In this document: positions 1-64,000 of the stretch, in pieces | Layout of the letters: each line of letters opens with the position of its first letter | How positions within the stretch are numbered: the first letter of the stretch is position 1 | DNA from: Novosphingobium piscinae | GTDB lineage: Bacteria; Pseudomonadota; Alphaproteobacteria; Sphingomonadales; Sphingomonadaceae | DNA: 64,000 nt | Direction: 5' to 3' | Assembly (NCBI RefSeq): GCF_014230355.1 | Contig: NZ_JACLAX010000002.1 | Coordinates: forward strand, 310,001 to 374,000 | The notes under the pieces: generated by a model | Told to the model about the DNA's origin: nothing | Database searches by the model: none | Seen by the model: the letters and a program-made list of their open reading frames with translations, nothing else | Position numbers and translations under genes: made by a program

Positions 1-258
1 GTGCCACTCGATCTGGAGACGGTGCAGAAGTCGGTGGAAAAGACCGGCAAATGCCTGATCGTCCATGAGGCGACCCGCACCTCGGGCTTCGGCGCGGAAC
101 TGTCAGCTTTGGTCCAGGAGCGGTGCTTCTGGCATCTCGAAGCCCCGATCGAACGGGTCACGGGCTTCGATACCCCTTATCCGCACAGCCTCGAATGGGC
201 CTATTTCCCTGGCCCGGTGCGTATCGGCGAGGCGCTCGACCGGCTCTTGGGACACTGA
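1..258 (+). CDS. 2-oxoisovalerate dehydrogenase E1 beta subunit, C-terminal part (truncated by window edge)
   Basis: The open frame has no real start in the window. Its 85 residues match the C-terminal transketolase-like domain of E1 beta subunits (LIVHEATRTSGFGAEL, then PIERVTGFDTPYPH near the end). In the complex, E1 is the thiamine diphosphate-dependent decarboxylase that passes the acyl group to E2. The E2 gene follows 5 bases after the stop, as expected for a bkd-type operon. A pyruvate dehydrogenase E1 beta is possible, but the HEA-x-RT-x-GFGAE signature and the two-lipoyl-free E2 downstream favour the branched-chain complex. The GTG at base 1 is probably an internal codon. Confidence 0.85.
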   Translation: MPLDLETVQKSVEKTGKCLIVHEATRTSGFGAELSALVQERCFWHLEAPIERVTGFDTPYPHSLEWAYFPGPVRIGEALDRLLGH

Positions 259-263
259 ACGAC

Positions 264-1578
264 ATGGGAACCTACACCTTCCGCCTGCCCGACATCGGTG
301 AGGGCATCGCCGCGGCCGAGATCGTCGCCTGGCACGTCGCCGTGGGCGACCGGGTCGAGGAGGACGGCCGCCTCGCCGACATGATGACCGACAAGGCCAC
401 CGTCGAGATGGAAAGCCCGGTGGCCGGGCGCGTGGTCTCGCTGGCCGGGGCCGAGGGCGACATGGTCGCGATCGGCGCGCCGCTGGTGGTGATCGAGACC
501 GAGGGCGAGGACGCCGCTGCAGGGGCCTCCGGCCCGCCGAGCGTCGTGGCCCCGGCGATCGACCAGGCGGTGGAACAGGTCGCAGCGGCAGCAGTCGAGG
601 TGATGCCGGCGCTCCCCGTTCCGCCCGCGCCGTCAGTGGCTGAAACGGCGCCTCCGGCTCCCCAGCCGGAGCCGGCGCGCGAAAGCGGGCACGCCGCGGC
701 CGCCAAGGTGCTGGCCAGCCCGGCGGTGCGCCAGCGCGCGCGCGCTGGGGATCGATCTGGGGCAGGTCCGGCCAGCCGAGGATGGCCGGGTCCGTCACGC
801 CGATCTCGACGCCTTCCTCGCCTACAACGACGCCTACCGGGCACCGGGCGGAGCGCGCGCCGACCAGCAGGTCAAGGTGATGGGGCTGCGCCGGCGCATT
901 GCCGAGGCGATGAGCGAGGCCAAGCGGCACATCCCGCACTTCACCTATGTCGAGGAGTGCGACGTCACCGCCCTCGAGGAGATGCGCGCCCAGCTCAACG
1001 CGGCGCGCGGGCAGGGCGAGGGCGCCCGGCCCAAGCTGACGCTGCTGCCCTTCCTGATCGTCGCGCTGTGCCGCACCCTGCCGCGCTTCCCGATGCTCAA
1101 CGCGCGCTTCGATGATGCTGCGGGCGTGGTGACCCGCCATGGTGCGGTCCATTGCGGGGTGGCCACCCAGACCGATGCCGGGCTGATGGTGCCGGTCATC
1201 CGCGATGCCCAGAGCCGCAATCTCTGGCAGCTGGCGAACGAGATCAGCCGCCTGGCAGGGGCAGCGCGCAACGGCACGGCCACCTCGGCCGAGCTGGGCG
1301 GCTCGACCATCACGATCAGTTCGCTGGGCACGCTGGGCGGGATCGCCTCGACTCCGGTGATAAACCGGCCCGAGGTGGCGATCCTTGCCCCCAACCGGAT
1401 CGTCGAGCGGCCGATGTTCGTCCCCGACGGGATGGGCGGCGAGCGTGTGGCCAAGCGCAAGGTGATGAACCTGTCGCTCAGCTGCGATCACCGCGTGATC
1501 GATGGCTGGGATGCCGCCAGCTTCGTGCAGGAGCTGCGGCGGGTGATCGAGACCCCGGTCCTGCTGCTGGCCGACTGA
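264..1578 (+). pseudogene. Dihydrolipoyllysine acyltransferase E2 of the branched-chain 2-oxoacid dehydrogenase, frameshifted
   Basis: The N-terminal frame starts at ATG 264 with a lipoyl domain (lipoyl Lys44 in MTDKATVEM) and an Ala/Pro linker. The peripheral-subunit-binding domain begins (ASPAVRQRAR) and the frame is lost at a (GC)6 tract at 734-745. The rest is in another frame and includes the catalytic domain from about 877 to the stop at 1578, with the CDHRVIDG active-site motif. Adding one GC unit restores ARALGIDLGQVRP, the usual binding-domain sequence, and a 438-aa protein of normal length. The loss of two bases in a dinucleotide repeat may be a real slippage mutation, a phase switch or a read error. 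No independent start or ribosome binding site is evident for the second half, so if the shift is real the E2 would be inactive unless slippage rescues it. Confidence 0.85.
734..745 (+). repeat. (GC)6 dinucleotide tract at the E2 frameshift
   Basis: Six GC units lie exactly where the reading frame of the E2 gene changes. Seven units would give an uninterrupted frame. Confidence 0.9.
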
Positions 1579-1587
1579 GCCGCGGCG

Positions 1588-2034
1588 TCAGCGCACGATG
1601 GCGCGGTAGGCGATCCGGCCGGCCGCCGAAGGGCTGGCGACGCGCCAGCGCACGTGGGTCACGTCCTGCGCCAGCACGAGGCGCCCGGCCGCGCGAAGCT
1701 GGCCGAGCCGTCCCCAGGTGCGGCCGCCGTCGGCCGAGACCTCCTCGGTGCCATCGGCGGTGCCGTCGAACTGGACCGTGCGGGGCAGGGGATTGACCAG
1801 GGTGAAGGCGCCGCCCGGGCCGGGCCGCTTCCACGAGACGATGGTCACGACCCGGTCGCCCCGGCGCAGCTGGTCGGAGCGTTCAAGCACGCGATTCGCC
1901 GCGCCGAGATGCTCGACATAGACCGCGCTGCCGACCGCCACGGCGGGGGGTGCGACCATGGCCGCCTCGGCGGGCGCGGGGGCGAGCAGGACCGTGGCGA
2001 AGCCCAGCGAGGGCAGGAGGCGAAGCGCAGGCAT
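1588..2034 (-). CDS. Secreted hypothetical protein
   Basis: I do not recognise a named family. The chosen ATG at 2034 gives 148 residues beginning with a typical signal peptide (MPALRLLPSLGFATVLLAPAP, cleavage likely after PAEA). An open frame extends further upstream but would place residues before the signal peptide. The mature part is a single beta-rich domain with VYVEHLGAANRVLERSDQL and TEEVSADGGRTWGRLG, resembling the DUF11-like conserved repeat domains of exported proteins. It is convergent with the E2 gene, separated by 9 bases, and stands alone. Function unknown; probably periplasmic or surface-exposed. Confidence 0.6.
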   Translation of the reverse strand: MPALRLLPSLGFATVLLAPAPAEAAMVAPPAVAVGSAVYVEHLGAANRVLERSDQLRRGDRVVTIVSWKRPGPGGAFTLVNPLPRTVQFDGTADGTEEVSADGGRTWGRLGQLRAAGRLVLAQDVTHVRWRVASPSAAGRIAYRAIVR

Positions 2035-2214
2035 GATGGGCGAGAGATCCCTTGGTGGGGCATGATTGCCCTGCGCGGCAGTCTCGCAGCGAGCTCCCAA
2101 GGAATGGTTAACGGCCGGGTTAACCATGATCGCGGCGCCCTTTGGCGAAGCGTGCTGATCGCCTGTTGACAGCCCCGAACGGCTCCCCTAGAGGCGCGGC
2201 TCCCCAAGGGGCAC

Positions 2215-2291
<77 letters not shown>

Positions 2292-2322
2292 CTTGGGGTT
2301 TTCCATCAGATCTGGAACGCTG

Positions 2323-2345
2323 GCGGGCCCCCTTGCGGGGCCCGC
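2323..2345 (+). terminator. Hairpin after tRNA-Asp, possible terminator
   Basis: GCGGGCCCC and GGGGCCCGC form a perfect 9-bp stem with a 5-base loop, 31 bases past the tRNA. There is no T run after it, so it may be a processing or attenuation structure rather than an intrinsic terminator. Confidence 0.4.
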
Positions 2346-2424
2346 GTCGCGTGGGTGGCAGGCCGTGCTGGCGGCACGTTTCAAGCGAACAGTGTCAGCG
2401 GCGCGCCGCGCCGCGCCGGGACGA

Positions 2425-2640
2425 TCAGCCCCAGCGGCCGGTTTCCATCCAGGTCAGGAACCGGCGCAGCGGCATGATCCAGACCACGCCGAGGATCAGG
2501 TAGACCGGGGTCTGCAGCAGGGCCGACCACTGCCCGACCAGTCCGGGCACATAGCGCGCGATGATCAGGCCATAGGCGACCAGCGCCACCACCAGGGCGA
2601 GGATGCCGACCGGGATGCGCCATGTTGGTTCCTGTCGCAT
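2425..2640 (-). CDS. DUF2842 family membrane protein
   Basis: A 71-residue protein with two hydrophobic segments (about residues 10-30 and 40-58) and the motif QTPVYLILGVVWIMPLRRF near its end, the DUF2842 pattern of alphaproteobacteria. It is predicted to be a small inner-membrane protein with no known role. Its ATG overlaps the stop of the cyclo-ligase gene by one base, so the two are probably translationally coupled. Confidence 0.75.
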   Translation of the reverse strand: MRQEPTWRIPVGILALVVALVAYGLIIARYVPGLVGQWSALLQTPVYLILGVVWIMPLRRFLTWMETGRWG

Positions 2641-3215
2641 CAGTCCTGCTCCTCGTAGATCCGTGTCGGGGTGACCACTGCGGCCAGCGCCCGGTCATGG
2701 GCTTCCAGCGGCAGCGAATCGCACAGCTGGATGTCCCAGGCGAGCCCGATCGGCAAGGTGGCCGGATGGTCCGCCAGCCAGCGATCGTAATGGCCACCGC
2801 CCTGGCCGAGGCGCTGCCCGTCGGCGGTGAAGCCGAGCAGCGGGACGAAGGCCACGGCGGGCACCAGTTCGGCCGCCGATTCGTCAGGTTGCAGCGCGCC
2901 CCAGGGACCGGGGACGAGGTCCGACAGGTCAAACGGATCGCGCCAGGCGCGGAAGCTCATCGGGGCCGCGCGGTCGGCGAACCAGGGCAGGGCAAGGTGG
3001 CGGCCGTTCTCGAAGAACCAGCGGGCATAGCCGCCGGTCGGCGCCTCCACCGGGTTGGCATGGTAAAGCCCGACCACGCTGCCCACCGGCACCCGTGCCG
3101 CGACCGGGGCGGGTGGACGCAGCAGGATCAGCCCGCGCACCGTTTCGGGCAGGGCCTCAACATGGGCGCGGCGCGCGGCGCGCAGGCGGGTGCGAAGGGC
3201 GTGCTTTTCGTCCAC
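2640..3215 (-). CDS. 5-formyltetrahydrofolate cyclo-ligase
   Basis: The 191-aa protein converts 5-formyl-tetrahydrofolate to 5,10-methenyl-tetrahydrofolate using ATP, recycling a by-product of one-carbon metabolism. The nucleotide/folate-binding signature GQRLGQGGGHYDRW lies near residue 140, and the N-terminus is basic (MDEKHALRTRLRAARR) as is usual in this family. It lies downstream of zapA and the 6S RNA gene on the same strand, the conserved zapA-ssrS-ygfA arrangement of proteobacteria. Confidence 0.92.
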   Translation of the reverse strand: MDEKHALRTRLRAARRAHVEALPETVRGLILLRPPAPVAARVPVGSVVGLYHANPVEAPTGGYARWFFENGRHLALPWFADRAAPMSFRAWRDPFDLSDLVPGPWGALQPDESAAELVPAVAFVPLLGFTADGQRLGQGGGHYDRWLADHPATLPIGLAWDIQLCDSLPLEAHDRALAAVVTPTRIYEEQD

Positions 3216-3239
3216 GGGGGCTCCGGAAGACAGGCGGGG

Positions 3240-3397
3240 CTCAGGCCCGCCGGACAGGACGGCGCCGGCCCGTGGGGCCGGGGCGGGGTGACGGGACCAC
3301 CATGGGCCGTTGCCGGGAAATCCTCTGACGCCTCGACGTCAGGTGGGGACCGTGTAATCCGGACCAGGGCCCGGGCAGGGACAGCCCCCTTGGATTG
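3240..3397 (-). ncRNA. ssrS: 6S RNA (SsrS)
   Basis: This 240-base gap between zapA and the 5-formyl-THF cyclo-ligase gene is the conserved site of 6S RNA. Read on the minus strand it holds a -10-like TATAAG followed by a transcript rich in long-range pairing. It includes GGTCCGGATTACACGGTCCC and CACCTGACGTC/GGCGTCAGAGG, which I recognise as typical of alphaproteobacterial 6S. 6S RNA folds like an open promoter and sequesters the housekeeping RNA polymerase. The ends are approximate and a covariance-model search would set them. Confidence 0.6.
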
Positions 3398-3456
3398 CTT
3401 ATAGCCTCAGGGATTTTCATGCGGCTCGCACCGGGCAGTACCCGTCACCGCTCAAT

Positions 3457-3783
3457 CTAGGCGTCGCCGGCCAGGGTCTCAAGGTCCGTCGCACATTTTT
3501 CCAGGGCGGCGGCCAGCGCCTCGATCCGGCCGGCCAGCTGCGGGTCCTCGACCGGAACCGGGGCAGCTGGCGCCGCTCCGCCATGGCGGATCTCGTGCAG
3601 CTCGTCCGCCAGCAGCAGCGCGGCGAACAGCAGCATGCGTGTTTCGGTCTGTCCGGCGACCCCGCCCATGGCCTGCAGCTTGCCATCGATCAGTTGGCCG
3701 AGCCGCGCGATGTGCGCCTCCTCGCCCGCGGCACAGGCGACGGTGAAGCTGCGGCCGCCGATCTGGAGGGTGACGTTGCTCAT
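3457..3783 (-). CDS. zapA: Cell division protein ZapA
   Basis: 108 residues. The N-terminal ZapA head domain starts MSNVTLQIGGRSFTVACA and is followed by EEAHIARLGQLIDGKL. A long helix with LLFAALLLADELHEI comes next and a coiled-coil tail ends the protein. ZapA is a cytoplasmic FtsZ-binding protein that bundles protofilaments at the division ring. The start overlaps the stop of an upstream 66-aa gene by 4 bases (ATGA), indicating coupled translation. The zapA to 6S RNA to cyclo-ligase order is conserved. Confidence 0.93.
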   Translation of the reverse strand: MSNVTLQIGGRSFTVACAAGEEAHIARLGQLIDGKLQAMGGVAGQTETRMLLFAALLLADELHEIRHGGAAPAAPVPVEDPQLAGRIEALAAALEKCATDLETLAGDA

Positions 3784-3980
3784 GCCGCGGCGCCGCCATC
3801 GTCCGGAGTGGCCAACATCCGGTCGAGATCGCGCAAGGTTTCGGCGATAGCCTGGCGCAGCCGGTCGTTATGCCGGGTCTGGTCGGCAAGAGTGATCGCC
3901 ACCCGGCCCCGCGCGGCATCGATCCGGCGCAGGGCCTGTTCGGCACGAGCCAGGGCTTTTTCGGTTCTTTCGCCGCTCAT
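3780..3980 (-). CDS. Small coiled-coil protein upstream of zapA
   Basis: A 66-aa, Ala/Arg-rich, almost wholly helical protein beginning MSGERTEKALARAEQALRRI. No named family is certain, though short coiled-coil proteins of this kind precede zapA in many alphaproteobacteria. The start at ATG 3980 is chosen because it places a methionine at the head of the helix. The much longer open frame on this strand runs antisense to the transketolase gene and is not credible. It overlaps zapA by 4 bases, so a division-linked role is possible but inferred only from position. Confidence 0.7.
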   Translation of the reverse strand: MSGERTEKALARAEQALRRIDAARGRVAITLADQTRHNDRLRQAIAETLRDLDRMLATPDDGGAAA

Positions 3981-4169
3981 CCGGTCCTCGCTAACGCAAT
4001 TCACCAAGGGGTCAATGTGCTGTTCCTTCGCGGGAATACCGCGTGACCATGACCGCCGTCCACGGGTCTCTCCCGGTCGGGCGCAAACTTGACGCGCCCG
4101 GGCCCGTCCGCGAAAGGGCGCACGACGAATCGCCGGCGCAAACCCGCGCGTCGCAGGAGCCAGGAACGC

Positions 4170-6149
4170 ATGAGCATCGACCCGTCCCGGCTGGGGCCAA
4201 TGGCCAACGCCATCCGCGCGCTTTCGATGGACGCGGTCCAGGCGGCCAACTCGGGCCACCCCGGCATGCCAATGGGCATGGCCGACGTGGCGACGGTGCT
4301 CTACAGCCAGTTCCTCAAGTTCGATCCCGCCGCGCCGAAGTGGTCCGACCGTGACCGCTTCGTCCTCTCCGCCGGCCACGGCTCGATGCTGGCCTATTCG
4401 CTTCTTTACCTCACCGGCTATGCCTCGCCGACCATCGAGGACATCCGCAAGTTCCGCCAGATCGACAGCGTCTGCGCCGGTCATCCCGAGAACTTCCTGA
4501 TCCCCGGGGTGGAATGCACCACCGGCCCGCTCGGGCAGGGCTTCGCCATGGCCGTCGGCATGGCGCTCGCCGAACGCCACCTTAACGCCACGTTCGGCGC
4601 TGACCTGGTCGATCACCGGACCTGGGTGATCGCCGGCGACGGCTGCCTCATGGAAGGAATCAACCACGAGGCCGTGGGCCTGGCCGGTACGCTCAAGCTC
4701 GGCCACCTCAATGTGCTGTGGGATGACAACAAGATCACGATCGACGGCGATACGGCGCTGTCGACCAGCGAGGACATTCTCGGCCGCTACGCCGCGAGCG
4801 GCTGGCACGTCACCAGCTGCGATGGCCACGACTTTGCCGACATCGCCCGCGCCCTGGGCGAGGCGGTGGCCGATCCGCGCCCCTCGCTGGTGGCCTGCCG
4901 CACGGTGATCGGCAAGGGCGCGCCCAACAAGCAGGGCAGCCACAGCGTCCATGGGTCGCCGCTCGGCGCCGACGAGATCGCCGCCGCGCGCGGCGTGCTG
5001 GGCTGGACCGCGGCCCCCTTCGAGGTGCCCGCCGAGATCCTGGCCGACTGGCGCGGGCTCGGCGCGCGCGGGGCCGCCGCGCGGGCCGCCTGGGAGCAGC
5101 GCGCCGCCGCCTCTGACAAGGCTGCCGAACTGGCGCGCCGCATGGCTGGCGACCTGCCCGCGGGCGAGGATGCGGCCCAGGCCTTCGCCGCCTGGCTTGA
5201 CGGCGCGCAGAAGGTCGCGACGCGCAAGGCGTCCGAGATGGCGCTCGAGGTGCTGACCCCGCTGGTGCCGGAAATGGTTGGCGGTTCGGCCGACCTGACC
5301 GGGTCGAACAACACCAAGACCAAGGCCACCGGCCCGCTGACCGCGGCGGACTATGGCGGCCGCTATGTCTATTACGGCATCCGCGAGTTCGGCATGGCCG
5401 CGGCGATGAACGGCATGGCGCTGCACGGCGGGGTGATCCCCTATGGCGGCACCTTCCTGGTCTTCGCCGACTACTGCCGCAACGCGATCCGTCTGTCGGC
5501 ACTCCAGCACGCCCGGGTGATCTACGTGCTCACCCATGATTCGATCGGCCTTGGCGAGGATGGCCCGACGCACCAGCCGGTCGAGCACGTGATGAGCCTG
5601 CGGATGATCCCCAATCTCAACGTGTTCCGTCCGGCGGACCTGATCGAGACGGCCGAGGCCTGGCAGCTGGCGGTGGCCGCCAAGCACACGCCCTCGGCGC
5701 TGATCCTGACCCGGCAGAACCTTCCCCAGCTCCGCACCGCGGCCAACAGCGGCGGCGAAATGCGCTCGGCGCGCGGCGCCTACCGGCTGGTTGCGGCAAC
5801 GGCCGCGCGCCGGGTGGTGCTACTCGCCACCGGCTCCGAGGTCGAGCTGGCGGTGAAGGTCGCGGCGGCGCTCGAGGGCCGGGGCATCGGCGCGGATGTC
5901 GTCTCGATGCCGTGCTGGGAGCTGTTCGACGCGCAGGACGCGGCCTACCGCGCCGACCTGCTGCCGGCCGATGCGCTCAAGGTCTCGATCGAGGCCGGGG
6001 TCACGCTTGGCTGGCAGAAGTACGTGGGCGAGGGCCTGACCATCGGTCTCGACCGGTTCGGCGCATCGGCCCCGGCCGAGGTGCTGTTCGACCATTTCGG
6101 ATTCTCGGTCGACAAGATCGTCCCGCAGATCGTGGATCGGCTGAACTAA
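4170..6149 (+). CDS. tkt: Transketolase
   Basis: A 659-aa thiamine diphosphate enzyme of the pentose phosphate pathway and Calvin-type sugar shuffling. The N-terminal cofactor domain carries [11 protein letters not shown] and the GDG(x)nN thiamine motif ([13 protein letters not shown], about residues 153-165). The middle pyrimidine domain has [17 protein letters not shown], and a C-terminal transketolase domain follows. The start at 4170 follows a good ribosome binding site (AGGAGCCAGGA); an in-frame ATG further upstream adds a basic, unconserved extension. It heads a same-strand series tkt-gap-MOSC-pgk-fda, so it is likely co-regulated with lower glycolysis. Confidence 0.96.
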
Positions 6150-6186
6150 CCACACGACATCCCAGGAACAGGCAGGAGTTTACACC

Positions 6187-7194
6187 ATGGCGACCAAGGT
6201 TGCGATCAACGGGTTCGGACGCATCGGCCGCAACGTGGCCCGTGCGATTCTCGAGCGGACCGACCATGACCTCGAGCTGGTCTCGATCAATGATCTGGCC
6301 TCGCCCAAGGCGAACGCCATGCTGTTCCAGCGCGATAGCGTCCATGGCCCGTTCAACGGCACGGTCGCAGTCGACGGCAATGACCTGGTGATCAACGGCA
6401 AGCGCATCCACGTGACCGCCGAGCGTGATCCGGCCAACCTGCCGCATGCTGCGCAGGGCATCGACATCGTGCTGGAATGCACCGGCTTCTTCACCGACCG
6501 CGCCTCTTGCGAGAAGCACCTGGCCGCCGGCGCCAAGCGCGTGGTGATCTCGGCCCCCGGCAAGAACGTCGACCTGACCGTGGTCTACGGCGTCAACCAT
6601 GACAAGCTGACCGCCGACCACGTCATCATCTCGAACGCGTCGTGCACCACCAACTGCCTCGCGCCCTTCGCCAAGGTGCTGAACGATTCGATCGGCATCG
6701 AGCGCGGGCTGATGACCACGATCCACGCCTATACCAACGACCAGAAGATCCTCGACCAGATCCACGAGGATCCGCGCCGCGCCCGCGCCGCCGCGATGTC
6801 GATGATCCCGACCACCACCGGCGCCGCCCGCGCCGTGGGCGAGGTGCTGCCCGAGCTCAAGGGCAAGCTGGACGGCTCGGCGATCCGCGTGCCGACCCCG
6901 AACGTCTCGGTGGTCGACCTGACCTTCGTGCCCAAGCGCGAAACCACCAAGGACGAGGTCAACAGCCTGCTCAAGGCCGCCGCCGAAGGGCCGCTCAAGG
7001 GCATTCTCGGCTTTTCGGACGAGCCGCTGGTCTCGATCGACTACAACCACTGCGCCAACAGCTCGACCATCGACAGCCTGGAAACCGGGGTGATCGACGG
7101 CAAGCTGGTGCGCGTGCTGAGCTGGTATGACAACGAATGGGGCTTCTCCAACCGGATGGTCGACACCACCGGCGCCCTGGCCAAGTTCCTCTGA
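6187..7194 (+). CDS. gap: Glyceraldehyde-3-phosphate dehydrogenase, type I
   Basis: 335 residues, the normal length. The Rossmann motif [10 protein letters not shown] starts at residue 7, Asn-Asp at 35-36 (SINDL) suggests NAD preference, and the catalytic Cys153 sits in [12 protein letters not shown]. The enzyme oxidises and phosphorylates glyceraldehyde 3-phosphate to 1,3-bisphosphoglycerate in the cytoplasm. Its ATG lies 37 bases after tkt with an AGGAGT site. A palindromic repeat and a MOSC gene separate it from pgk. Confidence 0.97.
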
Positions 7195-7212
7195 ACTGAC
7201 ATGATCAGTTCC

Positions 7213-7280
7213 CCGTTCGTGTCGAGCGCAGTCGAGACACGCCGCGCCCCGCGGTTCTCGACTGCGCTCGAACCGAACGG
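7213..7280. repeat. REP-like inverted repeat
   Basis: Perfect 16-base arms TCGAGCGCAGTCGAGA (7222-7237) and TCTCGACTGCGCTCGA (7256-7271) are bracketed by CCGTTCG (7213-7219) and CGAACGG (7274-7280). This is the form of the intergenic palindromes scattered through sphingomonad genomes. In RNA it would form a strong hairpin just after gap, which could stabilise the gap message or end transcription. Confidence 0.75.
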
Positions 7281-7292
7281 AGGCAGGGGTTG

Positions 7293-7748
7293 ATGGGCCG
7301 GCTTCTGGGCATCGCGCGGCACGAACGGCGGCGCGGTCCCATGGAGGTGGTCGAGCGGATCGCGGTCACCCGCGCGGCGGGCCTGGCCGGCGACTGCCGC
7401 GGGATCATCCCGCCGGGGAAGTCCGGCCGGCGCCAGGTTTCCCTGCTCGAGGCCGAGAGCTGGGCGGCAGCCTTGGCTGAACTGGGGACAGACGTGTCCT
7501 GGTTCGAACGCCGGACGAACCTGCTGGTGGCTGGCCTGCGGCTGCCGCGCGAGGCGGGCCGGATCATCGCGATCGGGCCGAGCCTGCGGATCGAGACAAC
7601 CTGCGAATGCGACCCGTGCAGCCGCATGGACGAGATCGCCCCCGGGCTCAAGGCGGCGTTGCTGCCGGACTGGCGCGGCGGCGTGCTGGGCCGGGTGATT
7701 GCGGATGGCGACATTGCCATCGGGGATGAAGTGAGGATCGAGCCATGA
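7293..7748 (+). CDS. MOSC domain-containing protein
   Basis: A 151-aa single-domain protein of the MOSC (molybdenum cofactor sulfurase C-terminal) family. The recognisable core is [25 protein letters not shown], split here by family-typical loops, then an [15 protein letters not shown] cysteine region in which one cysteine is the usual sulfur/metal-cofactor ligand. Such proteins transfer or bind sulfur or molybdenum cofactor. ATG 7293 follows GGAGGCAGGGG; a TTG one codon earlier is also possible. The stop overlaps the pgk start by 4 bases, so it is translationally coupled to a glycolytic gene. Confidence 0.85.
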
Positions 7749-8944
7749 CCACTTTCAAGACACTCGACGATCTCGGCGACGTGGCCGGCAAGGTCGCGCT
7801 GGTCCGCGTAGACCTGAACCTGCCGATGCAGGACGGCGCCGTCACCGACGACACCCGCGTCCATGCCTCGGCGCCGACCATTCTGGAGCTCGCCGACAAG
7901 GGCGCCAAGGTGCTGCTGCTGGCCCACTTCGGCCGGCCCAAGGGCGAACGGGTGTCGACCCAGTCGCTGTCGATGGTGATCGACTGCCTCCAGACCGTGC
8001 TCGGTCGCGAGGTGATGTTCGTCCCCGAGATCGCCGGGCCGATCGTGGCGCAGAGCGTGGGTATCCTTGGCAACGGCGGCATCGCCGTGCTCGAGAACAC
8101 CCGGTTCTGGAAGGGCGAGGAAAAGAACGATCCCGAGCTGGCCCGGGCCATCGCGGCCAACGGCGACTTCTATGTGAACGACGCCTTCTCGGCCGCCCAT
8201 CGCGCCCATGCCAGCACCGAGGGGCTGGCCCATGTGCTGCCGGCCTACGCCGGACGGTCGATGCAGGCCGAGCTCGAGGCACTGGAGAAGGCGCTGGGCA
8301 AGCCCGACAAGCCGGTCGCGGCCGTGGTCGGTGGGGCCAAGGTCTCGTCCAAGCTCGACGTGCTCAAGCATCTCGTCAATCTGGTCGATCACCTGATCAT
8401 CGGCGGTGGCATGGCCAACACCTTCCTTGCCGCACGTGGGGTCGATGTCGGCAAAAGCCTGTGCGAGCACGACCTGACCGCCACGGCCGAGGAGATCCTC
8501 GACAATGCCGACAAGTCGGGCTGCACCGTGCACCTGCCCTATGACGTGGTGGTCTCGAAGGAATTCGCCGCCAACCCGCCGTCCTTGCGCACCTGCAACG
8601 TCCATGAGGTGGCCGCCGACGAGATGATCCTCGATGTCGGTCCGCAGGCGGTCGAGGCGCTGGGCGACGTGCTCAAGACCTGCCGCACCCTGGTCTGGAA
8701 CGGGCCGATGGGCGCGTTCGAGATGGCCCCGTTCGATGCCGCCACGGTTGGTCTGGCCCGCACGGCGGCCGCGCTGACCCGCGAGGGCTCGCTGGTCTCG
8801 GTGGCCGGCGGCGGGGATACGGTTGCCGCGCTCAACCATGCCGGCGTGGCGGACGATTTTAGCTATATCTCCACCGCAGGGGGTGCCTTCCTCGAATGGA
8901 TGGAAGGCAAGGAACTGCCCGGCGTGGTCGCGCTGCAGCGCTGA
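7745..8944 (+). CDS. pgk: Phosphoglycerate kinase
   Basis: A 399-aa cytoplasmic enzyme that moves phosphate from 1,3-bisphosphoglycerate to ADP. The N-terminal substrate domain has [16 protein letters not shown] and [10 protein letters not shown]. The C-terminal nucleotide domain has [14 protein letters not shown] and the phosphate-binding [10 protein letters not shown]. The length is normal. The start overlaps the MOSC gene stop. Confidence 0.97.
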
Positions 8945-9080
8945 GCGGCGGCACGGCGGGCGAGGCGACCTTCCGGCGGTAAGCTTTGGCGGGGACGCCT
9001 GTGCCGCAATGGCATGGATCGGGCGAAACCGCGGAGGCACGGCGCGGCACAGGTTGCAGTGCAGCGCAATGATGGTATGG

Positions 9081-9114
9081 GCGCCTCCAGCATACGTATG
9101 CGTGCGCGAGGCGC
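9081..9114. promoter_or_regulatory. Nested palindromes upstream of the aldolase gene
   Basis: A perfect 12-base palindrome GCATACGTATGC (9090-9101) lies inside the inverted arms GCGCCTC (9081-9087) and GAGGCGC (9108-9114), ending 26 bases before the fda start. It could be an operator or the end of the pgk transcript. Confidence 0.4.
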
Positions 9115-9140
9115 AGGCACAGCAGGAAAGGTGGACCGCG

Positions 9141-10049
9141 ATGCAGACTTCGGAAATGACCGCCAAGATGGCTGCCGGCAACGGCTTCATTGCGGCGCTG
9201 GACCAGTCGGGCGGCTCGACCCCCAAGGCGCTGGCCGGCTATGGCATTGCGGAGGGCGCCTGGTCGTCCGACGAGGAGATGTTCGGGCTGATCCACGACA
9301 TGCGCGCCCGCATCATCCGTTCGGCCACCTTCACCGGCGACAAGGTCATCGGCGCGATCCTGTTCGAGCGGACGATGGACGGCACGGTCGATGGCGTGCC
9401 GACTCCCGCCGCGCTGATCGCCAAGGGCGTGGTGCCCTTCATCAAGATCGACAAAGGGCTCGAGGACGAGGCGAACGGCGTCCAGCTGATGAAGCCGATG
9501 CCCGAGCTCGATGCGCTGCTGACCCGCGCCAAGGCCCTCGGGGTCTATGGCACCAAGGAGCGTTCGGTGATCAATTCGGCCAATGCCGAGGGGATCGCGG
9601 CGGTGGTCGCCCAGCAGTTCGCGGTCGGGCAGCAGGTGCTGGCCCATGGCATGATGCCGATCATCGAGCCCGAGGTGAACATCAAGAGCGCAACCAGGGC
9701 CGATTGCGACACGATCCTGCGCGACGAGCTCCTCAAGGCGCTCGACGCCCTCCCGGCCGGGCAGCAGGTCATGCTCAAGCTGTCGCTGCCGGTCGTCCCG
9801 GGGACCTTCGACGCGCTGGTCGAGCATCCCAAGGTGCTCCGCGTGGTCGCGCTTTCGGGCGGCTACAAGCGGCCCGAGGCCTGCGTCGAGCTGGCCCGGA
9901 ACAAAGGCATCATCGCCAGCTTCAGCCGGGCCCTGCTCGAAGACCTGCGCGCGCAGATGAGCGATGCCGAGTTCGACGCCGCGCTGGGCGCCGCGATCGA
10001 CGAGATCCATGCCGGTTCGACGCGCAAGACCGCCGTCCTCGCCGCCTGA
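9141..10049 (+). CDS. Fructose-bisphosphate aldolase, class I
   Basis: The 302-aa product matches bacterial class I (Schiff-base) aldolase: an N-terminal block GNGFIAALDQSGGSTPKAL, a central GVVPFIKIDKGLEDE with a substrate-binding lysine, and VMLKLSLPVVPGT containing the probable Schiff-base lysine. It cleaves fructose 1,6-bisphosphate to triose phosphates. The real start is ATG 9141 after AGGAAAGGTGG; an open frame extends back across the intergenic region without homology. It lies 196 bases after pgk on the same strand and has its own palindromic upstream region. Confidence 0.93.
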   Translation: MQTSEMTAKMAAGNGFIAALDQSGGSTPKALAGYGIAEGAWSSDEEMFGLIHDMRARIIRSATFTGDKVIGAILFERTMDGTVDGVPTPAALIAKGVVPFIKIDKGLEDEANGVQLMKPMPELDALLTRAKALGVYGTKERSVINSANAEGIAAVVAQQFAVGQQVLAHGMMPIIEPEVNIKSATRADCDTILRDELLKALDALPAGQQVMLKLSLPVVPGTFDALVEHPKVLRVVALSGGYKRPEACVELARNKGIIASFSRALLEDLRAQMSDAEFDAALGAAIDEIHAGSTRKTAVLAA

Positions 10050-10082
10050 CCAGCGCGGCCTGTGCCGCCACCTGCTGCTCTC

Positions 10083-10110
10083 GAACGCCGGGCCGGAAGG
10101 TCCGGCGTTC
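10083..10110 (+). terminator. Hairpin downstream of fda
   Basis: GAACGCCGG and CCGGCGTTC form a perfect 9-bp stem with a 10-base loop, 34 bases past the fda stop. It has no T run, so it is a probable but unproven transcript end. Confidence 0.5.
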
Positions 10111-10187
10111 ATGATTCGGCCGGCGAGGCGTACCGGAACGGGATGGTCGCGAATTAGGCTGCCGGCGGTGCTGGAACAGGGTGAACA

Positions 10188-10496
10188 ATGCGTTACCTTC
10201 GGCGCATGGACACCGCAGGCTTCACCATGGGCGCGATCCGCTACGGCGGCACCCGCCATCCCTTCCGCGCCTCGCTGCCGCGCCGCGTGCTGCGCTCGCT
10301 CCCCCATCACGAGCCCGAGGTCGCCGCCCGGCTGGCCGCGGCGGCGGCGTGCGGGGATAACGGGGAGGCGACGGACGCCGCTCCCGCGGTGCGCCCCGCG
10401 CCGCGCCGCGGCTGGCGCATCACCACGCAGGACGTGAAAGACTTCCTGATCGCCTATACTGCCTGCCTGCTAGCGGTGACGACCTTCCTCGGCTGA
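10188..10496 (+). CDS. Hypothetical protein with C-terminal membrane segment
   Basis: 102 residues, family not recognised. The N-terminal half is Arg/Ala-rich, a basic patch PAPRRGWRITTQDVKDF follows, and the last 20 residues (FLIAYTACLLAVTTFLG) are hydrophobic enough for a membrane anchor. A second methionine at 10206 is an alternative start. It converges on the transporter gene on the other strand with 7 bases between the stops. Confidence 0.6.
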   Translation: MRYLRRMDTAGFTMGAIRYGGTRHPFRASLPRRVLRSLPHHEPEVAARLAAAAACGDNGEATDAAPAVRPAPRRGWRITTQDVKDFLIAYTACLLAVTTFLG

Positions 10497-10503
10497 GCCG
10501 CGC

Positions 10504-11820
10504 CTAGGCGGCTGACGCCGCCGCGGCGCGCTCGGCGCTGTAGAGCCGCAGCCCGAGCAGCGCCGAGATCACGCTCATCCCGGCGGAGACCAGCAACTGG
10601 TCGGCCAGCGGGATGCCGGCATGGCTCAGCGCCAGCGAGACCAGCGCGCCGACCACCATCGCGCCCGAATTGACGATGTTGTTCGCGGCGATCGTGCGGG
10701 CCGTCTGCGAGGGCGGGACAAAGGTGGTCAGGAAGGCGTAGAGCGGCACCACGAACATGCCGCCGGCAATGGCGATGCCGAGCAGCGCCAGCAGCAGCCA
10801 CACTGCCATCGGATGCCGCACGAAGGCGCCGAGCTGCATCAGGCCTTCGCCGGCATGCGGGGTCCAGCTCGAGCAGACGAACCAGAACGCCACGACGAAC
10901 AGGCCCATCACCATCACTGAAGGCGGCGCGAAGCGGGCCGAGACCTGGCCCTTGAGCAGCGCATTGATCGACATCGAGCCGATCGCGATGCCGATCGAGA
11001 AGATCACCAGGAACAGGCTGGCCACCTCCTTGCTGGCATGAAGGACGTTCTTGGCGAGCGGCGGGAACTGGATGAACAGGATCGTGCCGACCGCCCAGAA
11101 GAACGAGATCGCCCCGATCGCCAGGGCGACGCGCCGGTCATCGGTGGTGTTGCGGATCAGCGTGATCGACGACCGCAGGATGTTGTAGTCGATCGGCTGC
11201 GGCTCGGCCATCGGCGGGGCCGGGGGCACCTGTCGCCCGGCGAACCAGCCGATCACCGCCGTCAGGACCACGCCGACCGCGGCCCATTCCACCGGGATCC
11301 AGCCGGCCAGGATCGTGCCGGCAAGAATCGCGATGTAGGTGCCGGCCTCGACCAGCCCGGTGCCGGCCAGGACCTCGCCCGGAAGCAGGTGCTGGGGCAG
11401 GATCGCGTACTTGATCGGGCCGAAAAAGGTGGAATGCACCCCCATGGCGAAGAGGGCGAGCAGCATCAGCGGGATCGCCACCGTCTCGACCGCGAGGTTC
11501 TTCCAGGCGAGGGCGAGGCCGATCCCGCCCACCACCATGATCCCGATCTCGCAGGCCTTGACGATCCGGATGATCGCCGCCTTGTCGCGGCTGTCCGCCA
11601 GCTGTCCCGACAGGGCCGAGAGGGTGACGAAGGGAATCACGAACAGCGCCGAGGCGATGCCGCTGAAAGCGGCTTCCTGGCTCTCGGAATTGTAGAGGCT
11701 GTAGACCGCGAAGAGGACCATCGCGTTCTTGAACAGGTTGTCGTTGAACGCGCCGAGCAGCTGCGTCACGAACAGCGGCAGGAAGCGCCGTTGCCGCAGG
11801 AGTTGGGTGGTGGTGGTCAT
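10504..11820 (-). CDS. MFS transporter, LplT-like
   Basis: A 438-aa polytopic membrane protein with about 12 hydrophobic segments. The N-terminal LLGAFNDNLFKNAMVLF and the loop SGQLADSRDKAAI are typical of the lysophospholipid transporter (LplT) branch of the major facilitator superfamily. In many bacteria this domain is fused to, or encoded next to, a 2-acyl-glycerophosphoethanolamine acyltransferase; here it stands alone. It is predicted to flip or import lysophospholipids across the inner membrane, but the substrate is inferred from family only. pgsA, another phospholipid gene, is divergent from it 183 bases away. Confidence 0.8.
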   Translation of the reverse strand: MTTTTQLLRQRRFLPLFVTQLLGAFNDNLFKNAMVLFAVYSLYNSESQEAAFSGIASALFVIPFVTLSALSGQLADSRDKAAIIRIVKACEIGIMVVGGIGLALAWKNLAVETVAIPLMLLALFAMGVHSTFFGPIKYAILPQHLLPGEVLAGTGLVEAGTYIAILAGTILAGWIPVEWAAVGVVLTAVIGWFAGRQVPPAPPMAEPQPIDYNILRSSITLIRNTTDDRRVALAIGAISFFWAVGTILFIQFPPLAKNVLHASKEVASLFLVIFSIGIAIGSMSINALLKGQVSARFAPPSVMVMGLFVVAFWFVCSSWTPHAGEGLMQLGAFVRHPMAVWLLLALLGIAIAGGMFVVPLYAFLTTFVPPSQTARTIAANNIVNSGAMVVGALVSLALSHAGIPLADQLLVSAGMSVISALLGLRLYSAERAAAASAA

Positions 11821-12003
11821 GCAGTTCCTTGGCTGTGCCCGGCCGGCGGGCGGACCCTAGCGGCGATTGCGGTCCGGACAAGACCGTTTGCGCTACGGTC
11901 TGATGACAAGCGGTTAATCCGTCCGCCCGTCGCCGCCGCTGGTGGACGGGCCGCGCCGAGCCTCTCGACAAGCGCGGTGCTGAGCGGCTAGCTCTGGCCC
12001 GCG

Positions 12004-12597
12004 ATGCTGACGCTGCCCAACATCCTGACACTGTCGCGCATCGTCGCCGTGCCCGTGCTGGTCGCTCTGCTGTGGTGGCCGGGCTGGCAGGCCGGCTACC
12101 TCGCGGCCTTTGCCATGTATACGCTGATGGGCCTGACCGACTATTTCGACGGCTATCTCGCCCGCGCCCAGGGCGCGGTGTCGAAGCTGGGGATCTTCCT
12201 CGATCCCATCGCCGACAAGATCATGGTAGCCGCCGTGCTGCTGGTGCTGGCGGCGCAGGGCGTGCTGACCGGTCCCTACGTGGGCGATCTCCACGTCATC
12301 GCCGGGCTGGTGATCCTGCTGCGCGAGATCGCCGTGTCGGGCCTGCGCGAGTTCCTGGGCGGGCTGCAGGTGTCGGTGCCGGTGTCCAAGCTGGCCAAAT
12401 GGAAGACGACCTTCCAGATCGTCTGCCTCGGCGCGCTGATTCTCGGCAAGGGCACGCCGTGGTGGACCGTGACCCTGCTGGGTCAGACGGTGAACCTGCC
12501 GCATACCGTGGGCCTGACCACGCTGTGGGCGGCCGCGGTGCTGACCGCGATCACCGGCTGGGACTACCTGCGGGTCGGTCTCAAGCACATGGATTGA
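12004..12597 (+). CDS. pgsA: CDP-diacylglycerol-glycerol-3-phosphate 3-phosphatidyltransferase
   Basis: A 197-aa inner-membrane enzyme making phosphatidylglycerol phosphate from CDP-diacylglycerol and glycerol 3-phosphate. The CDP-alcohol phosphotransferase signature DYFDGYLAR, followed by GIFLDPIADK, supplies the conserved D-x2-DG-x2-AR-x8-G-x3-D-x3-D pattern (about residues 41-65). Five or six hydrophobic stretches surround it, and MLTLPNILTLSRI is a typical N-terminus. The gene stands alone and is divergent from the LplT-like transporter. Confidence 0.93.
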   Translation: MLTLPNILTLSRIVAVPVLVALLWWPGWQAGYLAAFAMYTLMGLTDYFDGYLARAQGAVSKLGIFLDPIADKIMVAAVLLVLAAQGVLTGPYVGDLHVIAGLVILLREIAVSGLREFLGGLQVSVPVSKLAKWKTTFQIVCLGALILGKGTPWWTVTLLGQTVNLPHTVGLTTLWAAAVLTAITGWDYLRVGLKHMD

Positions 12598-12625
12598 GGC
12601 GCCGGCCCGCGCGGCGCAAACCCGC

Positions 12626-12641
12626 GAACTTCGCGAAGTTC
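12626..12641. promoter_or_regulatory. 16-base perfect palindrome between pgsA and the ferredoxin gene
   Basis: GAACTTCGCGAAGTTC is a perfect palindrome 28 bases after the pgsA stop. It could be a terminator stem for pgsA or an operator; neighbouring transcription units converge here, which favours a transcript end. Confidence 0.5.
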
Positions 12642-12829
12642 ACCCACAGAAACAGTGCCGAGAAGTTTGCCGCGCGCGGCCATGACCAACGATGCGAAAG
12701 AGCCGCGCGGAGTGTGGCACGGCAGCGGCCTGTAGGACAGGGGGCGGCCCGGCGACCGGCCGCGGGCGAGCGGGAGCACCCGGCGCCCGCACCGGGACCG
12801 GTGCCGCCTCAATGCCAGCAGAAACCGGC

Positions 12830-13024
12830 CTAGTCGGGGATGATCGAGATGGCCCGGGCCGGGCACTGGCTCTCGGCCCGGAGCATCAGGTCCTCGTCCC
12901 CGGGCGCGATGGCGCTGACCAGCACCACGGCATAGCCATCGTCATGCAGCTCGAACACCTCGGGGGCGATGCCGGTGCAGATCCCGAAGCCGGCGCAAAT
13001 CTCAGGATCGACCCTGACTTTCAT
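12830..13024 (-). CDS. [3Fe-4S] ferredoxin, P450 redox partner
   Basis: A 64-aa ferredoxin with only three candidate ligand cysteines, Cys10 and Cys16 (EICAGFGIC) and Cys54 (ESQCPARAI). This is the pattern of single [3Fe-4S] ferredoxins that serve bacterial cytochromes P450. It would carry electrons from a reductase encoded elsewhere to the P450 whose stop codon lies 2 bases upstream, so the two genes form one operon. Confidence 0.9.
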   Translation of the reverse strand: MKVRVDPEICAGFGICTGIAPEVFELHDDGYAVVLVSAIAPGDEDLMLRAESQCPARAISIIPD

Positions 13025-13026
13025 GG

Positions 13027-14337
13027 TCAAGCCGCCTCCCGCGGGTCGAACTCGAGCGCGATGTGGGTGAGCCCGCGCAGGATGAAGGTCGGCAGGTAGG
13101 TGTAGCGCCGGGCGCCCGCCGGACCATGGACCTTTTCCGAGATGCGGATGTCGCTGGTGCGGTCGAACATGCGGTTGAGCGCGACCACGGTTTCCGCGCG
13201 GGCCAGTGGCGCGCCGGGGCAGGCGTGCCGGCCGGCGCCGAAGCCGACGTGGAGGCGGGCATTCTTGCGGTCGAGCTGGAACTCGCCCGGATTGTCGAAC
13301 TTGCGGGCATCGCGGTTGGCCGCGCTGTTGGCGATGAACAGGAAGCTGCCGGCAGGGATCTCCACCCCGGCGACGGTCGTGGGCCGCTTGGCCAGGCGGA
13401 AGTCGCCCTTCACCGGCCCCTCCGTGCGCATGCACTCCTCGATGAAATTGGGGATCAGGCTGCGATCCGCGCGCAGGCGCTGCTGGATCTCGGGATGATC
13501 GCTGATGTACTGGAAGGCATAGCTGAGCAACCGCACCGTGGTTTCCTGTCCGGCGGCAAAGACATTGGCGGCGACCCGGGCCACGTCCATCGGATCGGGC
13601 ACGGTGCCGTCGGGGAAGGTCGCCTTGGCCAGGCCGGTGAGCACGTCGTCGCGCGGGTTGGCGCGGCGGTCGACGACATAGGTCGAGAACTTGTCATACA
13701 GATATTCGAGCGGCCCGTGCGTCACCTCGCCATCGGTGCCGCCCACCACGGCGCCGCCGCTTTCCTGCTCGACCCGGATCAGGTGCTTACGGAATTCGAC
13801 CCGGTCTTCGGCCGGCACGCCCAGCAGGTCCGAAACGACCAGCACCGCGAAGGGCTGGGCGAAATCGTTCATGAACTCGCATTCACCGCGGTTCAGGAAG
13901 CCATCGATCTGCTCGTCCGCCAGCTTCCACATGAAGTCCTCGTTCTCCTTGAGGCGCCGCGGCGTGATCAGCGACATCAGCAGGGAACGGTGGGCGGTGT
14001 GGACCGGCGGATCCATGGTCGGCAGCTGGTCGTGGAACGGGGTCTGGTCGCGCCACTGCTCGATCAGCGCCGAGATGTCCTCGTCGCGGTGCTGGTCGAG
14101 CGGAATCGGGCAGCCGGCGAAGGGACCAGTGGTCGACATGCACGAGGAGAAGCGATCGGGATCGTTGTAGATCTCGAGCGCCTCGGTGTAGCCGGTGACC
14201 ATGAAGATGCCGTGGTGCGGCTCGCGCTGCACCGGCGATTTCGCCCGCATATAGTCGAAATAGGGGTAGGGATTGGCGATCCACCGGTCGCTGAGGAAGA
14301 AGTCGTGCGCCTCGAAATCGTGGGCCTGGTCGTTCAT
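13027..14337 (-). CDS. Cytochrome P450
   Basis: A 436-aa soluble class I P450. The I-helix oxygen-activation motif is AGQETT, the K-helix ExxR is in EECMRTE, and the heme-ligand loop is FGAGRHACPG with Cys373. The start at 14337 follows GGAGCGATC. No substrate can be assigned. The only neighbour in the operon is the [3Fe-4S] ferredoxin; no reductase or catabolic genes adjoin it, so it may act in detoxification or lipid/terpenoid oxidation. Confidence 0.95.
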   Translation of the reverse strand: MNDQAHDFEAHDFFLSDRWIANPYPYFDYMRAKSPVQREPHHGIFMVTGYTEALEIYNDPDRFSSCMSTTGPFAGCPIPLDQHRDEDISALIEQWRDQTPFHDQLPTMDPPVHTAHRSLLMSLITPRRLKENEDFMWKLADEQIDGFLNRGECEFMNDFAQPFAVLVVSDLLGVPAEDRVEFRKHLIRVEQESGGAVVGGTDGEVTHGPLEYLYDKFSTYVVDRRANPRDDVLTGLAKATFPDGTVPDPMDVARVAANVFAAGQETTVRLLSYAFQYISDHPEIQQRLRADRSLIPNFIEECMRTEGPVKGDFRLAKRPTTVAGVEIPAGSFLFIANSAANRDARKFDNPGEFQLDRKNARLHVGFGAGRHACPGAPLARAETVVALNRMFDRTSDIRISEKVHGPAGARRYTYLPTFILRGLTHIALEFDPREAA

Positions 14338-14509
14338 GATCGCTCCTTGGCCGGCGCGCGCGGCGCGGGCGGCATCCTCGTGGTGATGCGCCCGACAATA
14401 AGCGAACGATTTTCATTTTGCCAAAGCCGCCCGCAACTCATCGCCGGAGCGGCGTGCGGGCGCGGGGCGGCGATGCTGGCCGGGCGCAACCGCGCGCCGC
14501 GGCGGCGCC

Positions 14510-15406
14510 TCAGCCCGCGCGCAGCTCCTCCGCCAGCATCCGGAATTCATCGCCGCGCGGGCTGTTCTTGCGCCAGACCAGCGCGATCTCGCGGTTGGCG
14601 GTGGGGGTGTCGAGCGGGCGGGCGACCACGTCGGTGCCGTTGAGGATCCCCGCGTCGATCGCCATTTCGGGCAGCATGGTCAGGCCGAGGCCGTTGTCCA
14701 CCATCTGCACCAGCGTGTGCAGGCTGGTGCCGATCATCGTCGCCGAGGCGCGCAGCTCGGGCCGATTGCAGGCGGCCAGCGCATGCTCGCGCAGGCAGTG
14801 GCCATCCTCCAGCAGCAGCAGGCGGTTTTCGTCGATCAGTTCGGCCGGGATCTCCGCCGGCAGGTCGCGCGGGTCGTCCTTGGGGAAGGCGACGAACAGG
14901 GCGTCCAGCTCGATCGTCTCCTTCTCCACCTCGCCAGTGGGGAAGGGCAGGGCCAACAGCACGCAATCGGCCCGGCCGTGCTGGAGCGATTCCATCGCCG
15001 CGGCGCTGGTCTCCTCGCGCAGATAGAGCTTGAGGTTCGGGCGTTCGCGGCGCAGGCGCGGCAGCATCCGCGGGAGCAGGAACGGGGCGATCGTGGGTAT
15101 CACGCTCATCCGCACCTCGCCCGACAGCGGCTGGCCGCTCGACTGGACCAGATCGGACAGTTCCTCGGCCTCGCGCAGGATGCGGTGGGCCTTGGCGACC
15201 ACGGCATTGCCCAGCGGGGTGAACCGCACCGCGCGCTTGGTCCGTTCGACCAGGGTGACCCCCAACAGGGTCTCCAGATCGCGCAGCCCGGCCGACAAGG
15301 TCGACTGCGAGACGAAGCAGGCCTCGGCGGCGCGGCCGAAGTGGCCGTGCTCGTGCAGGCCGACCAGATACTGGAGCTGCTTGAGGGTGGGCTGGAAGAC
15401 GGTCAT
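14510..15406 (-). CDS. oxyR: LysR-type hydrogen peroxide sensor OxyR
   Basis: 298 residues. The N-terminal winged helix (LKQLQYLVGLHEHGHFGRAA) is followed by a LysR substrate domain. The redox pair is recognisable: Cys204 in DGHCLREHAL and Cys213 in AACNR, nine residues apart as in E. coli OxyR (Cys199/Cys208). This supports OxyR rather than a generic LysR. It would activate catalase or peroxidase genes when peroxide forms the disulfide. No catalase gene lies in the window. The upstream gap carries GC-rich palindromes. Confidence 0.9.
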   Translation of the reverse strand: MTVFQPTLKQLQYLVGLHEHGHFGRAAEACFVSQSTLSAGLRDLETLLGVTLVERTKRAVRFTPLGNAVVAKAHRILREAEELSDLVQSSGQPLSGEVRMSVIPTIAPFLLPRMLPRLRRERPNLKLYLREETSAAAMESLQHGRADCVLLALPFPTGEVEKETIELDALFVAFPKDDPRDLPAEIPAELIDENRLLLLEDGHCLREHALAACNRPELRASATMIGTSLHTLVQMVDNGLGLTMLPEMAIDAGILNGTDVVARPLDTPTANREIALVWRKNSPRGDEFRMLAEELRAG

Positions 15407-15464
15407 GGCTGCATGTCCTCCGCGGTACAGCGATGCCGGGCCGTCCCTTGCACCCCCTTGCGTT

Positions 15465-15552
15465 GTCCCGGGCTTGATCCGGGACAGAGCTTTTTCTTCC
15501 GCGCCAGCGTCGTCGAAGGCAGCCCTGCCCCGGGGCGAGCCCGGGGCGACGA
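15465..15552. repeat. Intergenic palindromic repeat between rnd and oxyR
   Basis: GTCCCGG (15465-15471) and CCGGGAC (15479-15485) form a hairpin followed on the plus strand by AGAGCTTTTTC. A second GC-rich dyad (CCCCGGGGCGAGCCCGGGG) follows at 15532-15550. Such CCCGG-based palindromes recur in alphaproteobacterial intergenic regions. Either may act as a terminator. Confidence 0.5.
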
Positions 15553-15604
15553 TAACGTCAGGTTCGCGCTGAAGGCAGGGGTCATGGCCGTGCCTCCGCC
15601 CTGA

Positions 15605-16891
15605 TCACGCCCTGTCCTCGTCCATAGCCTCATCGGCCACCACCTCATCGGCCGTCGCCTTCTCCGCCGCGATGCCGTCGTCCTCGACCGCGGCCGGATT
15701 CTGCTGTCCCATCTCCTCGTGGATCTCGTCGATGTGGGTCATCTTGAGCTTGCCGCCCAGCACGGCGAAGGCCAGCTTGCCTTCGACCAGCTCCAGCGCC
15801 TCGCGGCCGAACTGCTCGAACCGCCAGCCTTCGAGCAGCGAGAGGTTCTTGCGGACCCCGGCGGCGAGCAGCTCCAGATCGTCGCTGCGGGCGAGCAGCC
15901 GGGCGGCCACGTCGATCTCGCGGGCGCGGATCTTGAGCAGCAGCTTGAGCAGGTCGGCGACCAGCGCGCCCTCCTTGCCCAGCGGCGCGCCGCGCGGAGT
16001 GCGCGGGGGCAGCTCGTCCTCGCCCAGCGGGGTGGCGGCGGCCAGTGCGGCCATCAGGCGCTTGCCGATCTCGTTTTCCTTCCAGCCCGGGGAAAGCCCC
16101 CGCACCTTGGCCAGATCGGCCTGCTGCTTGGGCGGGTGGCTGGCGATGTCGGCCAGGGTCTCGTCGCGGGCGATGCGGCCGCGCGGGATGTTCTTGTCCT
16201 GCGCCTCGTGTTCGCGCCAGGCGGCCAGCGCCTTGAGCCGGCCCAGCACCGCCGGGTTGCGCCCGCTGGCGCGGATCCGCTGCCAGGCCGTGGCGGGATC
16301 GTTGCGGTAGTTCTCGGGGTCGGCGAGCTTCTCCATCTCGGCATCGAGCCACTGTCCGCGCCCGGTCTTGATCAGGCGCTTGAGCATCTTCGGGAAGATC
16401 TTGGACAGGTGGGTGACGTCGCCGATCGCATAGTCGATCTGCCGCGCGTCGAGCGGGCGGCGCGACCAGTCGGTGAAGCGGGCGCCCTTGTCGACCGCGA
16501 TGCCCAGCCAGCTCTCGACCAGGTTGGAATAGCCGATCTGCTCCGACTGGCTGATCGCCATCATCGCGATCTGGGTGTCGAAGATCGGGTGGGGAGTCTT
16601 GCCGGTGAGGTTGTAGATGATTTCCACGTCCTGGCCGCCGGCGTGGAAGACCTTGAGCACGTCCTCGTTGTCCACCAGCAGCTCGAGCAGCGGCGACAGG
16701 TCGATGTCGGCTGCCATCGGATCGATCGCCGCCGCCTCCTCGGTGTCGGCGATCTGGATCAGGCAGAGTTCGGGCCAATAGGTGTTCTCGCGCATGAACT
16801 CGGTGTCGACGCAAACGAAGTCGGCCTTGGCCAGGCGTTCGCACAGGTCGGCGAGGGCAGCGGAGGTGGTGATGAGAGGATGTATCTTCAT
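15605..16891 (-). CDS. rnd: Ribonuclease D
   Basis: A 428-aa 3'-5' exoribonuclease of the DEDDy class that trims tRNA precursors. Its exonuclease motifs are VDTEFM, FHAGGQDVEI, FDTQIAMMA and DYAIGDVTHL. An HRDC domain follows, with a second helical domain and an acidic C-terminal tail ending near the stop. The length fits alphaproteobacterial RNase D. It is divergent from aspS, with 115 bases between the two starts. Confidence 0.95.
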   Translation of the reverse strand: MKIHPLITTSAALADLCERLAKADFVCVDTEFMRENTYWPELCLIQIADTEEAAAIDPMAADIDLSPLLELLVDNEDVLKVFHAGGQDVEIIYNLTGKTPHPIFDTQIAMMAISQSEQIGYSNLVESWLGIAVDKGARFTDWSRRPLDARQIDYAIGDVTHLSKIFPKMLKRLIKTGRGQWLDAEMEKLADPENYRNDPATAWQRIRASGRNPAVLGRLKALAAWREHEAQDKNIPRGRIARDETLADIASHPPKQQADLAKVRGLSPGWKENEIGKRLMAALAAATPLGEDELPPRTPRGAPLGKEGALVADLLKLLLKIRAREIDVAARLLARSDDLELLAAGVRKNLSLLEGWRFEQFGREALELVEGKLAFAVLGGKLKMTHIDEIHEEMGQQNPAAVEDDGIAAEKATADEVVADEAMDEDRA

Positions 16892-17006
16892 GGGTCTTTT
16901 CTGTATGGACCCGTGCGGGCCCGCGGCTTGACAAAAGCCCGGCCATCGCCTGTTAGCCGCGCTTCACCGCCCCTGCCTGATCGCGGGCCGAATGGAAAGA
17001 GTTTCG

Positions 17007-18788
<1,782 letters not shown>

Positions 18789-18800
18789 AGGCGGGCCGCG

Positions 18801-18838
18801 GCCCGGCCGGCGGGGCGGATGCCCCCGTCCGGCCGGGC
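18801..18838 (+). terminator. Hairpin downstream of aspS
   Basis: GCCCGGCCGG and CCGGCCGGGC form a perfect 10-bp stem with an 18-base loop, 13 bases past the stop. It has no T run and is a probable transcript end. Confidence 0.5.
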
Positions 18839-18962
18839 TGACGCCACGTAATCGGCCGGTCCCGGCCTTTTCCCCAGCCCGCGCGCAACCACTTGCCAGC
18901 GCCGCCACGGCACATTAGGGCACCTTCGAGTTTTTCATCTCCCGTTCACGAGAGGACATTCC

Positions 18963-19199
18963 ATGAGCGACACCGCCGACCGGGTTAAGAAGATTGTGGT
19001 CGAGCACCTCGGCGTCGAGGCTGACAAGGTTACCGAGGACGCGAGCTTCATCGACGACCTGGGCGCCGACAGCCTGGACATCGTCGAGCTCGTGATGGCC
19101 TTCGAGGAAGAGTTCGGGGTCGAGATCCCCGACGACGCCGCCGAGAAGATCAGCACCGTCTCGGACGCGATCAAGTACATCAACGAAAACAAGGGCTGA
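18963..19199 (+). CDS. acpP: Acyl carrier protein
   Basis: A 78-aa acidic four-helix carrier protein of fatty acid synthesis. The phosphopantetheine attachment site is Ser37 in [10 protein letters not shown]. It lies upstream of fabF on the same strand, the usual fab cluster order. A short stem AAGGGC/GCCCTT overlaps the stop codon and may lower read-through so that acpP is expressed above fabF, though this is inference. Confidence 0.97.
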
Positions 19200-19384
19200 T
19201 CGCCCTTACCGCCACCCGCCGCCCTGAGCTTGCTTGAGGGCAGTCCCCGCGCCCCTTGCCGGGTGCGGGCACGGGACCCACTTCAGGCTCAGCCCCTTGT
19301 TCGGGTTGGGCCTGTTGTGTTTCTGTCGCCAGCGGTTATCGGCCAGTGCCGAAGGGTCGCGAACGGGAAGTTTCGGAGCAGCAT

Positions 19385-20641
19385 ATGCGTCGTGTCGTCG
19401 TCACCGGTCTCGGTCTGGTCACCCCGCTGGGGGCCGATGTGGAAACCGTCTGGGCCAACCTGCTGGCAGGCAAGTCGGGCGCAGGTCCGATCACGCGCTT
19501 CGACGCCAGCGACCAGAAGTGCCAGATCGCCTGCGAGGTGAAGCCGGCCGATCACCCCTATGGCTTCGATCCCGGCAAGCGGGTTGATCACAAGATCCAG
19601 CGGCAGGTCGATCCGTTCATCGTCTACGGCATCGACGCCGCCGGCCAGGCGCTCGAGGACGCCGGGCTGACCGAGATGGATGACGATCTCAAGCTGCGCA
19701 CCGGCTGCTCGATCGGTTCGGGCATCGGCGGGCTGCCGGGGATCGAGAGCGAATCCATCGTGCTGCACGAGAAGGGCCCCGGCCGCGTCTCGCCGCACTT
19801 CGTCCACGGCCGGCTGATCAACCTGATCTCGGGGCAGGTCTCGATCAAGTATGGCCTGATGGGGCCGAACCATGCGGTGGTGACCGCCTGCTCGACCGGC
19901 GCGCACTCGATCGGCGATGCCGCGCGGATGATCAAGGACGGCGATGCCGACATCATGCTGGCGGGCGGGGCGGAGAGCACGATCAACCCGCTCGGCGTGG
20001 CCGGCTTCGCCCAGGCGCGTGCGCTCAACTGCAGCTTCAACGACCGTCCGACCGAGGCCAGCCGCCCCTACGACAAGGACCGCGACGGCTTTGTCATGGG
20101 CGAGGGCGCCGGGGTGGTGGTGCTGGAAGAGTACGAACACGCCAAGGCCCGCGGCGCGAAAATCTATGCCGAGGTGGTCGGCTACGGCCTGTCGGGCGAT
20201 GCCTATCACGTCACCGCCCCGCACCCGGAAGGCAAGGGCGCTGAACTCGCCATGCGGATGGCGCTGCGCAAGGCCGGGCTGGCCCCGGGGGACATCGACT
20301 ATGTCAACGCCCACGGCACCTCGACCATGGCCGACACGATCGAACTGGCCGCGGTCAAGCGCGTGCTGGGCGACGACCTGTCGGGCGCCTCGATGAGCAG
20401 CACCAAGTCGGCCATCGGCCACCTGCTCGGCGGCGCCGGCGCGGTCGAGGCGATCTTCTGCATCCTCGCGATCCGCGACCAGATCGTCCCGCCCACGCTC
20501 AACCTGCACAACCCGGACGAGGGCACCGAAGGGGTCGACCTCGTGCCGCTCGTCGCCAAGCAGCGCGAGGTGCGGGCCGTGCTGAACAATTCGTTCGGCT
20601 TCGGCGGGACCAATGCCAGCCTGGTGATGAAGAAGGTCTGA
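19385..20641 (+). CDS. fabF: 3-oxoacyl-[acyl-carrier-protein] synthase II
   Basis: A 418-aa condensing enzyme that elongates acyl-ACP with malonyl-ACP. The Cys-His-His triad is Cys169 (TACSTGAH), His310 (VNAHGTST) and His346 (AIGHLLGG), and the glycine-rich end is NNSFGFGGTNASL. ATG 19385 is chosen for its fit to the family N-terminus (MRRVVVTGLGLVTPLG); 43 further residues upstream are open but unconserved. It is followed after 4 bases by mltG. Confidence 0.96.
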   Translation: MRRVVVTGLGLVTPLGADVETVWANLLAGKSGAGPITRFDASDQKCQIACEVKPADHPYGFDPGKRVDHKIQRQVDPFIVYGIDAAGQALEDAGLTEMDDDLKLRTGCSIGSGIGGLPGIESESIVLHEKGPGRVSPHFVHGRLINLISGQVSIKYGLMGPNHAVVTACSTGAHSIGDAARMIKDGDADIMLAGGAESTINPLGVAGFAQARALNCSFNDRPTEASRPYDKDRDGFVMGEGAGVVVLEEYEHAKARGAKIYAEVVGYGLSGDAYHVTAPHPEGKGAELAMRMALRKAGLAPGDIDYVNAHGTSTMADTIELAAVKRVLGDDLSGASMSSTKSAIGHLLGGAGAVEAIFCILAIRDQIVPPTLNLHNPDEGTEGVDLVPLVAKQREVRAVLNNSFGFGGTNASLVMKKV

Positions 20642-20645
20642 GCCC

Positions 20646-21608
20646 GTGCGCCGCCGCGGCAAGCTGATCGCCTTGCTGGCGGCCGCCCTGGCCCTGCTGT
20701 GGCTGGTTGGCGGGTGGTATCTGCCCGGCCCGCTCGACAAGGACACCGAGTTTGTCGTCGCCCAGGGCGACAGCTTCGGGCAGGTCGCGGCGAAGCTGCA
20801 GGACCTCGGCGCGACGGACCAGTCCGCCGTGTTCAAGCTGCGGGCCAAGCTGCTGGGCGGCTCTGCGCCGATCAAGGCCGGCACCTTCATGCTGCCGAAG
20901 GGTGCCAGCCAGGCAACCATCCTGGACATTCTCCAGGGCGGCAAGGTGATCCGCCGCTTCGTGACCGTGCCCGAGGGCATGCCCTCGATCATGGTCAAGG
21001 AACGGCTGGCTGCGCAGGCCAACTTGACGGGCGAGATTGCCGTGCCCGATGAGGGCTCGATCCTGCCCGACACCTACGAAATCGGCGTGGGCGAAAGCCG
21101 CGCGGCCGTGGTCGACCGGATGCAGCAGGCCATGGCGCGCACGCTCAAGGAGCTGTGGCCGAAGCGCTCGCCGCGCACCGTTGCCCGCACCCCGCGCGAG
21201 GCGGTGATCCTCGCCTCGATCGTCGAGAAGGAGACCGGCAAGCCCGAGGAGCGCCGGCTGGTTGCCGGGCTCTATTCCAACCGGCTGCGCCAGGGCATGA
21301 TGCTCCAGGCCGATCCGACGATCATCTATCCGATCACCCGCGGCAAGCCGCTGGGCCGGCGCATCCGCCAGAGCGAGATCGCTGCAGTCAACGGCTACAA
21401 CACCTATGCCATGGTCGGCCTGCCCAGCGGACCGATCACCAATCCGGGGCGCGCCTCGCTTGAGGCTGTGCTCAACCCGGCCGATACCGACGCGCTCTAC
21501 ATGGTGGCCGATGGCACCGGCGGCCATGCCTTCGCCGCCACGCTGGCCGAGCACAACCGCAACGTCGCCAAGTGGTTCGCCATCCGCCGCGCCCGCGGCG
21601 AGCTGTGA
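20646..21608 (+). CDS. mltG: Endolytic murein transglycosylase MltG
   Basis: 320 aa. A single N-terminal anchor (about residues 6-26) precedes the periplasmic LysM-like and YceG domains. The catalytic glutamate is in SIVEKETGKPEER, and MLQADPTIIYPIT and GLPSGPITNPG are family hallmarks. The enzyme cleaves nascent glycan strands and is thought to terminate peptidoglycan chains. The GTG start lies 4 bases after fabF, and its stop overlaps the next start, so this is an operon. Confidence 0.95.
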   Translation: MRRRGKLIALLAAALALLWLVGGWYLPGPLDKDTEFVVAQGDSFGQVAAKLQDLGATDQSAVFKLRAKLLGGSAPIKAGTFMLPKGASQATILDILQGGKVIRRFVTVPEGMPSIMVKERLAAQANLTGEIAVPDEGSILPDTYEIGVGESRAAVVDRMQQAMARTLKELWPKRSPRTVARTPREAVILASIVEKETGKPEERRLVAGLYSNRLRQGMMLQADPTIIYPITRGKPLGRRIRQSEIAAVNGYNTYAMVGLPSGPITNPGRASLEAVLNPADTDALYMVADGTGGHAFAATLAEHNRNVAKWFAIRRARGEL

Positions 21609-22159
21609 GCGAAGCCGGCGCGCCGCCCGACCGGGGGCCGCTGATCGTCACGGCCAGTCTCCCGCCCGACCTGTTCGCCTGGGCCGACGGGCTGCGGCGG
21701 GCGCACTATCCGCCCGAGCGCAACCGCGTGCCCGCCCACGTCACGCTGTTCCGGGCCCTGCCGGCCTCGGCCGGTGCGGAGCTGCGGCAGGTTCTGGCCG
21801 CGCAGGCCGCCCGCCACGCGCCGATCGCCGGCGCCGTCACCGGGCTGCTCGATCTCGGCCAGGGCACCGCGCTCGCCCTGGCCAGCCCAGGCCTGCTGGC
21901 GCTGCGCGAGGCCCTGGCGGACCACTTCCACGGCCTGCTCACGGCGCAGGACCGGCCGAGCCCGCGGCTGCACCTGACGATCCAGAACAAGGTTCCACCG
22001 GCGCAGGCCCGCAGCCTGCAGGCGCGCCTGCGCGGGGAGCCGATCGAACGCCGCTTCGCCTTCGTCGGCCTGGCCCTCCAGAGCTATCGCGGCGGGCCCT
22101 GGGAGGCTGCCGGAAGCTGGTCTTTCCGCGGTCGTCCGGCCCTGAAAAGAGGTGGTTGA
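21605..22159 (+). CDS. 2H phosphoesterase family protein (2'-5' RNA ligase-like)
   Basis: A 184-aa protein with two HxT-type active-site motifs, HVTLF (about residue 40) and HLTIQNK (about residue 120), the defining feature of the 2H phosphoesterase/LigT superfamily. Such enzymes open cyclic phosphates or act on 2'-5' RNA bonds; the substrate here is unknown. The GTG start at 21605 overlaps the mltG stop, indicating coupling. A longer frame upstream lies inside mltG. Confidence 0.85.
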   Translation: MSEAGAPPDRGPLIVTASLPPDLFAWADGLRRAHYPPERNRVPAHVTLFRALPASAGAELRQVLAAQAARHAPIAGAVTGLLDLGQGTALALASPGLLALREALADHFHGLLTAQDRPSPRLHLTIQNKVPPAQARSLQARLRGEPIERRFAFVGLALQSYRGGPWEAAGSWSFRGRPALKRGG

Positions 22160-22218
22160 CCAAGCCCCCGCCGCGCCCTAAGAGCGCCGCCTGCCCGGCA
22201 ATGCCGGGTGGACCATGG

Positions 22219-22295
22219 GGCGGAGTAGCTCAGCCGGTTAGAGCAGCGGAATCATAATCCGCGTGTCGGGGGTTCGAGTCCCTCCTCCGCTACCA
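22219..22295 (+). tRNA. tRNA-Met (CAT), elongator type
   Basis: The acceptor stem GGCGGAG pairs with CTCCGCT (G1-U72 wobble, not the mispaired initiator form). The D arm is TAGCTCAGCCGGTTAGAGC, the anticodon stem GCGGA/TCCGC encloses ATCATAA (anticodon CAT), the T arm is GGGGGTTCGAGTCCC, and CCA is encoded. It matches the alphaproteobacterial elongator tRNA-Met. The integrase gene begins 178 bases downstream, so the 3' part of this gene is the likely attachment site. Confidence 0.95.
22270..22295. other. Probable left attachment site (attL) at the tRNA-Met 3' end
   Basis: P4-type integrases normally recombine at the 3' end of a tRNA gene and leave it intact. The integrase lies directly downstream. 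I found no second copy of the tRNA 3' end in the window, so the right attachment site is outside it and the core boundaries are unknown. Confidence 0.55.
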
Positions 22296-22472
22296 ATGGC
22301 CTGTCCGGAAGCTTCCACACGCTTCCGCATTTTTCCAAAAAACAGCCGAAAAGTAGAGGGTTGCGGGCGATTCGCGTCCGCATTCGCCCTTGTCCTTCCA
22401 CATGCAGCCAGATTTGGTGTGGGGGTATTTTGGGGGTATTTTCGCGGAGTAGCGCAAAGGAGCGATACCCCC
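22296..22472 (+). promoter_or_regulatory. Gap between tRNA-Met and integrase
   Basis: 177 bases with lower GC than the flanks, including a run TTTTCCAAAAAACAG and TTTGGGGGTATTTT-like repeats before the integrase. It likely holds the integrase promoter, and integrase arm-binding sites would be expected here; I could not identify either with certainty. Confidence 0.4.
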
Positions 22473-23726
22473 ATGCCTCTGACAGACACTCAGGTCCGTA
22501 CTGCGAAGCCCGCTGAGCGAGCTTACAAGCTGGCCGACAGCGGCGGCTTGTTCCTGCTGGTGCAGCCAAACGGCACCAAGCTCTGGCGCATGAAGTACCG
22601 CGTCGCGGGAAAGGAGAAGCTGCTCTCGTTCGGTGCTTACCCGGGCGTCGGAATCGCGGCCGCAAGGGACAAACGGAACGCCGCCAAGGTTCAGCTTTCC
22701 GAGGGCACAGACCCGATGAAGGCAAAGGACGACGCGAAGCCTGCTGGCGGCAACACTTTCTTCGAGGTCGCGGAGCGCTGGCACATGAACCGCAAGTCAT
22801 CGCTGCATCCCGCCCATGCAGAACGGGTCTGGTCGAGAATGGAGCGGGACGTGTTCCCTGAACTCGGCCAAATGCCGATCGACGAAATCACGCCGCCCCA
22901 TGTGCTGGAGATGATCCGCAAGATCGAGGCGCGTGAGGCGCTGGATATCAGCCGCCGTGCCAAGCAGGGAGTAGGGCAGGTCTTCCAGTTTGCAATCGCC
23001 TGCGGTCTCACGAGCAATGACCCGACCGCCCATCTGCGCGGCGCCTTAAAGCCTCGCCCCCGCGTGCAGCACATGAGCCGCGTCCCGCTGAGCGAGTTGC
23101 CATCGCTACTCGAGAAGCTCCGCGCCTATCAGGAAGAGGGCGATCGGCGGTCGGTGATCACTCGCGACGCGCTGCTGTTCGCCTTGTTGACCTGGGTACG
23201 GACGAAAGAGCTTCGCTTTGCAGTCAAATCGGAGTTCGAAGGATTGGGCGGCAAGGAGCCACTCTGGCGGATCCCTGCGTCGAGGATGAAGATGGGGCGC
23301 GAGCACCTTGTGCCCCTGTCGGCTCAGGCGGCGCAAATCGCCCAGCGCCGATTCTCCGAGGCGACGGGCGACTTCGTTTTTCCTGGAGGCCATCCGGACA
23401 AGCCCCTCTCGGAGAACACGATGATCTACGGCCTCTACCGCCTGGGCTATCACACGAGGCAGACCGTTCATGGATTTCGCGGTCTGGCGAGCACTTGGGC
23501 CAACGAGCAACTGGTGGAGTTCGGCAAGCCGCCGATGTGGATCCGCAGGTACCACGAGGACTGGGTCGAGCTTCAACTGGCTCATTCCGAGAAGAACGAA
23601 GTGCGCAGCGCCTACAATGCGGCGGAGTATCTCGCTCCGCGGCGGCGAATGATGCAGGATTGGGCGGACTTCCTCGACGGAGGCAAGGTGGTCGACATCA
23701 AGAAGGGGCGGCGCCGCGCTGCGTAG
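22473..23726 (+). CDS. P4-type tyrosine site-specific integrase
   Basis: 417 aa. The N-terminal DUF4102 arm-binding domain starts MPLTDTQVRTAKPAERAY, a SAM-like core-binding domain spans about residues 105-185, and the catalytic domain holds LLTWVRTKELR, the H-x-x-R box HGFRGL and a tyrosine in SAYNAAEYL. It would integrate and excise the element at the adjacent tRNA-Met. The ATG at 22473 starts the recognised domain; the longer frame runs back into the tRNA gene. No excisionase gene was recognised beside it. Confidence 0.95.
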   Translation: MPLTDTQVRTAKPAERAYKLADSGGLFLLVQPNGTKLWRMKYRVAGKEKLLSFGAYPGVGIAAARDKRNAAKVQLSEGTDPMKAKDDAKPAGGNTFFEVAERWHMNRKSSLHPAHAERVWSRMERDVFPELGQMPIDEITPPHVLEMIRKIEAREALDISRRAKQGVGQVFQFAIACGLTSNDPTAHLRGALKPRPRVQHMSRVPLSELPSLLEKLRAYQEEGDRRSVITRDALLFALLTWVRTKELRFAVKSEFEGLGGKEPLWRIPASRMKMGREHLVPLSAQAAQIAQRRFSEATGDFVFPGGHPDKPLSENTMIYGLYRLGYHTRQTVHGFRGLASTWANEQLVEFGKPPMWIRRYHEDWVELQLAHSEKNEVRSAYNAAEYLAPRRRMMQDWADFLDGGKVVDIKKGRRRAA

Positions 23727-23769
23727 TGGGTCGAGCGTCCACACTCAGCCGGCAACGGCGCTCTGCGTG

Positions 23770-23973
23770 TTAGGCGGCGATTCCGATCCAGTCCGCCAGG
23801 ATGCGTTCGGGGCTCTTGAGCACGCCCTCCACGATGACGTTCTGCTCGAGCAACGCGCCGTCGAACTCCGGTGCGTCCACGATCCAGGTTCCCTCATCGG
23901 GCGTGGTGATCAAGAGGCTGCGAGCCCCCTTGGTCAGTCGTCCTGACAAGCGCATCCTTCGACGGTTCAGCAC
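23770..23973 (-). CDS. DUF5818-like small protein
   Basis: 67 aa, a compact beta-rich protein with LSGRLTKGARSLLITTPDEG and WIVDAPEF. This resembles the DUF5818 family of short sphingomonad proteins (assignment from memory of the pattern, moderate certainty). It ends 43 bases from the integrase stop (convergent) and lies 3 bases downstream of the transglycosylase gene, with which it probably forms an operon. A second, longer relative is encoded at 42593-42901. Confidence 0.6.
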   Translation of the reverse strand: MLNRRRMRLSGRLTKGARSLLITTPDEGTWIVDAPEFDGALLEQNVIVEGVLKSPERILADWIGIAA

Positions 23974-23976
23974 GGC

Positions 23977-24645
23977 TCACTCCAGCTCATTCTTCCAGTG
24001 CCGCAACACCTCGCGGACGTAGCCCGGCGTTTCGCCGTTCAGCGGGACACCCCCGGCACGGCTCACTGCTCCGGGACCTGCATTGTACGCTGCCACCGCC
24101 AGGTGGACCATGCCGAAGCGGTCAAGCATCCACCGCAAATATCGAGCAGCCCCGTATATGTTGTCGATTGGCTGGAAGCGGTTGGACACGCCCAGCAGTC
24201 GTGCTGTCGCCGGCATGAGCTGCCCCAAGCCTGCTGCTCCGGCCTTGCTCATCGCGAACGGATTGTACCGCGACTCCGTCCAGACCAGCGCATCGAGAAG
24301 CCCGGCAGGAAGCGCATATCGCGCTTCAGCCGCCTGGACATGTCGTAGATAGCTGGCGCGGCGCTCGTCAGTTGGTTGTCCAGGGCGCGGCTGCCACCGT
24401 GGCACCGCGGGCTTTGTTGGCGCCGCCGCCTTCTCTGAGTTTGTCCGTGTGGCAGGCAGGGTCGATGCCCAGATCCCGTGTTGGATCAGCTGGAATCCGC
24501 CAGACGTTTCGTCGACCCTAACTCCAGGGAGCACTGCAAGAGGCGAGGCAAGTTCCTTCGGCGCGGTTGTCTCCTGCGCCCCCGCGGGGAAGGCCACTGC
24601 AATAGCTAGGCCAACCATTCCGATGAGGCGGGATAGCGGCACCAT
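23977..24645 (-). CDS. Lytic transglycosylase (SLT domain), conjugation-associated
   Basis: 222 aa. The signal peptide (MVPLSRLIGMVGLAIAVAFP, cleavage near AGA-QE) targets it to the periplasm, and the C-terminal SLT domain has the catalytic glutamate in LVWTESRYNPFAMS and the family motifs GLGQLMPATA and AVAAYNAGPGAV. Such enzymes open peptidoglycan for the transfer apparatus (VirB1/TrbN role). The start at 24645 is set by the signal peptide. A LexA-type direct repeat lies 32 bases upstream of the start. Confidence 0.9.
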   Translation of the reverse strand: MVPLSRLIGMVGLAIAVAFPAGAQETTAPKELASPLAVLPGVRVDETSGGFQLIQHGIWASTLPATRTNSEKAAAPTKPAVPRWQPRPGQPTDERRASYLRHVQAAEARYALPAGLLDALVWTESRYNPFAMSKAGAAGLGQLMPATARLLGVSNRFQPIDNIYGAARYLRWMLDRFGMVHLAVAAYNAGPGAVSRAGGVPLNGETPGYVREVLRHWKNELE

Positions 24646-24676
24646 GTCTCGACTCCTCTCTGGCCAAGTTGAGTGA

Positions 24677-24694
24677 GAACATATAAAGAACATG
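24677..24694. promoter_or_regulatory. LexA-type box between transglycosylase and primase-like genes
   Basis: GAACATATAAAGAACATG contains the direct repeat GAAC-N7-GAAC (24677-24691), the reverse complement of the alphaproteobacterial SOS box GTTC-N7-GTTC. It agrees in 16 of 18 bases with the box before the relaxosome operon at 36428. It sits in the divergent promoter region and could control either gene. Confidence 0.65.
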
Positions 24695-24770
24695 CCGTGT
24701 AGGAAAATGGATTGGCATGAGCGCAGAGTGGAGGCTGCGCGGGGAAGGGCAATCGAACCGGAGTAGGCCG

Positions 24771-25667
24771 ATGCCCCACATAGCTAACAGTGATGCACTC
24801 GAGTACCGGGCGCGCTCGATCGTTGAGAGCCTTGGCGGCGTGTGGCGGCGGGGCAAGGGCATGTGCTGCTGTCCCGCCCATGACGACCGCACGCCCTCCT
24901 TGAGTGTTTCCCTCGGCCGCAAGGCGATCCTGTTTCACTGCTTCGCTGGCTGCTCTAATGCCGAGGTGATCGCGGCGCTGGACCGCGGAGGCATTCGGCC
25001 GCGCGAGTTGTTTGACGGCACAGGCGCGCCGCCCGCAGAGCGGCCTGCTGATCGACTGTCGAGCCGCAATGCGCTGCGCCTCTGGCGAGCCGCAGTGCCG
25101 ATCGCACAGAGCCCTGCGGAGCGTTACCTGGCCCGGCGCGGCCTGCAACGAACCTCGAACCAGCTCCGGTTCCTGGCACACACGCCTCTAGGGCCCAAGG
25201 GAGCGGTCCGTTTCCTGCCGGCCATGCTCGCGGCAGTCACCGACGACACTGGTGTCATCGCGGTGCACCGCACCTTCCTGAACGCTCCAGACGGCACACT
25301 TGCAGCCTTCGAGCGACCCAAGAGGGCGCTTGGGAGCTTGGACTGCGGCGCCGTGCGCCTCGCGCCGCCGGCACTTGGACGCCTCGGCCTTGCCGAAGGC
25401 ATTGAAAGCGCGCTCGCCGCCATGGAGCTCTTCGATGTGCCCTGCTGGGCTTCGCTTGGAAACGAACGCTTCGGCCTCGTTGCCATTCCCGAGAGCGTGC
25501 GCGAACTCCACCTCTTCATAGACAATGACGCAGGAGGGGCTCTCGCCGAGGAGCGCGCCAGGAAGGCCTACGGCGCAGTCGATCGTGTCATCCTATCACG
25601 CGTGCCTGCTGCCACTGGATGGGACTGGAATGATGAGCTCAGGGCACGACGGCCCCAGACGGCGTGA
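24771..25667 (+). CDS. Toprim domain protein, primase-like (DUF7146 type)
   Basis: 298 aa. An N-terminal CHC2-like zinc motif (CCCPAHDDRTPSL, then LFHCFAGC) is followed by a middle region (AERYLARRGL) and a C-terminal toprim domain with LAEGIESALAAME and LHLFIDNDAGG. This is the layout of plasmid and phage primase/helicase-like proteins that may prime the transferred strand. ATG 24771 follows GGAGTAGG; an ATG 54 bases upstream is a weaker alternative. The stop overlaps an open extension of the antitoxin frame. Confidence 0.8.
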   Translation: MPHIANSDALEYRARSIVESLGGVWRRGKGMCCCPAHDDRTPSLSVSLGRKAILFHCFAGCSNAEVIAALDRGGIRPRELFDGTGAPPAERPADRLSSRNALRLWRAAVPIAQSPAERYLARRGLQRTSNQLRFLAHTPLGPKGAVRFLPAMLAAVTDDTGVIAVHRTFLNAPDGTLAAFERPKRALGSLDCGAVRLAPPALGRLGLAEGIESALAAMELFDVPCWASLGNERFGLVAIPESVRELHLFIDNDAGGALAEERARKAYGAVDRVILSRVPAATGWDWNDELRARRPQTA

Positions 25668-25697
25668 CCACTGGGCCATCTTGTGAGCAACATCAGA

Positions 25698-25774
25698 TGC
25701 CAAATGGACGCCTACTCGGGGATCATTGCCAATTGGCATTCACGGGCTTATATGCTGCCCAATGGAGAATTGGC
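25698..25774 (+). promoter_or_regulatory. Operator region of the Xre/RES pair
   Basis: A perfect 12-base palindrome TGCCAATTGGCA (25727-25738) is flanked by related half-sites, TGCCAAATGG at 25698 and GAATTGGCAT at 25767, the last next to the start codon. Repeated palindromes are usual for autoregulation by the antitoxin, alone or with the toxin. Confidence 0.65.
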
Positions 25775-26188
25775 ATGCTGGCTCTACAACCTGTTGATAC
25801 CGCAGTTCCGGCGTTTCGTCCTGAACCCATCACCCAGAACGAGGCAGCTGCCATGTTCAGGGCGGTTCTCGGTCTGTTTGGCCGGTGGGAACTGACCGAC
25901 GAGCAGGCGGCAACGCTCCTCGACATGCCGCTCCGCTCCTACCGCCGCTGGAAAGCCGAAGGGCCTGGCCGCATCTCTCGCGACGGGTGCGCGCGGCTCT
26001 CTAATCTCATGGGCATCCACAAGGCGCTCCGGCTGATCTTTTCCGAAGCGCCGCGCGGTTATGCCTGGATCAAGGCCGCGAACGAGGCCTTTGGCGGCGC
26101 AAGTGCGCTCGAGGTGATGCTCGGCGGTGAGCTCACCGATATCATGCGGGTGCGCCGTTACCTCGACGCCGAGCGTGGAGGCTGGTGA
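25775..26188 (+). CDS. Xre/MbcA/ParS-type antitoxin
   Basis: 137 aa. An N-terminal helical DNA-binding region includes LTDEQAATLLDMPLRSYRRW, and the C-terminal toxin-binding domain includes LSNLMGIHKALRLIF and WIKAANEAFGGASALEVML. It partners the RES-domain toxin that follows, overlapping by 4 bases. The start at 25775 follows GGAGAATTGGC and lies just inside the last operator half-site; a longer frame runs through the operator and is not used here. Confidence 0.88.
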   Translation: MLALQPVDTAVPAFRPEPITQNEAAAMFRAVLGLFGRWELTDEQAATLLDMPLRSYRRWKAEGPGRISRDGCARLSNLMGIHKALRLIFSEAPRGYAWIKAANEAFGGASALEVMLGGELTDIMRVRRYLDAERGGW

Positions 26189-26919
26189 GCTCCGCGCCGG
26201 CCATCCCGATCAGCCGCATTGAGTGGCAAGGGGCGGTGCGGATTATCCGCAGCGCCTTTCCGCCGATCGACCTGTTCGAGGATATTGCAGACCCGGCCGA
26301 TTGGCCGCTCCTCATTTCTGCCGAACAGAAAACCAACCCGCGAATCATGGCGACGATCGGCAATCTCGACCTCGTCCCCGCCGAGCGCCGGGTCGGCGGC
26401 GCCGGCGCGTCGTTTCTGATGGCACCCTTCACCCATGTGAGCACCAACCGGCCAAGCCGCTTCACGAACGGGAGCTACGGCGTGCTCTATGTCGGCATCA
26501 GCTTCGAGACCGCCCTGTTCGAGACGATCCACCATCATGCCCGCTTCATGCTGCGGACGCGCGAAGCCCCTGGTTGGACCGCGCAATTCCGCGAGATCGT
26601 GCTTTCGGTGGCAGCGGACCTCCATGATCTCAGGGGGCAAGCCGCTGCGCTTGCCCCGGTACTCGATCCCCTAGACTACTCGGCCGCGCAGGCGCTCGCG
26701 GGCAGCCTCAGGGCCGCTGGCTCGAATGGTATCGTCTATCCCAGCGTGCGCCATGCCAGCGGAGAGTGCGCCGCGCTGTTCTATCCGGATGGCGCCGCCA
26801 GCCCAGTGCAGGGCCGGCACTTCGATTATCACTGGGACGGGCAGCGGGTGGATCTCGTGCGTGATGCCGGATCAGGCGCGGTGTTTCGCGTGGTCGACCT
26901 GCCGGCCGGAGAGTCCTGA
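26185..26919 (+). CDS. RES-domain toxin (NAD+ phosphorylase/ADP-ribosyltransferase family)
   Basis: A 244-aa protein with the RES core: R-containing THVSTNRPSRF, S/G-rich YGVLYVGISFETALFET with the catalytic glutamate, and later SNGIVYPSVRH. RES toxins deplete NAD+ or ADP-ribosylate metabolic enzymes and are neutralised by Xre-type antitoxins. The GTG start overlaps the antitoxin stop (GTGA). On a mobile element this pair would stabilise inheritance and may also act in phage defence. Confidence 0.9.
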   Translation: MSSAPAIPISRIEWQGAVRIIRSAFPPIDLFEDIADPADWPLLISAEQKTNPRIMATIGNLDLVPAERRVGGAGASFLMAPFTHVSTNRPSRFTNGSYGVLYVGISFETALFETIHHHARFMLRTREAPGWTAQFREIVLSVAADLHDLRGQAAALAPVLDPLDYSAAQALAGSLRAAGSNGIVYPSVRHASGECAALFYPDGAASPVQGRHFDYHWDGQRVDLVRDAGSGAVFRVVDLPAGES

Positions 26920-26930
26920 GCGGCCGTTAT

Positions 26931-27428
26931 CTAAACGGGCCCGGCGGCCTCATGACCGTGCCCGCTAAGCAGGTCCTCGAGCATCCGGTACCCTGTATCG
27001 CTGATCTCGATGAACGTCCGTCGTCCGTCCGTTTCATCGGCGCGCCGACTTGCCAGGCCATTGCTCACCAGGAGCTCGATCCAGCGCAGCCCCGTCGTTG
27101 CAGGAACGCAGCCGGCGATACTCAGGCTGGTGATCGAGATGGACTTGCCGCGCCCTCGTGCGATGAAAAGGTCGAGCAGCATATCCCATGCGGGGTCGGT
27201 AAAGAGTTGCGCGATGCCCCGGTGCTGGAGCAGCAGATCCCGTCGCCGCCGAAAGCGGTAGATCGCCTCGGCAAGCTCGATGGCATCCATGTCGCAGTCG
27301 GGTAGAGGCTTGGACAGCTGGTCCGCCAAAAGCTGGTCCAGACGCCGCACGAGCCCGCGCGCCTCTTTCCTCCAGTCGCTTTTGCCACCTGCTTTGTCGG
27401 GAGGATCAGGTGGGTGGCCGCCAGTCAC
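26931..27428 (-). CDS. Winged-helix transcriptional regulator
   Basis: 165 aa. A Pro/Lys-rich N-terminus precedes a helical segment, then a winged-helix domain (DPAWDMLLDLF, SISITSLSIAGCVPATTGLRWIE, GLASRRADETDGRRTFIEIS). It resembles MarR-like regulators. It converges with the RES gene (11 bases between the stops) and is divergent from the ParB-like gene, so it may regulate the latter. The GTG at 27428 has no strong ribosome binding site. Confidence 0.65.
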   Translation of the reverse strand: MTGGHPPDPPDKAGGKSDWRKEARGLVRRLDQLLADQLSKPLPDCDMDAIELAEAIYRFRRRRDLLLQHRGIAQLFTDPAWDMLLDLFIARGRGKSISITSLSIAGCVPATTGLRWIELLVSNGLASRRADETDGRRTFIEISDTGYRMLEDLLSGHGHEAAGPV

Positions 27429-27680
27429 GTAATGGATATCGAGGTGCGGTCACCAGGCCAATCTGGGCGCAAGCGCCCTAACATCTAGCCCGGGGGGGCC
27501 AGTGCGTCCCTAGCTCAATCGGCACAAATCCAATCCGGCGGGGTATCCGCGGCAGGACTGGCTTCGTCCGGTAGGGCGGCAACGCGGCGATCGACAGGAG
27601 AGGGGAGGGGGCTTTGCCCTGGGTGAGCTGGCTGGGCGTCGAAGGTCGATGCACCGGGCTCGCAATCAGGAGTGTGTCCC
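27429..27680 (+). promoter_or_regulatory. Leader of the ParB-like gene
   Basis: 252 bases between divergent genes. It contains the hairpin GGGCGC-AA-GCGCCC (27465-27478), a purine-rich AGGAGAGGGGAGGGGG tract near 27596 that resembles one before the ArdC gene, and a good AGGAG site before ATG 27681. No clear -35/-10 pair was found. Confidence 0.4.
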
Positions 27681-29669
27681 ATGATCAAGTCGATCCCGCT
27701 CAACAAGCTTGTGCAGTCGCCCCGCAATGTCCGCCGCCACGGCGATCCTGCAGCCGATGCGGAACTCAAGGCGAGCATTGCCGCCCACGGCCTTCTGCAG
27801 AACCTCATCGTGCGGCCCGCTACCAAGGGCAAGTTCGAGGTCGAGGCGGGTGAGCGCCGCCGCCGGGCCATGCTCGCCCTCGCGGATGACAAGGTCCTGC
27901 CGCGTGACCACGAGGTCATGTGCCTTGTCCTCGAAGATGCGACGGAAGAAACGGCCGGAACGAGCCTGGCCGAGAATTTCCACCGTCTCGCGATGAATCC
28001 CGCTGACGAGGCGCAGGCATTCGCTGCGCTGATCCAAACCGGTGCGTCCGCAGAAGAGGTCGCGCGCCGCTTTGGCCTCACCGTCCGGTTCGTGGAGGGG
28101 CGCCTGCGGCTCGCGAACCTTGCCCCCGTCGTGTTCGAGGCTCTCGCCGCTGGCGAGATCACCCTCGACCTCGCCAAGGCTTTTGGCGCGACCTCCGATC
28201 AGGAGATCCAGGCGCGGGTCTTCGAGCAGATCAACGCCCCCTACTACGCGCCGAATGCTGACAGCGTCCGGCGCATGGTGCTCTCGGGCACGGTGCGCGG
28301 CAGCGATCCGAGGGCCCGTCTGGTCGGCCGCGACGCATACATCGCGGCCGGGGGCAGGATCGAGCGCGAACTGTTCGATGACGAGGATAGCGAGGCATGG
28401 TCTGATGTGGCGCTGCTCGAGACCCTCGCCATGGCCAGGATGGAAGGGCACGCGCGGTCCCTGGCCGCCGAGCAGGGACTGGCCTGGGTCAAGCCGACGC
28501 TCGATCCCTATACCAGCCACGAACTTATCGAAGGTCTGGTTCGTCTGCCGGCACAGCCGGCGCCTCTCACCGACGCTGAACTTGCGCGGCTTAGCGAACT
28601 CGATGCTTCCTATGATGAACATGCCGCCATTCTCGAAGACGAGGATAGCGCCGATGAAGCGGTCGCCGCCGCCGAGGCGGCGATCGAGGCAATCGAGCGC
28701 GAATGTCAGGACATTCGTGCCCGGCCGCCCGTCCTTGCCCCGGAGCTCAAGGCCGAGGCTGGCATGGTCCTCGTGCTGTCGCGTGACGGAACGCCGGTTC
28801 TTCAGCCGGTGTTCTACGGCGCCGCCGCGGCCGAGGACCCGGACGATGAGGGCGCGATCGAGGTCGTTCCGGCCCCGGCTGGTGAGAACCGCCGGCGCTG
28901 CGCGCTCTCCAAGCGCCTCGTCGACGAGCTCGCCATGCAGCGGCGGGATGTCCTGGCCGTGCATCTTGCGTCCGATCCGGCGCTCGCCCTCGACCTCATT
29001 GTGTTCTCGCTTGCCGACGCCGATCATCATGATTGGCGGGCACGAGCCTCCACCACGATCAGGGGCCCAGTCCCGTCGGGGCCGATCATCGGCTTCGAGG
29101 CTCCGGACGCCCCCGCCAGCACCGCTCTGGCTGAGCTCAGGTCGGCCCTCGATGAAACTTGGCGCAAGGGTGAAGACGCATCCGCTCGCTTCGACCTCTA
29201 CCGCAGCCTTCCCGAGGACCGCCGGGCCGCATGGCTCGGCTTTGTGGTCGCCCGTTCGCTCGAGGCGAGCCTCAACATGGCCGGTGAACGCCGCCTGCCG
29301 TTTCAGGATCACCTGGGCGGCCTGATCGGCATCGACATGGCGAAGTGGTGGCGCCCGACTGCGGCAAACTACTTCGACCGGGTCTCCAAGCAGACGATCC
29401 TCGACGCCCTGACTGACATCGGCGGGCTCGAACTCTCCTCGCGCTTTGCCCCGGTGAAGAAGGCGGACCTCGCGATGAGCGCGGAGCGCGTCTTTGCGGG
29501 GACCTACATCACCGAGGCCGAGGTGCGTGAGAAGGCGCTGGCCTGGGTTCCCGAGGTGATGCGCTTCCCGCCTCTGGCGCCAGAGAGCACTGCAGAGGCG
29601 CTGGTCGATCAAGAGGAGCAAGTCGCCGGAAATTCCGAAAGTCAGCCCCCCCGCGAACTGGCCGCCTGA
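27681..29669 (+). CDS. ParB/Spo0J-like nuclease-domain protein of mobile elements
   Basis: 662 aa. The ParB N-terminal domain has LVQSPRNVRRH, LLQNLIVRP, EVEAGERRRRAML and TSLAENFHRLAMNPADE. A helix-turn-helix region (ASAEEVARRFGLTVRFVEGRL) follows, and then a long unassigned C-terminal part of about 450 residues. Proteins of this size and layout occur on sphingomonad plasmids and ICEs without a partner ParA, as here. They may act in DNA handling after transfer rather than partition. It heads a same-strand block (ArdC, DUF2493, SSB) in the proposed leading region. Confidence 0.85.
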   Translation: MIKSIPLNKLVQSPRNVRRHGDPAADAELKASIAAHGLLQNLIVRPATKGKFEVEAGERRRRAMLALADDKVLPRDHEVMCLVLEDATEETAGTSLAENFHRLAMNPADEAQAFAALIQTGASAEEVARRFGLTVRFVEGRLRLANLAPVVFEALAAGEITLDLAKAFGATSDQEIQARVFEQINAPYYAPNADSVRRMVLSGTVRGSDPRARLVGRDAYIAAGGRIERELFDDEDSEAWSDVALLETLAMARMEGHARSLAAEQGLAWVKPTLDPYTSHELIEGLVRLPAQPAPLTDAELARLSELDASYDEHAAILEDEDSADEAVAAAEAAIEAIERECQDIRARPPVLAPELKAEAGMVLVLSRDGTPVLQPVFYGAAAAEDPDDEGAIEVVPAPAGENRRRCALSKRLVDELAMQRRDVLAVHLASDPALALDLIVFSLADADHHDWRARASTTIRGPVPSGPIIGFEAPDAPASTALAELRSALDETWRKGEDASARFDLYRSLPEDRRAAWLGFVVARSLEASLNMAGERRLPFQDHLGGLIGIDMAKWWRPTAANYFDRVSKQTILDALTDIGGLELSSRFAPVKKADLAMSAERVFAGTYITEAEVREKALAWVPEVMRFPPLAPESTAEALVDQEEQVAGNSESQPPRELAA

Positions 29670-29703
29670 CCTCCTCCTGACAGGTTAGGCCGTTCGCACC
29701 CTC

Positions 29704-29743
29704 GCGAAGCGGTCCTCCGGCTCATCCCGGGGGGCCGCTTCGC
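29704..29743 (+). terminator. Hairpin after the ParB-like gene
   Basis: GCGAAGCGG (29704-29712) and CCGCTTCGC (29735-29743) form a perfect 9-bp stem with a 22-base loop, followed by CTTTGT. It may end the ParB message or act in the ArdC leader. Confidence 0.5.
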
Positions 29744-29779
29744 CTTTGTAAGGAGAGGAAAGGGGGCCTGGAACTCTGC

Positions 29780-29820
29780 GGCACCGACCGGCGGCAAGGA
29801 TGCCGGCCGAACTTCGTGCC
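29780..29820 (+). promoter_or_regulatory. Nested short inverted repeats before ArdC
   Basis: GGCAC/GTGCC enclose CCGGC/GCCGG (29780-29784, 29816-29820 and 29788-29792, 29802-29806), ending 18 bases before the ArdC start. Weaker than the fold-back elements before ssb and the DUF2493 gene. Confidence 0.35.
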
Positions 29821-29838
29821 GTGTTCAGGAGATCCGTC

Positions 29839-30780
29839 ATGACGAACCGCAAGAAGTATAGCAGCACGCCCTCGCCAGCGGCCCGTATCACCCAGGAAAT
29901 CATCGCCCGGCTCGAGGCCGGCACCAAGCCGTGGATCAAGCCATGGCGCGGCATTCCAGTCTCCCGGCCGCTGCGGGCCTGCGGCATTCCCTATCGGGGC
30001 ATGAACGTGTTCTGGCTCTGGATGGTGGCCGACATGTGCGGCTACGTCTCGCCGTTCTGGATGACCTACAACCAGGCCAAGGCGTTCGGCGGGCAGGTCC
30101 GCAAGGGCGAGACGTCCACCATCGCCATCTTCTACAAGAGCTACACCCGTGAGGTGGAAGTCCCCGAGTCCGGCGAGCGGACCGATGAAGCACGCCGGGT
30201 GCTCAAAGCCTACTCGGTGTTCAATGCCGACCAGGTCGAGGGACTGCCTGAGCGTTTCCACCCCGCGGCATCACTCGGACTGGTCGAGCCTGAAGGGCGG
30301 GCGGTCGAACTCGACGCCTTCTTCGCCGCCATCCCCGTCCATCTGCGGCACCAGGGTGATGAGGCCTACTATGAGCCCACCCCGGACCGGGTGACCATGC
30401 CCCCCCCAACCCTGTTCGCCGGGTTTGATCACTACTACGCGACCCTGGCGCACGAGCTCTCGCACTGGACCGGGCATGCAAGCCGCCTGGGGCGCGATCT
30501 CAAGCACCGTTTCGGGACCGAGGCCTATGCCGCCGAGGAGCTGATCGCGGAACTGTCCAGTGCCATGCTGGGGGCCGAGCTCGGCCTTCCCGTGACACAT
30601 CTCGACAGCCACGCGAGCTACATCGACCACTGGCTGAAGCTCTTGAAAGACGACGAGCGCGCTATTCTGACGGCCGCGGCGAAGGCCGAGGAGGCCTCGG
30701 CGCTCATCCTGCAACTGGGCGGGCGCAGCCTTGCAAGCGATCCTAATCATGCGTCCGCTGCCGACTCGCTGGCGGCTTGA
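29839..30780 (+). CDS. ArdC-like antirestriction protein (ssDNA-binding N-domain, zincin C-domain)
   Basis: 313 aa. The N-terminal ArdC domain has ITQEIIARLEAGTKPWIKPW and YRGMNVFWLW. The C-terminal metallopeptidase-like domain has the zinc motif HELSHWTGH (HExxH-like) and EELIAELSSAMLGAELGL. ArdC proteins protect incoming single-stranded plasmid DNA from restriction in the recipient. The ATG at 29839 follows CAGGAGATCC. Its position between a ParB-like protein and SSB in the leading region fits early expression after transfer. Confidence 0.88.
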   Translation: MTNRKKYSSTPSPAARITQEIIARLEAGTKPWIKPWRGIPVSRPLRACGIPYRGMNVFWLWMVADMCGYVSPFWMTYNQAKAFGGQVRKGETSTIAIFYKSYTREVEVPESGERTDEARRVLKAYSVFNADQVEGLPERFHPAASLGLVEPEGRAVELDAFFAAIPVHLRHQGDEAYYEPTPDRVTMPPPTLFAGFDHYYATLAHELSHWTGHASRLGRDLKHRFGTEAYAAEELIAELSSAMLGAELGLPVTHLDSHASYIDHWLKLLKDDERAILTAAAKAEEASALILQLGGRSLASDPNHASAADSLAA

Positions 30781-30805
30781 GCGCAATCGGCGGTTCACTG
30801 CACCA

Positions 30806-30830
30806 AAATGCTGCTTTCGATGCAGCATTT
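30806..30830. terminator. Probable bidirectional terminator
   Basis: AAATGCTGC and GCAGCATTT form a perfect 9-bp stem with a 7-base loop, 26 bases past the ArdC stop and between convergent genes. On the minus strand the stem runs into TTTTGG. Confidence 0.55.
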
Positions 30831-30988
30831 AAGCGACAGAGGACTGCTCTCAGGTCCGTTTGATGGGGCCGAAGCCACAGACAACACGAGCCTCTGTCGA
30901 GGTCTGGCTCTTGCTGCGGCCCGCCAAGTCATAGAAACCTAGGCTGGGGCGGAAGCGCCAATTGCAGGTACTTAGCCGGCGTTTGCCA

Positions 30989-32299
30989 TTAGCTCGGGTC
31001 GGGCAAGTCGTCAGGCACACCGGCGCCTTTCCCCCGCGTACCCAGTAACTTGGAAGCTGTATCTCGAAGCGCTGGTACGGCCTTACTAGCTGCCTCGAAC
31101 GCGGGACTCTGCATCAATTCAGCCAACGGGCCTCCATGTGAGTGAGGCTCGATCAAGCGAAGCGGTGCTTCTTCTAAACGCTCAACAGCTGAGGAGAAGA
31201 GTCTGCCTTGCAAATTTGTACCTGATTCTTGCCCAGCTAGCTGCTGAGCTTCTGCTCGGTAGCCTTCGTATGCCTTTGCTACAGTCGCTTTGAACGCATA
31301 ATCTTCTGCCATGCGGAACCGTTGACCGATCTGTTTCGTCGCAAGCCAGGCGAACCAGACAGGGCCGCCAATTCCCAATACAGCTAGGGCAGCTTCGATC
31401 CAGAGTCGGTCAGTAGATATGTTCTTGTCGCGCAATAATACAGCCATTTCGCTGAACCGAATGTGAGATAGCCAAGCAGCTGCCGTTAAATCGACAGCTA
31501 GAGCTAATATCCAGAAAAACAGCGTTCGATTCAGTGTTGCAGCCTTTTGAGTAAAAGCTGCCGCTAAACCCTGAGTTGTAGCGGCGCGATATGCCTCGTT
31601 CAGCTTAGTTAGCACTGCGGCTGCTTCGGCTTTTCCGCGGTTCATCTCTGTAAGGGCAGCGATGCTTGCGGTGTTTCGGCGCCCAATCGCCTCTTCTGTC
31701 TCAGTGGCTTGCTTGTAGAGCGTTTCCAGTGCCTGCTGTTTCTCGGCGAGATCCTGCAGGGATGTCGGGAGTTCTTCGGCGGCCTCGCGGGCCCCTTTTA
31801 CAAACTCAAGGTCGCTAGATATCTGTGCCGCGCGAGGCTCAACGTTTTTCAACGACGCCTCAACCGCACGAAGGCGCTTCAGAAGTTCTGGCGGCAAGAG
31901 CTTCTGTGTCTCCGGTGCCTTCCAGTCCAAAGAAACTTGGGCAGGCGGTGGGGGCGGGAGGGCGCTGCTTATTGCCTCGCAGAAATCCTTCACGACTGAC
32001 ACAGCCATGTAAGCGTTGCCGCCAGGCATTTGTGGCAATGTATTGACGCGGATCCACCCTGCCCGCGTGGGCGCCGTGCGCAGTGCTTGGAGAGCCTCAG
32101 CAGACAGCGATTTCTCGCTTATTCCTCTTAGGCGCAGTGCAAGTTGTTGTGGAACTCTCGCTAGGTCACTCTTGGTGATAGCTGGCAGGTTCCAGCCGCC
32201 CCAGATCTCGGAGAACGGCCGGTCATCCGGAACGGCAGCAAGAATCGCTGACCCAAGCTGATCTAATGCGTCCGCTGCCTCTGAGATTTCACTTGTCAC
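30989..32299 (-). CDS. Coiled-coil protein with two membrane segments, unknown function
   Basis: 436 aa, family uncertain. Residues about 110-260 are helical and coiled-coil-like (LLKRLRAVEASLKNVEPR; AEKQQALETLYKQ). Two hydrophobic segments follow (TLFFWILALAVDLTAAAWL and WIEAALAVLGIGGPVWFAW), and then AEDYAFKATVAKAYEGYRAE. The layout recalls DUF6161-like proteins but the match is not certain. The GTG start follows GGAGGGGGCTG. Base composition is clearly more AT-rich than its neighbours and it is opposite in strand to the surrounding block, so it looks like acquired cargo. A membrane-linked defence role is only a guess. Confidence 0.7.
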   Translation of the reverse strand: MTSEISEAADALDQLGSAILAAVPDDRPFSEIWGGWNLPAITKSDLARVPQQLALRLRGISEKSLSAEALQALRTAPTRAGWIRVNTLPQMPGGNAYMAVSVVKDFCEAISSALPPPPPAQVSLDWKAPETQKLLPPELLKRLRAVEASLKNVEPRAAQISSDLEFVKGAREAAEELPTSLQDLAEKQQALETLYKQATETEEAIGRRNTASIAALTEMNRGKAEAAAVLTKLNEAYRAATTQGLAAAFTQKAATLNRTLFFWILALAVDLTAAAWLSHIRFSEMAVLLRDKNISTDRLWIEAALAVLGIGGPVWFAWLATKQIGQRFRMAEDYAFKATVAKAYEGYRAEAQQLAGQESGTNLQGRLFSSAVERLEEAPLRLIEPHSHGGPLAELMQSPAFEAASKAVPALRDTASKLLGTRGKGAGVPDDLPDPS

Positions 32300-32888
32300 C
32301 AGCCCCCTCCGATGGGCAACGGCTCAAGAACCTGAGCCTGTAATCCGAATAAGCTATCGAACGGATTTCTGGTTGCTAGTCACAGCGCGCAAGTTTTCCC
32401 CCGTAGCGCAGTGCACGAGCTGATTACTGTTTGTGGCCGGCATGACTCAGGTCTGCACACGCAGCAGCGCGGAGTGGTACCCATAGCCTTGCACTTGATG
32501 TGTAAGCCCCCCTCGGGCTGGGATCGGGACTCCCAGTTATGTCGCTCTGCGCTCCCCGACCGAGCACTACACTCCCTTGGAATCCAACCTTGATCACGGG
32601 GCTCTACCAGCTTGAACCGTGGCCTGTTGCCCCTCGGCCCATCTGCCGCCGTCTGGACTGGCGCCAGGCGAGAGAGGCCCTGGTCCGGCCGCCCGCCTTG
32701 CGCAACCCGGCCCAGTTGGGCCCGTGTTGGCCTCCGCCCTGCGGGCGTGAGGCCGGCCCGCGCCAGCCCACCCTGGCGGGTTCCCCCTGACGGGTGCGCA
32801 AGGCGGCCTGGGTGCCGGACCCGACGGGCTCTCGCTGGCGCAGCCCCGAACGGCTGCATCGGCGTCACGTCAGTCAGGAGGACACCCC
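32300..32888 (+). promoter_or_regulatory. 589-base leader region before the DUF2493 gene
   Basis: No credible gene. The first half is AT-richer and belongs with the acquired 436-aa gene (its start and ribosome binding site are at 32299-32315). A small stem CTGGGA/TCCCAG is near 32516. The second half carries the large fold-back element listed separately. Confidence 0.5.
32682..32821 (+). repeat. Nested fold-back element before the DUF2493 gene
   Basis: An outer stem GGTCCGGC (32682-32689) pairs with GCCGGACC (32814-32821). A middle stem GCCTTGCGCA (32695-32704) pairs with TGCGCAAGGC (32795-32804). An inner stem-loop (GGCCT/AGGCC and CGCCC/GGGCG) lies at 32729-32754. The outer stem sequence is shared with the element before ssb. 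Candidate single-strand promoter or RNA structure. Confidence 0.6.
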
Positions 32889-33842
32889 ATGCACAGCTCT
32901 TTCGCGGACCAACTCGCCGGCCTTGACCTCGCCAGTTTCTCGGTCGGACCTGCACCTGTATCGACCAGCGATTTCCCGGTCCGGGACGCGGTTGTCCAGA
33001 CCGTCGAAGCAGTCTGGTCCGATCTCTTCGCCATGGTCACAGGCACCGCATTGGAGGCCGATGCCGAGGATCTCGGCTGGGCGCTCGTCAACATCTTCCA
33101 CCGCGCCGCAACCCGCAAGGGTTCTGCACTCGACCAGGCGACCGACGAGGTCCGCGCCCTGATCGCTACGGCCGACGGCTCGGAGGTGCATGCCTATGAC
33201 CTCGAGACACAGGTCGAGCGCGCACAGTGCGCCGAGCAGGCGATGCTTGCCTTCGAGGAAATGCGCGAGGTCGCAGCGAGCCTCTACCTCAACGAGTTCG
33301 GGTCATCCTGGCGGCCTGTCTCCAGCTCGCGCTTCAATCACGGTGCCATGCTGACCTCTGCGCTCGTCGAAGGGCGCGACTTCCTGCGTGCCCGGGCCGA
33401 GGCCAAGCGCAAGGCCGCACTCCCCGAGGGATCCCCCGTGGTCTTCGCTGGCGGGCGTACCCGGCACGCGAGTGAAGCCGATGCGCTGACCTTTGCCGAG
33501 AATGTCTGGGCTACCCTCGACAAGGTCCGTGACCGGGTCCCTGACATGGTGCTCATCCATGGCGGCGACACCAAGGGCGCCGATCGCCTCGCCGCAAGCT
33601 GGGCCGAGCGTCGGTCCATTCCTCAGGTCACGTTCTCGCTCGATCTTAGGCTGGGCGCCCGAGCTGGCTTCAAGCGCAATGAGCGCATGCTGTCGGTTGA
33701 TCCGCGCTACGTCGTCGCCTTCCCGGGGAACGGCGTCCTCGAACGCCTGGTGATCGAAGCGAAGGCCCGCAGGATCACCGTGGTGGATCGCCGCGGGCCG
33801 CTCGGCACCAACCCGAAGAACGTCGCAGCACATACAGGCTGA
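32889..33842 (+). CDS. DUF2493 (YspA/YpsA-related SLOG) domain protein
   Basis: 317 aa. The N-terminal 180 residues are helical and unassigned. The C-terminal SLOG-like domain has VVFAGGRTRHASEAD, LIHGGDTKGADRLAASWA and VVAFPGNGVLERLV, the nucleotide-binding pattern of DUF2493. SLOG domains bind or process nucleotide-derived ligands, and this version is common on conjugative elements. ATG 32889 follows CAGGAGGACACC. It belongs to the same-strand leading block with ArdC and SSB and has the long fold-back leader. Confidence 0.8.
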   Translation: MHSSFADQLAGLDLASFSVGPAPVSTSDFPVRDAVVQTVEAVWSDLFAMVTGTALEADAEDLGWALVNIFHRAATRKGSALDQATDEVRALIATADGSEVHAYDLETQVERAQCAEQAMLAFEEMREVAASLYLNEFGSSWRPVSSSRFNHGAMLTSALVEGRDFLRARAEAKRKAALPEGSPVVFAGGRTRHASEADALTFAENVWATLDKVRDRVPDMVLIHGGDTKGADRLAASWAERRSIPQVTFSLDLRLGARAGFKRNERMLSVDPRYVVAFPGNGVLERLVIEAKARRITVVDRRGPLGTNPKNVAAHTG

Positions 33843-34737
33843 AGGCCCACAGGATCATGCGCCGGCGTCTTACGGCGCTGGCGCTCGCCTCACAACGAGC
33901 TTAACCCGAACCAGCGTTAGGACAGCCCACGCAGCGCGGCTTTGCCTTGCTAGCGGAAGGTCCTTTAAAGCGATGCGTTGAACCATGCGCTGTATATGCG
34001 AGCGTTGTGTAAGCCGCTATCGGGAGCCCGGAGCCATGGCGGGCGTCCCACGACCTTCGTCCGTCATGGCTCCACCATGCGCTTCAACCGGCCGGTCCTG
34101 AGCGTCTTGCCAGGCGCGGTTTCCCAATCCTGCGCCATTCCCCGTGCGGCCTGCGACCAGCCGGTTCACACCACATCGGTCGAGAAGATCTGAACGGTGC
34201 GGGGCCATGTTGATGGTCCACGATAGGCGAACTCTGACCCTCGATGGTCCCAAGTCTCCCAGTGCAATCCGGCATGCTTTGCCGACCTCGTGCACCGGCA
34301 GATGTTCGTCTGCCCGTCCTGGCGGTGAAGCGCCGCGCTTCGGCCATGCCAGCCCATGCGGCCATCATGGCGTAACCTCATGCGTGTTTGAGCGATCGGG
34401 CGGGAAGCTCATCTCATCGGCGCATGCAGACGGGAAAACAGGGCAGGGCAGTCCTCCCTGAAGCATCCGGCTCCTCCCGGCTCCGATGCAAACCGGTCCC
34501 TGAATCACCCCCGTCAAGACGCGCAACCCGCACCAGGTCCGGCCGAGTTGCCGGGCACGTTCCTGCGCATCGCCGGTGCCGAAAACCGGTTCCCACTTTT
34601 CGGCGCGATGCGGGGTGCCCGGCTGCCCGCACCACCCGGACCCGGTGGGGTTCCCCTTCGGTGCGCTTCGCCGCGGGGCGCTTCTGCTCGGGTTTGCAGC
34701 CGGGATGGACCCGGAATGCTCGATCAGGAGAAGACCC
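33843..34737 (+). other. 895-base gap before ssb
   Basis: I see no protein-coding gene here; open frames are short and lack a recognisable product. It begins with a small stem GCGCCG/CGGCGC (33859-33878) after the DUF2493 gene and ends with the ssb leader. The middle (about 33900-34480) has no feature I can name. Confidence 0.5.
34536..34642 (+). repeat. Nested fold-back element before ssb, candidate ssDNA promoter
   Basis: Four perfect stems are nested: GGTCCGG/CCGGACC (34536-34542 with 34636-34642), CCGGGCAC/GTGCCCGG (34551-34558 with 34615-34622), CGCATCG/CGATGCG (34566-34572 with 34606-34612) and GCCGAAAA/TTTTCGGC (34578-34585 with 34597-34604), closing an 11-base loop. The F plasmid Frpo element, a promoter formed by folded single-stranded DNA before leading-region genes, has comparable architecture. 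The functional analogy is inference. Confidence 0.65.
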
Positions 34738-35127
34738 ATGACCAACCTCGTTATCCTCGTCGGCCGCATCGCTCGCGACCCCGAAACCCGCACCACCACC
34801 GGTGGGACCAGCATCACCTCGATTTCGGTCGTCACCGACCGGCCCGCACGCAAGGATGGCAAGACCTACAAGGACGAGAACGGCTACACTGCCAAAGACA
34901 GCGAGTTCCACCGGGTGACCTGCTTCAACGGGCTCGGAGCGAATGTCGCCAGGTACTGCAGCAAGGGCCAGCTCGTAACGGTCGAGGGGCGCCTCCACTA
35001 CACCCAATGGGAGGATCAGACCGGCACCAAGCGCTACGGCTGCGAGATCATCGCCGACAAGGTCGATTTCCTCACCAAGGGCCGCTCGGGCAGCAACGAA
35101 GACGCCCCGGACATCGACGAGGAGTAA
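34738..35127 (+). CDS. ssb: Single-stranded DNA-binding protein
   Basis: A 129-aa OB-fold protein (MTNLVILVGRIARDPETRTT; EFHRVTCFNGLGANVARYCSKG; VEGRLHYTQWEDQTGTKRYG) with a short acidic tail ending in DIDEE. It lacks the canonical DDDIPF end that recruits host repair proteins. Plasmid SSBs coat the entering strand. The ATG follows CAGGAGAAGACCC. An intrinsic terminator follows the gene. Confidence 0.95.
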   Translation: MTNLVILVGRIARDPETRTTTGGTSITSISVVTDRPARKDGKTYKDENGYTAKDSEFHRVTCFNGLGANVARYCSKGQLVTVEGRLHYTQWEDQTGTKRYGCEIIADKVDFLTKGRSGSNEDAPDIDEE

Positions 35128-35149
35128 GACCTCCCCTGGCCGCAACAAG

Positions 35150-35180
35150 GCCCCGGTGGCTCACGCCGCCGGGGCTTTTT
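35150..35180 (+). terminator. Intrinsic terminator of ssb
   Basis: GCCCCGG (35150-35156) pairs with CCGGGGC (35169-35175), extended by GGC/GCC, and is followed by TTTTT (35176-35180). Confidence 0.85.
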
Positions 35181-35243
35181 CTGTGCTCAAGGGGCGATGC
35201 GGCGGCGCAGGGCATCGAGCCCCTTGCCGTCGCCACCGGTGGC

Positions 35244-35474
35244 TTAAGCGGGGCCAATGCGCTTCAGCGTTTCCTCAATCCCGAGCGCCATCGCTGCGCG
35301 GACGATGCGCACCAGATGCGCCGGCTCGATCGTCTCGCCGCCGCACTCGACGAGGAGCTTGCCCAAGTCAGTCGCGGCCTCTTGCCTGAGGCGCGCCTCC
35401 TCGGTTTCGAGCTGGGCGCGCTGTTCACGCAGTTTCCTCAGCGCCTCGCGCGCTGTCGGTTTGGACCTGGCCAT
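35244..35474 (-). CDS. DUF6437-like small helical protein
   Basis: 76 aa, starting MARSKPTAREALRKLREQRA with a charged coiled-coil first half, then LGKLLVECGGETIEPAHLVRIV. It resembles DUF6437 proteins found near mobilisation genes in sphingomonads (moderate certainty). It is on the strand opposite to ssb, separated by the ssb terminator. Role unknown; an accessory DNA-binding role is possible. Confidence 0.6.
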   Translation of the reverse strand: MARSKPTAREALRKLREQRAQLETEEARLRQEAATDLGKLLVECGGETIEPAHLVRIVRAAMALGIEETLKRIGPA

Positions 35475-35798
35475 GGGGTATCCTTTGTGCTGGCCGTGGG
35501 TCCCCTCCGCGCGGAAATCTCGCAGGGCGGGCCCGTGTAGGAAAATGGTTTGTGCGGCAGGCTTCAGCGCTTTGCCGCAGACGTTGTAAGAGGTCTCTCT
35601 CGCAGAAAGTCCAAGCGTGATGCCGGCTTTGGGGCTGCGTCAAGGACGACGGGGCCCCACCATTTTTGCGGGGCAAGCCCCGAAAAAATCGTGACCCCCA
35701 TCGCCGCTTCGCGGCCGCTTCGCGGTCCCTGACCCAGCCCGTCGCCACCATCCTGAGCAGCTCCTGATGCGACGCATCGAACATCAGGAGGAACGACC
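35475..35798 (+). promoter_or_regulatory. Leader of the 78-aa protein
   Basis: 324 bases. It holds the hairpin CGGGGC-AA-GCCCCG flanked by T5 and A6 runs (35663-35688), two tandem copies of GCCGCTTCGCG near 35702-35725, and the ribosome-binding-site hairpin listed separately. An open frame on the minus strand here is rejected as low-confidence. Confidence 0.4.
35761..35790 (+). promoter_or_regulatory. Hairpin that sequesters the ribosome binding site
   Basis: CTCCTGATG (35761-35769) pairs perfectly over 9 bases with CATCAGGAG (35782-35790). The 3' arm contains most of the Shine-Dalgarno AGGAGG of the gene starting at 35799, so translation should be blocked unless the stem is opened. Confidence 0.65.
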
Positions 35799-36035
35799 AT
35801 GCCCGCTGCGCTGAACATTGCTCCCATGGGTCTCAAGGCAGATCAGGCAGCCTTCGTGGCAGCCCTGGACCAGGCCCATGCCCGGTCCTTTCACAGCTAC
35901 TACACGCAGTACATCCTGGCCGACGAGGAGGGCGGGTACATCGCGGTCGACGAAGGGGACTACGGCGCCCTGCCGCAGGCCATGCTGGACCGGGTGATCG
36001 ACACGGTGCCAGGCCGGCTCGACGATGAATTCTGA
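35799..36035 (+). CDS. Hypothetical 78-aa protein
   Basis: An acidic protein, MPAALNIAPMGLKADQAAFV at the start, then HSYYTQYILADEEGGYIAVDEGDY. No family recognised. The start is supported by a strong AGGAGG site, which is locked in a hairpin, and the gene ends before a clear terminator. It is the leading-region gene nearest to the candidate oriT and points towards it. Confidence 0.65.
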   Translation: MPAALNIAPMGLKADQAAFVAALDQAHARSFHSYYTQYILADEEGGYIAVDEGDYGALPQAMLDRVIDTVPGRLDDEF

Positions 36036-36045
36036 GCCAACCGCC

Positions 36046-36079
36046 AAGGAGGAAGTCCATCAGGGCTTCCTCCTTTTCT
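36046..36079 (+). terminator. Intrinsic terminator after the 78-aa gene
   Basis: AAGGAGGAAG (36046-36055) and CTTCCTCCTT (36066-36075) form a perfect 10-bp stem followed by TTCTC. Confidence 0.85.
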
Positions 36080-36430
36080 CGTGCTCGGCGCCCGGGGGCT
36101 AACGGGCTCTATCGGATCGCCAGTTCGGTCTTGCGGAGCGGTCTCGCCTCGGGTGCTCGGCGAGGCGCTGAAGCCCGCGGCAAGGGACGGCAACACGCTC
36201 CGACCGTGACAGGTTGCGATACGGGGTCCTGGCCGCGCAGGAGGGGACAGGGGGGCACACCCTACGCGACGGGTCGCAGGTGTTCGGGCTTGATAAATCG
36301 CTGATTTGCCGCGGTTTCGTTACCTGCTGCCCGAATGGCAACTTCTCCGTCAGAAATGACTTGAGGCGTGGGAGTGACGGCGTTGTGACCTCACAGGGCG
36401 GCACAACTGAGGAAATCCGCGGCATTGCAT
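36080..36430. other. Candidate origin of transfer region
   Basis: A non-coding stretch directly upstream of the relaxosome accessory gene, TraD and relaxase. It contains TTCGGGC (36283-36289) paired with GCCCGAA (36329-36335), enclosing AAATC-GCT-GATTT (36295-36307), in a locally AT-richer segment. Position and structure fit oriT, but no nic consensus for this MobF branch could be recognised. Confidence 0.4.
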
Positions 36431-36463
36431 GTTCTTGACATGTTCCAACAAGTGACGTAGCTT
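36428..36463 (+). promoter_or_regulatory. Relaxosome/TraD/TraI promoter with LexA-type box
   Basis: A -35 TTGACA (36435-36440), a 17-base spacer and a -10-like TAGCTT (36458-36463) are visible. The direct repeat GTTC-N7-GTTC (36431-36445; CATGTTC twice, 11 bases apart) covers the -35, as a repressor site should. This is the alphaproteobacterial SOS box pattern. Confidence 0.7.
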
Positions 36464-36516
36464 CGACCTTGCCTTTCGCAGTGTGAACCGGGCTCCTCAA
36501 CACAAGGAGTCCGTGC

Positions 36517-36846
36517 ATGACACGGCCAATCTGTCTCCAGGTCTACATCTCCAGCGAGCTCAGCGCGCTGGTTCGCCAGGCCGCCCAGGCCCAGGGCGTC
36601 AGCATGAGCGAGTGGGTCCGCGCGCTCGTCGTCAGGGCCTGTGACGGCGATGATCCCGCCGTCCGGATCGAGGCCACGATCGAGCGCATTGCCCGCCGCT
36701 CGGTCTTCCTGATGGTCGGCATCGATGCCCTGCTCGCCGGTCATCCGGACCACGCCCTGCGCGGTCGCGCGCACCAGGCCTATGCGCGCAAGTGCAAGGA
36801 GCTAGGCCTGTCGTCTGCCGGCGAGGGAGGCTCCGATGAGGCGTAA
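36517..36846 (+). CDS. Ribbon-helix-helix relaxosome accessory protein
   Basis: A 109-aa protein whose N-terminal 40 residues have the RHH pattern (CLQVYISSELSALVRQAAQA, then SMSEWVRALVVRAC). A helical C-terminal half follows. Small RHH proteins (TraY, TrwA or MobC-like) bind oriT beside the relaxase and often repress their own promoter. It is first in the operon with traD, overlapping it by 11 bases. Confidence 0.75.
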   Translation: MTRPICLQVYISSELSALVRQAAQAQGVSMSEWVRALVVRACDGDDPAVRIEATIERIARRSVFLMVGIDALLAGHPDHALRGRAHQAYARKCKELGLSSAGEGGSDEA

Positions 36847-39271
36847 TCTCGTCAACTTCACCCGCGGCAGCCAGCTTCTCGGCCACTTCAGCTTCATGTT
36901 CGCCGCAGGCCTCAAGGGGCCGCTGATCGTCGCCATCCTGGTGATTTCCTGGACCTCGTGGTGGACCCTGTCGCGGGGGCTCAGCGATCACGAAACCTAT
37001 CTCGTCTGGATTCGGATCTACGGCTCGATCTACCGCTACATGGAGTTCGATCCGGCCAAGCAGATCGCGCTCCAGACCGCCTACGGCGGGACCATCCAGT
37101 TCCCCGTTGCGCGGCTCGACCACTATACCCCGGTGGTCCAGGCCTGGACCAAGCTGACGAACCTCCTCGGCTCCGCGCTGTGGCGCTCCGCGCTCCTGCT
37201 CGTCCCGGCCTTTGCCGTGTTCTACTGGTTCGCCGAGCGGTTCGGCGGCCGCTCGAAGGAACGTCAGCACGAGCGCGGCGCGCTGCTCGTCACGCTCCCC
37301 GAACTGGTCGAGGAACTGACCGCGCACAACCGCCGCGAGCGCAAGCGCGAGCTCGTCTCCGCGATGGGCTGGAAGTGGCGCCTCAGCCTGCCGAGCGAGA
37401 TCGCCAAGGTCTTCCCCTACCAGCCCTCGCACCTCGCGAGGGTGACCTATCCCTGGCGGCTCGAGCAGAGCCACGCCATGCTGATCGGGACCACCGGCAT
37501 GGGCAAGACCGTGGCCATTTCCGACATGATCGCCGAGGCGCGGGCCAAGGGGCAGCGCTGCGTCGTCTTCGATCTCACCGGCGCCTTCATCGAGCACTTC
37601 CACACCGCCCACTGCGACGTCATCCTCAATCCCCTGGACGCTCGCTGCCCCCAGTGGAGCCTCTTCGATGAATGCCGCTCGGAGGGCGAGTTCTGGGCCG
37701 CGGCCGATGCCCTGGTACCGCATGACGGAGGCGGAGAGGCGCAGTTCTGGGTCATCGCGGCGCGTGCGCTTTTCGTCGAGTTCTGCCTCAAGCTGGTCAG
37801 CGAAGGGCGAGGCACCAACGAGGCGCTCGCCCGCGAGCTGATGACCGCGGACCTCACCCGTGTCCACGCCATGATGCGCGGGACGATCGCCGATCCACTG
37901 ACCGCGCCGGAAGCTGCACGCATGGCGGAATCGATCCGTGCGGTGTTCAACGTCAATGCCAAGGCGCTGAAACTCCTGCCCACCTCTGGACCGCGTTTCT
38001 CGGTCCGCGAGTGGATCGAGGCAGGCAGCGGGACTGCCACTGAAACGGGGCAGGGCCGGGGCTCGATCCTGTTCATCTCCGCACGGTATGTCGACATGAG
38101 CGTCTGCGCCCAGCTCCTCACGCTCTGGCTCGACACGGCGATGAACACGCTGATGACCATGCCCCGCACCCGCGATCTCAAGTGCTGGTTCTTCGTCGAC
38201 GAGCTGGGCGCGCTGCACCGCCTGCCGGCCCTCGAAAAGGGGCTGCAGACCGCCCGCAACTTCGGCGGTGCGATCGTCCTCGGGCTCCACGCCTATGCCA
38301 AGCTCAAGGAGGTCTACGGCGAGAACATGGCGATGACGCTCGCCTCGCTCGCCCGCACCAAGCTGATCCTAGGTACCGCCGACCGGGAGACCGCGACCTG
38401 GTGCTCGGACTTCATTGGTCACCGCCAGGTGCGCGACATGGAGGAGGGCTATACCTACGGCTACAACAACGCCCGTGACGCGGTGAGCCTGACACCGAGG
38501 AAGCACATTGAGCCGCTGCTGCTGCCCGACCAGCTGATGAACCTTCCACGGCTCTCGGGGTACATCAAGTTCCCCGACGGCTTTCCTGCCGCGCCGGTGA
38601 GACTGATCCCTGTCGACCGGCCGCGCCGCGCCGAGACCTTCATTGCGCGGGTTAATGAGCCGGTCCTGCCGGCTCCGTCCGAACCCTTGGATACGGTGGC
38701 CGAAGCAGCGGGCCAAGCGGCGGCTTCTGCCAGCGAGCACCCTTCGGCAAACGACGACGGGGCAGGCAAGCCCGTGGTCCCCAAGCAGGGCGAGCTGGCG
38801 CTCGATGAGGCCGGGAAGGCAGAGGTCGAGCGACCGCATGGCACCTCCGGCAAGGGGCGCCGCAAGGCGGCGGAACCGGGAAAGACCAGCCCTCCGGAGC
38901 GTCAGGACAGTCTGCCTGCGAACGCCTCCCAGCGGCCTGCGGCAGCACGGTTGAGCGCGCCCGCCGAGGGGCAGCCGGATGCTCCCATGGCAGCCACTTC
39001 GCAGAGCGCTGACGCGCTCGGCCGGACGTTGCTGCCTGCAGGGCTGCCAACTGGCGAGAAGGCAGAGGCGGGTGGGGGACAGAACGGCATGGCGGCGCAG
39101 AACGCTGAGTCCGGTTCCCCTGACGCGCTGCCGCGCCCAGAGCAGCAAGGCCGCGATCAGCCCGCAGCGCCGGTCGGTGCCGAGGCGCGCAAGCTGATGC
39201 TCGAGGACGGCCTTCCCGGAGAGCACGAGGCGCCGTTCACCGGGCCAGAAGTCGGCGACTTCGAGATGTAG
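36836..39271 (+). CDS. traD: Type IV coupling protein TraD
   Basis: 811 aa. N-terminal membrane segments (about residues 25-45 and 115-135) precede the ATPase domain with Walker A GTTGMGKTVA and Walker B WFFVDELGAL, and EKGLQTARNFGGAIVLGLHA is typical of the family. The last 200 residues form a low-complexity acidic/Pro-Ala tail ending GPEVGDFEM, as in F TraD, which uses its tail for relaxosome contact. It pumps the relaxase-DNA complex into the secretion channel. TraI follows after 41 bases. Confidence 0.95.
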   Translation: MRRNLVNFTRGSQLLGHFSFMFAAGLKGPLIVAILVISWTSWWTLSRGLSDHETYLVWIRIYGSIYRYMEFDPAKQIALQTAYGGTIQFPVARLDHYTPVVQAWTKLTNLLGSALWRSALLLVPAFAVFYWFAERFGGRSKERQHERGALLVTLPELVEELTAHNRRERKRELVSAMGWKWRLSLPSEIAKVFPYQPSHLARVTYPWRLEQSHAMLIGTTGMGKTVAISDMIAEARAKGQRCVVFDLTGAFIEHFHTAHCDVILNPLDARCPQWSLFDECRSEGEFWAAADALVPHDGGGEAQFWVIAARALFVEFCLKLVSEGRGTNEALARELMTADLTRVHAMMRGTIADPLTAPEAARMAESIRAVFNVNAKALKLLPTSGPRFSVREWIEAGSGTATETGQGRGSILFISARYVDMSVCAQLLTLWLDTAMNTLMTMPRTRDLKCWFFVDELGALHRLPALEKGLQTARNFGGAIVLGLHAYAKLKEVYGENMAMTLASLARTKLILGTADRETATWCSDFIGHRQVRDMEEGYTYGYNNARDAVSLTPRKHIEPLLLPDQLMNLPRLSGYIKFPDGFPAAPVRLIPVDRPRRAETFIARVNEPVLPAPSEPLDTVAEAAGQAAASASEHPSANDDGAGKPVVPKQGELALDEAGKAEVERPHGTSGKGRRKAAEPGKTSPPERQDSLPANASQRPAAARLSAPAEGQPDAPMAATSQSADALGRTLLPAGLPTGEKAEAGGGQNGMAAQNAESGSPDALPRPEQQGRDQPAAPVGAEARKLMLEDGLPGEHEAPFTGPEVGDFEM

Positions 39272-39312
39272 CCGCAGGGGCGGCGTGATCTCGCGCAGCC
39301 AGGAGACGAGCG

Positions 39313-42240
39313 ATGCTTTCGGTAGCCAATGTCCGCACCGCTGGCGGCGCGGCCAACTACTTCGCCGCCGACAACTACTACACCCGGGCCGATGCCGATC
39401 GGTCCGGGGAGTGGCTGGGCAAGGGGGCAGCCGCGCTGGGGCTCACCGGGACAGTCGAGACCCGCGCGTTCGAGGCGCTGCTCAAGGGTTTCCTGCCCGA
39501 TGGCAGCCAGGTCGGCAGCGAAGGGCGGCCCCACCGGGCCGGCACGGACCTCACGTTCTCCCTGCCCAAAAGCTGGTCGGTTCTGGCGCTCGTGGGCGGC
39601 GACAAGCGGATCCTCGAGGCCTACGCGGGCGCGGTGCGCGAGACGTTGCGCTGGGCGGAAAAGAACCTCGCCGAGACCCGCATGGAGATCCGCGGGCGGG
39701 AGCGCGTGGTTGCCACCGGTAACCTCGCCGTGGCGCTCTTCCAGCACGACACCAACCGCAACCAGGAGCCCAATGCCCACATCCATGCGGTGGTCGCCAA
39801 TGTCACCCAGGGTCCCGACGGCAAGTGGCGGGCCCTGCGCAACGACAAGCTGTGGGAGAGCAACACCCTCCTCAACGCCATGACCATGGCGCGTTTCAGG
39901 CTGGAGGTGGAGAAGCTCGGTTACGAGGTCGGCGAGTTCGGCAAGCACGGCAATTTCGAGGCCGTCGGCGTGCCGAAGGAGGTCCGCGAGGCGTTCAGCT
40001 CCCGGCGTGCGGAGATCCTCGAAGCTGCTGCGCAGATGGACTACTCGGGCCCGACTATCCTCGACAAGGCAACGCTCGTAACGCGCGCGGACAAGGCGCG
40101 GGTCGAAGACCGTGACGCGCTGACCCGGCAGTGGCAGGAGACCTCGGCCAAGCTCGGGTTTGATCCGGCCGCGGTCATCGCCAGGGCCAATGCGCGGGCC
40201 GCGCAGGACATCGGAAGAGTGGCCGGGATCAAGGCATCGGTGAGCGCATTGGCGCGGCAGGGTCGGGCCCTTGCCGAGGCCTTTGCCGAGCGACTTGGCC
40301 TGCGCGAGGGTGATCCGCTGATCCCCTCACGGCTTGGCCACCGCGGCCCCGAGGAGGTTGCCGCGATCCATGCCGTCGCCTCGGCCGTGCGCCACCTCGC
40401 TGAGCGCGAGGCGGCGTTCACCCGCACCGACGTCTACCGGACAGCGCTCGGTTTCGGGCTGCCGACCTCGCTGGCCCAGATCGAACGCCGCGTCGATCAG
40501 CTGCTGCGTCAGGGCCATCTGGAACAGGGCAAGGGCGCCGACCGCGAACTTCTGACGACCCGCGATGCGATCGGGCTCGAGCAGTGCATTCTCGGTGAAG
40601 TGGATGGTGGCCGCGGCCTCGCTCCGGCGATCGTTCCGGCCGCGCTCGCCGGCGAACGGCTGCAGGCGCTGTCGCAGCTCAAGTACGGCCTGACCCTCAA
40701 CGCCGGACAGGAAGGGGCGGGGCGGCTGCTCCTCGCCTCCTATAACCGGATCGTCGCCATCCAGGGGGTCGCCGGGGCAGGCAAGAGCACGGTCCTCAAG
40801 CCTGTCGCCGATATCCTGAGGGAGGAGGGACGCGCGGTGCTGGGGCTCGCGGTGCAGAACACGCTGGTCCAGATGCTCGAGCGCGATACGGGCATTCCGT
40901 CGATGACGGTGGCCCGCTTCCTGCGCCAGCACCGCGACCTGCTCGACGGCACCGATCCGGGCCGTCTCGCCGAGGCCCGTGCCGGAATGCGCGGCACCGT
41001 CGTGCTGCTCGACGAGGCCTCGATGGTCGGCAATGCCGACAAGGAAAAGCTCGTGCGCCTCGCCAATCTCCTCGAGCTCGGCCGTTTTGCCAGCATCGGC
41101 GACCGCAAGCAGCTGGGTGCGGTCGATGCGGGCAAACCCTTCGATATCATGCAGCAGGCGGGCGTCGAGACGGCGGTCATGGACACCAACTTGAGGGCCC
41201 GGGACAAGGCACTCAGGGCGGCCCAACAGGCCGCCCAGGAGGGGCGGATCGAGGAGGCCATGGCCCACCTTGGATCCCAGGTCATCGAGGCCGGGAACGA
41301 TGCCGCGGTCGCGGCAGCTGCGGCCTGGCTCGCCCTCGCGCCGGCTGAGCGCGTGGCAACCGCGATCTATGCCTCAGGCCGCAATCTGCGCAGCGCCGTC
41401 AACGAGGCGGTGCAGACCGGGCTCAGGGCCAATGGTGAACTGGGGCCCGAGACCATGCGGCTGAGCACATTATCGCGGGTCAACGTGACCCGCGAGGAGC
41501 TGCGCTATGCGAGCACCTATACGCCCGGCATGGTGGTCGAAGTAACGCGGCGTCAGCGCAGGCAAGGACTTGCCGAGGGCGAGTACCGCGTGGTCTCGGT
41601 CGACGTCGCACAGGGCCGCGTCATGCTGGCGAGCAGCCGGGGCAAGGCCGTGGAGTTCCGGCCGGGGAGGCTCCGACCGCAGGGCGAGCAGGACGCGCTG
41701 CGGCTCTTCGAGCAGCGCGAGCTCGACGTCTACACCCATGACCGCATCCGCTGGACGACGACCGACCATAGCCGCGGTCTGCTCAATGCCGACCAGGCCG
41801 AGATCCTTGGCATAGACACGGCAGGCATGGTCATCAGGACCGCGCTCGGCACCGAGCACCGGCTCGAGCGCGACGACCCCATGCTGCTCCGGCTTGATCT
41901 TGCCTATGCCCTCAATGCCCACATGGCGCAGGGCTTGACCTCCGACCGCGGCATTGCGGTGATGGACAGCCGCGAGCGCAACCTCGCGAACCAGCAGACC
42001 TTCCTGGTGACGGTCACCCGGCTGCGCGACGGGCTGACGCTCTATGTGGACAATGCCGGGCGGCTCGAGACCGCTGTGGAGCGCAATCCGGGCATGAAGC
42101 GCTCGGCGCTCCAGACCGTCGACCGTCTGCGCGAGGCAGCGGCCGAAGGCCGGGCGAAGGGAGCGGTGCCAGGCGTCAGCGAGCGCAAGCCGCCAGAGCT
42201 CGACCGCTCCATGACCCGTCCGTTCGAGATCGGGATCTAG
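39313..42240 (+). CDS. traI: MobF relaxase/helicase (TrwC/TraI family)
   Basis: 975 aa, the size of TrwC rather than F TraI. The N-terminal relaxase domain has nucleophile candidates Tyr22/Tyr23 (AADNYYTR), FSLPKSWSVLAL and the metal-binding histidines in PNAHIHAVVANV. The C-terminal superfamily I helicase has Walker A GVAGAGKSTVL, VVLLDEASMVG and SIGDRKQLGAVD. It nicks oriT, stays bound to the 5' end and unwinds the strand. It is co-transcribed with traD. Confidence 0.96.
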   Translation: MLSVANVRTAGGAANYFAADNYYTRADADRSGEWLGKGAAALGLTGTVETRAFEALLKGFLPDGSQVGSEGRPHRAGTDLTFSLPKSWSVLALVGGDKRILEAYAGAVRETLRWAEKNLAETRMEIRGRERVVATGNLAVALFQHDTNRNQEPNAHIHAVVANVTQGPDGKWRALRNDKLWESNTLLNAMTMARFRLEVEKLGYEVGEFGKHGNFEAVGVPKEVREAFSSRRAEILEAAAQMDYSGPTILDKATLVTRADKARVEDRDALTRQWQETSAKLGFDPAAVIARANARAAQDIGRVAGIKASVSALARQGRALAEAFAERLGLREGDPLIPSRLGHRGPEEVAAIHAVASAVRHLAEREAAFTRTDVYRTALGFGLPTSLAQIERRVDQLLRQGHLEQGKGADRELLTTRDAIGLEQCILGEVDGGRGLAPAIVPAALAGERLQALSQLKYGLTLNAGQEGAGRLLLASYNRIVAIQGVAGAGKSTVLKPVADILREEGRAVLGLAVQNTLVQMLERDTGIPSMTVARFLRQHRDLLDGTDPGRLAEARAGMRGTVVLLDEASMVGNADKEKLVRLANLLELGRFASIGDRKQLGAVDAGKPFDIMQQAGVETAVMDTNLRARDKALRAAQQAAQEGRIEEAMAHLGSQVIEAGNDAAVAAAAAWLALAPAERVATAIYASGRNLRSAVNEAVQTGLRANGELGPETMRLSTLSRVNVTREELRYASTYTPGMVVEVTRRQRRQGLAEGEYRVVSVDVAQGRVMLASSRGKAVEFRPGRLRPQGEQDALRLFEQRELDVYTHDRIRWTTTDHSRGLLNADQAEILGIDTAGMVIRTALGTEHRLERDDPMLLRLDLAYALNAHMAQGLTSDRGIAVMDSRERNLANQQTFLVTVTRLRDGLTLYVDNAGRLETAVERNPGMKRSALQTVDRLREAAAEGRAKGAVPGVSERKPPELDRSMTRPFEIGI

Positions 42241-42285
42241 CCACGCGTTTTCCGCCCACATTGCCATGCGGCCGGTTGACGCCTT

Positions 42286-42300
42286 GTTCCATATTTGTTC
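42286..42300 (+). promoter_or_regulatory. LexA-type box before the 79-aa gene
   Basis: GTTCCATATTTGTTC is an exact GTTC-N7-GTTC direct repeat, 10 bases before ATG 42311 and just downstream of a -35-like TTGACG (42276-42281). Confidence 0.65.
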
Positions 42301-42310
42301 TCGTAAGTGT

Positions 42311-42550
42311 ATGACGCGAATCGACGATGACATCCTGCTCACGCACCTCGAAGTCGCCTTGGCGGTGGCGCCCGAGCGCACGCTTGTTCGGCTCAACGCC
42401 GACGATCCCCGGGCACAGCGCCGCGCCCGGATGGATCTGGCTCGACACCTCGTCGAGCGCATGCGCGGCTTCCTGATCGAGAGCGAAGGTTATGCGGCCG
42501 CTGGCGGGCAACCCTGTCTGTTTCCTGGCGACCTGTCCCCGATGGGGTGA
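42311..42550 (+). CDS. Hypothetical 79-aa protein with LexA-type promoter
   Basis: Starts MTRIDDDILLTHLEVALAVA and is mainly helical (RRARMDLARHLVERMRGFLI), with a Pro/Gly-rich end. No family recognised. The ATG at 42311 is preferred over an open extension upstream because the SOS-type box lies directly before it. It converges with the DUF5818 gene. An SOS-induced role in transfer control is possible but inferred only from the box. Confidence 0.6.
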   Translation: MTRIDDDILLTHLEVALAVAPERTLVRLNADDPRAQRRARMDLARHLVERMRGFLIESEGYAAAGGQPCLFPGDLSPMG

Positions 42551-42592
42551 AGCTTTGGGCAGGACTCCCGCGCTGAAGCGTCAGCCGCTCGA

Positions 42593-42901
42593 TCAGCGAA
42601 AAGAGGAGACGACACCCCAGAGGCTTGCCGCAATGCCGATAACGGCAAGAGCGCCAGCGATCGGCAGGTCCCATCGGATGCGGCTTCGGCGCGGGCGCGG
42701 TGTGCCCGCGAGCCAGACCTGGTCGCAGCTGAGACCATTGAAGCCTGCGCGCCACCCGGTGACCTCGACCTCGTGTCCGATCAAGCGCCGGATGCGGCGC
42801 GTGCCCTCGAGCTCCCAATGTCCCCCGTCGCAGGCGAGGACGAGGCCGCTCGGGCCTTCCATCAGCCGGCCCTGCAGATGAAGCTCGCGGCCTACCGGCA
42901 C
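42593..42901 (-). CDS. DUF5818-like protein with C-terminal membrane segment
   Basis: 102 aa from a GTG at 42901, with GRELHLQGRLMEGPSGLVLA, HWELEGTRRIRRLIGHEVEV and TGWRAGFNGLSCDQVWL, similar to DUF5818. A Pro/Arg-rich linker and one hydrophobic segment (PIAGALAVIGIAASLWGVV) follow. It overlaps the thermonuclease gene by 10 bases. The frame continues upstream inside that gene but without homology. It is the longer relative of the 67-aa protein near the integrase. Confidence 0.6.
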   Translation of the reverse strand: MPVGRELHLQGRLMEGPSGLVLACDGGHWELEGTRRIRRLIGHEVEVTGWRAGFNGLSCDQVWLAGTPRPRRSRIRWDLPIAGALAVIGIAASLWGVVSSFR

Positions 42902-43323
42902 GCGGCGCCTTTCCAGTAGCGGTCCCAGCGCAGCACCGTGCCGGTCTTGATCATGGCGCACGACAGATCCGCACCCGACGGAAAGCGGCACCACGCTGCT
43001 GTGCGCGTCCCGCCGGCCGAGCCTTCGGAGCGGCAGGTCAGGCGCGGCCCGTTCACCGTGACGTGCCCGGTCGCAAGCGTGCCGCGCGCCCCGCCGAGGA
43101 GTTTCACCAGCGCATCGCGTGCCTCGGTGGCGGAGGCGGCGGGGCAGGGCTGGTTGGAGCGGCAGGTGCCGTCCATTTCGCGGGCAGCGATGCCCGCGAT
43201 CCGAAGGTGTGGGCCTTCGGCACACCAGACCGGGCCATCACCATCCCAGACCCGTGTGGGCGTGCATATGAAAGTCTCGCCCCAAGGGACGATGGCAGCG
43301 GCAGCGGCGAGGAGCGTCAGCAT
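42892..43323 (-). CDS. Thermonuclease (SNase-like) family protein
   Basis: 143 aa. A signal-like N-terminus (MLTLLAAAAAIVPWG) precedes a staphylococcal nuclease-like OB fold with TPTRVWDGDGPVWCAEGPHLRIAGIAA split over the core strands, the catalytic-type Asp-Gly-Asp loop and REMDG. Cysteine content suggests an exported, disulfide-bonded protein. It lies 13 bases downstream of the S24 repressor gene and is followed by the DUF5818 gene, forming a three-gene operon. Some catalytic residues of SNase are not obvious, so activity is uncertain. Confidence 0.75.
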   Translation of the reverse strand: MLTLLAAAAAIVPWGETFICTPTRVWDGDGPVWCAEGPHLRIAGIAAREMDGTCRSNQPCPAASATEARDALVKLLGGARGTLATGHVTVNGPRLTCRSEGSAGGTRTAAWCRFPSGADLSCAMIKTGTVLRWDRYWKGAACR

Positions 43324-43336
43324 CGGCCGTGCCCGC

Positions 43337-43978
43337 TCACAGCGCCCGGCCGAACCACAGCACCCGGCCGACGATGTTGATCGTCCGCTTCTCGAGCCCG
43401 CGCCAGCTCGGGTAGGCGGGATTGTCGCTCAGCACTGAGACCCGTTTGCCCTGGGGCTCGATCGCAATCCGCTTGACGCTCAGCATATCGTCCATCCGCA
43501 GGACGTAAATTCCGTCGCGCAGTCGCGATTGGCCGTCGCCGAGATCGACCATGACCTCGTCGCCGTTGTGCAGCGTGGGCTCCATCGAGTCGCCGTGGAC
43601 GGCGATGATCGACAGGCTCGCAGCCTTGCTGGTGGTGAGACGGCGCAGCCACTTCTCGTCGAAACCGAATTGCGCGGACTTGGCTTCCATTTCCGCAAGC
43701 GCCCCGTGACCCGCCGACGCCTCGATCGCGAGAACCGGGACCTGGACCAGTTCGACGACCGGTCCGCTGCGGTGGGGCGGAGCGCCCAGGATGCGCTCGT
43801 CGACGCCGAAAAACCGTGCGAGCAGATTCCGGTCGCTCTCGTCGAGGTACTTCGGGCTGCCCTTGCGGATGTACTGCTGGATGTAGGTCACGTTGCGGCC
43901 GAGCATCCGCGAGATCGAGGAGTAGTTCGCGCCCCGCTGCAGGATCAGCTCATCGAGGGTTTTGCGTGGATCATCCAT
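43337..43978 (-). CDS. HTH and S24 peptidase-domain repressor (LexA/CI-like)
   Basis: 213 aa. An N-terminal helix-turn-helix (SSISRMLGRNVTYIQQYIRK) precedes the S24 domain. The predicted self-cleavage site is Ala89-Gly90 (EASAGHG), the nucleophile Ser131 (HGDSMEPTL) and the general base Lys169 (SVKRI), with spacings close to LexA. Such repressors self-cleave when RecA filaments form and control prophages and ICEs such as SXT. The ATG at 43978 is chosen; a TTG three codons earlier is possible. It is divergent from the 57-aa gene. Confidence 0.88.
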   Translation of the reverse strand: MDDPRKTLDELILQRGANYSSISRMLGRNVTYIQQYIRKGSPKYLDESDRNLLARFFGVDERILGAPPHRSGPVVELVQVPVLAIEASAGHGALAEMEAKSAQFGFDEKWLRRLTTSKAASLSIIAVHGDSMEPTLHNGDEVMVDLGDGQSRLRDGIYVLRMDDMLSVKRIAIEPQGKRVSVLSDNPAYPSWRGLEKRTINIVGRVLWFGRAL

Positions 43979-44003
43979 GATCGCCAATCCTATCGCGCAC
44001 GCC

Positions 44004-44040
44004 TAGGAAAATCGATCCTAGACTCTAGGAGGTCTTCCTA
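44004..44040. promoter_or_regulatory. Twin dyad operator between the S24 repressor and the 57-aa gene
   Basis: Two dyads of the same half-site: TAGGA-N7-TCCTA (44004-44020) and TAGGA-N5-TCCTA (44026-44040). A further TCCTA half-site lies at 43988-43992 over the repressor's ribosome binding site. This looks like a phage-style switch operator. Confidence 0.7.
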
Positions 44041-44044
44041 GTAA

Positions 44045-44059
44045 GAACAGAACAGGAAC
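44045..44059 (+). promoter_or_regulatory. LexA-type box before the 57-aa gene
   Basis: GAACAGAACAGGAAC is a GAAC-N7-GAAC direct repeat, 25 bases before the start at 44084. A third GAAC lies between the two, so a chance repeat from the local AACAG-rich sequence cannot be excluded. Confidence 0.5.
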
Positions 44060-44083
44060 GCAAGCGCAAAGCGAGGTTGGGCT

Positions 44084-44257
44084 ATGGAGCTTCTGGAGCA
44101 GATCGAGCAATACTTGGCACAGACCCGGACCTCGCCCAGCACCTTCGGTCGGCGTGTCGTCGGCGATCCCCGTTTCGTGAAGGATCTGCGCGATGGGCGT
44201 CGGCCGCGGCGGAAGATGGAAGAGCGGGTTAAGCGGTTTCTGCAAGCGAGGGTGTGA
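44084..44257 (+). CDS. 57-aa Cro-like DNA-binding protein
   Basis: Too short for most gene finders: ATG 44084 to TGA 44255. It starts MELLEQIEQYLAQTRTSPS and continues TFGRRVVGDPRFVKDLRDGR, then basic RPRRKMEERVKRF. The spacing of S-x-x-FGR, GDP and LRDGR resembles short Xre/Cro-type helix-turn-helix proteins of sphingomonads. It diverges from the S24 repressor across the twin operator, the arrangement of cI and cro. Confidence 0.75.
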   Translation: MELLEQIEQYLAQTRTSPSTFGRRVVGDPRFVKDLRDGRRPRRKMEERVKRFLQARV

Positions 44258-45114
44258 GCGCACGAAGTGACGGGGAACGCGTGCAGTAAGCGGCATGATC
44301 CGTGCGGGCACGGCGCACTTGCATGTACCGCAGGTCTGTCGGAAGAGACGCGAACAAACCGGAGGGAACCCTGTGACCATCAACGACGAAGCACTGCAAC
44401 AACAGGCAGAGCTAGAAACTGCGGCAGAGAACCAAGAGGAGGTCGCCGCTTCCAGCTGGTTTGAGGACGACGGAGCAGGTGAGGTTGAGACTGGAACTGT
44501 TGATTATGATGTAACGTCGTCACCAAATGACTTCAATGTACGAACCATCGTAGATTTTGTGGCGTCCGGTGCAGTGAAAATTCCCGGATTTCAGAGAAAC
44601 TATGTGTGGGACATCAGAAGAGCGAGTCGCCTGATAGAATCTTTGTTAATAGGCTTGCCTATACCTCAAGTATTTTTGTACGAAGAAAGTAGGAATTCTT
44701 TCCTTGTCATTGATGGACAGCAAAGGCTAATGTCCATTTTTTACTTTATGAAGGGGCGGTTTCCTCGCCGTGAAAAGCGGCCAGCGCTTCGCCGCATTAT
44801 GGATGCTGAAGGTGGCATTCCAGAAAATATTATGGCGGATGATTCCTATTTCCAGAAATTCAACCTTTCACTTCCTTCTAAGCAAGGTAGTGCAAATTCG
44901 AAGTTCCACGGAAAAAATGCTCTGACCCTAGATGATTACAAGACCACTCTTGAGATGAGAACTATCCGTAACGTCGTAGTCAAGCAAACTGCTCCTGAGG
45001 AACAAAGAGATAGCTCAGTCTTCGAAATATTCAATAGGCTAAATACGGGCGGTGTGAGGTGGTTCCGCCTTCTTGGACAGTTTGGCGGCTGAGTTAAGCT
45101 AATCCCGGTTGTCG

Positions 45115-46005
45115 TTATGCCGCCTGTTTGATCATCGGATCATGGGGGGCATGCCCCCCATGATCCGATTGTCCGATCCGCCGATAGGCTTCGAGTGGGG
45201 TTCTCCCGGCGAGGCCCGAGTGCGGACGCTGGTTGTTGTAGTAGGTGATCCACCGGCCAAGGCCAGTTCGCAGCTCCGATCCGGTCTCGAAGGCGTGGAG
45301 ATAGACGCACTCGTACTTCAGGGATCGCCAGAGGCGTTCGATGAAGACATTGTCCATCCACCGGCCCCGGCCATCCATGCTGATGCGGACCTCGGCCTCG
45401 CGCAGCACGCTGGTGAAGGCGTACGACGTAAACTGGCTGCCTTGATCGGTGTTGAAGATCTCGGGCTTGCCGAACCGAGCCAGCGCCTCCTCCAGCGCTG
45501 CAACGCAGAAGCCGGCGTCCATGGTGTTCGACAGTCGCCAGGCCAGGACCTTGCGGGTCGCCCAGTCCATGATCGCTACCAGGTAGAGGAACCCCCGACG
45601 CATGGGGATGTAGGTCACATCGGCGCACCACACGTGATTGGGCCGCTCGATCGTCAGCTTGCGCAAAAGATACGGATAGACCCGATGCTGCGGGTGTGGA
45701 TCGCTCGTGCGGGGTCGCTGGTAGATCGGTGTCAGCCCCATCTTCGCCATGAGCCGCCGCACCCGACGACGGCCAACATCCCGGCCATTGCGGCGGAGAT
45801 GCCGCGCCATCTGGCGGCTGCCATACCATGGGCATTCCATGAACACCTCGTCGATCACCGTCATCAGCGCCAGCGTCTCGTCCGTTTCCGGCACCGGGGC
45901 ATAGTAAAACGATGAGCGGCTGATCCGCAGCAGGCGGCACTGCGCCGAGATCGACAGGCGGTGGTGAGCAGGTTCGACCATCGCCCGCCTCCGGTCCACG
46001 CTCAT
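45115..46005 (-). CDS. IS3-family transposase OrfB (DDE integrase)
   Basis: 296 aa with the rve integrase core. The catalytic triad is Asp in CADVTYIPM, Asp in FNTDQGSQF and Glu in IERLWRSLKYE. An N-terminal HTH_21-like region (CRLLRISRSSFYY; YGSRQMARHLRR) precedes it. Its start overlaps the orfA stop by 4 bases (ATGA). In this family OrfAB is usually made by -1 frameshifting; no strong slippery heptamer is evident at the overlap, so reinitiation is also possible. Confidence 0.95.
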   Translation of the reverse strand: MSVDRRRAMVEPAHHRLSISAQCRLLRISRSSFYYAPVPETDETLALMTVIDEVFMECPWYGSRQMARHLRRNGRDVGRRRVRRLMAKMGLTPIYQRPRTSDPHPQHRVYPYLLRKLTIERPNHVWCADVTYIPMRRGFLYLVAIMDWATRKVLAWRLSNTMDAGFCVAALEEALARFGKPEIFNTDQGSQFTSYAFTSVLREAEVRISMDGRGRWMDNVFIERLWRSLKYECVYLHAFETGSELRTGLGRWITYYNNQRPHSGLAGRTPLEAYRRIGQSDHGGHAPHDPMIKQAA

Positions 46006-46286
46006 CGACCGAAGGCTTTCGCTAAAAAATCCCGCTCCACCACCAGCTGTCCGATCTTGGCGTGCAGTTTTTCCACCTCGCTCTCGCTGGCAGCCCTGGC
46101 AACATCGCCCGCCCCAGAAAAGGTGCCTGCCATCCCATCAATGGCTTGCCGCTTCCAGGACGCAATCATCGTGTGGTGCACGCCATGCTTGGCTGCCAGC
46201 TCCGCCAGCGTCAGGTCACCCCGGATCGCCTCCAGCGCCACCTTGGCCTTGAAATCGGCGCTGTAGCGCTTTCTCGTCGTCTTCAT
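46002..46286 (-). CDS. IS3-family transposase OrfA (HTH)
   Basis: 94 aa. The helix-turn-helix (YSADFKAKVALEAIRGDLTL, then AELAAKHGVHHTMIASWK) binds the IS ends. A leucine-zipper-like C-terminal helix (ESEVEKLHAKIGQLVVERDF) follows and may mediate OrfA/OrfAB assembly. Confidence 0.95.
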   Translation of the reverse strand: MKTTRKRYSADFKAKVALEAIRGDLTLAELAAKHGVHHTMIASWKRQAIDGMAGTFSGAGDVARAASESEVEKLHAKIGQLVVERDFLAKAFGR

Positions 46287-46911
46287 TCCCGTACCAATCC
46301 ATCAGGTCGGGATTAGCTTAGCATCCTGTCCAGAAAACCGGCACCACCTCAGTGTTAATCTGCGTCCTCAAGAAATAAGGTCAAGTCTTTATCATTCAGA
46401 ATTCACGGATATGTTGCACCGAGTAAATATCAATCAGAAATGGCGTTCGCTTATCGGATTGGCTGAACCAGATTTACATGAAAAAGATCTAGAGATTCTT
46501 CTTAGGGTAATTGGACTTACGATTGATGGAACTTCTTATAAAGAACCAATGGCAAACTTTTTGAATGTGTTTGCTCGAAAGGCAAGGAGCATTTCTAAGG
46601 AAAAGATACAATTGGCGGAGCGGCTTTTCGGTGCCTTCTTCAAGGCGGCAGAAACGTTGACCGCTGCTGATTTTGCCACGCCCGGCTCGGGCCGCTTTAA
46701 TATTGCGGTCTTCGAAGCAGTATTCAGAGCGCTATGCTCTAGCGCTTGCGAGAATGACAATCTTGATGTTCGTGCCATTGATGGCAGCATGCTTGCCGCT
46801 TTGAAAGCGGACGAAAAATTCGTCGCAGCAACGCAGTTCGGGGTCGGTCGGACAAGCTTCGTGCAACAAAGATTCGAGCGCGCTCAAGCAGTATTTGGGC
46901 TGGCTTGAGCT

Positions 46912-47433
46912 ATGGCCGATTCTGCCTCTGTCGAAGCATACTACGGCCGACACATCGAGCTTTACCAGTACCTTATGGCACGGCAGGAGGTCTCATTTGC
47001 TGCGGACTTTTCGGAAACTTTTACGCGCGGTCTCGTGCTGGCCATAGCGAGCTATTTTGAGCACGAGATCACTGAGATATTGACAGACCTTCCTCGCAGA
47101 AGGGCAGCCGGCGACCCCATCCTCACGTCTATGATCATGAGGCAAGTGGTGTCTCGAAAATACCACACGTACTTTGACTGGGACAAATTGAAGCCAGGAC
47201 CGTTTTGGGCTCTACTAGGCGAGGACTTTAAAACGAAAGCCACGCAAGATCTCAAAGATAATGAAGAATTCGATGAAGCGGTCCGAGCCTTTTTAGAGCT
47301 AGGTCAGATTAGGAACAGCCTCGTTCACCAAAACTACGTACAATTTACCGTCAATAAAACACCCGAAGAACTTATCGCTCAATTTCGGACTGCGCTGGGG
47401 TTTCCCGCATACTTGAGGAGTGCCCTTTTTTAG
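46912..47433 (+). CDS. HEPN domain protein, putative RNase
   Basis: 173 aa, helical. The HEPN active-site motif R-x4-H is present as Arg134-Asn-x3-His139 (QIRNSLVHQNY). The family resembles RiboL-PSP-HEPN or MAE_28990-like nucleases, which are found beside DUF262 genes. It starts 3 bases after the stop of the DUF262 gene and probably forms a toxin or abortive-infection pair with it. Because the partner is broken by an IS, the HEPN protein may now be silent, harmless or orphaned. Moderately AT-rich. Confidence 0.75.
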   Translation: MADSASVEAYYGRHIELYQYLMARQEVSFAADFSETFTRGLVLAIASYFEHEITEILTDLPRRRAAGDPILTSMIMRQVVSRKYHTYFDWDKLKPGPFWALLGEDFKTKATQDLKDNEEFDEAVRAFLELGQIRNSLVHQNYVQFTVNKTPEELIAQFRTALGFPAYLRSALF

Positions 47434-47450
47434 TGTTGGGCACGTCCTCT

Positions 47451-48707
47451 TTAAACTGACTCCAGAACGTTTACCAACGCCGACGCGTGTGTGGCCATGC
47501 GCTTCTGATTGTCCTGGCGTGAGGCTGGTGAGGAACAACTTCCGTTGTCTGCGGAATTGAGCAGCGCCATCGCCATCAAGCCCACAGCTCGGCCAAGCAA
47601 GGGGGGCACGGCATTGCCAATCTGCTTCAGCATTTGCCATTCAGAAGACCTGAATACAAAGCCATCGTGGAAGCTCTGAAGGCGAGCGGCTTCGCGCACA
47701 CTGATCCAGCGTTGCTCCGAAGGGTGCACCCATTCCGAGAGATCGCGATGCATTTGCGCAAGGATGGTGTAGCTCGGAAGATCGGGATGTAGCCTGCGCC
47801 ACTTTTCTGGTCGAGCGCCATTCCAAATTTCCTTAGGCAATGAGTCTGCCTTTGCACCGGGCGCGAGCAATGCAATGAGCTTCTTGCGCTTCTCTTGGAT
47901 TTCCTTGGTGTGATGATTATGAAGTACGACTTCGTCCTTCGGTCCAAGTCCACGGCGGCGCTTGGCGGCCGTGCCATAAATTTTGCCGCGCTCATCCAAG
48001 CGCATCTCTTTAAGGTAAGGAGAAGGCTTGGCCGCTTTCTGGTATGGCATAGTTCGTCCACTTGGGACTACTTCACTGGGAAGGTCACCGATGGCTTCTG
48101 CAACGGTCACGGGGCGATCAACCTTCAAGCCTTCTAAAATGTGAAGGGCGAACGCCTTGATGTCGATCGGCATTGCTTCACCATCACGCGTGCCAAAGAA
48201 AAATACGCGCTCTCGCGTTTGCGGTACACCGAAATCGGCTGCGCTAACCTTCACGAAGGTGGTGTTTGAGTACCCCATTTTTGCGAAATGCCTAATAATG
48301 GCATCTCTGAAGTGCCCCTTGTTCATAAGAAGAATGTTTGGAACGTTCTCCATCAGAAAACAGCGAGGTTTGAGATCATTCACAATACGAGCGTATTGCT
48401 GGTAAAGCTCATTGCGGTCATCAAATAGATCACGGGGCCCAATTTGGCTGAACCCTTGGCACGGGGGGCCCCCGAACACCAAATCGACATTATTGAGCTT
48501 ATACTTGGCTCTGTGGTCCTCGCCGTGACGCGGCAGGAAATCATGAATGTCCCCTTCAAACAGGGGAGTTTTTGGAAAGTTAAACCGATACGTCTCGCAT
48601 GAGAAGCGGTCCCATTCGACTGCAACCTTCACGTCGAATCCTGCGAGCTCAATTCCTTCGCAGAAACCACCGCAGCCCGAAAACAAAGAAACCGCCGTTA
48701 AGCTCAA
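47451..48707 (-). CDS. DNA (cytosine-5) methyltransferase, type II
   Basis: 418 aa from a TTG at 48707 preceded by GAGGAGG. Motif I FSGCGGFCEGI, motif IV GGPPCQGFS with the catalytic cysteine, motif VI MENV, motif VIII QTRERV and motif X QIGNAVPP are in normal order, with the target-recognition region between VIII and X. It would protect the element's own restriction sites. The frame continues far upstream without homology. A C-box lies 30 bases before the start. It is divergent from the controller and endonuclease genes. Confidence 0.93.
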   Translation of the reverse strand: MSLTAVSLFSGCGGFCEGIELAGFDVKVAVEWDRFSCETYRFNFPKTPLFEGDIHDFLPRHGEDHRAKYKLNNVDLVFGGPPCQGFSQIGPRDLFDDRNELYQQYARIVNDLKPRCFLMENVPNILLMNKGHFRDAIIRHFAKMGYSNTTFVKVSAADFGVPQTRERVFFFGTRDGEAMPIDIKAFALHILEGLKVDRPVTVAEAIGDLPSEVVPSGRTMPYQKAAKPSPYLKEMRLDERGKIYGTAAKRRRGLGPKDEVVLHNHHTKEIQEKRKKLIALLAPGAKADSLPKEIWNGARPEKWRRLHPDLPSYTILAQMHRDLSEWVHPSEQRWISVREAARLQSFHDGFVFRSSEWQMLKQIGNAVPPLLGRAVGLMAMALLNSADNGSCSSPASRQDNQKRMATHASALVNVLESV

Positions 48708-48736
48708 GATCGCCTCCTCGGACCGGCGTGTTGAGG

Positions 48737-48750
48737 GGTCTATAAGTCCC
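48737..48750 (-). promoter_or_regulatory. C-box before the methyltransferase gene
   Basis: Read on the minus strand the site is GGGACTTATAGACC, nearly the same as the box before the controller gene. It overlaps the expected promoter of the methyltransferase, so the controller should repress methyltransferase transcription. Confidence 0.7.
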
Positions 48751-48910
48751 AAAAATATGACAACACACGCTGCGGGGAAGCTAGAACAATTCAGGTACGC
48801 CTTGCAAGCAAATTCATGAAGGTACGCAAATCCGCGATTTTTCAAGACGAATACGCTGGGGCGGACGCTCAGCAGGATGGCGTGACGCAGGTTTGGTACG
48901 GAGTTCTGCT

Positions 48911-48924
48911 GGGACTTATAGTCC
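48911..48924 (+). promoter_or_regulatory. C-box before the controller gene
   Basis: GGGACTTATAGTCC contains the perfect 13-base palindrome GGACTTATAGTCC and is followed by GTGG. It matches the GACTTATAGTC operator of restriction-modification controller proteins such as C.Esp1396I (from memory of that family). Confidence 0.8.
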
Positions 48925-48979
48925 GTGGAAGTGTGGCGGAAGACGTGGTTTCTCGGCGCCGAGCACGGGGATCGCCGCT

Positions 48980-49231
48980 TTGGATATCGCATCACATATC
49001 GGCCACGCAGTCCGGAGGCACCGACAGGTCTTGCGGCTAACGCAGGAGGAACTCGCCGGCCGTGCGGACCTGGATCGGACATACATCGGTCAAATTGAGC
49101 AGGGCCGCCGCAATCCCACGATGATAAGCCTTCAGCGAGTGGCGCATGCTCTCGGCCTTGAACTCGACGTCCTAGTAGCTACAGCGCGCGACATAGCGGC
49201 GGAGAATGCAGATGCCGTTTCAATTCGGTGA
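48980..49231 (+). CDS. Restriction-modification controller protein (Xre family)
   Basis: 83 aa from a TTG at 48980, the usual size of C proteins. One helix-turn-helix is present (VRRHRQVLRLTQEELAGRAD, then LDRTYIGQIEQGRRNPTMIS). The frame is open to 48893 but would run through the C-box. The protein should activate its own operon with the endonuclease and repress the methyltransferase. Its end overlaps the endonuclease start by 26 bases, so the two are co-translated. Confidence 0.85.
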   Translation: MDIASHIGHAVRRHRQVLRLTQEELAGRADLDRTYIGQIEQGRRNPTMISLQRVAHALGLELDVLVATARDIAAENADAVSIR

Positions 49232-50246
49232 GGACGGGACTGCCGAAGCTCAGGCCGCCTTCTGTGCCGGTTGCCATGCATCAGGAAAATCTTGCCTCGT
49301 GGATACCCGAGGTGGTGGCATAAAGGGACGGAAGACAGAGTTTCAGGTGACGCAAGCCCGGGTGATGGACTGCGCTTTTGGTAGCTTTGTCCCTGGAAGC
49401 GACAGTGACCCCGACCCGGGCCGCGCTTTCAAAGACTATCGTCAGCAGGCGTATAGGAACACACGCGAGGCTGGTGCCCTACTTTGGCCAGGCGCTTTTC
49501 GCCTTTCTGAGCAGCAGCTCGCGAAAGTCGACGGCGACGTGTACGAGATGATGGAAGCGGCCGCATTGTGGAACGCGGCCGCAACTTGGAACAAGTTTAT
49601 GGATACGGGGCTGTGGGATAGCTCTGTGTTTCGCAAGCCCGACGGCGCCGTTCCGACACCGACTAGAAAGGTCGCGATTGTCAAAATGGCGCGAGGTGCA
49701 GATACAACCAAGCTTTTGAGTCCAGCGGCCCGTGCCGAGTATTTTGCTTTTGAAACCGCTCTGCAGAAGCGTGGACTCGAATTGAAGCTGAGCACGCCTG
49801 ACATCTTGGGCTTGAGGATCCCGGATCCGATGCCTGCAGGCTTCGAGATTTTCATGTCGCCTTTGCCAGATCTGACGTTAGCAAGCCAGGAGCAGCTTGA
49901 AACAGCTTGGCGAGGGATACAGGGGTCATTGGAGGGCCGGCATTTTCTTTTTGCGATAGCGGTGAAGACTAGCACCAGAAGTGATAGGCTCTATCAGGCT
50001 TTGTTTGAAGCGAATGTGTTGAAGTACATATTGGGGTACGTCTTGCGTGGGCCCGCTATTCGATTTCACGCTCATCTTGAGACGTTCGCTAATGCTGATG
50101 TGGTTGGTAGGTACAAGGCTGCCTCAATGACTTCGCTTCTTGCAGGCGGCGTGCCATCAAAGGCTGTGGACCAGTTGTATCTGGCGCTAAACCCCAGAGA
50201 TACTGCTCAGATGATTCTAGATGAGTTGCCCACCTATCCCTTGTAG
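49206..50246 (+). CDS. Type II restriction endonuclease, Cfr10I/Bse634I-like
   Basis: 346 aa. A catalytic core of the Cfr10I/Bse634I kind is visible: Pro198-Asp199 (STPDILGL), Lys254 (AVKTSTRSDR) and Glu268 (LYQALFEAN). The Lys-to-Glu spacing of 14 equals that of Cfr10I (Lys190, Glu204). If the assignment is right, the target would be RCCGGY or a related CCGG site, consistent with a C5 methyltransferase. The N-terminus has a cysteine-rich patch (FCAGCHASGKSC). The start is at one of two ATGs (49206, 49212). Confidence 0.8.
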   Translation: MQMPFQFGEDGTAEAQAAFCAGCHASGKSCLVDTRGGGIKGRKTEFQVTQARVMDCAFGSFVPGSDSDPDPGRAFKDYRQQAYRNTREAGALLWPGAFRLSEQQLAKVDGDVYEMMEAAALWNAAATWNKFMDTGLWDSSVFRKPDGAVPTPTRKVAIVKMARGADTTKLLSPAARAEYFAFETALQKRGLELKLSTPDILGLRIPDPMPAGFEIFMSPLPDLTLASQEQLETAWRGIQGSLEGRHFLFAIAVKTSTRSDRLYQALFEANVLKYILGYVLRGPAIRFHAHLETFANADVVGRYKAASMTSLLAGGVPSKAVDQLYLALNPRDTAQMILDELPTYPL

Positions 50247-50561
50247 CCTCCGAATGCGACAAGCGGCCTGCTGAGGCACAGCCCACAGGCTTGGGATTGA
50301 TAGCGACGGATGCAGCGGTCCGGTCTGAACGGGCCATTTACTCTGAGCAGCTCGCTCATGTCGAGCTATCACCTCATCACTCTTCATACGCTATACGCTC
50401 CCGACAAAACGTAGGAGCGGATCGCCCGGCAGCGTAGACAAAGGTTGCGTCACAGATTTGGCGCCACGATGCTTTGGCACTACTCCGATTTTGGGAAAAA
50501 TCGGGTTTCGGAGCCAAAGTGTTTTTGTTATGTTCTCGTATTGGCGAGCAATGGGTGGCAC
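50247..50561. other. 315-base gap after the endonuclease gene
   Basis: No gene seen. It holds nested inverted repeats: CTTTGGC (50472-50478) with GCCAAAG (50512-50518), enclosing CCGATTTT-GGGA-AAAATCGG (50485-50504), followed by TGTTTTTG. This can be a strong terminator for the restriction operon or a regulatory site for the next gene. Confidence 0.5.
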
Positions 50562-50780
50562 ATGCAACAAAACAAACACACACGTGATGACGCAGTCGAC
50601 ACCCAGCGCTGGGAGGGGCTTGCGGAAATCGATCAGGCCATTCGCGACAACCGGCTCATGGAGTACAGGATCAAGAAGTCTTGGGCTGATCCGTGGGGGC
50701 GCAAACTCACCATCCTAGGTGTGTCCGCGATCGTGCTGGTTTTCGCCTACCTCATTGGAGCTTCGTTCGGCATGTGGTGA
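50562..50780 (+). CDS. Small membrane protein near traG
   Basis: 72 aa. A charged N-terminal half (DTQRWEGLAEIDQAIRDNRL) precedes a C-terminal hydrophobic segment (LTILGVSAIVLVFAYLIGAS). No family recognised. ATG 50562 is chosen over an upstream open frame that crosses the inverted repeats. It converges with traG with 8 bases between the stops. Small membrane proteins at this position may act in entry exclusion or pilus control, but there is no direct evidence. Confidence 0.6.
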   Translation: MQQNKHTRDDAVDTQRWEGLAEIDQAIRDNRLMEYRIKKSWADPWGRKLTILGVSAIVLVFAYLIGASFGMW

Positions 50781-50788
50781 CCTGAAGG

Positions 50789-53491
50789 TCACCACTTTTT
50801 CACGTCGTCCGCCGCCTCTGAGCTCGCGCCCTTTGCCCCTGTCGTCAGTCGTTCCAGAGGAGCCTTGTTGGCCCGGATCCGGCCGCGACCACGTGATTGA
50901 GCTTGCTGTACCTCCGCGGCGACGGCGTCCGGTGAGACCTGGCTAATCGAGCCAACTGTTACATCAGAAGCGGGCGCTCGGGCGCGCACCTGGGCTGGAC
51001 CAGTGACCGCCGGCCTCGTAACCGGCTGCCCGGAGTGCAGCACGAGTTTGTCCTCGATCCCTTGGCGCAGCTGGTCGGCGTAGCTGCTAATGAACTTGGC
51101 TTGTAGCGCCTGCCCCTCCGGACTGAGCTGGAAGCCTACGTCGTCAAACCGGGCATTGCCATAGAAATCCCGGTTGCTGTCGATCTCGGCCATGCCCCAC
51201 TCACGGTAGGCCTGGGACAGGTTGAGGCTGCCGGCCGAACTCTTGCCGGAGAAGAACGAGGCCTGGCTTTCCAGCCGGTTGGCGAGTTCCTCGGCGCGGC
51301 GCGCTTCCATTGCATAGCTCTGGCTCTCGGTGAGCGAGGTGCTCATCCCGCTCGCGCGGCTCGCAACCGAACTGCTGGATGAGCTGCTGACCGAGCGAAG
51401 GAAACCGTCCCGTGTACTCGACCAGCTGCGGTTATCGGACATCTGTGCAAGGCTGCCGAAGATCCGCGAGCGGTCCTCAGACGCGACGCCGACGTCACTG
51501 TCGGTCCAGGTGCGTGTACCGCCACCTCTTGCCCCTAGGGTGCCCGACAGCACGCCATTCGAGATACCTGCCTTCACGCCTGCTTCCCCGCCCAAGAACC
51601 AAGCCGTCGAGATGTCATCGGCGGCCCGGCGAGATAGCCCGAACTGCCGCTGCAGGCTGGCTGAGGCCTGGTCGACCTCGCTGAACGCGCTCTGGATGCT
51701 GTCGGACTTCGAGGTGCCGCTGGCGCTTTCGAAGGAGCTGCCCTTGCTGAACTGGTCCCGGATTTCGCGGAACCTGGCTACGGCGCTGGCGGTCGATTGG
51801 GCCGCGACGTTGGCATAGTTCTCGCTGTTGGCGCGCGCCTCGGACGCCATGGTCGAGAGGCGGGCGGTGAACTCCTGGCCGAGCGAGGGGGTGAAGGGAT
51901 AGCTCGAATTGGGGATCTGATCGTAGCTGCCTTGCGGGAAGCTGGTGGTCATGGCGCCGTTCTCGCTGACGGTCCGGGTCTGCGGCGCACCGTAGGTGAA
52001 GCTCGGCGCGATCGTGCCTTGCGCGAACTGGCGGGTGAGCACGCTCGAGTTCTCGAAACTGGTGTTGCCGAGCGAAACGTTGCCCGTACTGGCCTCGCGG
52101 GCCGCCTCTTCTGCCGCGTTCTGGCTGGGGTTGAGGTAGCTCGTCGCCTGGTGGGAGATCGCCATCGCCCCCTTGGCGACGCCGCCCGCGAGGAAGGGCA
52201 CCGAGGCGATGAGGTAGCCCGCGAGCAGGCCGATATCGCTGTTGACGTCGGCCATGCCGGCGAAGCTTGCAAGGCTGAGCCCATTGCCGCCGGTCGCCGC
52301 GGTCATGTCGGCAGCGCCCTTGGCCATCAGCATCATGTGGAGGATCACGAAAAGCGGCCCCCAGGCCGCAAGGTAGAAGAAGCCGGTGACATAGCCCTTG
52401 AGCGCGGCCGGACCGGTCTTGGGCAGCAGGAACAGAGGAAACAGCACCGGGAAGAGGGCGTAGAACAACACGGTCAGCACGATGTTGAGGAGCGGCACCC
52501 ATTTCATGGCGCTGTTCGCGATCGAGCCGTAGGTCCGCTCGGTCTGGATGTCGGCGCGGGTCTGGGCATAGACGTCGACGTTCCCCGCGCCGCTGCTCGC
52601 CGACATGGCATGCATGGCCTGGGTCATCGCGTTGATCGTCAGCGTCTGCTTGAAGATCTGCGTCGCGTTCGCCGAGACACCGGTGAGGTAGTGGTAGGCG
52701 ATCGGGAGATCGGCAAAGAGCTTGGCCTTGGCGAGCGCGGCCGTCTGGTTCGGGTAGAGCTGGCGGCCGAAGACTGTGCCCATGGCATCAGCGAGGCCGG
52801 TCCACTGCGTATTCAGCGCCTGGTAGGCCTCGCGGCAGGTAACGATGCTCGCGCTCACCTGGCCCGTCGCCTGATCGCGGGTCAGGAAGCGTTGGGCGCG
52901 GGCCTGGCTCCCGGGTGCTATCGTGGTCCAGATGTCGCCGCTCTCGGCGAGGTCCTTCATCGAGTAGCGACCGAGCAGCACGTCGTAGAACACGCATTGC
53001 CGGAAGTGCTCGTCGAGATTGGCGGCGAACTCGGGGTCGGAGATCCGCAGCGACCGCGTCGCATCGTAGAGCCGCGCGCCATAGATCATGCCGTTCCTGG
53101 AATAGGTGAGCTCGCCCGGCAGGCCGAACACCACCTCGGCCGAGCCCGTCAGGTAGTCGCCGACCTGGCTCGTGAAGCTCGCCATCAGGGCAAGGCCGAG
53201 CGGCACGTTGCTGACATTCGCCGGAGCGAGGCCCGGATTGAGGCGGTCGGTCACATGGACATCGATCCGCGGCACCATCAGCGCCGAGTAGATCAGCGTC
53301 GCACCGAGGAACCAGTTGATCCAGGCGCGCCAGTCCTGGTTGAAGGCGAGGGTCACGGCCGACAGGCCGAGCCCCATCACCATGACCACCTGGAGCAGGC
53401 TTTTGTAGCCGCCGTTGCCGGTCCAGGCAGCGACCGCTTGGAACACGTTCACCAGATAGTCGCCGCCGCCAACCGTGAAGATCTCGACCAT
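50789..53491 (-). CDS. traG: Conjugal transfer mating-pair stabilisation protein TraG
   Basis: 900 aa. The N-terminal TraG_N domain (VFQAVAAWTGNGGYKSLLQV; NWFLGATLIYSALMVPRIDV) includes several membrane segments to about residue 440. The C-terminal half is a hydrophilic Ser/Ala/Gln-rich periplasmic region. In F, TraG acts in pilus assembly and stabilises mating pairs, and its C-terminal part also meets the exclusion protein of the recipient. It is the last gene of the leftward transfer operon. traH begins 33 bases upstream. Confidence 0.93.
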   Translation of the reverse strand: MVEIFTVGGGDYLVNVFQAVAAWTGNGGYKSLLQVVMVMGLGLSAVTLAFNQDWRAWINWFLGATLIYSALMVPRIDVHVTDRLNPGLAPANVSNVPLGLALMASFTSQVGDYLTGSAEVVFGLPGELTYSRNGMIYGARLYDATRSLRISDPEFAANLDEHFRQCVFYDVLLGRYSMKDLAESGDIWTTIAPGSQARAQRFLTRDQATGQVSASIVTCREAYQALNTQWTGLADAMGTVFGRQLYPNQTAALAKAKLFADLPIAYHYLTGVSANATQIFKQTLTINAMTQAMHAMSASSGAGNVDVYAQTRADIQTERTYGSIANSAMKWVPLLNIVLTVLFYALFPVLFPLFLLPKTGPAALKGYVTGFFYLAAWGPLFVILHMMLMAKGAADMTAATGGNGLSLASFAGMADVNSDIGLLAGYLIASVPFLAGGVAKGAMAISHQATSYLNPSQNAAEEAAREASTGNVSLGNTSFENSSVLTRQFAQGTIAPSFTYGAPQTRTVSENGAMTTSFPQGSYDQIPNSSYPFTPSLGQEFTARLSTMASEARANSENYANVAAQSTASAVARFREIRDQFSKGSSFESASGTSKSDSIQSAFSEVDQASASLQRQFGLSRRAADDISTAWFLGGEAGVKAGISNGVLSGTLGARGGGTRTWTDSDVGVASEDRSRIFGSLAQMSDNRSWSSTRDGFLRSVSSSSSSSVASRASGMSTSLTESQSYAMEARRAEELANRLESQASFFSGKSSAGSLNLSQAYREWGMAEIDSNRDFYGNARFDDVGFQLSPEGQALQAKFISSYADQLRQGIEDKLVLHSGQPVTRPAVTGPAQVRARAPASDVTVGSISQVSPDAVAAEVQQAQSRGRGRIRANKAPLERLTTGAKGASSEAADDVKKW

Positions 53492-53524
53492 GTCCGTTCC
53501 GCCGCTTGGCTAATGTGATGCTTG

Positions 53525-54949
53525 TCAGTGGGTGAGGCCGCGCGACTGGACGCCGCGCGACCAGTCGAGCGAGGCCGCCATGCCGGGCGACAGCGAGGCG
53601 GCGAGCATGTTCTCGATGAAGGCCGTCTTCTCGATGATCTGGAGCACGGCATTGACCTTGAGGTGCGTGCTCGCCTGCCGGTCGGCGAGCGCCTGGCGCA
53701 CCTGGCCGACCTGACCCTGCCACATCGCGATCTTGGCCTCGTCGGCGCCGATGAAGCTCGACATCGAGCGGCCCGCCTCGCTGACGATCCGGTCGAGCAC
53801 GGCAAAGAGCAGGTCGACGCTGGCGATCTCGGCGAGGGTCTCGCGGTCGTCGGTCGGCATGCCCCGGCCGTAGGCGGCCTGGACGGTCAGGATCTTGTAG
53901 AGCGGGATCGAGGCGACCTGGAGCAGCTCCTTCTGCGCCTCGGAAATTGGCGTGTCGGCGCGGATCGCCTGCGCCATGCCGGCGAGCAGCGCCGCGACCC
54001 GCGGGCGCAGCGCCTTGGAGGCCGGCAGGCTCAGCGACCTGAACCCGGGATTGAGGCACTTCTCGGGTTCGTCGCAGGCAAAGATCAGGACATTGCCGGT
54101 TTGGGTCCCGTCGAGCAGTGAGGTGACGAGCGTCGACGAGGCATCGCCCGCCACCGGCACGAACTTGCCCGGGTCATTATCGCCGGGCGGCACGTAGATG
54201 ATCGTGCCCAAGAGGGTCATCGCATATTCGGCGAGTTCCTGGTCGAACCGGCCGCCCGGCGAGAAGAACGCGGACTTCCTGAGTATCGTCCAGGTGTAGT
54301 TGCGCGGCACGCCCGGGTTGACGTCATCGTACTGGCCAGCGCCGCGCGCGGTCGTGCTGGCGCGCTGGCCCCTCGTGCCGCAGCCATGCTTGGCCGCGGC
54401 ATAGTCGGTGAAGACCCCCTCGGCATTGCCGATCGCCTCGCAGATCGCCTTGTCGGCGAGGTCGCCCTTGGGCCAGATCCCGCCGACCAGTCCCTGAGCC
54501 ATCTCGCACGAGTTGATGTTGAGGTTGTTCATGAGCTGAGCCTTCTGGCTGAACTCCTGCATGATCTTCGAGCATTCCGGGCAGACCGTGTCGATCGCGA
54601 GACTGAAAGCAAAGCCGACCGCATTGTTGGCGACCGCCTTCAGCATGGCGACGATCTCGCTCGCGTTGATGAAGCTGAACGAGCCCGCGAAAATGTCGAT
54701 GCCGCCGCAGCCGGCGCGGGCACGCGGCAGCTGGAGGTTGGCGATGTCGGTCGTCTTTTGCGGAAAGCGGGTCCAGACATTGCCGAGGCTGTAGTAGCCC
54801 GCCGACTGGCCCTGGAAGGCGGTCGGCCCGTTGACGTTGGCGGCGCCGCCGACGTCGCGCAGGAACGAGTCCATCGAGCTGCCGACATCGGCCGACAGGC
54901 TGGTGAGGGGGAGGGCCGCGGCAAGTACGGCGGCGAGGGCACGCTTCAT
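53525..54949 (-). CDS. traH: Conjugal transfer protein TraH
   Basis: 474 aa from ATG 54949, giving a signal peptide MKRALAAVLAAALPLTSLSA. The TraH family signature is clear in SMDSFLRDVGGAANVNGPTA, GCGGIDIFAGSFSFINASE and CPECSKIMQEFSQKAQ. A periplasmic/outer-membrane pilus assembly factor acting with TraF, TraW, TraU and TrbB/TrbI. A GTG four codons upstream is an alternative. One base separates it from traF. Confidence 0.94.
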   Translation of the reverse strand: MKRALAAVLAAALPLTSLSADVGSSMDSFLRDVGGAANVNGPTAFQGQSAGYYSLGNVWTRFPQKTTDIANLQLPRARAGCGGIDIFAGSFSFINASEIVAMLKAVANNAVGFAFSLAIDTVCPECSKIMQEFSQKAQLMNNLNINSCEMAQGLVGGIWPKGDLADKAICEAIGNAEGVFTDYAAAKHGCGTRGQRASTTARGAGQYDDVNPGVPRNYTWTILRKSAFFSPGGRFDQELAEYAMTLLGTIIYVPPGDNDPGKFVPVAGDASSTLVTSLLDGTQTGNVLIFACDEPEKCLNPGFRSLSLPASKALRPRVAALLAGMAQAIRADTPISEAQKELLQVASIPLYKILTVQAAYGRGMPTDDRETLAEIASVDLLFAVLDRIVSEAGRSMSSFIGADEAKIAMWQGQVGQVRQALADRQASTHLKVNAVLQIIEKTAFIENMLAASLSPGMAASLDWSRGVQSRGLTH

Positions 54950-54950
54950 C

Positions 54951-55796
54951 CTAGTAGTCACGGCCGGCTTCCTTTGTCGTGAGGAGATAGATGCGGTCCT
55001 GGAGCTCGTCGGCGCTCATGACGCCGTAGCCGATCGGGATGGGGCGGCCCGTCGCGGCGTCCCACAGCACCACCGCCGGGGTGATCCTGGGCTCGAGCGC
55101 CATGCGCGCGCGCTGGTTGGTCTCGACCGTGTAATTGCGGAAATGGCGCGAAGGCCCGCCGTCGGTGGAGATCGCGCGGACCGTGAGGTGCCAGGTCGCG
55201 GCCACGCTCTCGACAATCGGCGACATGACCTCGCAGGCGCCGCAGCTCTGGGCAAAGAAGTAGAAGAGCCCATAGCGCTCGCCGAGGTGGGCCATCGCGG
55301 CATCGCGCTCGGCGCTGCGGGCATCCTGCCATTGGCGCTTGCCGAGCGTCGAGACCGGCCGCTGCAGCGTGTAGTCGAGGGCCGGATCCTGCCAGATCGC
55401 GCGCTGCCAGACGTCGCTGAACAGCGAGGCGCGGTCGAGCTGCTCGCGCTGGAAGCGGATGTAGGCCGTGACATTGGCCGGCGTCGGCTCGAGGATCGCC
55501 CGGGCCTTGAGCTCACGCAGGCTCGCGGTGATCGCGTCGAGCCGGCTGGTGGCGCTCAGGGCTGGCGCCTGCTCTGCCGTGCGTTCGGCGGATTTAGGCC
55601 GCTCGCAGTAGAACCAGTAGCCGAGCCGGCGTTCGGCGCAGTAGAACCGGTCCTGCGAAGCCACACTTGCTTGCGGCGGCCCGGCCGGGCTGGCGGCTGG
55701 GTCGTGGGCGAAGGCAGGAGCGGCCCCGAGGCTGGTGTGGGCGGCGAGGAGGCCGGCGGCGATCAGCCGCCTGACCCTAGTGGCGGGCGCGGGCAT
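54951..55796 (-). CDS. traF: Conjugal transfer protein TraF (thioredoxin-like)
   Basis: 281 aa. A signal peptide (LIAAGLLAAHTSLGAAPAFA) is followed by a helical region and a C-terminal thioredoxin-like domain. That domain keeps a CxxC active site, SCGAC in YFFAQSCGACEVMS, unlike F TraF, which lacks it. It may therefore assist disulfide formation in the Cys-rich TraN and TraU. The ATG at 55796 overlaps the traN stop by 20 bases; a longer frame inside traN is not real. Confidence 0.92.
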   Translation of the reverse strand: MPAPATRVRRLIAAGLLAAHTSLGAAPAFAHDPAASPAGPPQASVASQDRFYCAERRLGYWFYCERPKSAERTAEQAPALSATSRLDAITASLRELKARAILEPTPANVTAYIRFQREQLDRASLFSDVWQRAIWQDPALDYTLQRPVSTLGKRQWQDARSAERDAAMAHLGERYGLFYFFAQSCGACEVMSPIVESVAATWHLTVRAISTDGGPSRHFRNYTVETNQRARMALEPRITPAVVLWDAATGRPIPIGYGVMSADELQDRIYLLTTKEAGRDY

Positions 55797-57492
55797 AGTA
55801 GTCCTCGATCTTCTGCTGGATGTCGGTGACGGCCTGGAGTTCGTCGGGGAGGCGCGCGGCGTCCGTAAACTCGGCGTAGACCTCGCTGAAATCCATCTGG
55901 CTGAGGTCGAGCCGGGCGAACTCGTCGATGGTGAAGCCGAGGCATTGCTCGGTCTTGGGATTGCCCCAGGGCTTGCCGAGTTGCTTGCGGCCCTGCTCCT
56001 GGAGGATGCGCGCGAGCTTCGATTCAAAGCAGCAGTAGACCTTGCGCTTGGTGAGGCACACGCCAAGGACGCTCGAGGCGCAGTAGGTCCCGACATAGGC
56101 ACACAGGCCTTGCGCATCGCGCTGGTGGAGCAGCATCTCCTCGCGGCTGCAGCCGAGCGCCACCAGCAGCTGGATCCCAGGGATCAGCGGGAAGCCTTTG
56201 CCGCGGCAGCAGTTGAGCACGCCGAAGACCTTCGACGCACACGAATTGCGCGTGCCGCGGAACAGGGTAAGGCTGTCCGGATCGAACTCGCGCCGCGCCT
56301 GGGCAAGGGCATTGAGCGCGACCGCGGCATCCTTGAACTCGTCGTTCGCCTCGCGGCGGATCGTCTCGCAGCTGCCGTCGATGCAGTAGACGTCGCCGTC
56401 GCAGATGAACTGGTTGGCGCTCGCCTGGCCCTCGGGCACCGGGCAGTCGTAAACCCGCTCGGTGGTGCGGCAGGGCTGCTCGTCGGTCAGGCAATATTCC
56501 CGCTCGAGCGTGCAGCCGGGCGTGGCGGCAAGCGCGCTGCAGTCCTGCGCCGGGGTGAGACAGTTGCACAGGTAGTCACGCCGCCAGGCCCAGCATGGCT
56601 GGGTCACCGAGGCGCCGCCGATGATCCGGGTGACCGGATCGCTGTCGGTGCAGGTCTCGGTGGGCGCCGTGCAGTTCGTGTCGGCCGCAAGGGCGGCGCA
56701 CGGACTCTCGTCGCGGGCCGTGTCGACGATCTGGCGGGTGGTGACGCTGAGCGGGGTCAGGCCCGAGATCGCCGCCGGGCAGGTGTACTCGGCGATCGGC
56801 TCGCCGGGCTCGGTGCAGACGAAGCGGTTGCCATCGCGGTAGCCCTGGAGGCAGCGCCCGGGATGGGTGCCGGTGAGCGTGCAGCCGGCGAGCGTCAGCC
56901 CGGCGCAGTCGGGATCGCCGCGTGGGCAGTCGTAGCGATAGTCGCTGACCATGTGCACCGAGGCCTGGAGCGTGACCTGGCAGCTCTGCCTGGCGCTCTC
57001 GACGGCATAGCCGACATTGCAGGTCGCCTTGTAGCGCGCGCCGCTGCCGCTCCCCGGAGGCAGCGGGACGCAGCGCCCCTCGGTGCCGCCAACCCCCATG
57101 CCGCTCGTGTAGGCGAGGGGATCGGTGCCGATGAGCTTGGCCCGCGCGATCGTCGCATCGAGGTCGACCCGCGCGAAGCGCGCGCGCCGGTCGATCGAGC
57201 TGCGCATCGCCTCGTAGCCGGCATGGCTGGAGGCTTGGCTCGCTGCCTCGCGGCTCATCCGCTCGGGATCGTCGAAGTAGCTCGATGAGGCACTAGGCGT
57301 CCCCCCGAAGTTTGGCACCCGGCGCGCGTCTGGAGCGGTGGTGGCTGCCGCCTGCGCCGCGGCGGCGCGGTCGCGGCCGAACGCCTTGCCCTCGGCCCTG
57401 GCGGCATCGGTCGTGCTCTGCGCGGCGAGCGGGGCGGCGAGGGCCAGCAGGAGGGCGCCGAAGCCCGCAGATCGGAGAGCCTGAGGGATCAT
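55777..57492 (-). CDS. traN: Conjugal transfer mating-pair stabilisation protein TraN
   Basis: A 571-aa outer-membrane adhesin. Signal peptide MIPQALRSAGFGALLLALAA; more than 35 cysteines, in a central repeat-like region (TEGRCVPLP, SCQVTLQA, DYRYDCPRG) and the conserved C-terminal block (SCASKVFGVLNCCRGKGFP, KRKVYCCFESKLARIL). TraN binds recipient outer-membrane proteins to stabilise mating. It overlaps trbC by 4 bases. Confidence 0.94.
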   Translation of the reverse strand: MIPQALRSAGFGALLLALAAPLAAQSTTDAARAEGKAFGRDRAAAAQAAATTAPDARRVPNFGGTPSASSSYFDDPERMSREAASQASSHAGYEAMRSSIDRRARFARVDLDATIARAKLIGTDPLAYTSGMGVGGTEGRCVPLPPGSGSGARYKATCNVGYAVESARQSCQVTLQASVHMVSDYRYDCPRGDPDCAGLTLAGCTLTGTHPGRCLQGYRDGNRFVCTEPGEPIAEYTCPAAISGLTPLSVTTRQIVDTARDESPCAALAADTNCTAPTETCTDSDPVTRIIGGASVTQPCWAWRRDYLCNCLTPAQDCSALAATPGCTLEREYCLTDEQPCRTTERVYDCPVPEGQASANQFICDGDVYCIDGSCETIRREANDEFKDAAVALNALAQARREFDPDSLTLFRGTRNSCASKVFGVLNCCRGKGFPLIPGIQLLVALGCSREEMLLHQRDAQGLCAYVGTYCASSVLGVCLTKRKVYCCFESKLARILQEQGRKQLGKPWGNPKTEQCLGFTIDEFARLDLSQMDFSEVYAEFTDAARLPDELQAVTDIQQKIEDYYARARH

Positions 57493-58256
57493 GACTGCGG
57501 GCTTTCGAGACGGGCGAGGTGCTGGGCGGCGAGCCGTGCGCCTGGGCCGCCGCCGTGGGCAAATGTGCCTAGCGCATAGGCGGCGCTGACATTGCCGCTC
57601 ATCCGGTCGTGCGGCGGCACGGCATCGCGGCAGTCGAACCCGTCGCAGAGATCAAAGTCGCTCGCTGCGACGACATAGGTCGGCACAGCCTCGACCTCGA
57701 AGGCGCGGAATAGGCGCGGGTCAATCCCCACATTGCCGAGCGGCTCGCCCGGGCTCGCCACCCTGGCGAGTGCGGCGGTGAGGGCCCTGGCGCTGTTCCC
57801 TGGCAGGCCCCGCAGCGCGACCACGCCGCCGGCGCGGGTCACGTCGCGGATCATCTCTCGCAGCGCCGCCGGCGGCATCGAGAGCGAGGCAAAGGCAACG
57901 AAGCGCGGCGCTGCGCCCATGTCCATAGTCGTCGCCGCACCTGCCGCCGCGACCATGCCATCGAAGTCAAAGGTGTCGTCGGTGGAAGGGCTACGGGCGG
58001 CGCCTGCCGCCGCGCGGGTGTAACGCTGGCCATTGGCATCGGCGGCGGCAGTGCTCGTCCTGGCCTCGCTGGCGAGGGCTTCGGCGCGCTCGCGGGCGGT
58101 CCGGGCCAGCGCGTCGGCATCGGTGGCTCCCGCGGCGGCGCGGGCGCGGATCGCGGCGAGGTCGAGGTCTCCTTCCGCGGTCTGGGCCGAGGCACCGGCC
58201 ATGGCTGCCACCAGGCAAAGCCCCGTGATCGCAGGGAGTTGGGAGAGCTTTCTCAT
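57489..58256 (-). CDS. trbC: Type-F pilin assembly protein TrbC
   Basis: 255 aa with a signal peptide (MRKLSQLPAITGLCLVAAMA). The C-terminal TrbC_Ftype domain has FVAFASLSMPPAALREMIRD, GGVVALRGLPGNS and FEVEAVPTYVV, a thioredoxin-like fold. Residues about 60-90 form an Ala-rich linker. It is periplasmic and interacts with TraW in pilus assembly. ATG 58256 overlaps the traU stop by 4 bases; the long frame further upstream lies inside traU. Confidence 0.92.
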   Translation of the reverse strand: MRKLSQLPAITGLCLVAAMAGASAQTAEGDLDLAAIRARAAAGATDADALARTARERAEALASEARTSTAAADANGQRYTRAAAGAARSPSTDDTFDFDGMVAAAGAATTMDMGAAPRFVAFASLSMPPAALREMIRDVTRAGGVVALRGLPGNSARALTAALARVASPGEPLGNVGIDPRLFRAFEVEAVPTYVVAASDFDLCDGFDCRDAVPPHDRMSGNVSAAYALGTFAHGGGPGARLAAQHLARLESPQS

Positions 58257-59275
58257 AGCGCGCAGCAGTTCCGTTTGCGCCAGACCAAGTAGCCCATGTC
58301 CTCGCCGATGGCGGGGTAGACCTGGCCTTGCGACATGAAGGTCGAGGATGCGCCGATCGGCGCGCAGGCGTAGCGACCCCTGGTCTGCGGATTGGGGTTC
58401 GTCGCCTGGAAGCGGTATTGCTGCTTGCGCATCACCGGCATCAGGTACTTGCCGCAGAGGCCCTTGCTGCCCATCGTCCCCCACGAGACGAGCTCGCGGT
58501 GAAGCTTGTAGGAGAAGCGGGCGAGCGCGAGGCGCGAGGCCTGGACATGGCCGATCGTCGCCGAAACATTGCCGTTCAGCGGATACATCGTCCCCTGGCA
58601 GCCCGCGCACCAGAACAGCGCATCGCTGGGGAGGCGCGTGGTCGCCGCGACGCAGTCGGCGGCGCAGGCCGCGAGCGCGAGCGGATTGGCGAAGAGCACC
58701 GCCTCGGGGTTGATGATCGCGGTGAGCTCGCTGTCCTGCCACAGCGGGTCGATCTCGGTTATATAGAGGATGTCGATCGAGCCGGTCTCGAGGCAGAGGA
58801 AATCGGCGACGAGCTCCATCCAGTAGATCAGCGGGTAGGCGTACCAGTGGACGTGCCACTGCGAGGCATACTGGGCATTGCCGCCCACGGCCGAGGGCCC
58901 GGCCATGGTCTTGAAGCCGATGTCGAAGCCCGGATCGAGCTTCATTCCGTCGAGGTTCACGAAGCACCACGGCTTCATGCTGACATCGGCAAGCCGAACC
59001 GGCTCCCAGAAGCCCATCGCGATCCCGGGCCTCAGGCCGCACAGGCACACCGGCAGGTCGGGGTTGTCGGTGTCCGGGCGGTTCGAGGGCCAGATCTTGA
59101 GCCCGCCGATCGAGATCGGAAAGAGGCACGACCAGCAGATGTCGGTGATCGGATTGACGAACTTGCCGGTGCAGCGGCCGGGGCCGGCAGCGGCCTCGGC
59201 CGGCGTGCCTGCGGCGAGACCGGCGAGCGCGAGCCCGGAGGCAAGCGTCGAGAGCAAGCGGCGCTTCAAACTCAT
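58253..59275 (-). CDS. traU: Conjugal transfer protein TraU
   Basis: 340 aa. A signal peptide (LLSTLASGLALAGLAAG) precedes the TraU family core GKFVNPITDICWSCLFPISI, CLCGLRPGIAMGFWEPVRL and FANPLALAACAADC. Many conserved cysteines suggest periplasmic disulfides. TraU is needed more for DNA transfer than for pilus growth in F. It overlaps traW by 4 bases. Confidence 0.95.
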   Translation of the reverse strand: MSLKRRLLSTLASGLALAGLAAGTPAEAAAGPGRCTGKFVNPITDICWSCLFPISIGGLKIWPSNRPDTDNPDLPVCLCGLRPGIAMGFWEPVRLADVSMKPWCFVNLDGMKLDPGFDIGFKTMAGPSAVGGNAQYASQWHVHWYAYPLIYWMELVADFLCLETGSIDILYITEIDPLWQDSELTAIINPEAVLFANPLALAACAADCVAATTRLPSDALFWCAGCQGTMYPLNGNVSATIGHVQASRLALARFSYKLHRELVSWGTMGSKGLCGKYLMPVMRKQQYRFQATNPNPQTRGRYACAPIGASSTFMSQGQVYPAIGEDMGYLVWRKRNCCAL

Positions 59276-59919
59276 GACGGGGCTCCTTCGCCGGCCCTGG
59301 CTGGCTGTTCGGTGACGAGAAGGACGCGGCCCTGCTGCTCGACCGTCGCGGGGACCGCGCGGATGCCGAAGTGCTTCACGAGGCTGCCGCCCTGGTCGAA
59401 ATAGAACCGCCGCTGGCGGGCCTTCATCAGCTCGAGCGGCGCGCCGCGCACGAGGATGAGCTTGGCCTTGTCGGGGCCGTAGCGCCGCAGGGCCCAGCCA
59501 AGCTGGCGCGGATCGTCGCCATCGAGGAAGACGAGCGGCGCGCGCAGGGGCACCGTGTCGAGCGGATTGACCCGGGTGCCCGCGGCAATGATCACTCGGC
59601 CCTTGTCATCGGCAATGTCGCGCGGCGCGGTGATGGTGGGGTCGAAGCGCCAGCGGCGGACCAGGGTCGCTGCGCTCACGTCGGCGACCGGTTCGGGGCG
59701 ATTGACCCGCGCGATGGTGCGGCGCTTCAGCTCCTCATTGAGCCGCGCGGTCTCGCCGCTCGCCTCGAGCCGGGTCAGGCGGGCGTGGATCTGCTGGAGG
59801 AGATCGGGCTCGATCACCGGCCAGACCGCGCCCTGCTGACCGTAGTCGCGGGCTGCGGCATGGTCCGCGAGGAGGAGGGCGAGCGCGGTGGCGCAGAGCG
59901 GGAAGGCAAGCGGCCTCAC
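59272..59919 (-). CDS. traW: Conjugal transfer protein TraW
   Basis: 215 aa. Signal peptide MRPLAFPLCATALALLLADH followed by the TraW core DYGQQGAVWPVIEPDLLQQI and the C-terminal PLVFLDGDDPRQLGWAL and FGIRAVPATVEQQG. A periplasmic partner of TrbC in F-pilus assembly. The 4-base overlaps with genes on both sides indicate a tightly coupled operon. Confidence 0.94.
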   Translation of the reverse strand: MRPLAFPLCATALALLLADHAAARDYGQQGAVWPVIEPDLLQQIHARLTRLEASGETARLNEELKRRTIARVNRPEPVADVSAATLVRRWRFDPTITAPRDIADDKGRVIIAAGTRVNPLDTVPLRAPLVFLDGDDPRQLGWALRRYGPDKAKLILVRGAPLELMKARQRRFYFDQGGSLVKHFGIRAVPATVEQQGRVLLVTEQPARAGEGAPS

Positions 59920-60440
59920 AGCACCGGCCTCCCGCTTCCGAGGACGCGGGGGCGGCAGATCCAGCCGATCGCAGCGTAACGACTGTCAAAGCTGTCGGGG
60001 TGCTCGCCCGCGACGAAGTAGCAGCCTGCCGGAAGCCGCCCGGTGGGCCCAAGCGCCAGAGGCTCGCCGAGCCGAGAGACGCGCTTTGCGGTGGCGACCG
60101 GCGTGCCGTTGATCGCGAAGACCCGGTTCTCCTCGGTCACGACATCGCCCGGGACCCCGAGCACCCGCTTGCCGAAGGGCTTGGGCCTGGCCCCGAAATG
60201 CCGCACCACGAGCGGCGATATCGGGGGATCGAACAGCACGATGTCGCCGCGCTCGGGTACACGGCCCCGTTCGAGCCACAGCGCCCAGTAGGGCAGGCTC
60301 GGGCTGACGTTGATCATCAGCGCGTGCCCTCGGGCAAAGGTCGCGAGCGCGGAGAGCGCGAGCGCGCCGGCGCCGAGTCCGCTCCACAGGAGGAGGCGGC
60401 GCGCCGCGGGCAAGCCAAGGAGGCGGTTAGCGCGCGGCAC
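59916..60440 (-). CDS. S26 signal peptidase, TraF-type conjugation peptidase
   Basis: 174 aa from a GTG at 60440. One membrane segment (GLGAGALALSALATFARG) is followed by the S26 core. The likely nucleophile Ser is in MINVSPSLPYWALW, the general-base Lys region is GDIVLFDPP...KRVLGVPGDVV, and HPDSFDSRYAAIGW is the C-terminal box. Such enzymes mature pilin. It should not be confused with the thioredoxin-like TraF at 54951. A start at 60476 (12 residues longer) is possible but would overlap trbI by 50 bases. Confidence 0.88.
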   Translation of the reverse strand: MPRANRLLGLPAARRLLLWSGLGAGALALSALATFARGHALMINVSPSLPYWALWLERGRVPERGDIVLFDPPISPLVVRHFGARPKPFGKRVLGVPGDVVTEENRVFAINGTPVATAKRVSRLGEPLALGPTGRLPAGCYFVAGEHPDSFDSRYAAIGWICRPRVLGSGRPVL

Positions 60441-60834
60441 GGGCGAGCACTCCCATCCGGCGCGCCACATCGGCACGCACCGCCGGCGTCAAGTCCGAGG
60501 CTTGGCCGGCGACCACGGCCTCGGCGACGAGCACCGTGCGCCCGTCGCGGCCAAGTTGCCGGGTCGAGGCCTCGATGGCCTTGAGGTAGGCCTGGACGCG
60601 CAGCTGCGTTTCCTCGGGCGGGCGCCCCGAGCGGGCCTCCTCCGCGATAAAGTCGCTCATCAGCCGGCTCAGCTGGACCGTTACCACCTCACGCTTCCCG
60701 AGGGTGAGGAGGCGATCGGTCGCCCAGACGCCCCAGAGCGCCTGGGCGAGCAGGCCGATGCCGACCGCCACGCCGAAGGCATTGACGCCGCCGAGCGCCT
60801 GGCTGAGGCGCGATGTTGCCCAAATGTTCCTCAT
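60427..60834 (-). CDS. trbI: Type-F conjugative transfer protein TrbI
   Basis: 135 aa, MRNIWATSRLSQALGGVNAF at the start, one hydrophobic segment near residues 17-35 and a helical periplasmic part (VQLSRLMSDFIAEEARSGRP; VAGQASDLTPAVRADVARR), the F-type TrbI pattern. It is thought to influence pilus retraction or outgrowth. The start at 60834 overlaps the upstream gene by 4 bases; a longer frame has no homology. Confidence 0.85.
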   Translation of the reverse strand: MRNIWATSRLSQALGGVNAFGVAVGIGLLAQALWGVWATDRLLTLGKREVVTVQLSRLMSDFIAEEARSGRPPEETQLRVQAYLKAIEASTRQLGRDGRTVLVAEAVVAGQASDLTPAVRADVARRMGVLARAAR

Positions 60835-61235
60835 GCCTTGTCTCCCGAGAGTTCGCGCTCGACGTCGCGGATGAACCGCGGCAGCCGCCAGGCGACGACC
60901 AGCGTGGCGAGGCCAAGCCCGGTGAGCTTGACCTCGCCGAGGAAGCCGGCGCGCCGGGTGAGGTCGGCAGCAAGGAAGCGCTCGGCGAGATTGGCGAGGT
61001 GGGCGAAGAGCGCATCGGGATTGCCGCCCGACAGCGCGAGGGCGAAGACCAGCGGGAGGCCGAGCACCATCAGGTAGGAGGAGGCAACGAAGGTCGCGGA
61101 CCTCAGCGCAATGTAGCAACCATCGGCCAGCGCCGAGCGCAGGGTGCGGTGTCTCGCCTTTGCTGGCGCGGGAACGGGAAGTGCCGTGTCCGGCGTGTCG
61201 GTCTGGTCGAACGGGGCCATGAGGGTCAGGGGCAT
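60831..61235 (-). CDS. Membrane protein of unknown function between traC and trbI
   Basis: 134 aa from ATG 61235. A Pro/Ala/Thr-rich N-terminus of about 35 residues precedes a hydrophobic hairpin (ALRSATFVASSYLMVLGLPL; LATLVVAWRLPRFIRDVERE). No family recognised. It replaces nothing obvious in the F operon order, where other small genes lie between traC and trbI. Position and tight coupling show it belongs to the transfer machinery. Confidence 0.7.
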   Translation of the reverse strand: MPLTLMAPFDQTDTPDTALPVPAPAKARHRTLRSALADGCYIALRSATFVASSYLMVLGLPLVFALALSGGNPDALFAHLANLAERFLAADLTRRAGFLGEVKLTGLGLATLVVAWRLPRFIRDVERELSGDKA

Positions 61236-61263
61236 GTCGTCTGGTGTCCTTGGGTTCGGGGTG

Positions 61264-63807
61264 TCAGAGGTTGGGAAAGGCGATGCGCTCGATCGCGTCG
61301 GCGAGCTGGTGGCCGCGGGCGAGCTCGGCATCGATCGCGGCGACGGTCTGGGGCGAGCTCGAGAACAGTGTCGCCGAGAACGGGTCGAGGACGAGCCGGC
61401 CGATCGCCTCGGTCTCCGGGCCCTTGATGAAGACCTCGGAGTAGTCGCTCCCGGAGCGCTTGAGGCTGCGGATCAGCGTCTCGGTGCGGTCGTCCATGTC
61501 GAGGCGCTTGCTTGCCCGGAAATCGGCGATGGTCTCGCCCTTCTGCTGGAGGATCAGCATCCAGTCGCTGTTCTCGAGCGCGGCAGTCGCCCCAGCCGAC
61601 TTGTAGTAGTCGTTCAAGGATTGGGTCGCGGTGGCGAGCGCGCCGCCGTACTTGCGGCAGGTGCGGGCATAGGTCTCGACGAACTCGCCCATCGAGCCGC
61701 CCTTGAGCATGGCCCAGGCCTCGTCGATGAGGAGGAGCTTGCGCAGCGAGCGCGGGCTCCTGGTCATGGCCTGGCTAGTCATGAACATGATCGCCGAGAG
61801 CACCACGCTTCGGAGGTCCTCGCGGCTCGCAAGGTCCGACATCTCGAAAACCGTGAAGTCCGCATCGAGCGCAAGGCTCGCCTCGCCCTCGAAGAAGGCG
61901 CCGTAGGTTCCGCCCGCCATGTAGGGAGCGAGCGCAGTGGCGAGATCGCCGGCGGTGTCGTGGCCAAACGCGGCGAGGCTCTCGCCAACCGAGGTCACGG
62001 TCGCGGCGACGCCTTGCTCGCTCCATACCCTGTTGACCGCGCGGTCGATGAGCCCGCGCTCGGTGTCGGTGAGCTGGGCTGTATGCCGCGCCATCTGGCC
62101 GATGATCGCCTTCACCATGCCAAAGCAGTCGAGGCGGTAATCCTCGTCCTCGGCGGCGCGCACCGGATCGATCATCGAGAAGGGATTGAGGCAGAAGCCG
62201 GCAGCAAGCGTGAACTCGACGAAGCGGCCGCCCTGGAGCTTCACCGAATGCTCGAAGCTGCGCCCGTCGTCGATCACCACGACCTGCGCGCCCGCGCCGC
62301 GCAGCGCCGCGCACATCTCCTGCAGGAGGACCGACTTGCCCGACCCCGACTTGCCGCAGATCGCGACATTGTGGTTGCCGGCCTCGTTCTCGAACGGCGA
62401 CCAGAAGAAGGGCTGGCCGCGCCGGCCAACGAAGAGGAGATGCGGCTGCGGGCCGCCGAGGTACTCGCCCTGGAGCGGCGCAATGTTCGCCGCCGTGGTC
62501 GAGAGCAGCGTCCTGAAGCGCTTCAGTCGCTCCATGTCGGCGCCGAGCCCATCGGCCAGGGTGAGCGGCATGGCCGCGAGCAGGCCCTGGAGCTGGAGGT
62601 AACGCTCGTCGGCAAGGTCCCAGCCTGCCGCCTTGTAGAGCGACTTGACCGCGCGCTCGTGGCGGTCGCCCTGGCCGAGCGGCGACCAGGTGGTGATCCC
62701 GTAGAACACCCGGACGAGCCGGCGGCCCTCCTGGAGCTCGGCCTGGACATGCTGCCACTCGGCCGCCTGCTCGCCGATCCGCGGCAGGAACCGCGCGCTG
62801 CGCGTGCCGGCAAGGCTCGTCGTGCGCATGAACTTGAAGCCCGCCTTGGCCGAGGCCGCCTCCTGGTCGGGGTAGACGAGGCAGAGCATGGTCGCGGCGG
62901 GGCAGGGGAAACGCAGCTTGTCGGTGAAGAGATCGCCGATCAGCCGCGCGCACTCCCACGGCGCCCAGCGCTGGGGCATGCTGCGCACCGCAAAGTGCCG
63001 CACGTCGAAGACATCGGGATAGACCGCGCCAATCTCGGGGACGCCGTCCCGGGCGGAGCCGGTCGGACGGAAGCGCTCGGTCATCAGCCGCAGGCGGTCC
63101 TCCTCGACGACGAGCTCGATGTCGCGGCGGATCGCCTGGGCTGCGATCGGATCGTGCGGGTTGTAGCCTGGCGCATCGTCCTGCGGCGCGGTGGTCGGCG
63201 AGGTGAGGTCATCGAGGATCGCGATCAGCGCCTCGGGCGCGACTTCGGCGACCCCGAGGTTCAGCGACTTGAGCATCGCGGTCAGCCCGTCGCGCATCTG
63301 CTTGAGCTCCTCGTTGCTGACCGCCTTCGCCGCCGGCACCCCGACCGAGACGATCACCTGGTGGTGTCGGGCATGGAACGGCGCATCGGCCGACCCCGAT
63401 TCCCAGGCGAGCGCATAGAGCCGGCGCGCGCGGTGCCGAGCGATCGCCTCGTAGACCCCGCCCTGGAGGTAGCGCGGGGCAAACCACGGGCCGACGATGC
63501 GGCTGATCCGCGGGCTTGCAAGGTGGAGCACCTGGAGGCAGGCGCCCGCCGGCAGCCCTTCGGAAAAGAACTGGCCGAGGATCTCGCCGGTGCGCTCGTC
63601 GGCGCCAATTAGCGGCGTGACCGCGAGGATGAACCCCTTCGAGCGCGCGTTGAGGTAGAGCCGGCTTGTCGGATCGTAGACCCGGTAGGGCAGCCAGTCG
63701 GAAAGCATGTCGACCATCAGGGCCGGGCGGGCCTTTTCGGCATGCTCGGCATCGCCGATCAGCCCGGCGAGCAGCCGGTCGATCAGGGGCTTGACAGTCC
63801 CGGTCAT
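61264..63807 (-). CDS. traC: Type IV secretion ATPase TraC (VirB4 family)
   Basis: 847 aa from ATG 63807. The N-terminal TraC_F_IV domain (LMVDMLSDWLPYRVYDPTSR) is followed by the ATPase domain with Walker A GKSGSGKSVLL and Walker B LLLIDEAWAML, then the RecA-like motif ATATQSLNDYY. It powers pilus assembly at the inner membrane. A GTG one codon upstream is an alternative. The start overlaps the stop of the preceding gene by one base. Confidence 0.96.
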   Translation of the reverse strand: MTGTVKPLIDRLLAGLIGDAEHAEKARPALMVDMLSDWLPYRVYDPTSRLYLNARSKGFILAVTPLIGADERTGEILGQFFSEGLPAGACLQVLHLASPRISRIVGPWFAPRYLQGGVYEAIARHRARRLYALAWESGSADAPFHARHHQVIVSVGVPAAKAVSNEELKQMRDGLTAMLKSLNLGVAEVAPEALIAILDDLTSPTTAPQDDAPGYNPHDPIAAQAIRRDIELVVEEDRLRLMTERFRPTGSARDGVPEIGAVYPDVFDVRHFAVRSMPQRWAPWECARLIGDLFTDKLRFPCPAATMLCLVYPDQEAASAKAGFKFMRTTSLAGTRSARFLPRIGEQAAEWQHVQAELQEGRRLVRVFYGITTWSPLGQGDRHERAVKSLYKAAGWDLADERYLQLQGLLAAMPLTLADGLGADMERLKRFRTLLSTTAANIAPLQGEYLGGPQPHLLFVGRRGQPFFWSPFENEAGNHNVAICGKSGSGKSVLLQEMCAALRGAGAQVVVIDDGRSFEHSVKLQGGRFVEFTLAAGFCLNPFSMIDPVRAAEDEDYRLDCFGMVKAIIGQMARHTAQLTDTERGLIDRAVNRVWSEQGVAATVTSVGESLAAFGHDTAGDLATALAPYMAGGTYGAFFEGEASLALDADFTVFEMSDLASREDLRSVVLSAIMFMTSQAMTRSPRSLRKLLLIDEAWAMLKGGSMGEFVETYARTCRKYGGALATATQSLNDYYKSAGATAALENSDWMLILQQKGETIADFRASKRLDMDDRTETLIRSLKRSGSDYSEVFIKGPETEAIGRLVLDPFSATLFSSSPQTVAAIDAELARGHQLADAIERIAFPNL

Positions 63808-64000
63808 CACTGCGGCTCCTGGGTCTTGGGGGTGCTGGCGGGTGCGTGGCTTGCCGCGCGGGCGGCCGCGATCGCCGCGGCGCTCGGGAACACCGGAGAC
63901 GCAGGCGAAGCTTCGGACCCCGGGGCTCGATCATGCGGGGGAGGCGGCATGTCGAACCCCGGGACCCCCGGTGCCGAAGCACCGGCGACTGCCTCGCGCG
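63807..64000 (-). CDS. C-terminus of a gene upstream of traC, possibly traV (truncated by window edge)
   Basis: An open frame enters from the right edge and ends at TGA 63809-63807, overlapping the traC start. The 64 visible residues are Pro/Ala/Ser-rich (APGVPGFDMPPPPHDRAP; SAAAIAAARAASHAPAS) and end KTQEPQ. TraV lipoproteins precede TraC in F-type operons and often have such tails, so traV is likely by position only. Confidence 0.45.
   Translation of the reverse strand, partial: REAVAGASAPGVPGFDMPPPPHDRAPGSEASPASPVFPSAAAIAAARAASHAPASTPKTQEPQ

Follow-up and report, generated by a model that had tools for sequence, protein, structure and literature searches.

The window analysed here is a whole stretch of 64,000 nucleotides of Novosphingobium piscinae (assembly GCF_014230355.1, contig NZ_JACLAX010000002.1, positions 310,001-374,000, forward strand), which carries on its plus strand a DUF2493/YspA-like SLOG gene of 317 aa (32889-33842; Pfam PF10686, E 2.1e-21), an ssb gene of 129 aa (34738-35127; PF00436, E 2.6e-28) and a gene of 78 aa (35799-36035) with no Pfam match. 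These are followed by a small gene (36517-36846), also without a Pfam match and probably in the trwA position judging from its place, by the gene of a TrwB/TraD-type coupling protein (36836-39271; PF10412, E 1.5e-157) and by that of a TrwC-type MOBF relaxase (39313-42240; PF08751, E 1.3e-82). The intergenic stretch at 36040-36516, between the 78-aa gene and the trwA-position, trwB and trwC genes, is the expected place of oriT; its conservation is patchy in a comparison that took in about 40 loci beyond the 80 listed stretches of the pattern scan described below. From the usual order of oriT and relaxase, the minus strand is the predicted T-strand. The leading-region position of the genes and their direction towards the predicted oriT and relaxase, proposed in an earlier note on this DNA, are supported by this layout.

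Three of the genes are preceded by fold-backs of the minus strand: leader A (32644-32858), upstream of the DUF2493 gene, whose outer arms include GCGAGAG (at 32668) and CTCTCGC (to 32835) and whose relatives show compensatory changes; leader B (34466-34715), upstream of ssb, with covariation in 14 relatives; and leader C (35600-35798), upstream of the 78-aa gene, which belongs to another family.

The core shared by leaders A and B

Leaders A and B are linked by one covariance model (R1), built from 19 sequences that included the window's leader A and relatives of leader B, not the window's B itself. The model matches plus-strand letters at 32699-32797 in leader A (67.4 bits) and at 34520-34664 in leader B (58.9 bits, insert included), and the core of the family reads GCAACCC–N–CCGWGTTG–hairpin–CTGCCCGCRCCA–N–GGGTTYCCC. 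Judged from sequence, the two leaders are one unnamed family, the core of which is other than the GGTCCGG outer stem that had been described as common to both.

The GGTCCGG/CCGGACC pairs do exist, at 32682/32815 in leader A (stem 32682-32821) and at 34536/34636 in leader B. The window holds 10 GGTCCGG and 9 CCGGACC, and no other pair of this sequence in it has starts separated by 90-150 bases. A single seven-base stem at such spacing is unremarkable, since 798 seven-base inverted pairs with 90-150-base spacing are present in the window. Relative to GCGCAACCC, which lies at 32700 in leader A and at 34521 in leader B, GGTCCGG is 5' in the former and 3' in the latter, that is, 5' of the conserved core in A and within it in B, and the relatives of leader A carry GGGCCAGC/GCTGGCCC in place of GGTCCGG/CCGGACC, a compensatory change. 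The stem was rejected as a common feature because of these non-equivalent positions and of its replacement in relatives, and its occurrence in both leaders is a coincidence. The nested perfect stems are likewise present, although part of the nesting in leader B is an inserted repeat: many relatives align to query positions 1-57 and 116/118-261 with almost nothing between, and the palindrome at 34566-34611, within the insert at 34557-34615, recurs elsewhere in many genomes of the genus and in mainly rhizobial plasmids. On this alignment the insert is outside the ancestral leader B, and some of its nested stems do not belong to the leader. Copies regardless of the neighbouring gene are found for 34557-34615 only, the core sites preceding ssb or DUF2493 genes.

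In named genomes, a pattern scan detected the core across Alphaproteobacteria. It gave 89 sites in the 80 stretches that were listed out of at least 120. Eight of these sites are cut by the end of the locus, and the 81 with readable downstream DNA precede ssb in 69 cases and a DUF2493 gene in 11, the site L176 having neither, a placement before leading-region genes such as ssb that is also expected of Frpo and ssi elements. When genes downstream of R1 matches were counted with phmmer, 49 of 51 matches in fetched loci stood before an SSB or DUF2493 reading frame (39 and 10, respectively), as did 33 of 35 in a second fetched set (15 and 18); neither gene was found at L100, L136 and the very weak matches L083:4253 and L121:2624. 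The gene association is strict, and the distance from leader to start codon is limited in range. The chromosomal ssb of the same genome has no R1 match at E up to 0.01, and under strict filters a class-wide search with R1 gave matches in 2 of 289 genomes, the present one included. Leader A had no blastn match in PLSDB, and no match to one ssb leader was found in a phage collection. One ssb leader matches 144 plasmids, of which 59 are typed as non-mobilizable in the plasmid records; in the site-bearing stretch of one of these 59 no relaxase was seen.

The orientation of 128 R1 matches, among those listed in 48 genomes and the present one, was compared with that of relaxase genes, the lists of which were freed of five PF08751 fragment rows and of one PF03432 row with a stop, and retain some PF03432 rows below the cut-off of the family; the place of the relaxase in the present genome is approximate, being taken from window coordinates. 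No relaxase is present on the contig of 26 matches and 8 lie more than 60 kb away; the 94 within 60 kb are all on the strand of the relaxase, 92 reading towards it and 2 away from the nearest one. These 94 sites correspond to 57 contig-relaxase pairs, 51 with PF08751 (MOBF) and 6 with PF03432, which we take to be MOBP. An Aurantiacibacter plasmid has a second site, before another ssb, on the strand opposite the annotated relaxase and about 70 kb from it by the shorter way round.

Leaders of this kind were also considered for the ParB-like and ArdC genes. In the window R1 matches A and B only, with none before either gene, and upstream of ArdC 8 of 9 representatives have the opposite bias, towards the plus strand, for which reasons common leaders at these genes were rejected.

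Folding of the two strands

Compared with shuffled sequences, leader A gives z -3.61 for plus-strand RNA and -2.06 for minus-strand DNA, and leader B -2.02 and -3.76, pairs that are not like with like because they join RNA and DNA parameters. With DNA parameters on both strands, the plus and minus values are -3.06 and -5.06 for leader A and -2.94 and -6.87 for leader B. Among 138 windows over 27.0-42.3 kb, minus-strand z places B first and A second; on strand bias alone B drops to fourth, the highest value (3.44) lies inside the coupling-protein gene, and the bias of A (1.38) is within the noise, the standard deviation of all 138 windows being 1.22.

The bias is evident in the family. With DNA parameters, the minus strand is the more stably folded in 42 of 44 representatives, and relative to dinucleotide shuffles 40/44 and 37/37 cluster representatives are biased to the minus strand, with no bias in control windows (20/35 and 13/33 to minus). 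The set of 44 stands for 100 different regex matches, each trimmed at the first start codon that fitted, which in some DUF2493 leaders is too near and wrong; the set of 37 comes from 86 of the 89 listed pattern-scan sites. The p-values of this bias are optimistic, owing to common ancestry among the representatives and to a partial overlap in species between the sets.

In wobble-free folds the single mismatches, in plus-strand letters, are A.C in 65 cases and G.T in 9; A.C in these letters corresponds to G.T on the minus strand, and the excess is partly due to composition. Wobble-free RNAalifold structures give small counts, 8 G.T and 1 A.C when derived from the minus strand and 1 of each when derived from the plus strand; a further RNAalifold count with a minus-derived structure (70 G.T, 2 A.C) is circular and was dropped as evidence. 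Across 14 ssb leaders aligned as minus strands, 96.5% of cells are paired and 11 of 56 pairs are changed on both sides, covariation that none of 500 shuffles equalled on either measure. The strand predicted to be transferred folds into a long stem-loop, as is characteristic of Frpo and ssi elements.

The same test was applied to 167 windows of the F plasmid, in which the Frpo1 position (before the 64032 gene) is first by strand bias and the Frpo2 position (before ssb) third. The comparison of both strands with shared shuffles thus needs no sequence model to recover Frpo, and could serve to detect such promoters in other elements.

Transcription from the entering strand and other explanations

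The family, its association with two genes, its orientation towards relaxases, the covariation and the minus-strand folding bias are established by computation. The reading that we favour, with a probability of roughly 0.64, is that A and B represent a conserved alphaproteobacterial family of single-stranded DNA fold-backs working like Frpo of F, and are candidate single-strand promoters. On transfer, the minus strand would enter from oriT, leading with its 5' end; the leader would fold into a long, interrupted and mostly double-helical hairpin directly upstream of the ssb or DUF2493 gene, which RNA polymerase would take as a promoter, transcribing before the template has become double-stranded. 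Both SSB and the DUF2493 protein would be produced at once after entry, and second-strand synthesis would then dissolve the fold and turn the promoter off. Since the sequence of the leaders favours folding of the strand expected to enter, ssb and the DUF2493 gene may be switched on ahead of second-strand synthesis. Weighing against this reading are the lack of a sigma-70 consensus site at 32400-34760 and of sequence similarity to Frpo, the weak bias of leader A taken by itself, the few matches of the class-wide R1 search, the two sites that read away from a relaxase, the contrary site on the Aurantiacibacter plasmid and the plasmids typed as non-mobilizable. The earlier note had already suggested single-strand promoters; what stands of its argument is the position, the orientation and a minus-strand folding bias as in Frpo1 and Frpo2, while GGTCCGG as the common stem and part of the nesting in leader B fall away, and leaders of this family at ParB and ArdC find no support.

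To our knowledge, experimental evidence for single-strand promoters comes from enterobacterial plasmids. The ssi promoters of ColIb-P9, one of the nearest known systems, reportedly drive transcription of leading genes from a single strand in a manner dependent on secondary structure. Frpo1 and Frpo2, like A and B, lie in a leading region where genes read towards oriT, Frpo2 being, as leader B, directly upstream of ssb; in the Frpo elements as in A and B, the transferred strand (for A and B the predicted one) forms a long fold-back whose end is some tens of bases short of the start codon, and the Frpo elements share with the family as a whole a strong T-strand folding bias. Deletion of Frpo1 or Frpo2 abolishes early expression in recipients (PMC9849209). 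The families differ in the conserved core, and Frpo is reported to have canonical -35/-10 boxes, which are not seen in A and B; blastn of A, B and C against Frpo1/2 gave matches of 9-11 bases only (E at least 0.08), and a search with R1 that allowed E up to 1 found no match in the F region. In a promoter-box scan of 81 leaders, the predicted non-template arms reach 6.32 of 12, against 6.46 for shuffles, a scan that does not discriminate, since the proven Frpo1 and Frpo2 also score no higher than shuffles (7 against 7.6 and 7.4).

Frpo-like candidates described by Samuel et al. 2024 (PMC11541004) rest on the same idea, T-strand folds before ssb and anti-defence genes. They were obtained with five known sequences as BLAST queries and with a -35/-10/UP consensus (PMC11541004), a method that would be expected to miss the A/B family; the word 'alphaproteobacteria' does not occur in the main text. 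The surveys whose methods were examined look for single-strand promoters with enterobacterial sequences. In the open-licence papers searched, none joins Frpo with Alphaproteobacteria, none combines three of the terms DUF2493, single-stranded DNA-binding protein, conjugative and conserved intergenic, and none among the matches listed deals with such leaders.

An unlikely alternative is a single-strand initiation site, whose fold would recruit primase or a primosome for second-strand synthesis rather than serve gene expression. The strand, the region and the kind of fold would all be the same, and Frpo itself was reportedly described for both transcription and priming (Masai and Arai, 1997); nothing, however, would require a site for priming alone to stand a short way before the start codons of genes from only two families. 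It is rather less probable that an RNA of minus-strand sequence is made and acts in antisense on ssb and DUF2493 expression, which would likewise yield the folding bias of the minus strand. At 32400-34760 there is no sigma-70 consensus and no promoter-like site on either strand, known single-strand promoters show the same signature, and the fixed orientation towards the relaxase is not predicted by an antisense role, although inherited gene order could explain it.

Marginally more doubtful again is a structured 5' mRNA leader, riboswitch-like or bound by SSB on its own mRNA, in which the fold of the plus-strand RNA controls translation or termination. Rfam leaders also have a conserved fold before few gene types, and the limited distance to the start codon, the strict gene association and the plus-strand RNA of leader A, which beats its shuffles (z -3.61), agree with such a role. 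The bias of the family is nevertheless on the other strand (40/44 and 37/37 representatives), A.C mismatches prevail over G.U, and an RNA role does not predict the relaxase-ward orientation; moreover, the leaders of the window have no Rfam match at the gathering threshold, and in eight leader loci searched at E up to 0.1 the sole match is weak and outside the leader. Inverted repeats arising by chance in GC-rich DNA, or dispersed palindromes, are scarcely credible as the whole explanation and are refuted for the core by its conservation, covariation and gene association, and this reading, for which the abundance of 7-bp inverted pairs and the palindromic insert of leader B speak, is true only of the GGTCCGG match and of that insert.

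Leader C and the 78-aa gene

The 78-aa gene has a minus-biased leader of a family unrelated to that of A and B. Leader C, supported by an alignment, has a minus-strand z of -3.84 and a z difference of 2.67, and all 24 of its representatives are minus-biased; its -35/-10 score in 34 representatives is 8.21 against 6.14 for shuffles, in a scan by which Frpo itself is not separated. The bias, alignment and neighbour counts for leader C, like the ArdC count and the promoter-box scan of the A/B leaders, took in about 40 loci beyond the 80 listed stretches.

The balance tips slightly towards a wider proposal, in which a single-strand promoter family of separate origin from Frpo, whose basis is a conserved internal-loop core and not a -35/-10 pair that can be recognised, would serve mobile elements across Alphaproteobacteria and turn on SSB and the SLOG-domain DUF2493 protein in the recipient before the second strand, alongside the unrelated leader C family. 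If true, single-strand transcription would have had more than one origin. Expression of genes from the entering strand at an early stage would then be common in alphaproteobacterial conjugation, and the DUF2493 and 78-aa proteins would be candidate establishment or anti-defence factors. The 78-aa gene is conserved downstream of leader C: 31 of 33 C sites have a relative on their right-hand side.

The shared core and its distribution

The stems of the two fold-back leaders, A (32644..32858, upstream of the DUF2493 gene) and B (34466..34715, upstream of ssb), are present where an earlier note had placed them, and the kinship that it proposed is real and is due, as the alignment of relatives of both leaders indicates, to a common core other than GGTCCGG. 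In fact, the GGTCCGG outer stem, there taken as the shared feature, is a coincidence: it precedes the conserved GCGCAACCC in leader A and follows it in leader B, and the relatives of leader A carry GGGCCAGC/GCTGGCCC instead. The core of the aligned relatives comprises, in order, GCAACCC, a spacer, CCGWGTTG, a variable hairpin, CTGCCCGCRCCA, a spacer and GGGTTYCCC; the distance between the starts of GCAACCC and GTTG is 24 bases in 36/37 sites among those listed, 26 bases in the remaining one (locus L047) and, by eye, 24 bases also in leader A of the window. R1, a covariance model of this core built from 19 sequences including leader A and relatives of leader B but not leader B itself, recovers both leaders in the window. 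The segment 34557-34615 of leader B is an inserted dispersed palindrome, absent from many relatives in which both flanks match almost without gaps; many genomes of the genus hold copies of it, some of them near each other, as do plasmids that are mainly rhizobial.

R1 matches (E up to 0.01) were found in 76 of 194 genomes of the genus, and the ORF behind them encodes SSB or DUF2493 in 49/51 cases of a first set of fetched loci (39 SSB, 10 DUF2493) and in 33/35 of a second (15 and 18, respectively), two of the four matches with neither ORF (2/51 and 2/35) being very weak. A pattern scan of named genomes gave at least 120 stretches; the 80 listed belong to Sphingomonadales, Rhodobacterales, Hyphomicrobiales, Henriciella, Phenylobacterium and others, some of the orders being presumed from the genera. 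These 80 loci hold 89 sites, of which 69 precede an SSB ORF, 11 a DUF2493 ORF and one neither, while eight are cut. When the query was an ssb leader of a different subtype, 144 plasmids of PLSDB were matched, those of Pseudosulfitobacter and Sulfitobacter among them (62 typed as conjugative, 23 as mobilizable and 59 as non-mobilizable), and no record of the phage collection searched. R1 does not match the chromosomal ssb of the genome under study, and the leaders correspond to no Rfam family. R1 also matches two places in a Phaeobacter plasmid, L141:13979-14059 (E 0.0018), before a hypothetical gene, and L141:15634-15693 (E 0.027), before an ArdC-like gene, so that in Rhodobacterales the family may serve further leading genes.

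Gene layout and orientation to relaxase genes

In the window, the genes for a TrwC-type (MOBF) relaxase (39313-42240) and for a TrwB-type coupling protein (36836-39271) are accompanied by a small gene in the position of trwA (36517-36846). The 78-aa gene, ssb and the genes for DUF2493 (YspA-like SLOG), ArdC and a ParB-like protein have the same orientation and lie to the left of these three. At 22219-23726, a tRNA-Met is followed by an ORF that we take, judging from its sequence, to be integrase-like, which suggests an integrated element, and two overlapping minus-strand ORFs at 45115-46286 presumably represent an IS3-type transposase pair.

R1 matches were compared with PF08751 and PF03432 relaxase genes in 48 genomes with matches and in the genome under study. 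For 26 of the 128 matches the contig carried no relaxase gene, and for eight the distance exceeded 60 kb; the other 94 all shared the strand of the relaxase gene, with 92 directed towards it and two away from it, one of these two close to the end of a possibly circular contig of 39 kb. The same order is found in plasmid pSLPG (MOBP) and in one stretch of an Aurantiacibacter plasmid (MOBF). There are two counter-examples. A second site of the latter plasmid (L144:14068-14205) is about 70 kb away from the annotated relaxase and on the opposite strand; it precedes another ssb, lies among genes for integrases and is perhaps part of a separate integrated element. The other is a plasmid of Sphingomonas naphthae that carries two sites, is typed as non-mobilizable and has no relaxase in the 28 kb seen. 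The relaxase is typically located in the lagging region (PMC11541004). If oriT lies between these genes and the relaxase, as it usually does, the minus strand would be the transferred one and the template for ssb.

The strand that folds

A G.U pair in RNA corresponds to A.C on the opposite strand, so that selection acting on one strand leaves a trace. In set 1, which comprises 44 representatives of clusters formed from 100 leaders, single mismatches on plus-strand letters were 65 A.C versus 9 G.T in wobble-free plus-strand folds and 56 versus 13 in wobble-free minus-strand folds, part of the excess being due to composition, as C exceeds G. The minus strand was more stable in 42/44 with DNA parameters and in 43/44 with RNA parameters. 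Against dinucleotide shuffles, which hold composition, the mean z (more negative being better) was -3.07 for plus and -4.52 for minus in set 1 (minus-biased 40/44) and -3.05 and -4.49 in the 37 representatives of set 2 (minus-biased 37/37), counts that are uncorrected for shared ancestry in two sets that share species. Control windows of equal length were minus-biased in 20/35 cases further upstream and 13/33 further downstream. In contrast, the region upstream of ArdC (29640-29840) was plus-biased in 8/9 representatives, with z of -5.15 for plus and -3.55 for minus at 29641-29860, perhaps reflecting an mRNA-level structure or a terminator. Each folded minus-strand leader forms one long interrupted hairpin; the consensus of 14 ssb leaders has 56 pairs, with 96.5% of cells paired and 11 pairs altered on both sides, and its covariation score was reached by 0/500 shuffles and lost on sliding the partners, a test that favours this structure because it was derived from the same alignment.

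The scan was also applied to 167 windows of 220 nt in plasmid F (48.0-66.5 kb). In order of minus-strand bias, 63730-63949 ranked first (4.79), 52180-52399 second (2.73) and 58340-58559 third (2.46); by minus-strand z, the first and the last of these ranked fourth and third. These two regions, 86% identical over 336 bases, precede the gene at 64032, which would be ygeA, and ssb at 58643, and on these grounds match Frpo1 (before ygeA) and Frpo2 (before ssbF), the proven single-strand promoters of F. Among 138 windows between 27.0 and 42.3 kb of the DNA studied here, leader B ranked first by minus-strand z, leader A second and 35581-35800, the site of leader C (see below), third; by bias alone B was fourth and A unremarkable, so that A owes its support to the family. 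The strongest minus bias (zdiff 3.44), at 37121-37340 inside the coupling-protein gene, may be chance among 138 windows.

Proposed function and leader C

Most likely, leaders A and B would act as single-strand promoters as in F, a function known in kind from Frpo. Against this, they share no homology with Frpo by sequence comparison, and the promoter scan recognised no -35/-10 boxes in them, though Frpo scores no better there. That the leaders are instead a priming site is unlikely; an antisense RNA is a slightly less probable reading, and an mRNA leader, in the plus sense, the least probable of the three. Neither the open-licence literature searched nor Rfam yielded a description of this family, of its core or of its range in Alphaproteobacteria. 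Two published surveys rely on BLAST with known Frpo sequences or on a -35/-10 consensus (PMC11541004, PMC12826799), methods expected to miss this family.

Leader C (35600..35798), of another family, lies directly upstream of the 78-aa gene, which is conserved. BLAST gave 102 rows of relatives of leader C, and the 24 representatives of these all show a bias to minus, with mean z of -5.28 for minus versus -2.65 for plus. TCAAGGA is present in 34/34 aligned representatives and its partner TCCCTGAC in 31/34, their pairing being A.C on the plus strand and G.T on the minus. In a hairpin promoter the non-template strand would be the minus-strand 3' arm; this contains TTGA and, in 26/34, also CATC 15 bases past the hexamer; the best sigma-70 score in the arm averages 8.21 versus 6.14 in shuffled sequences (34 representatives). 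Against a hairpin promoter, in double-stranded DNA these boxes are directed at the gene for DUF6437 (35244-35474), which is divergent from leader C and has relatives to the left of 21/33 C sites; they may thus be the ordinary promoter of that gene.
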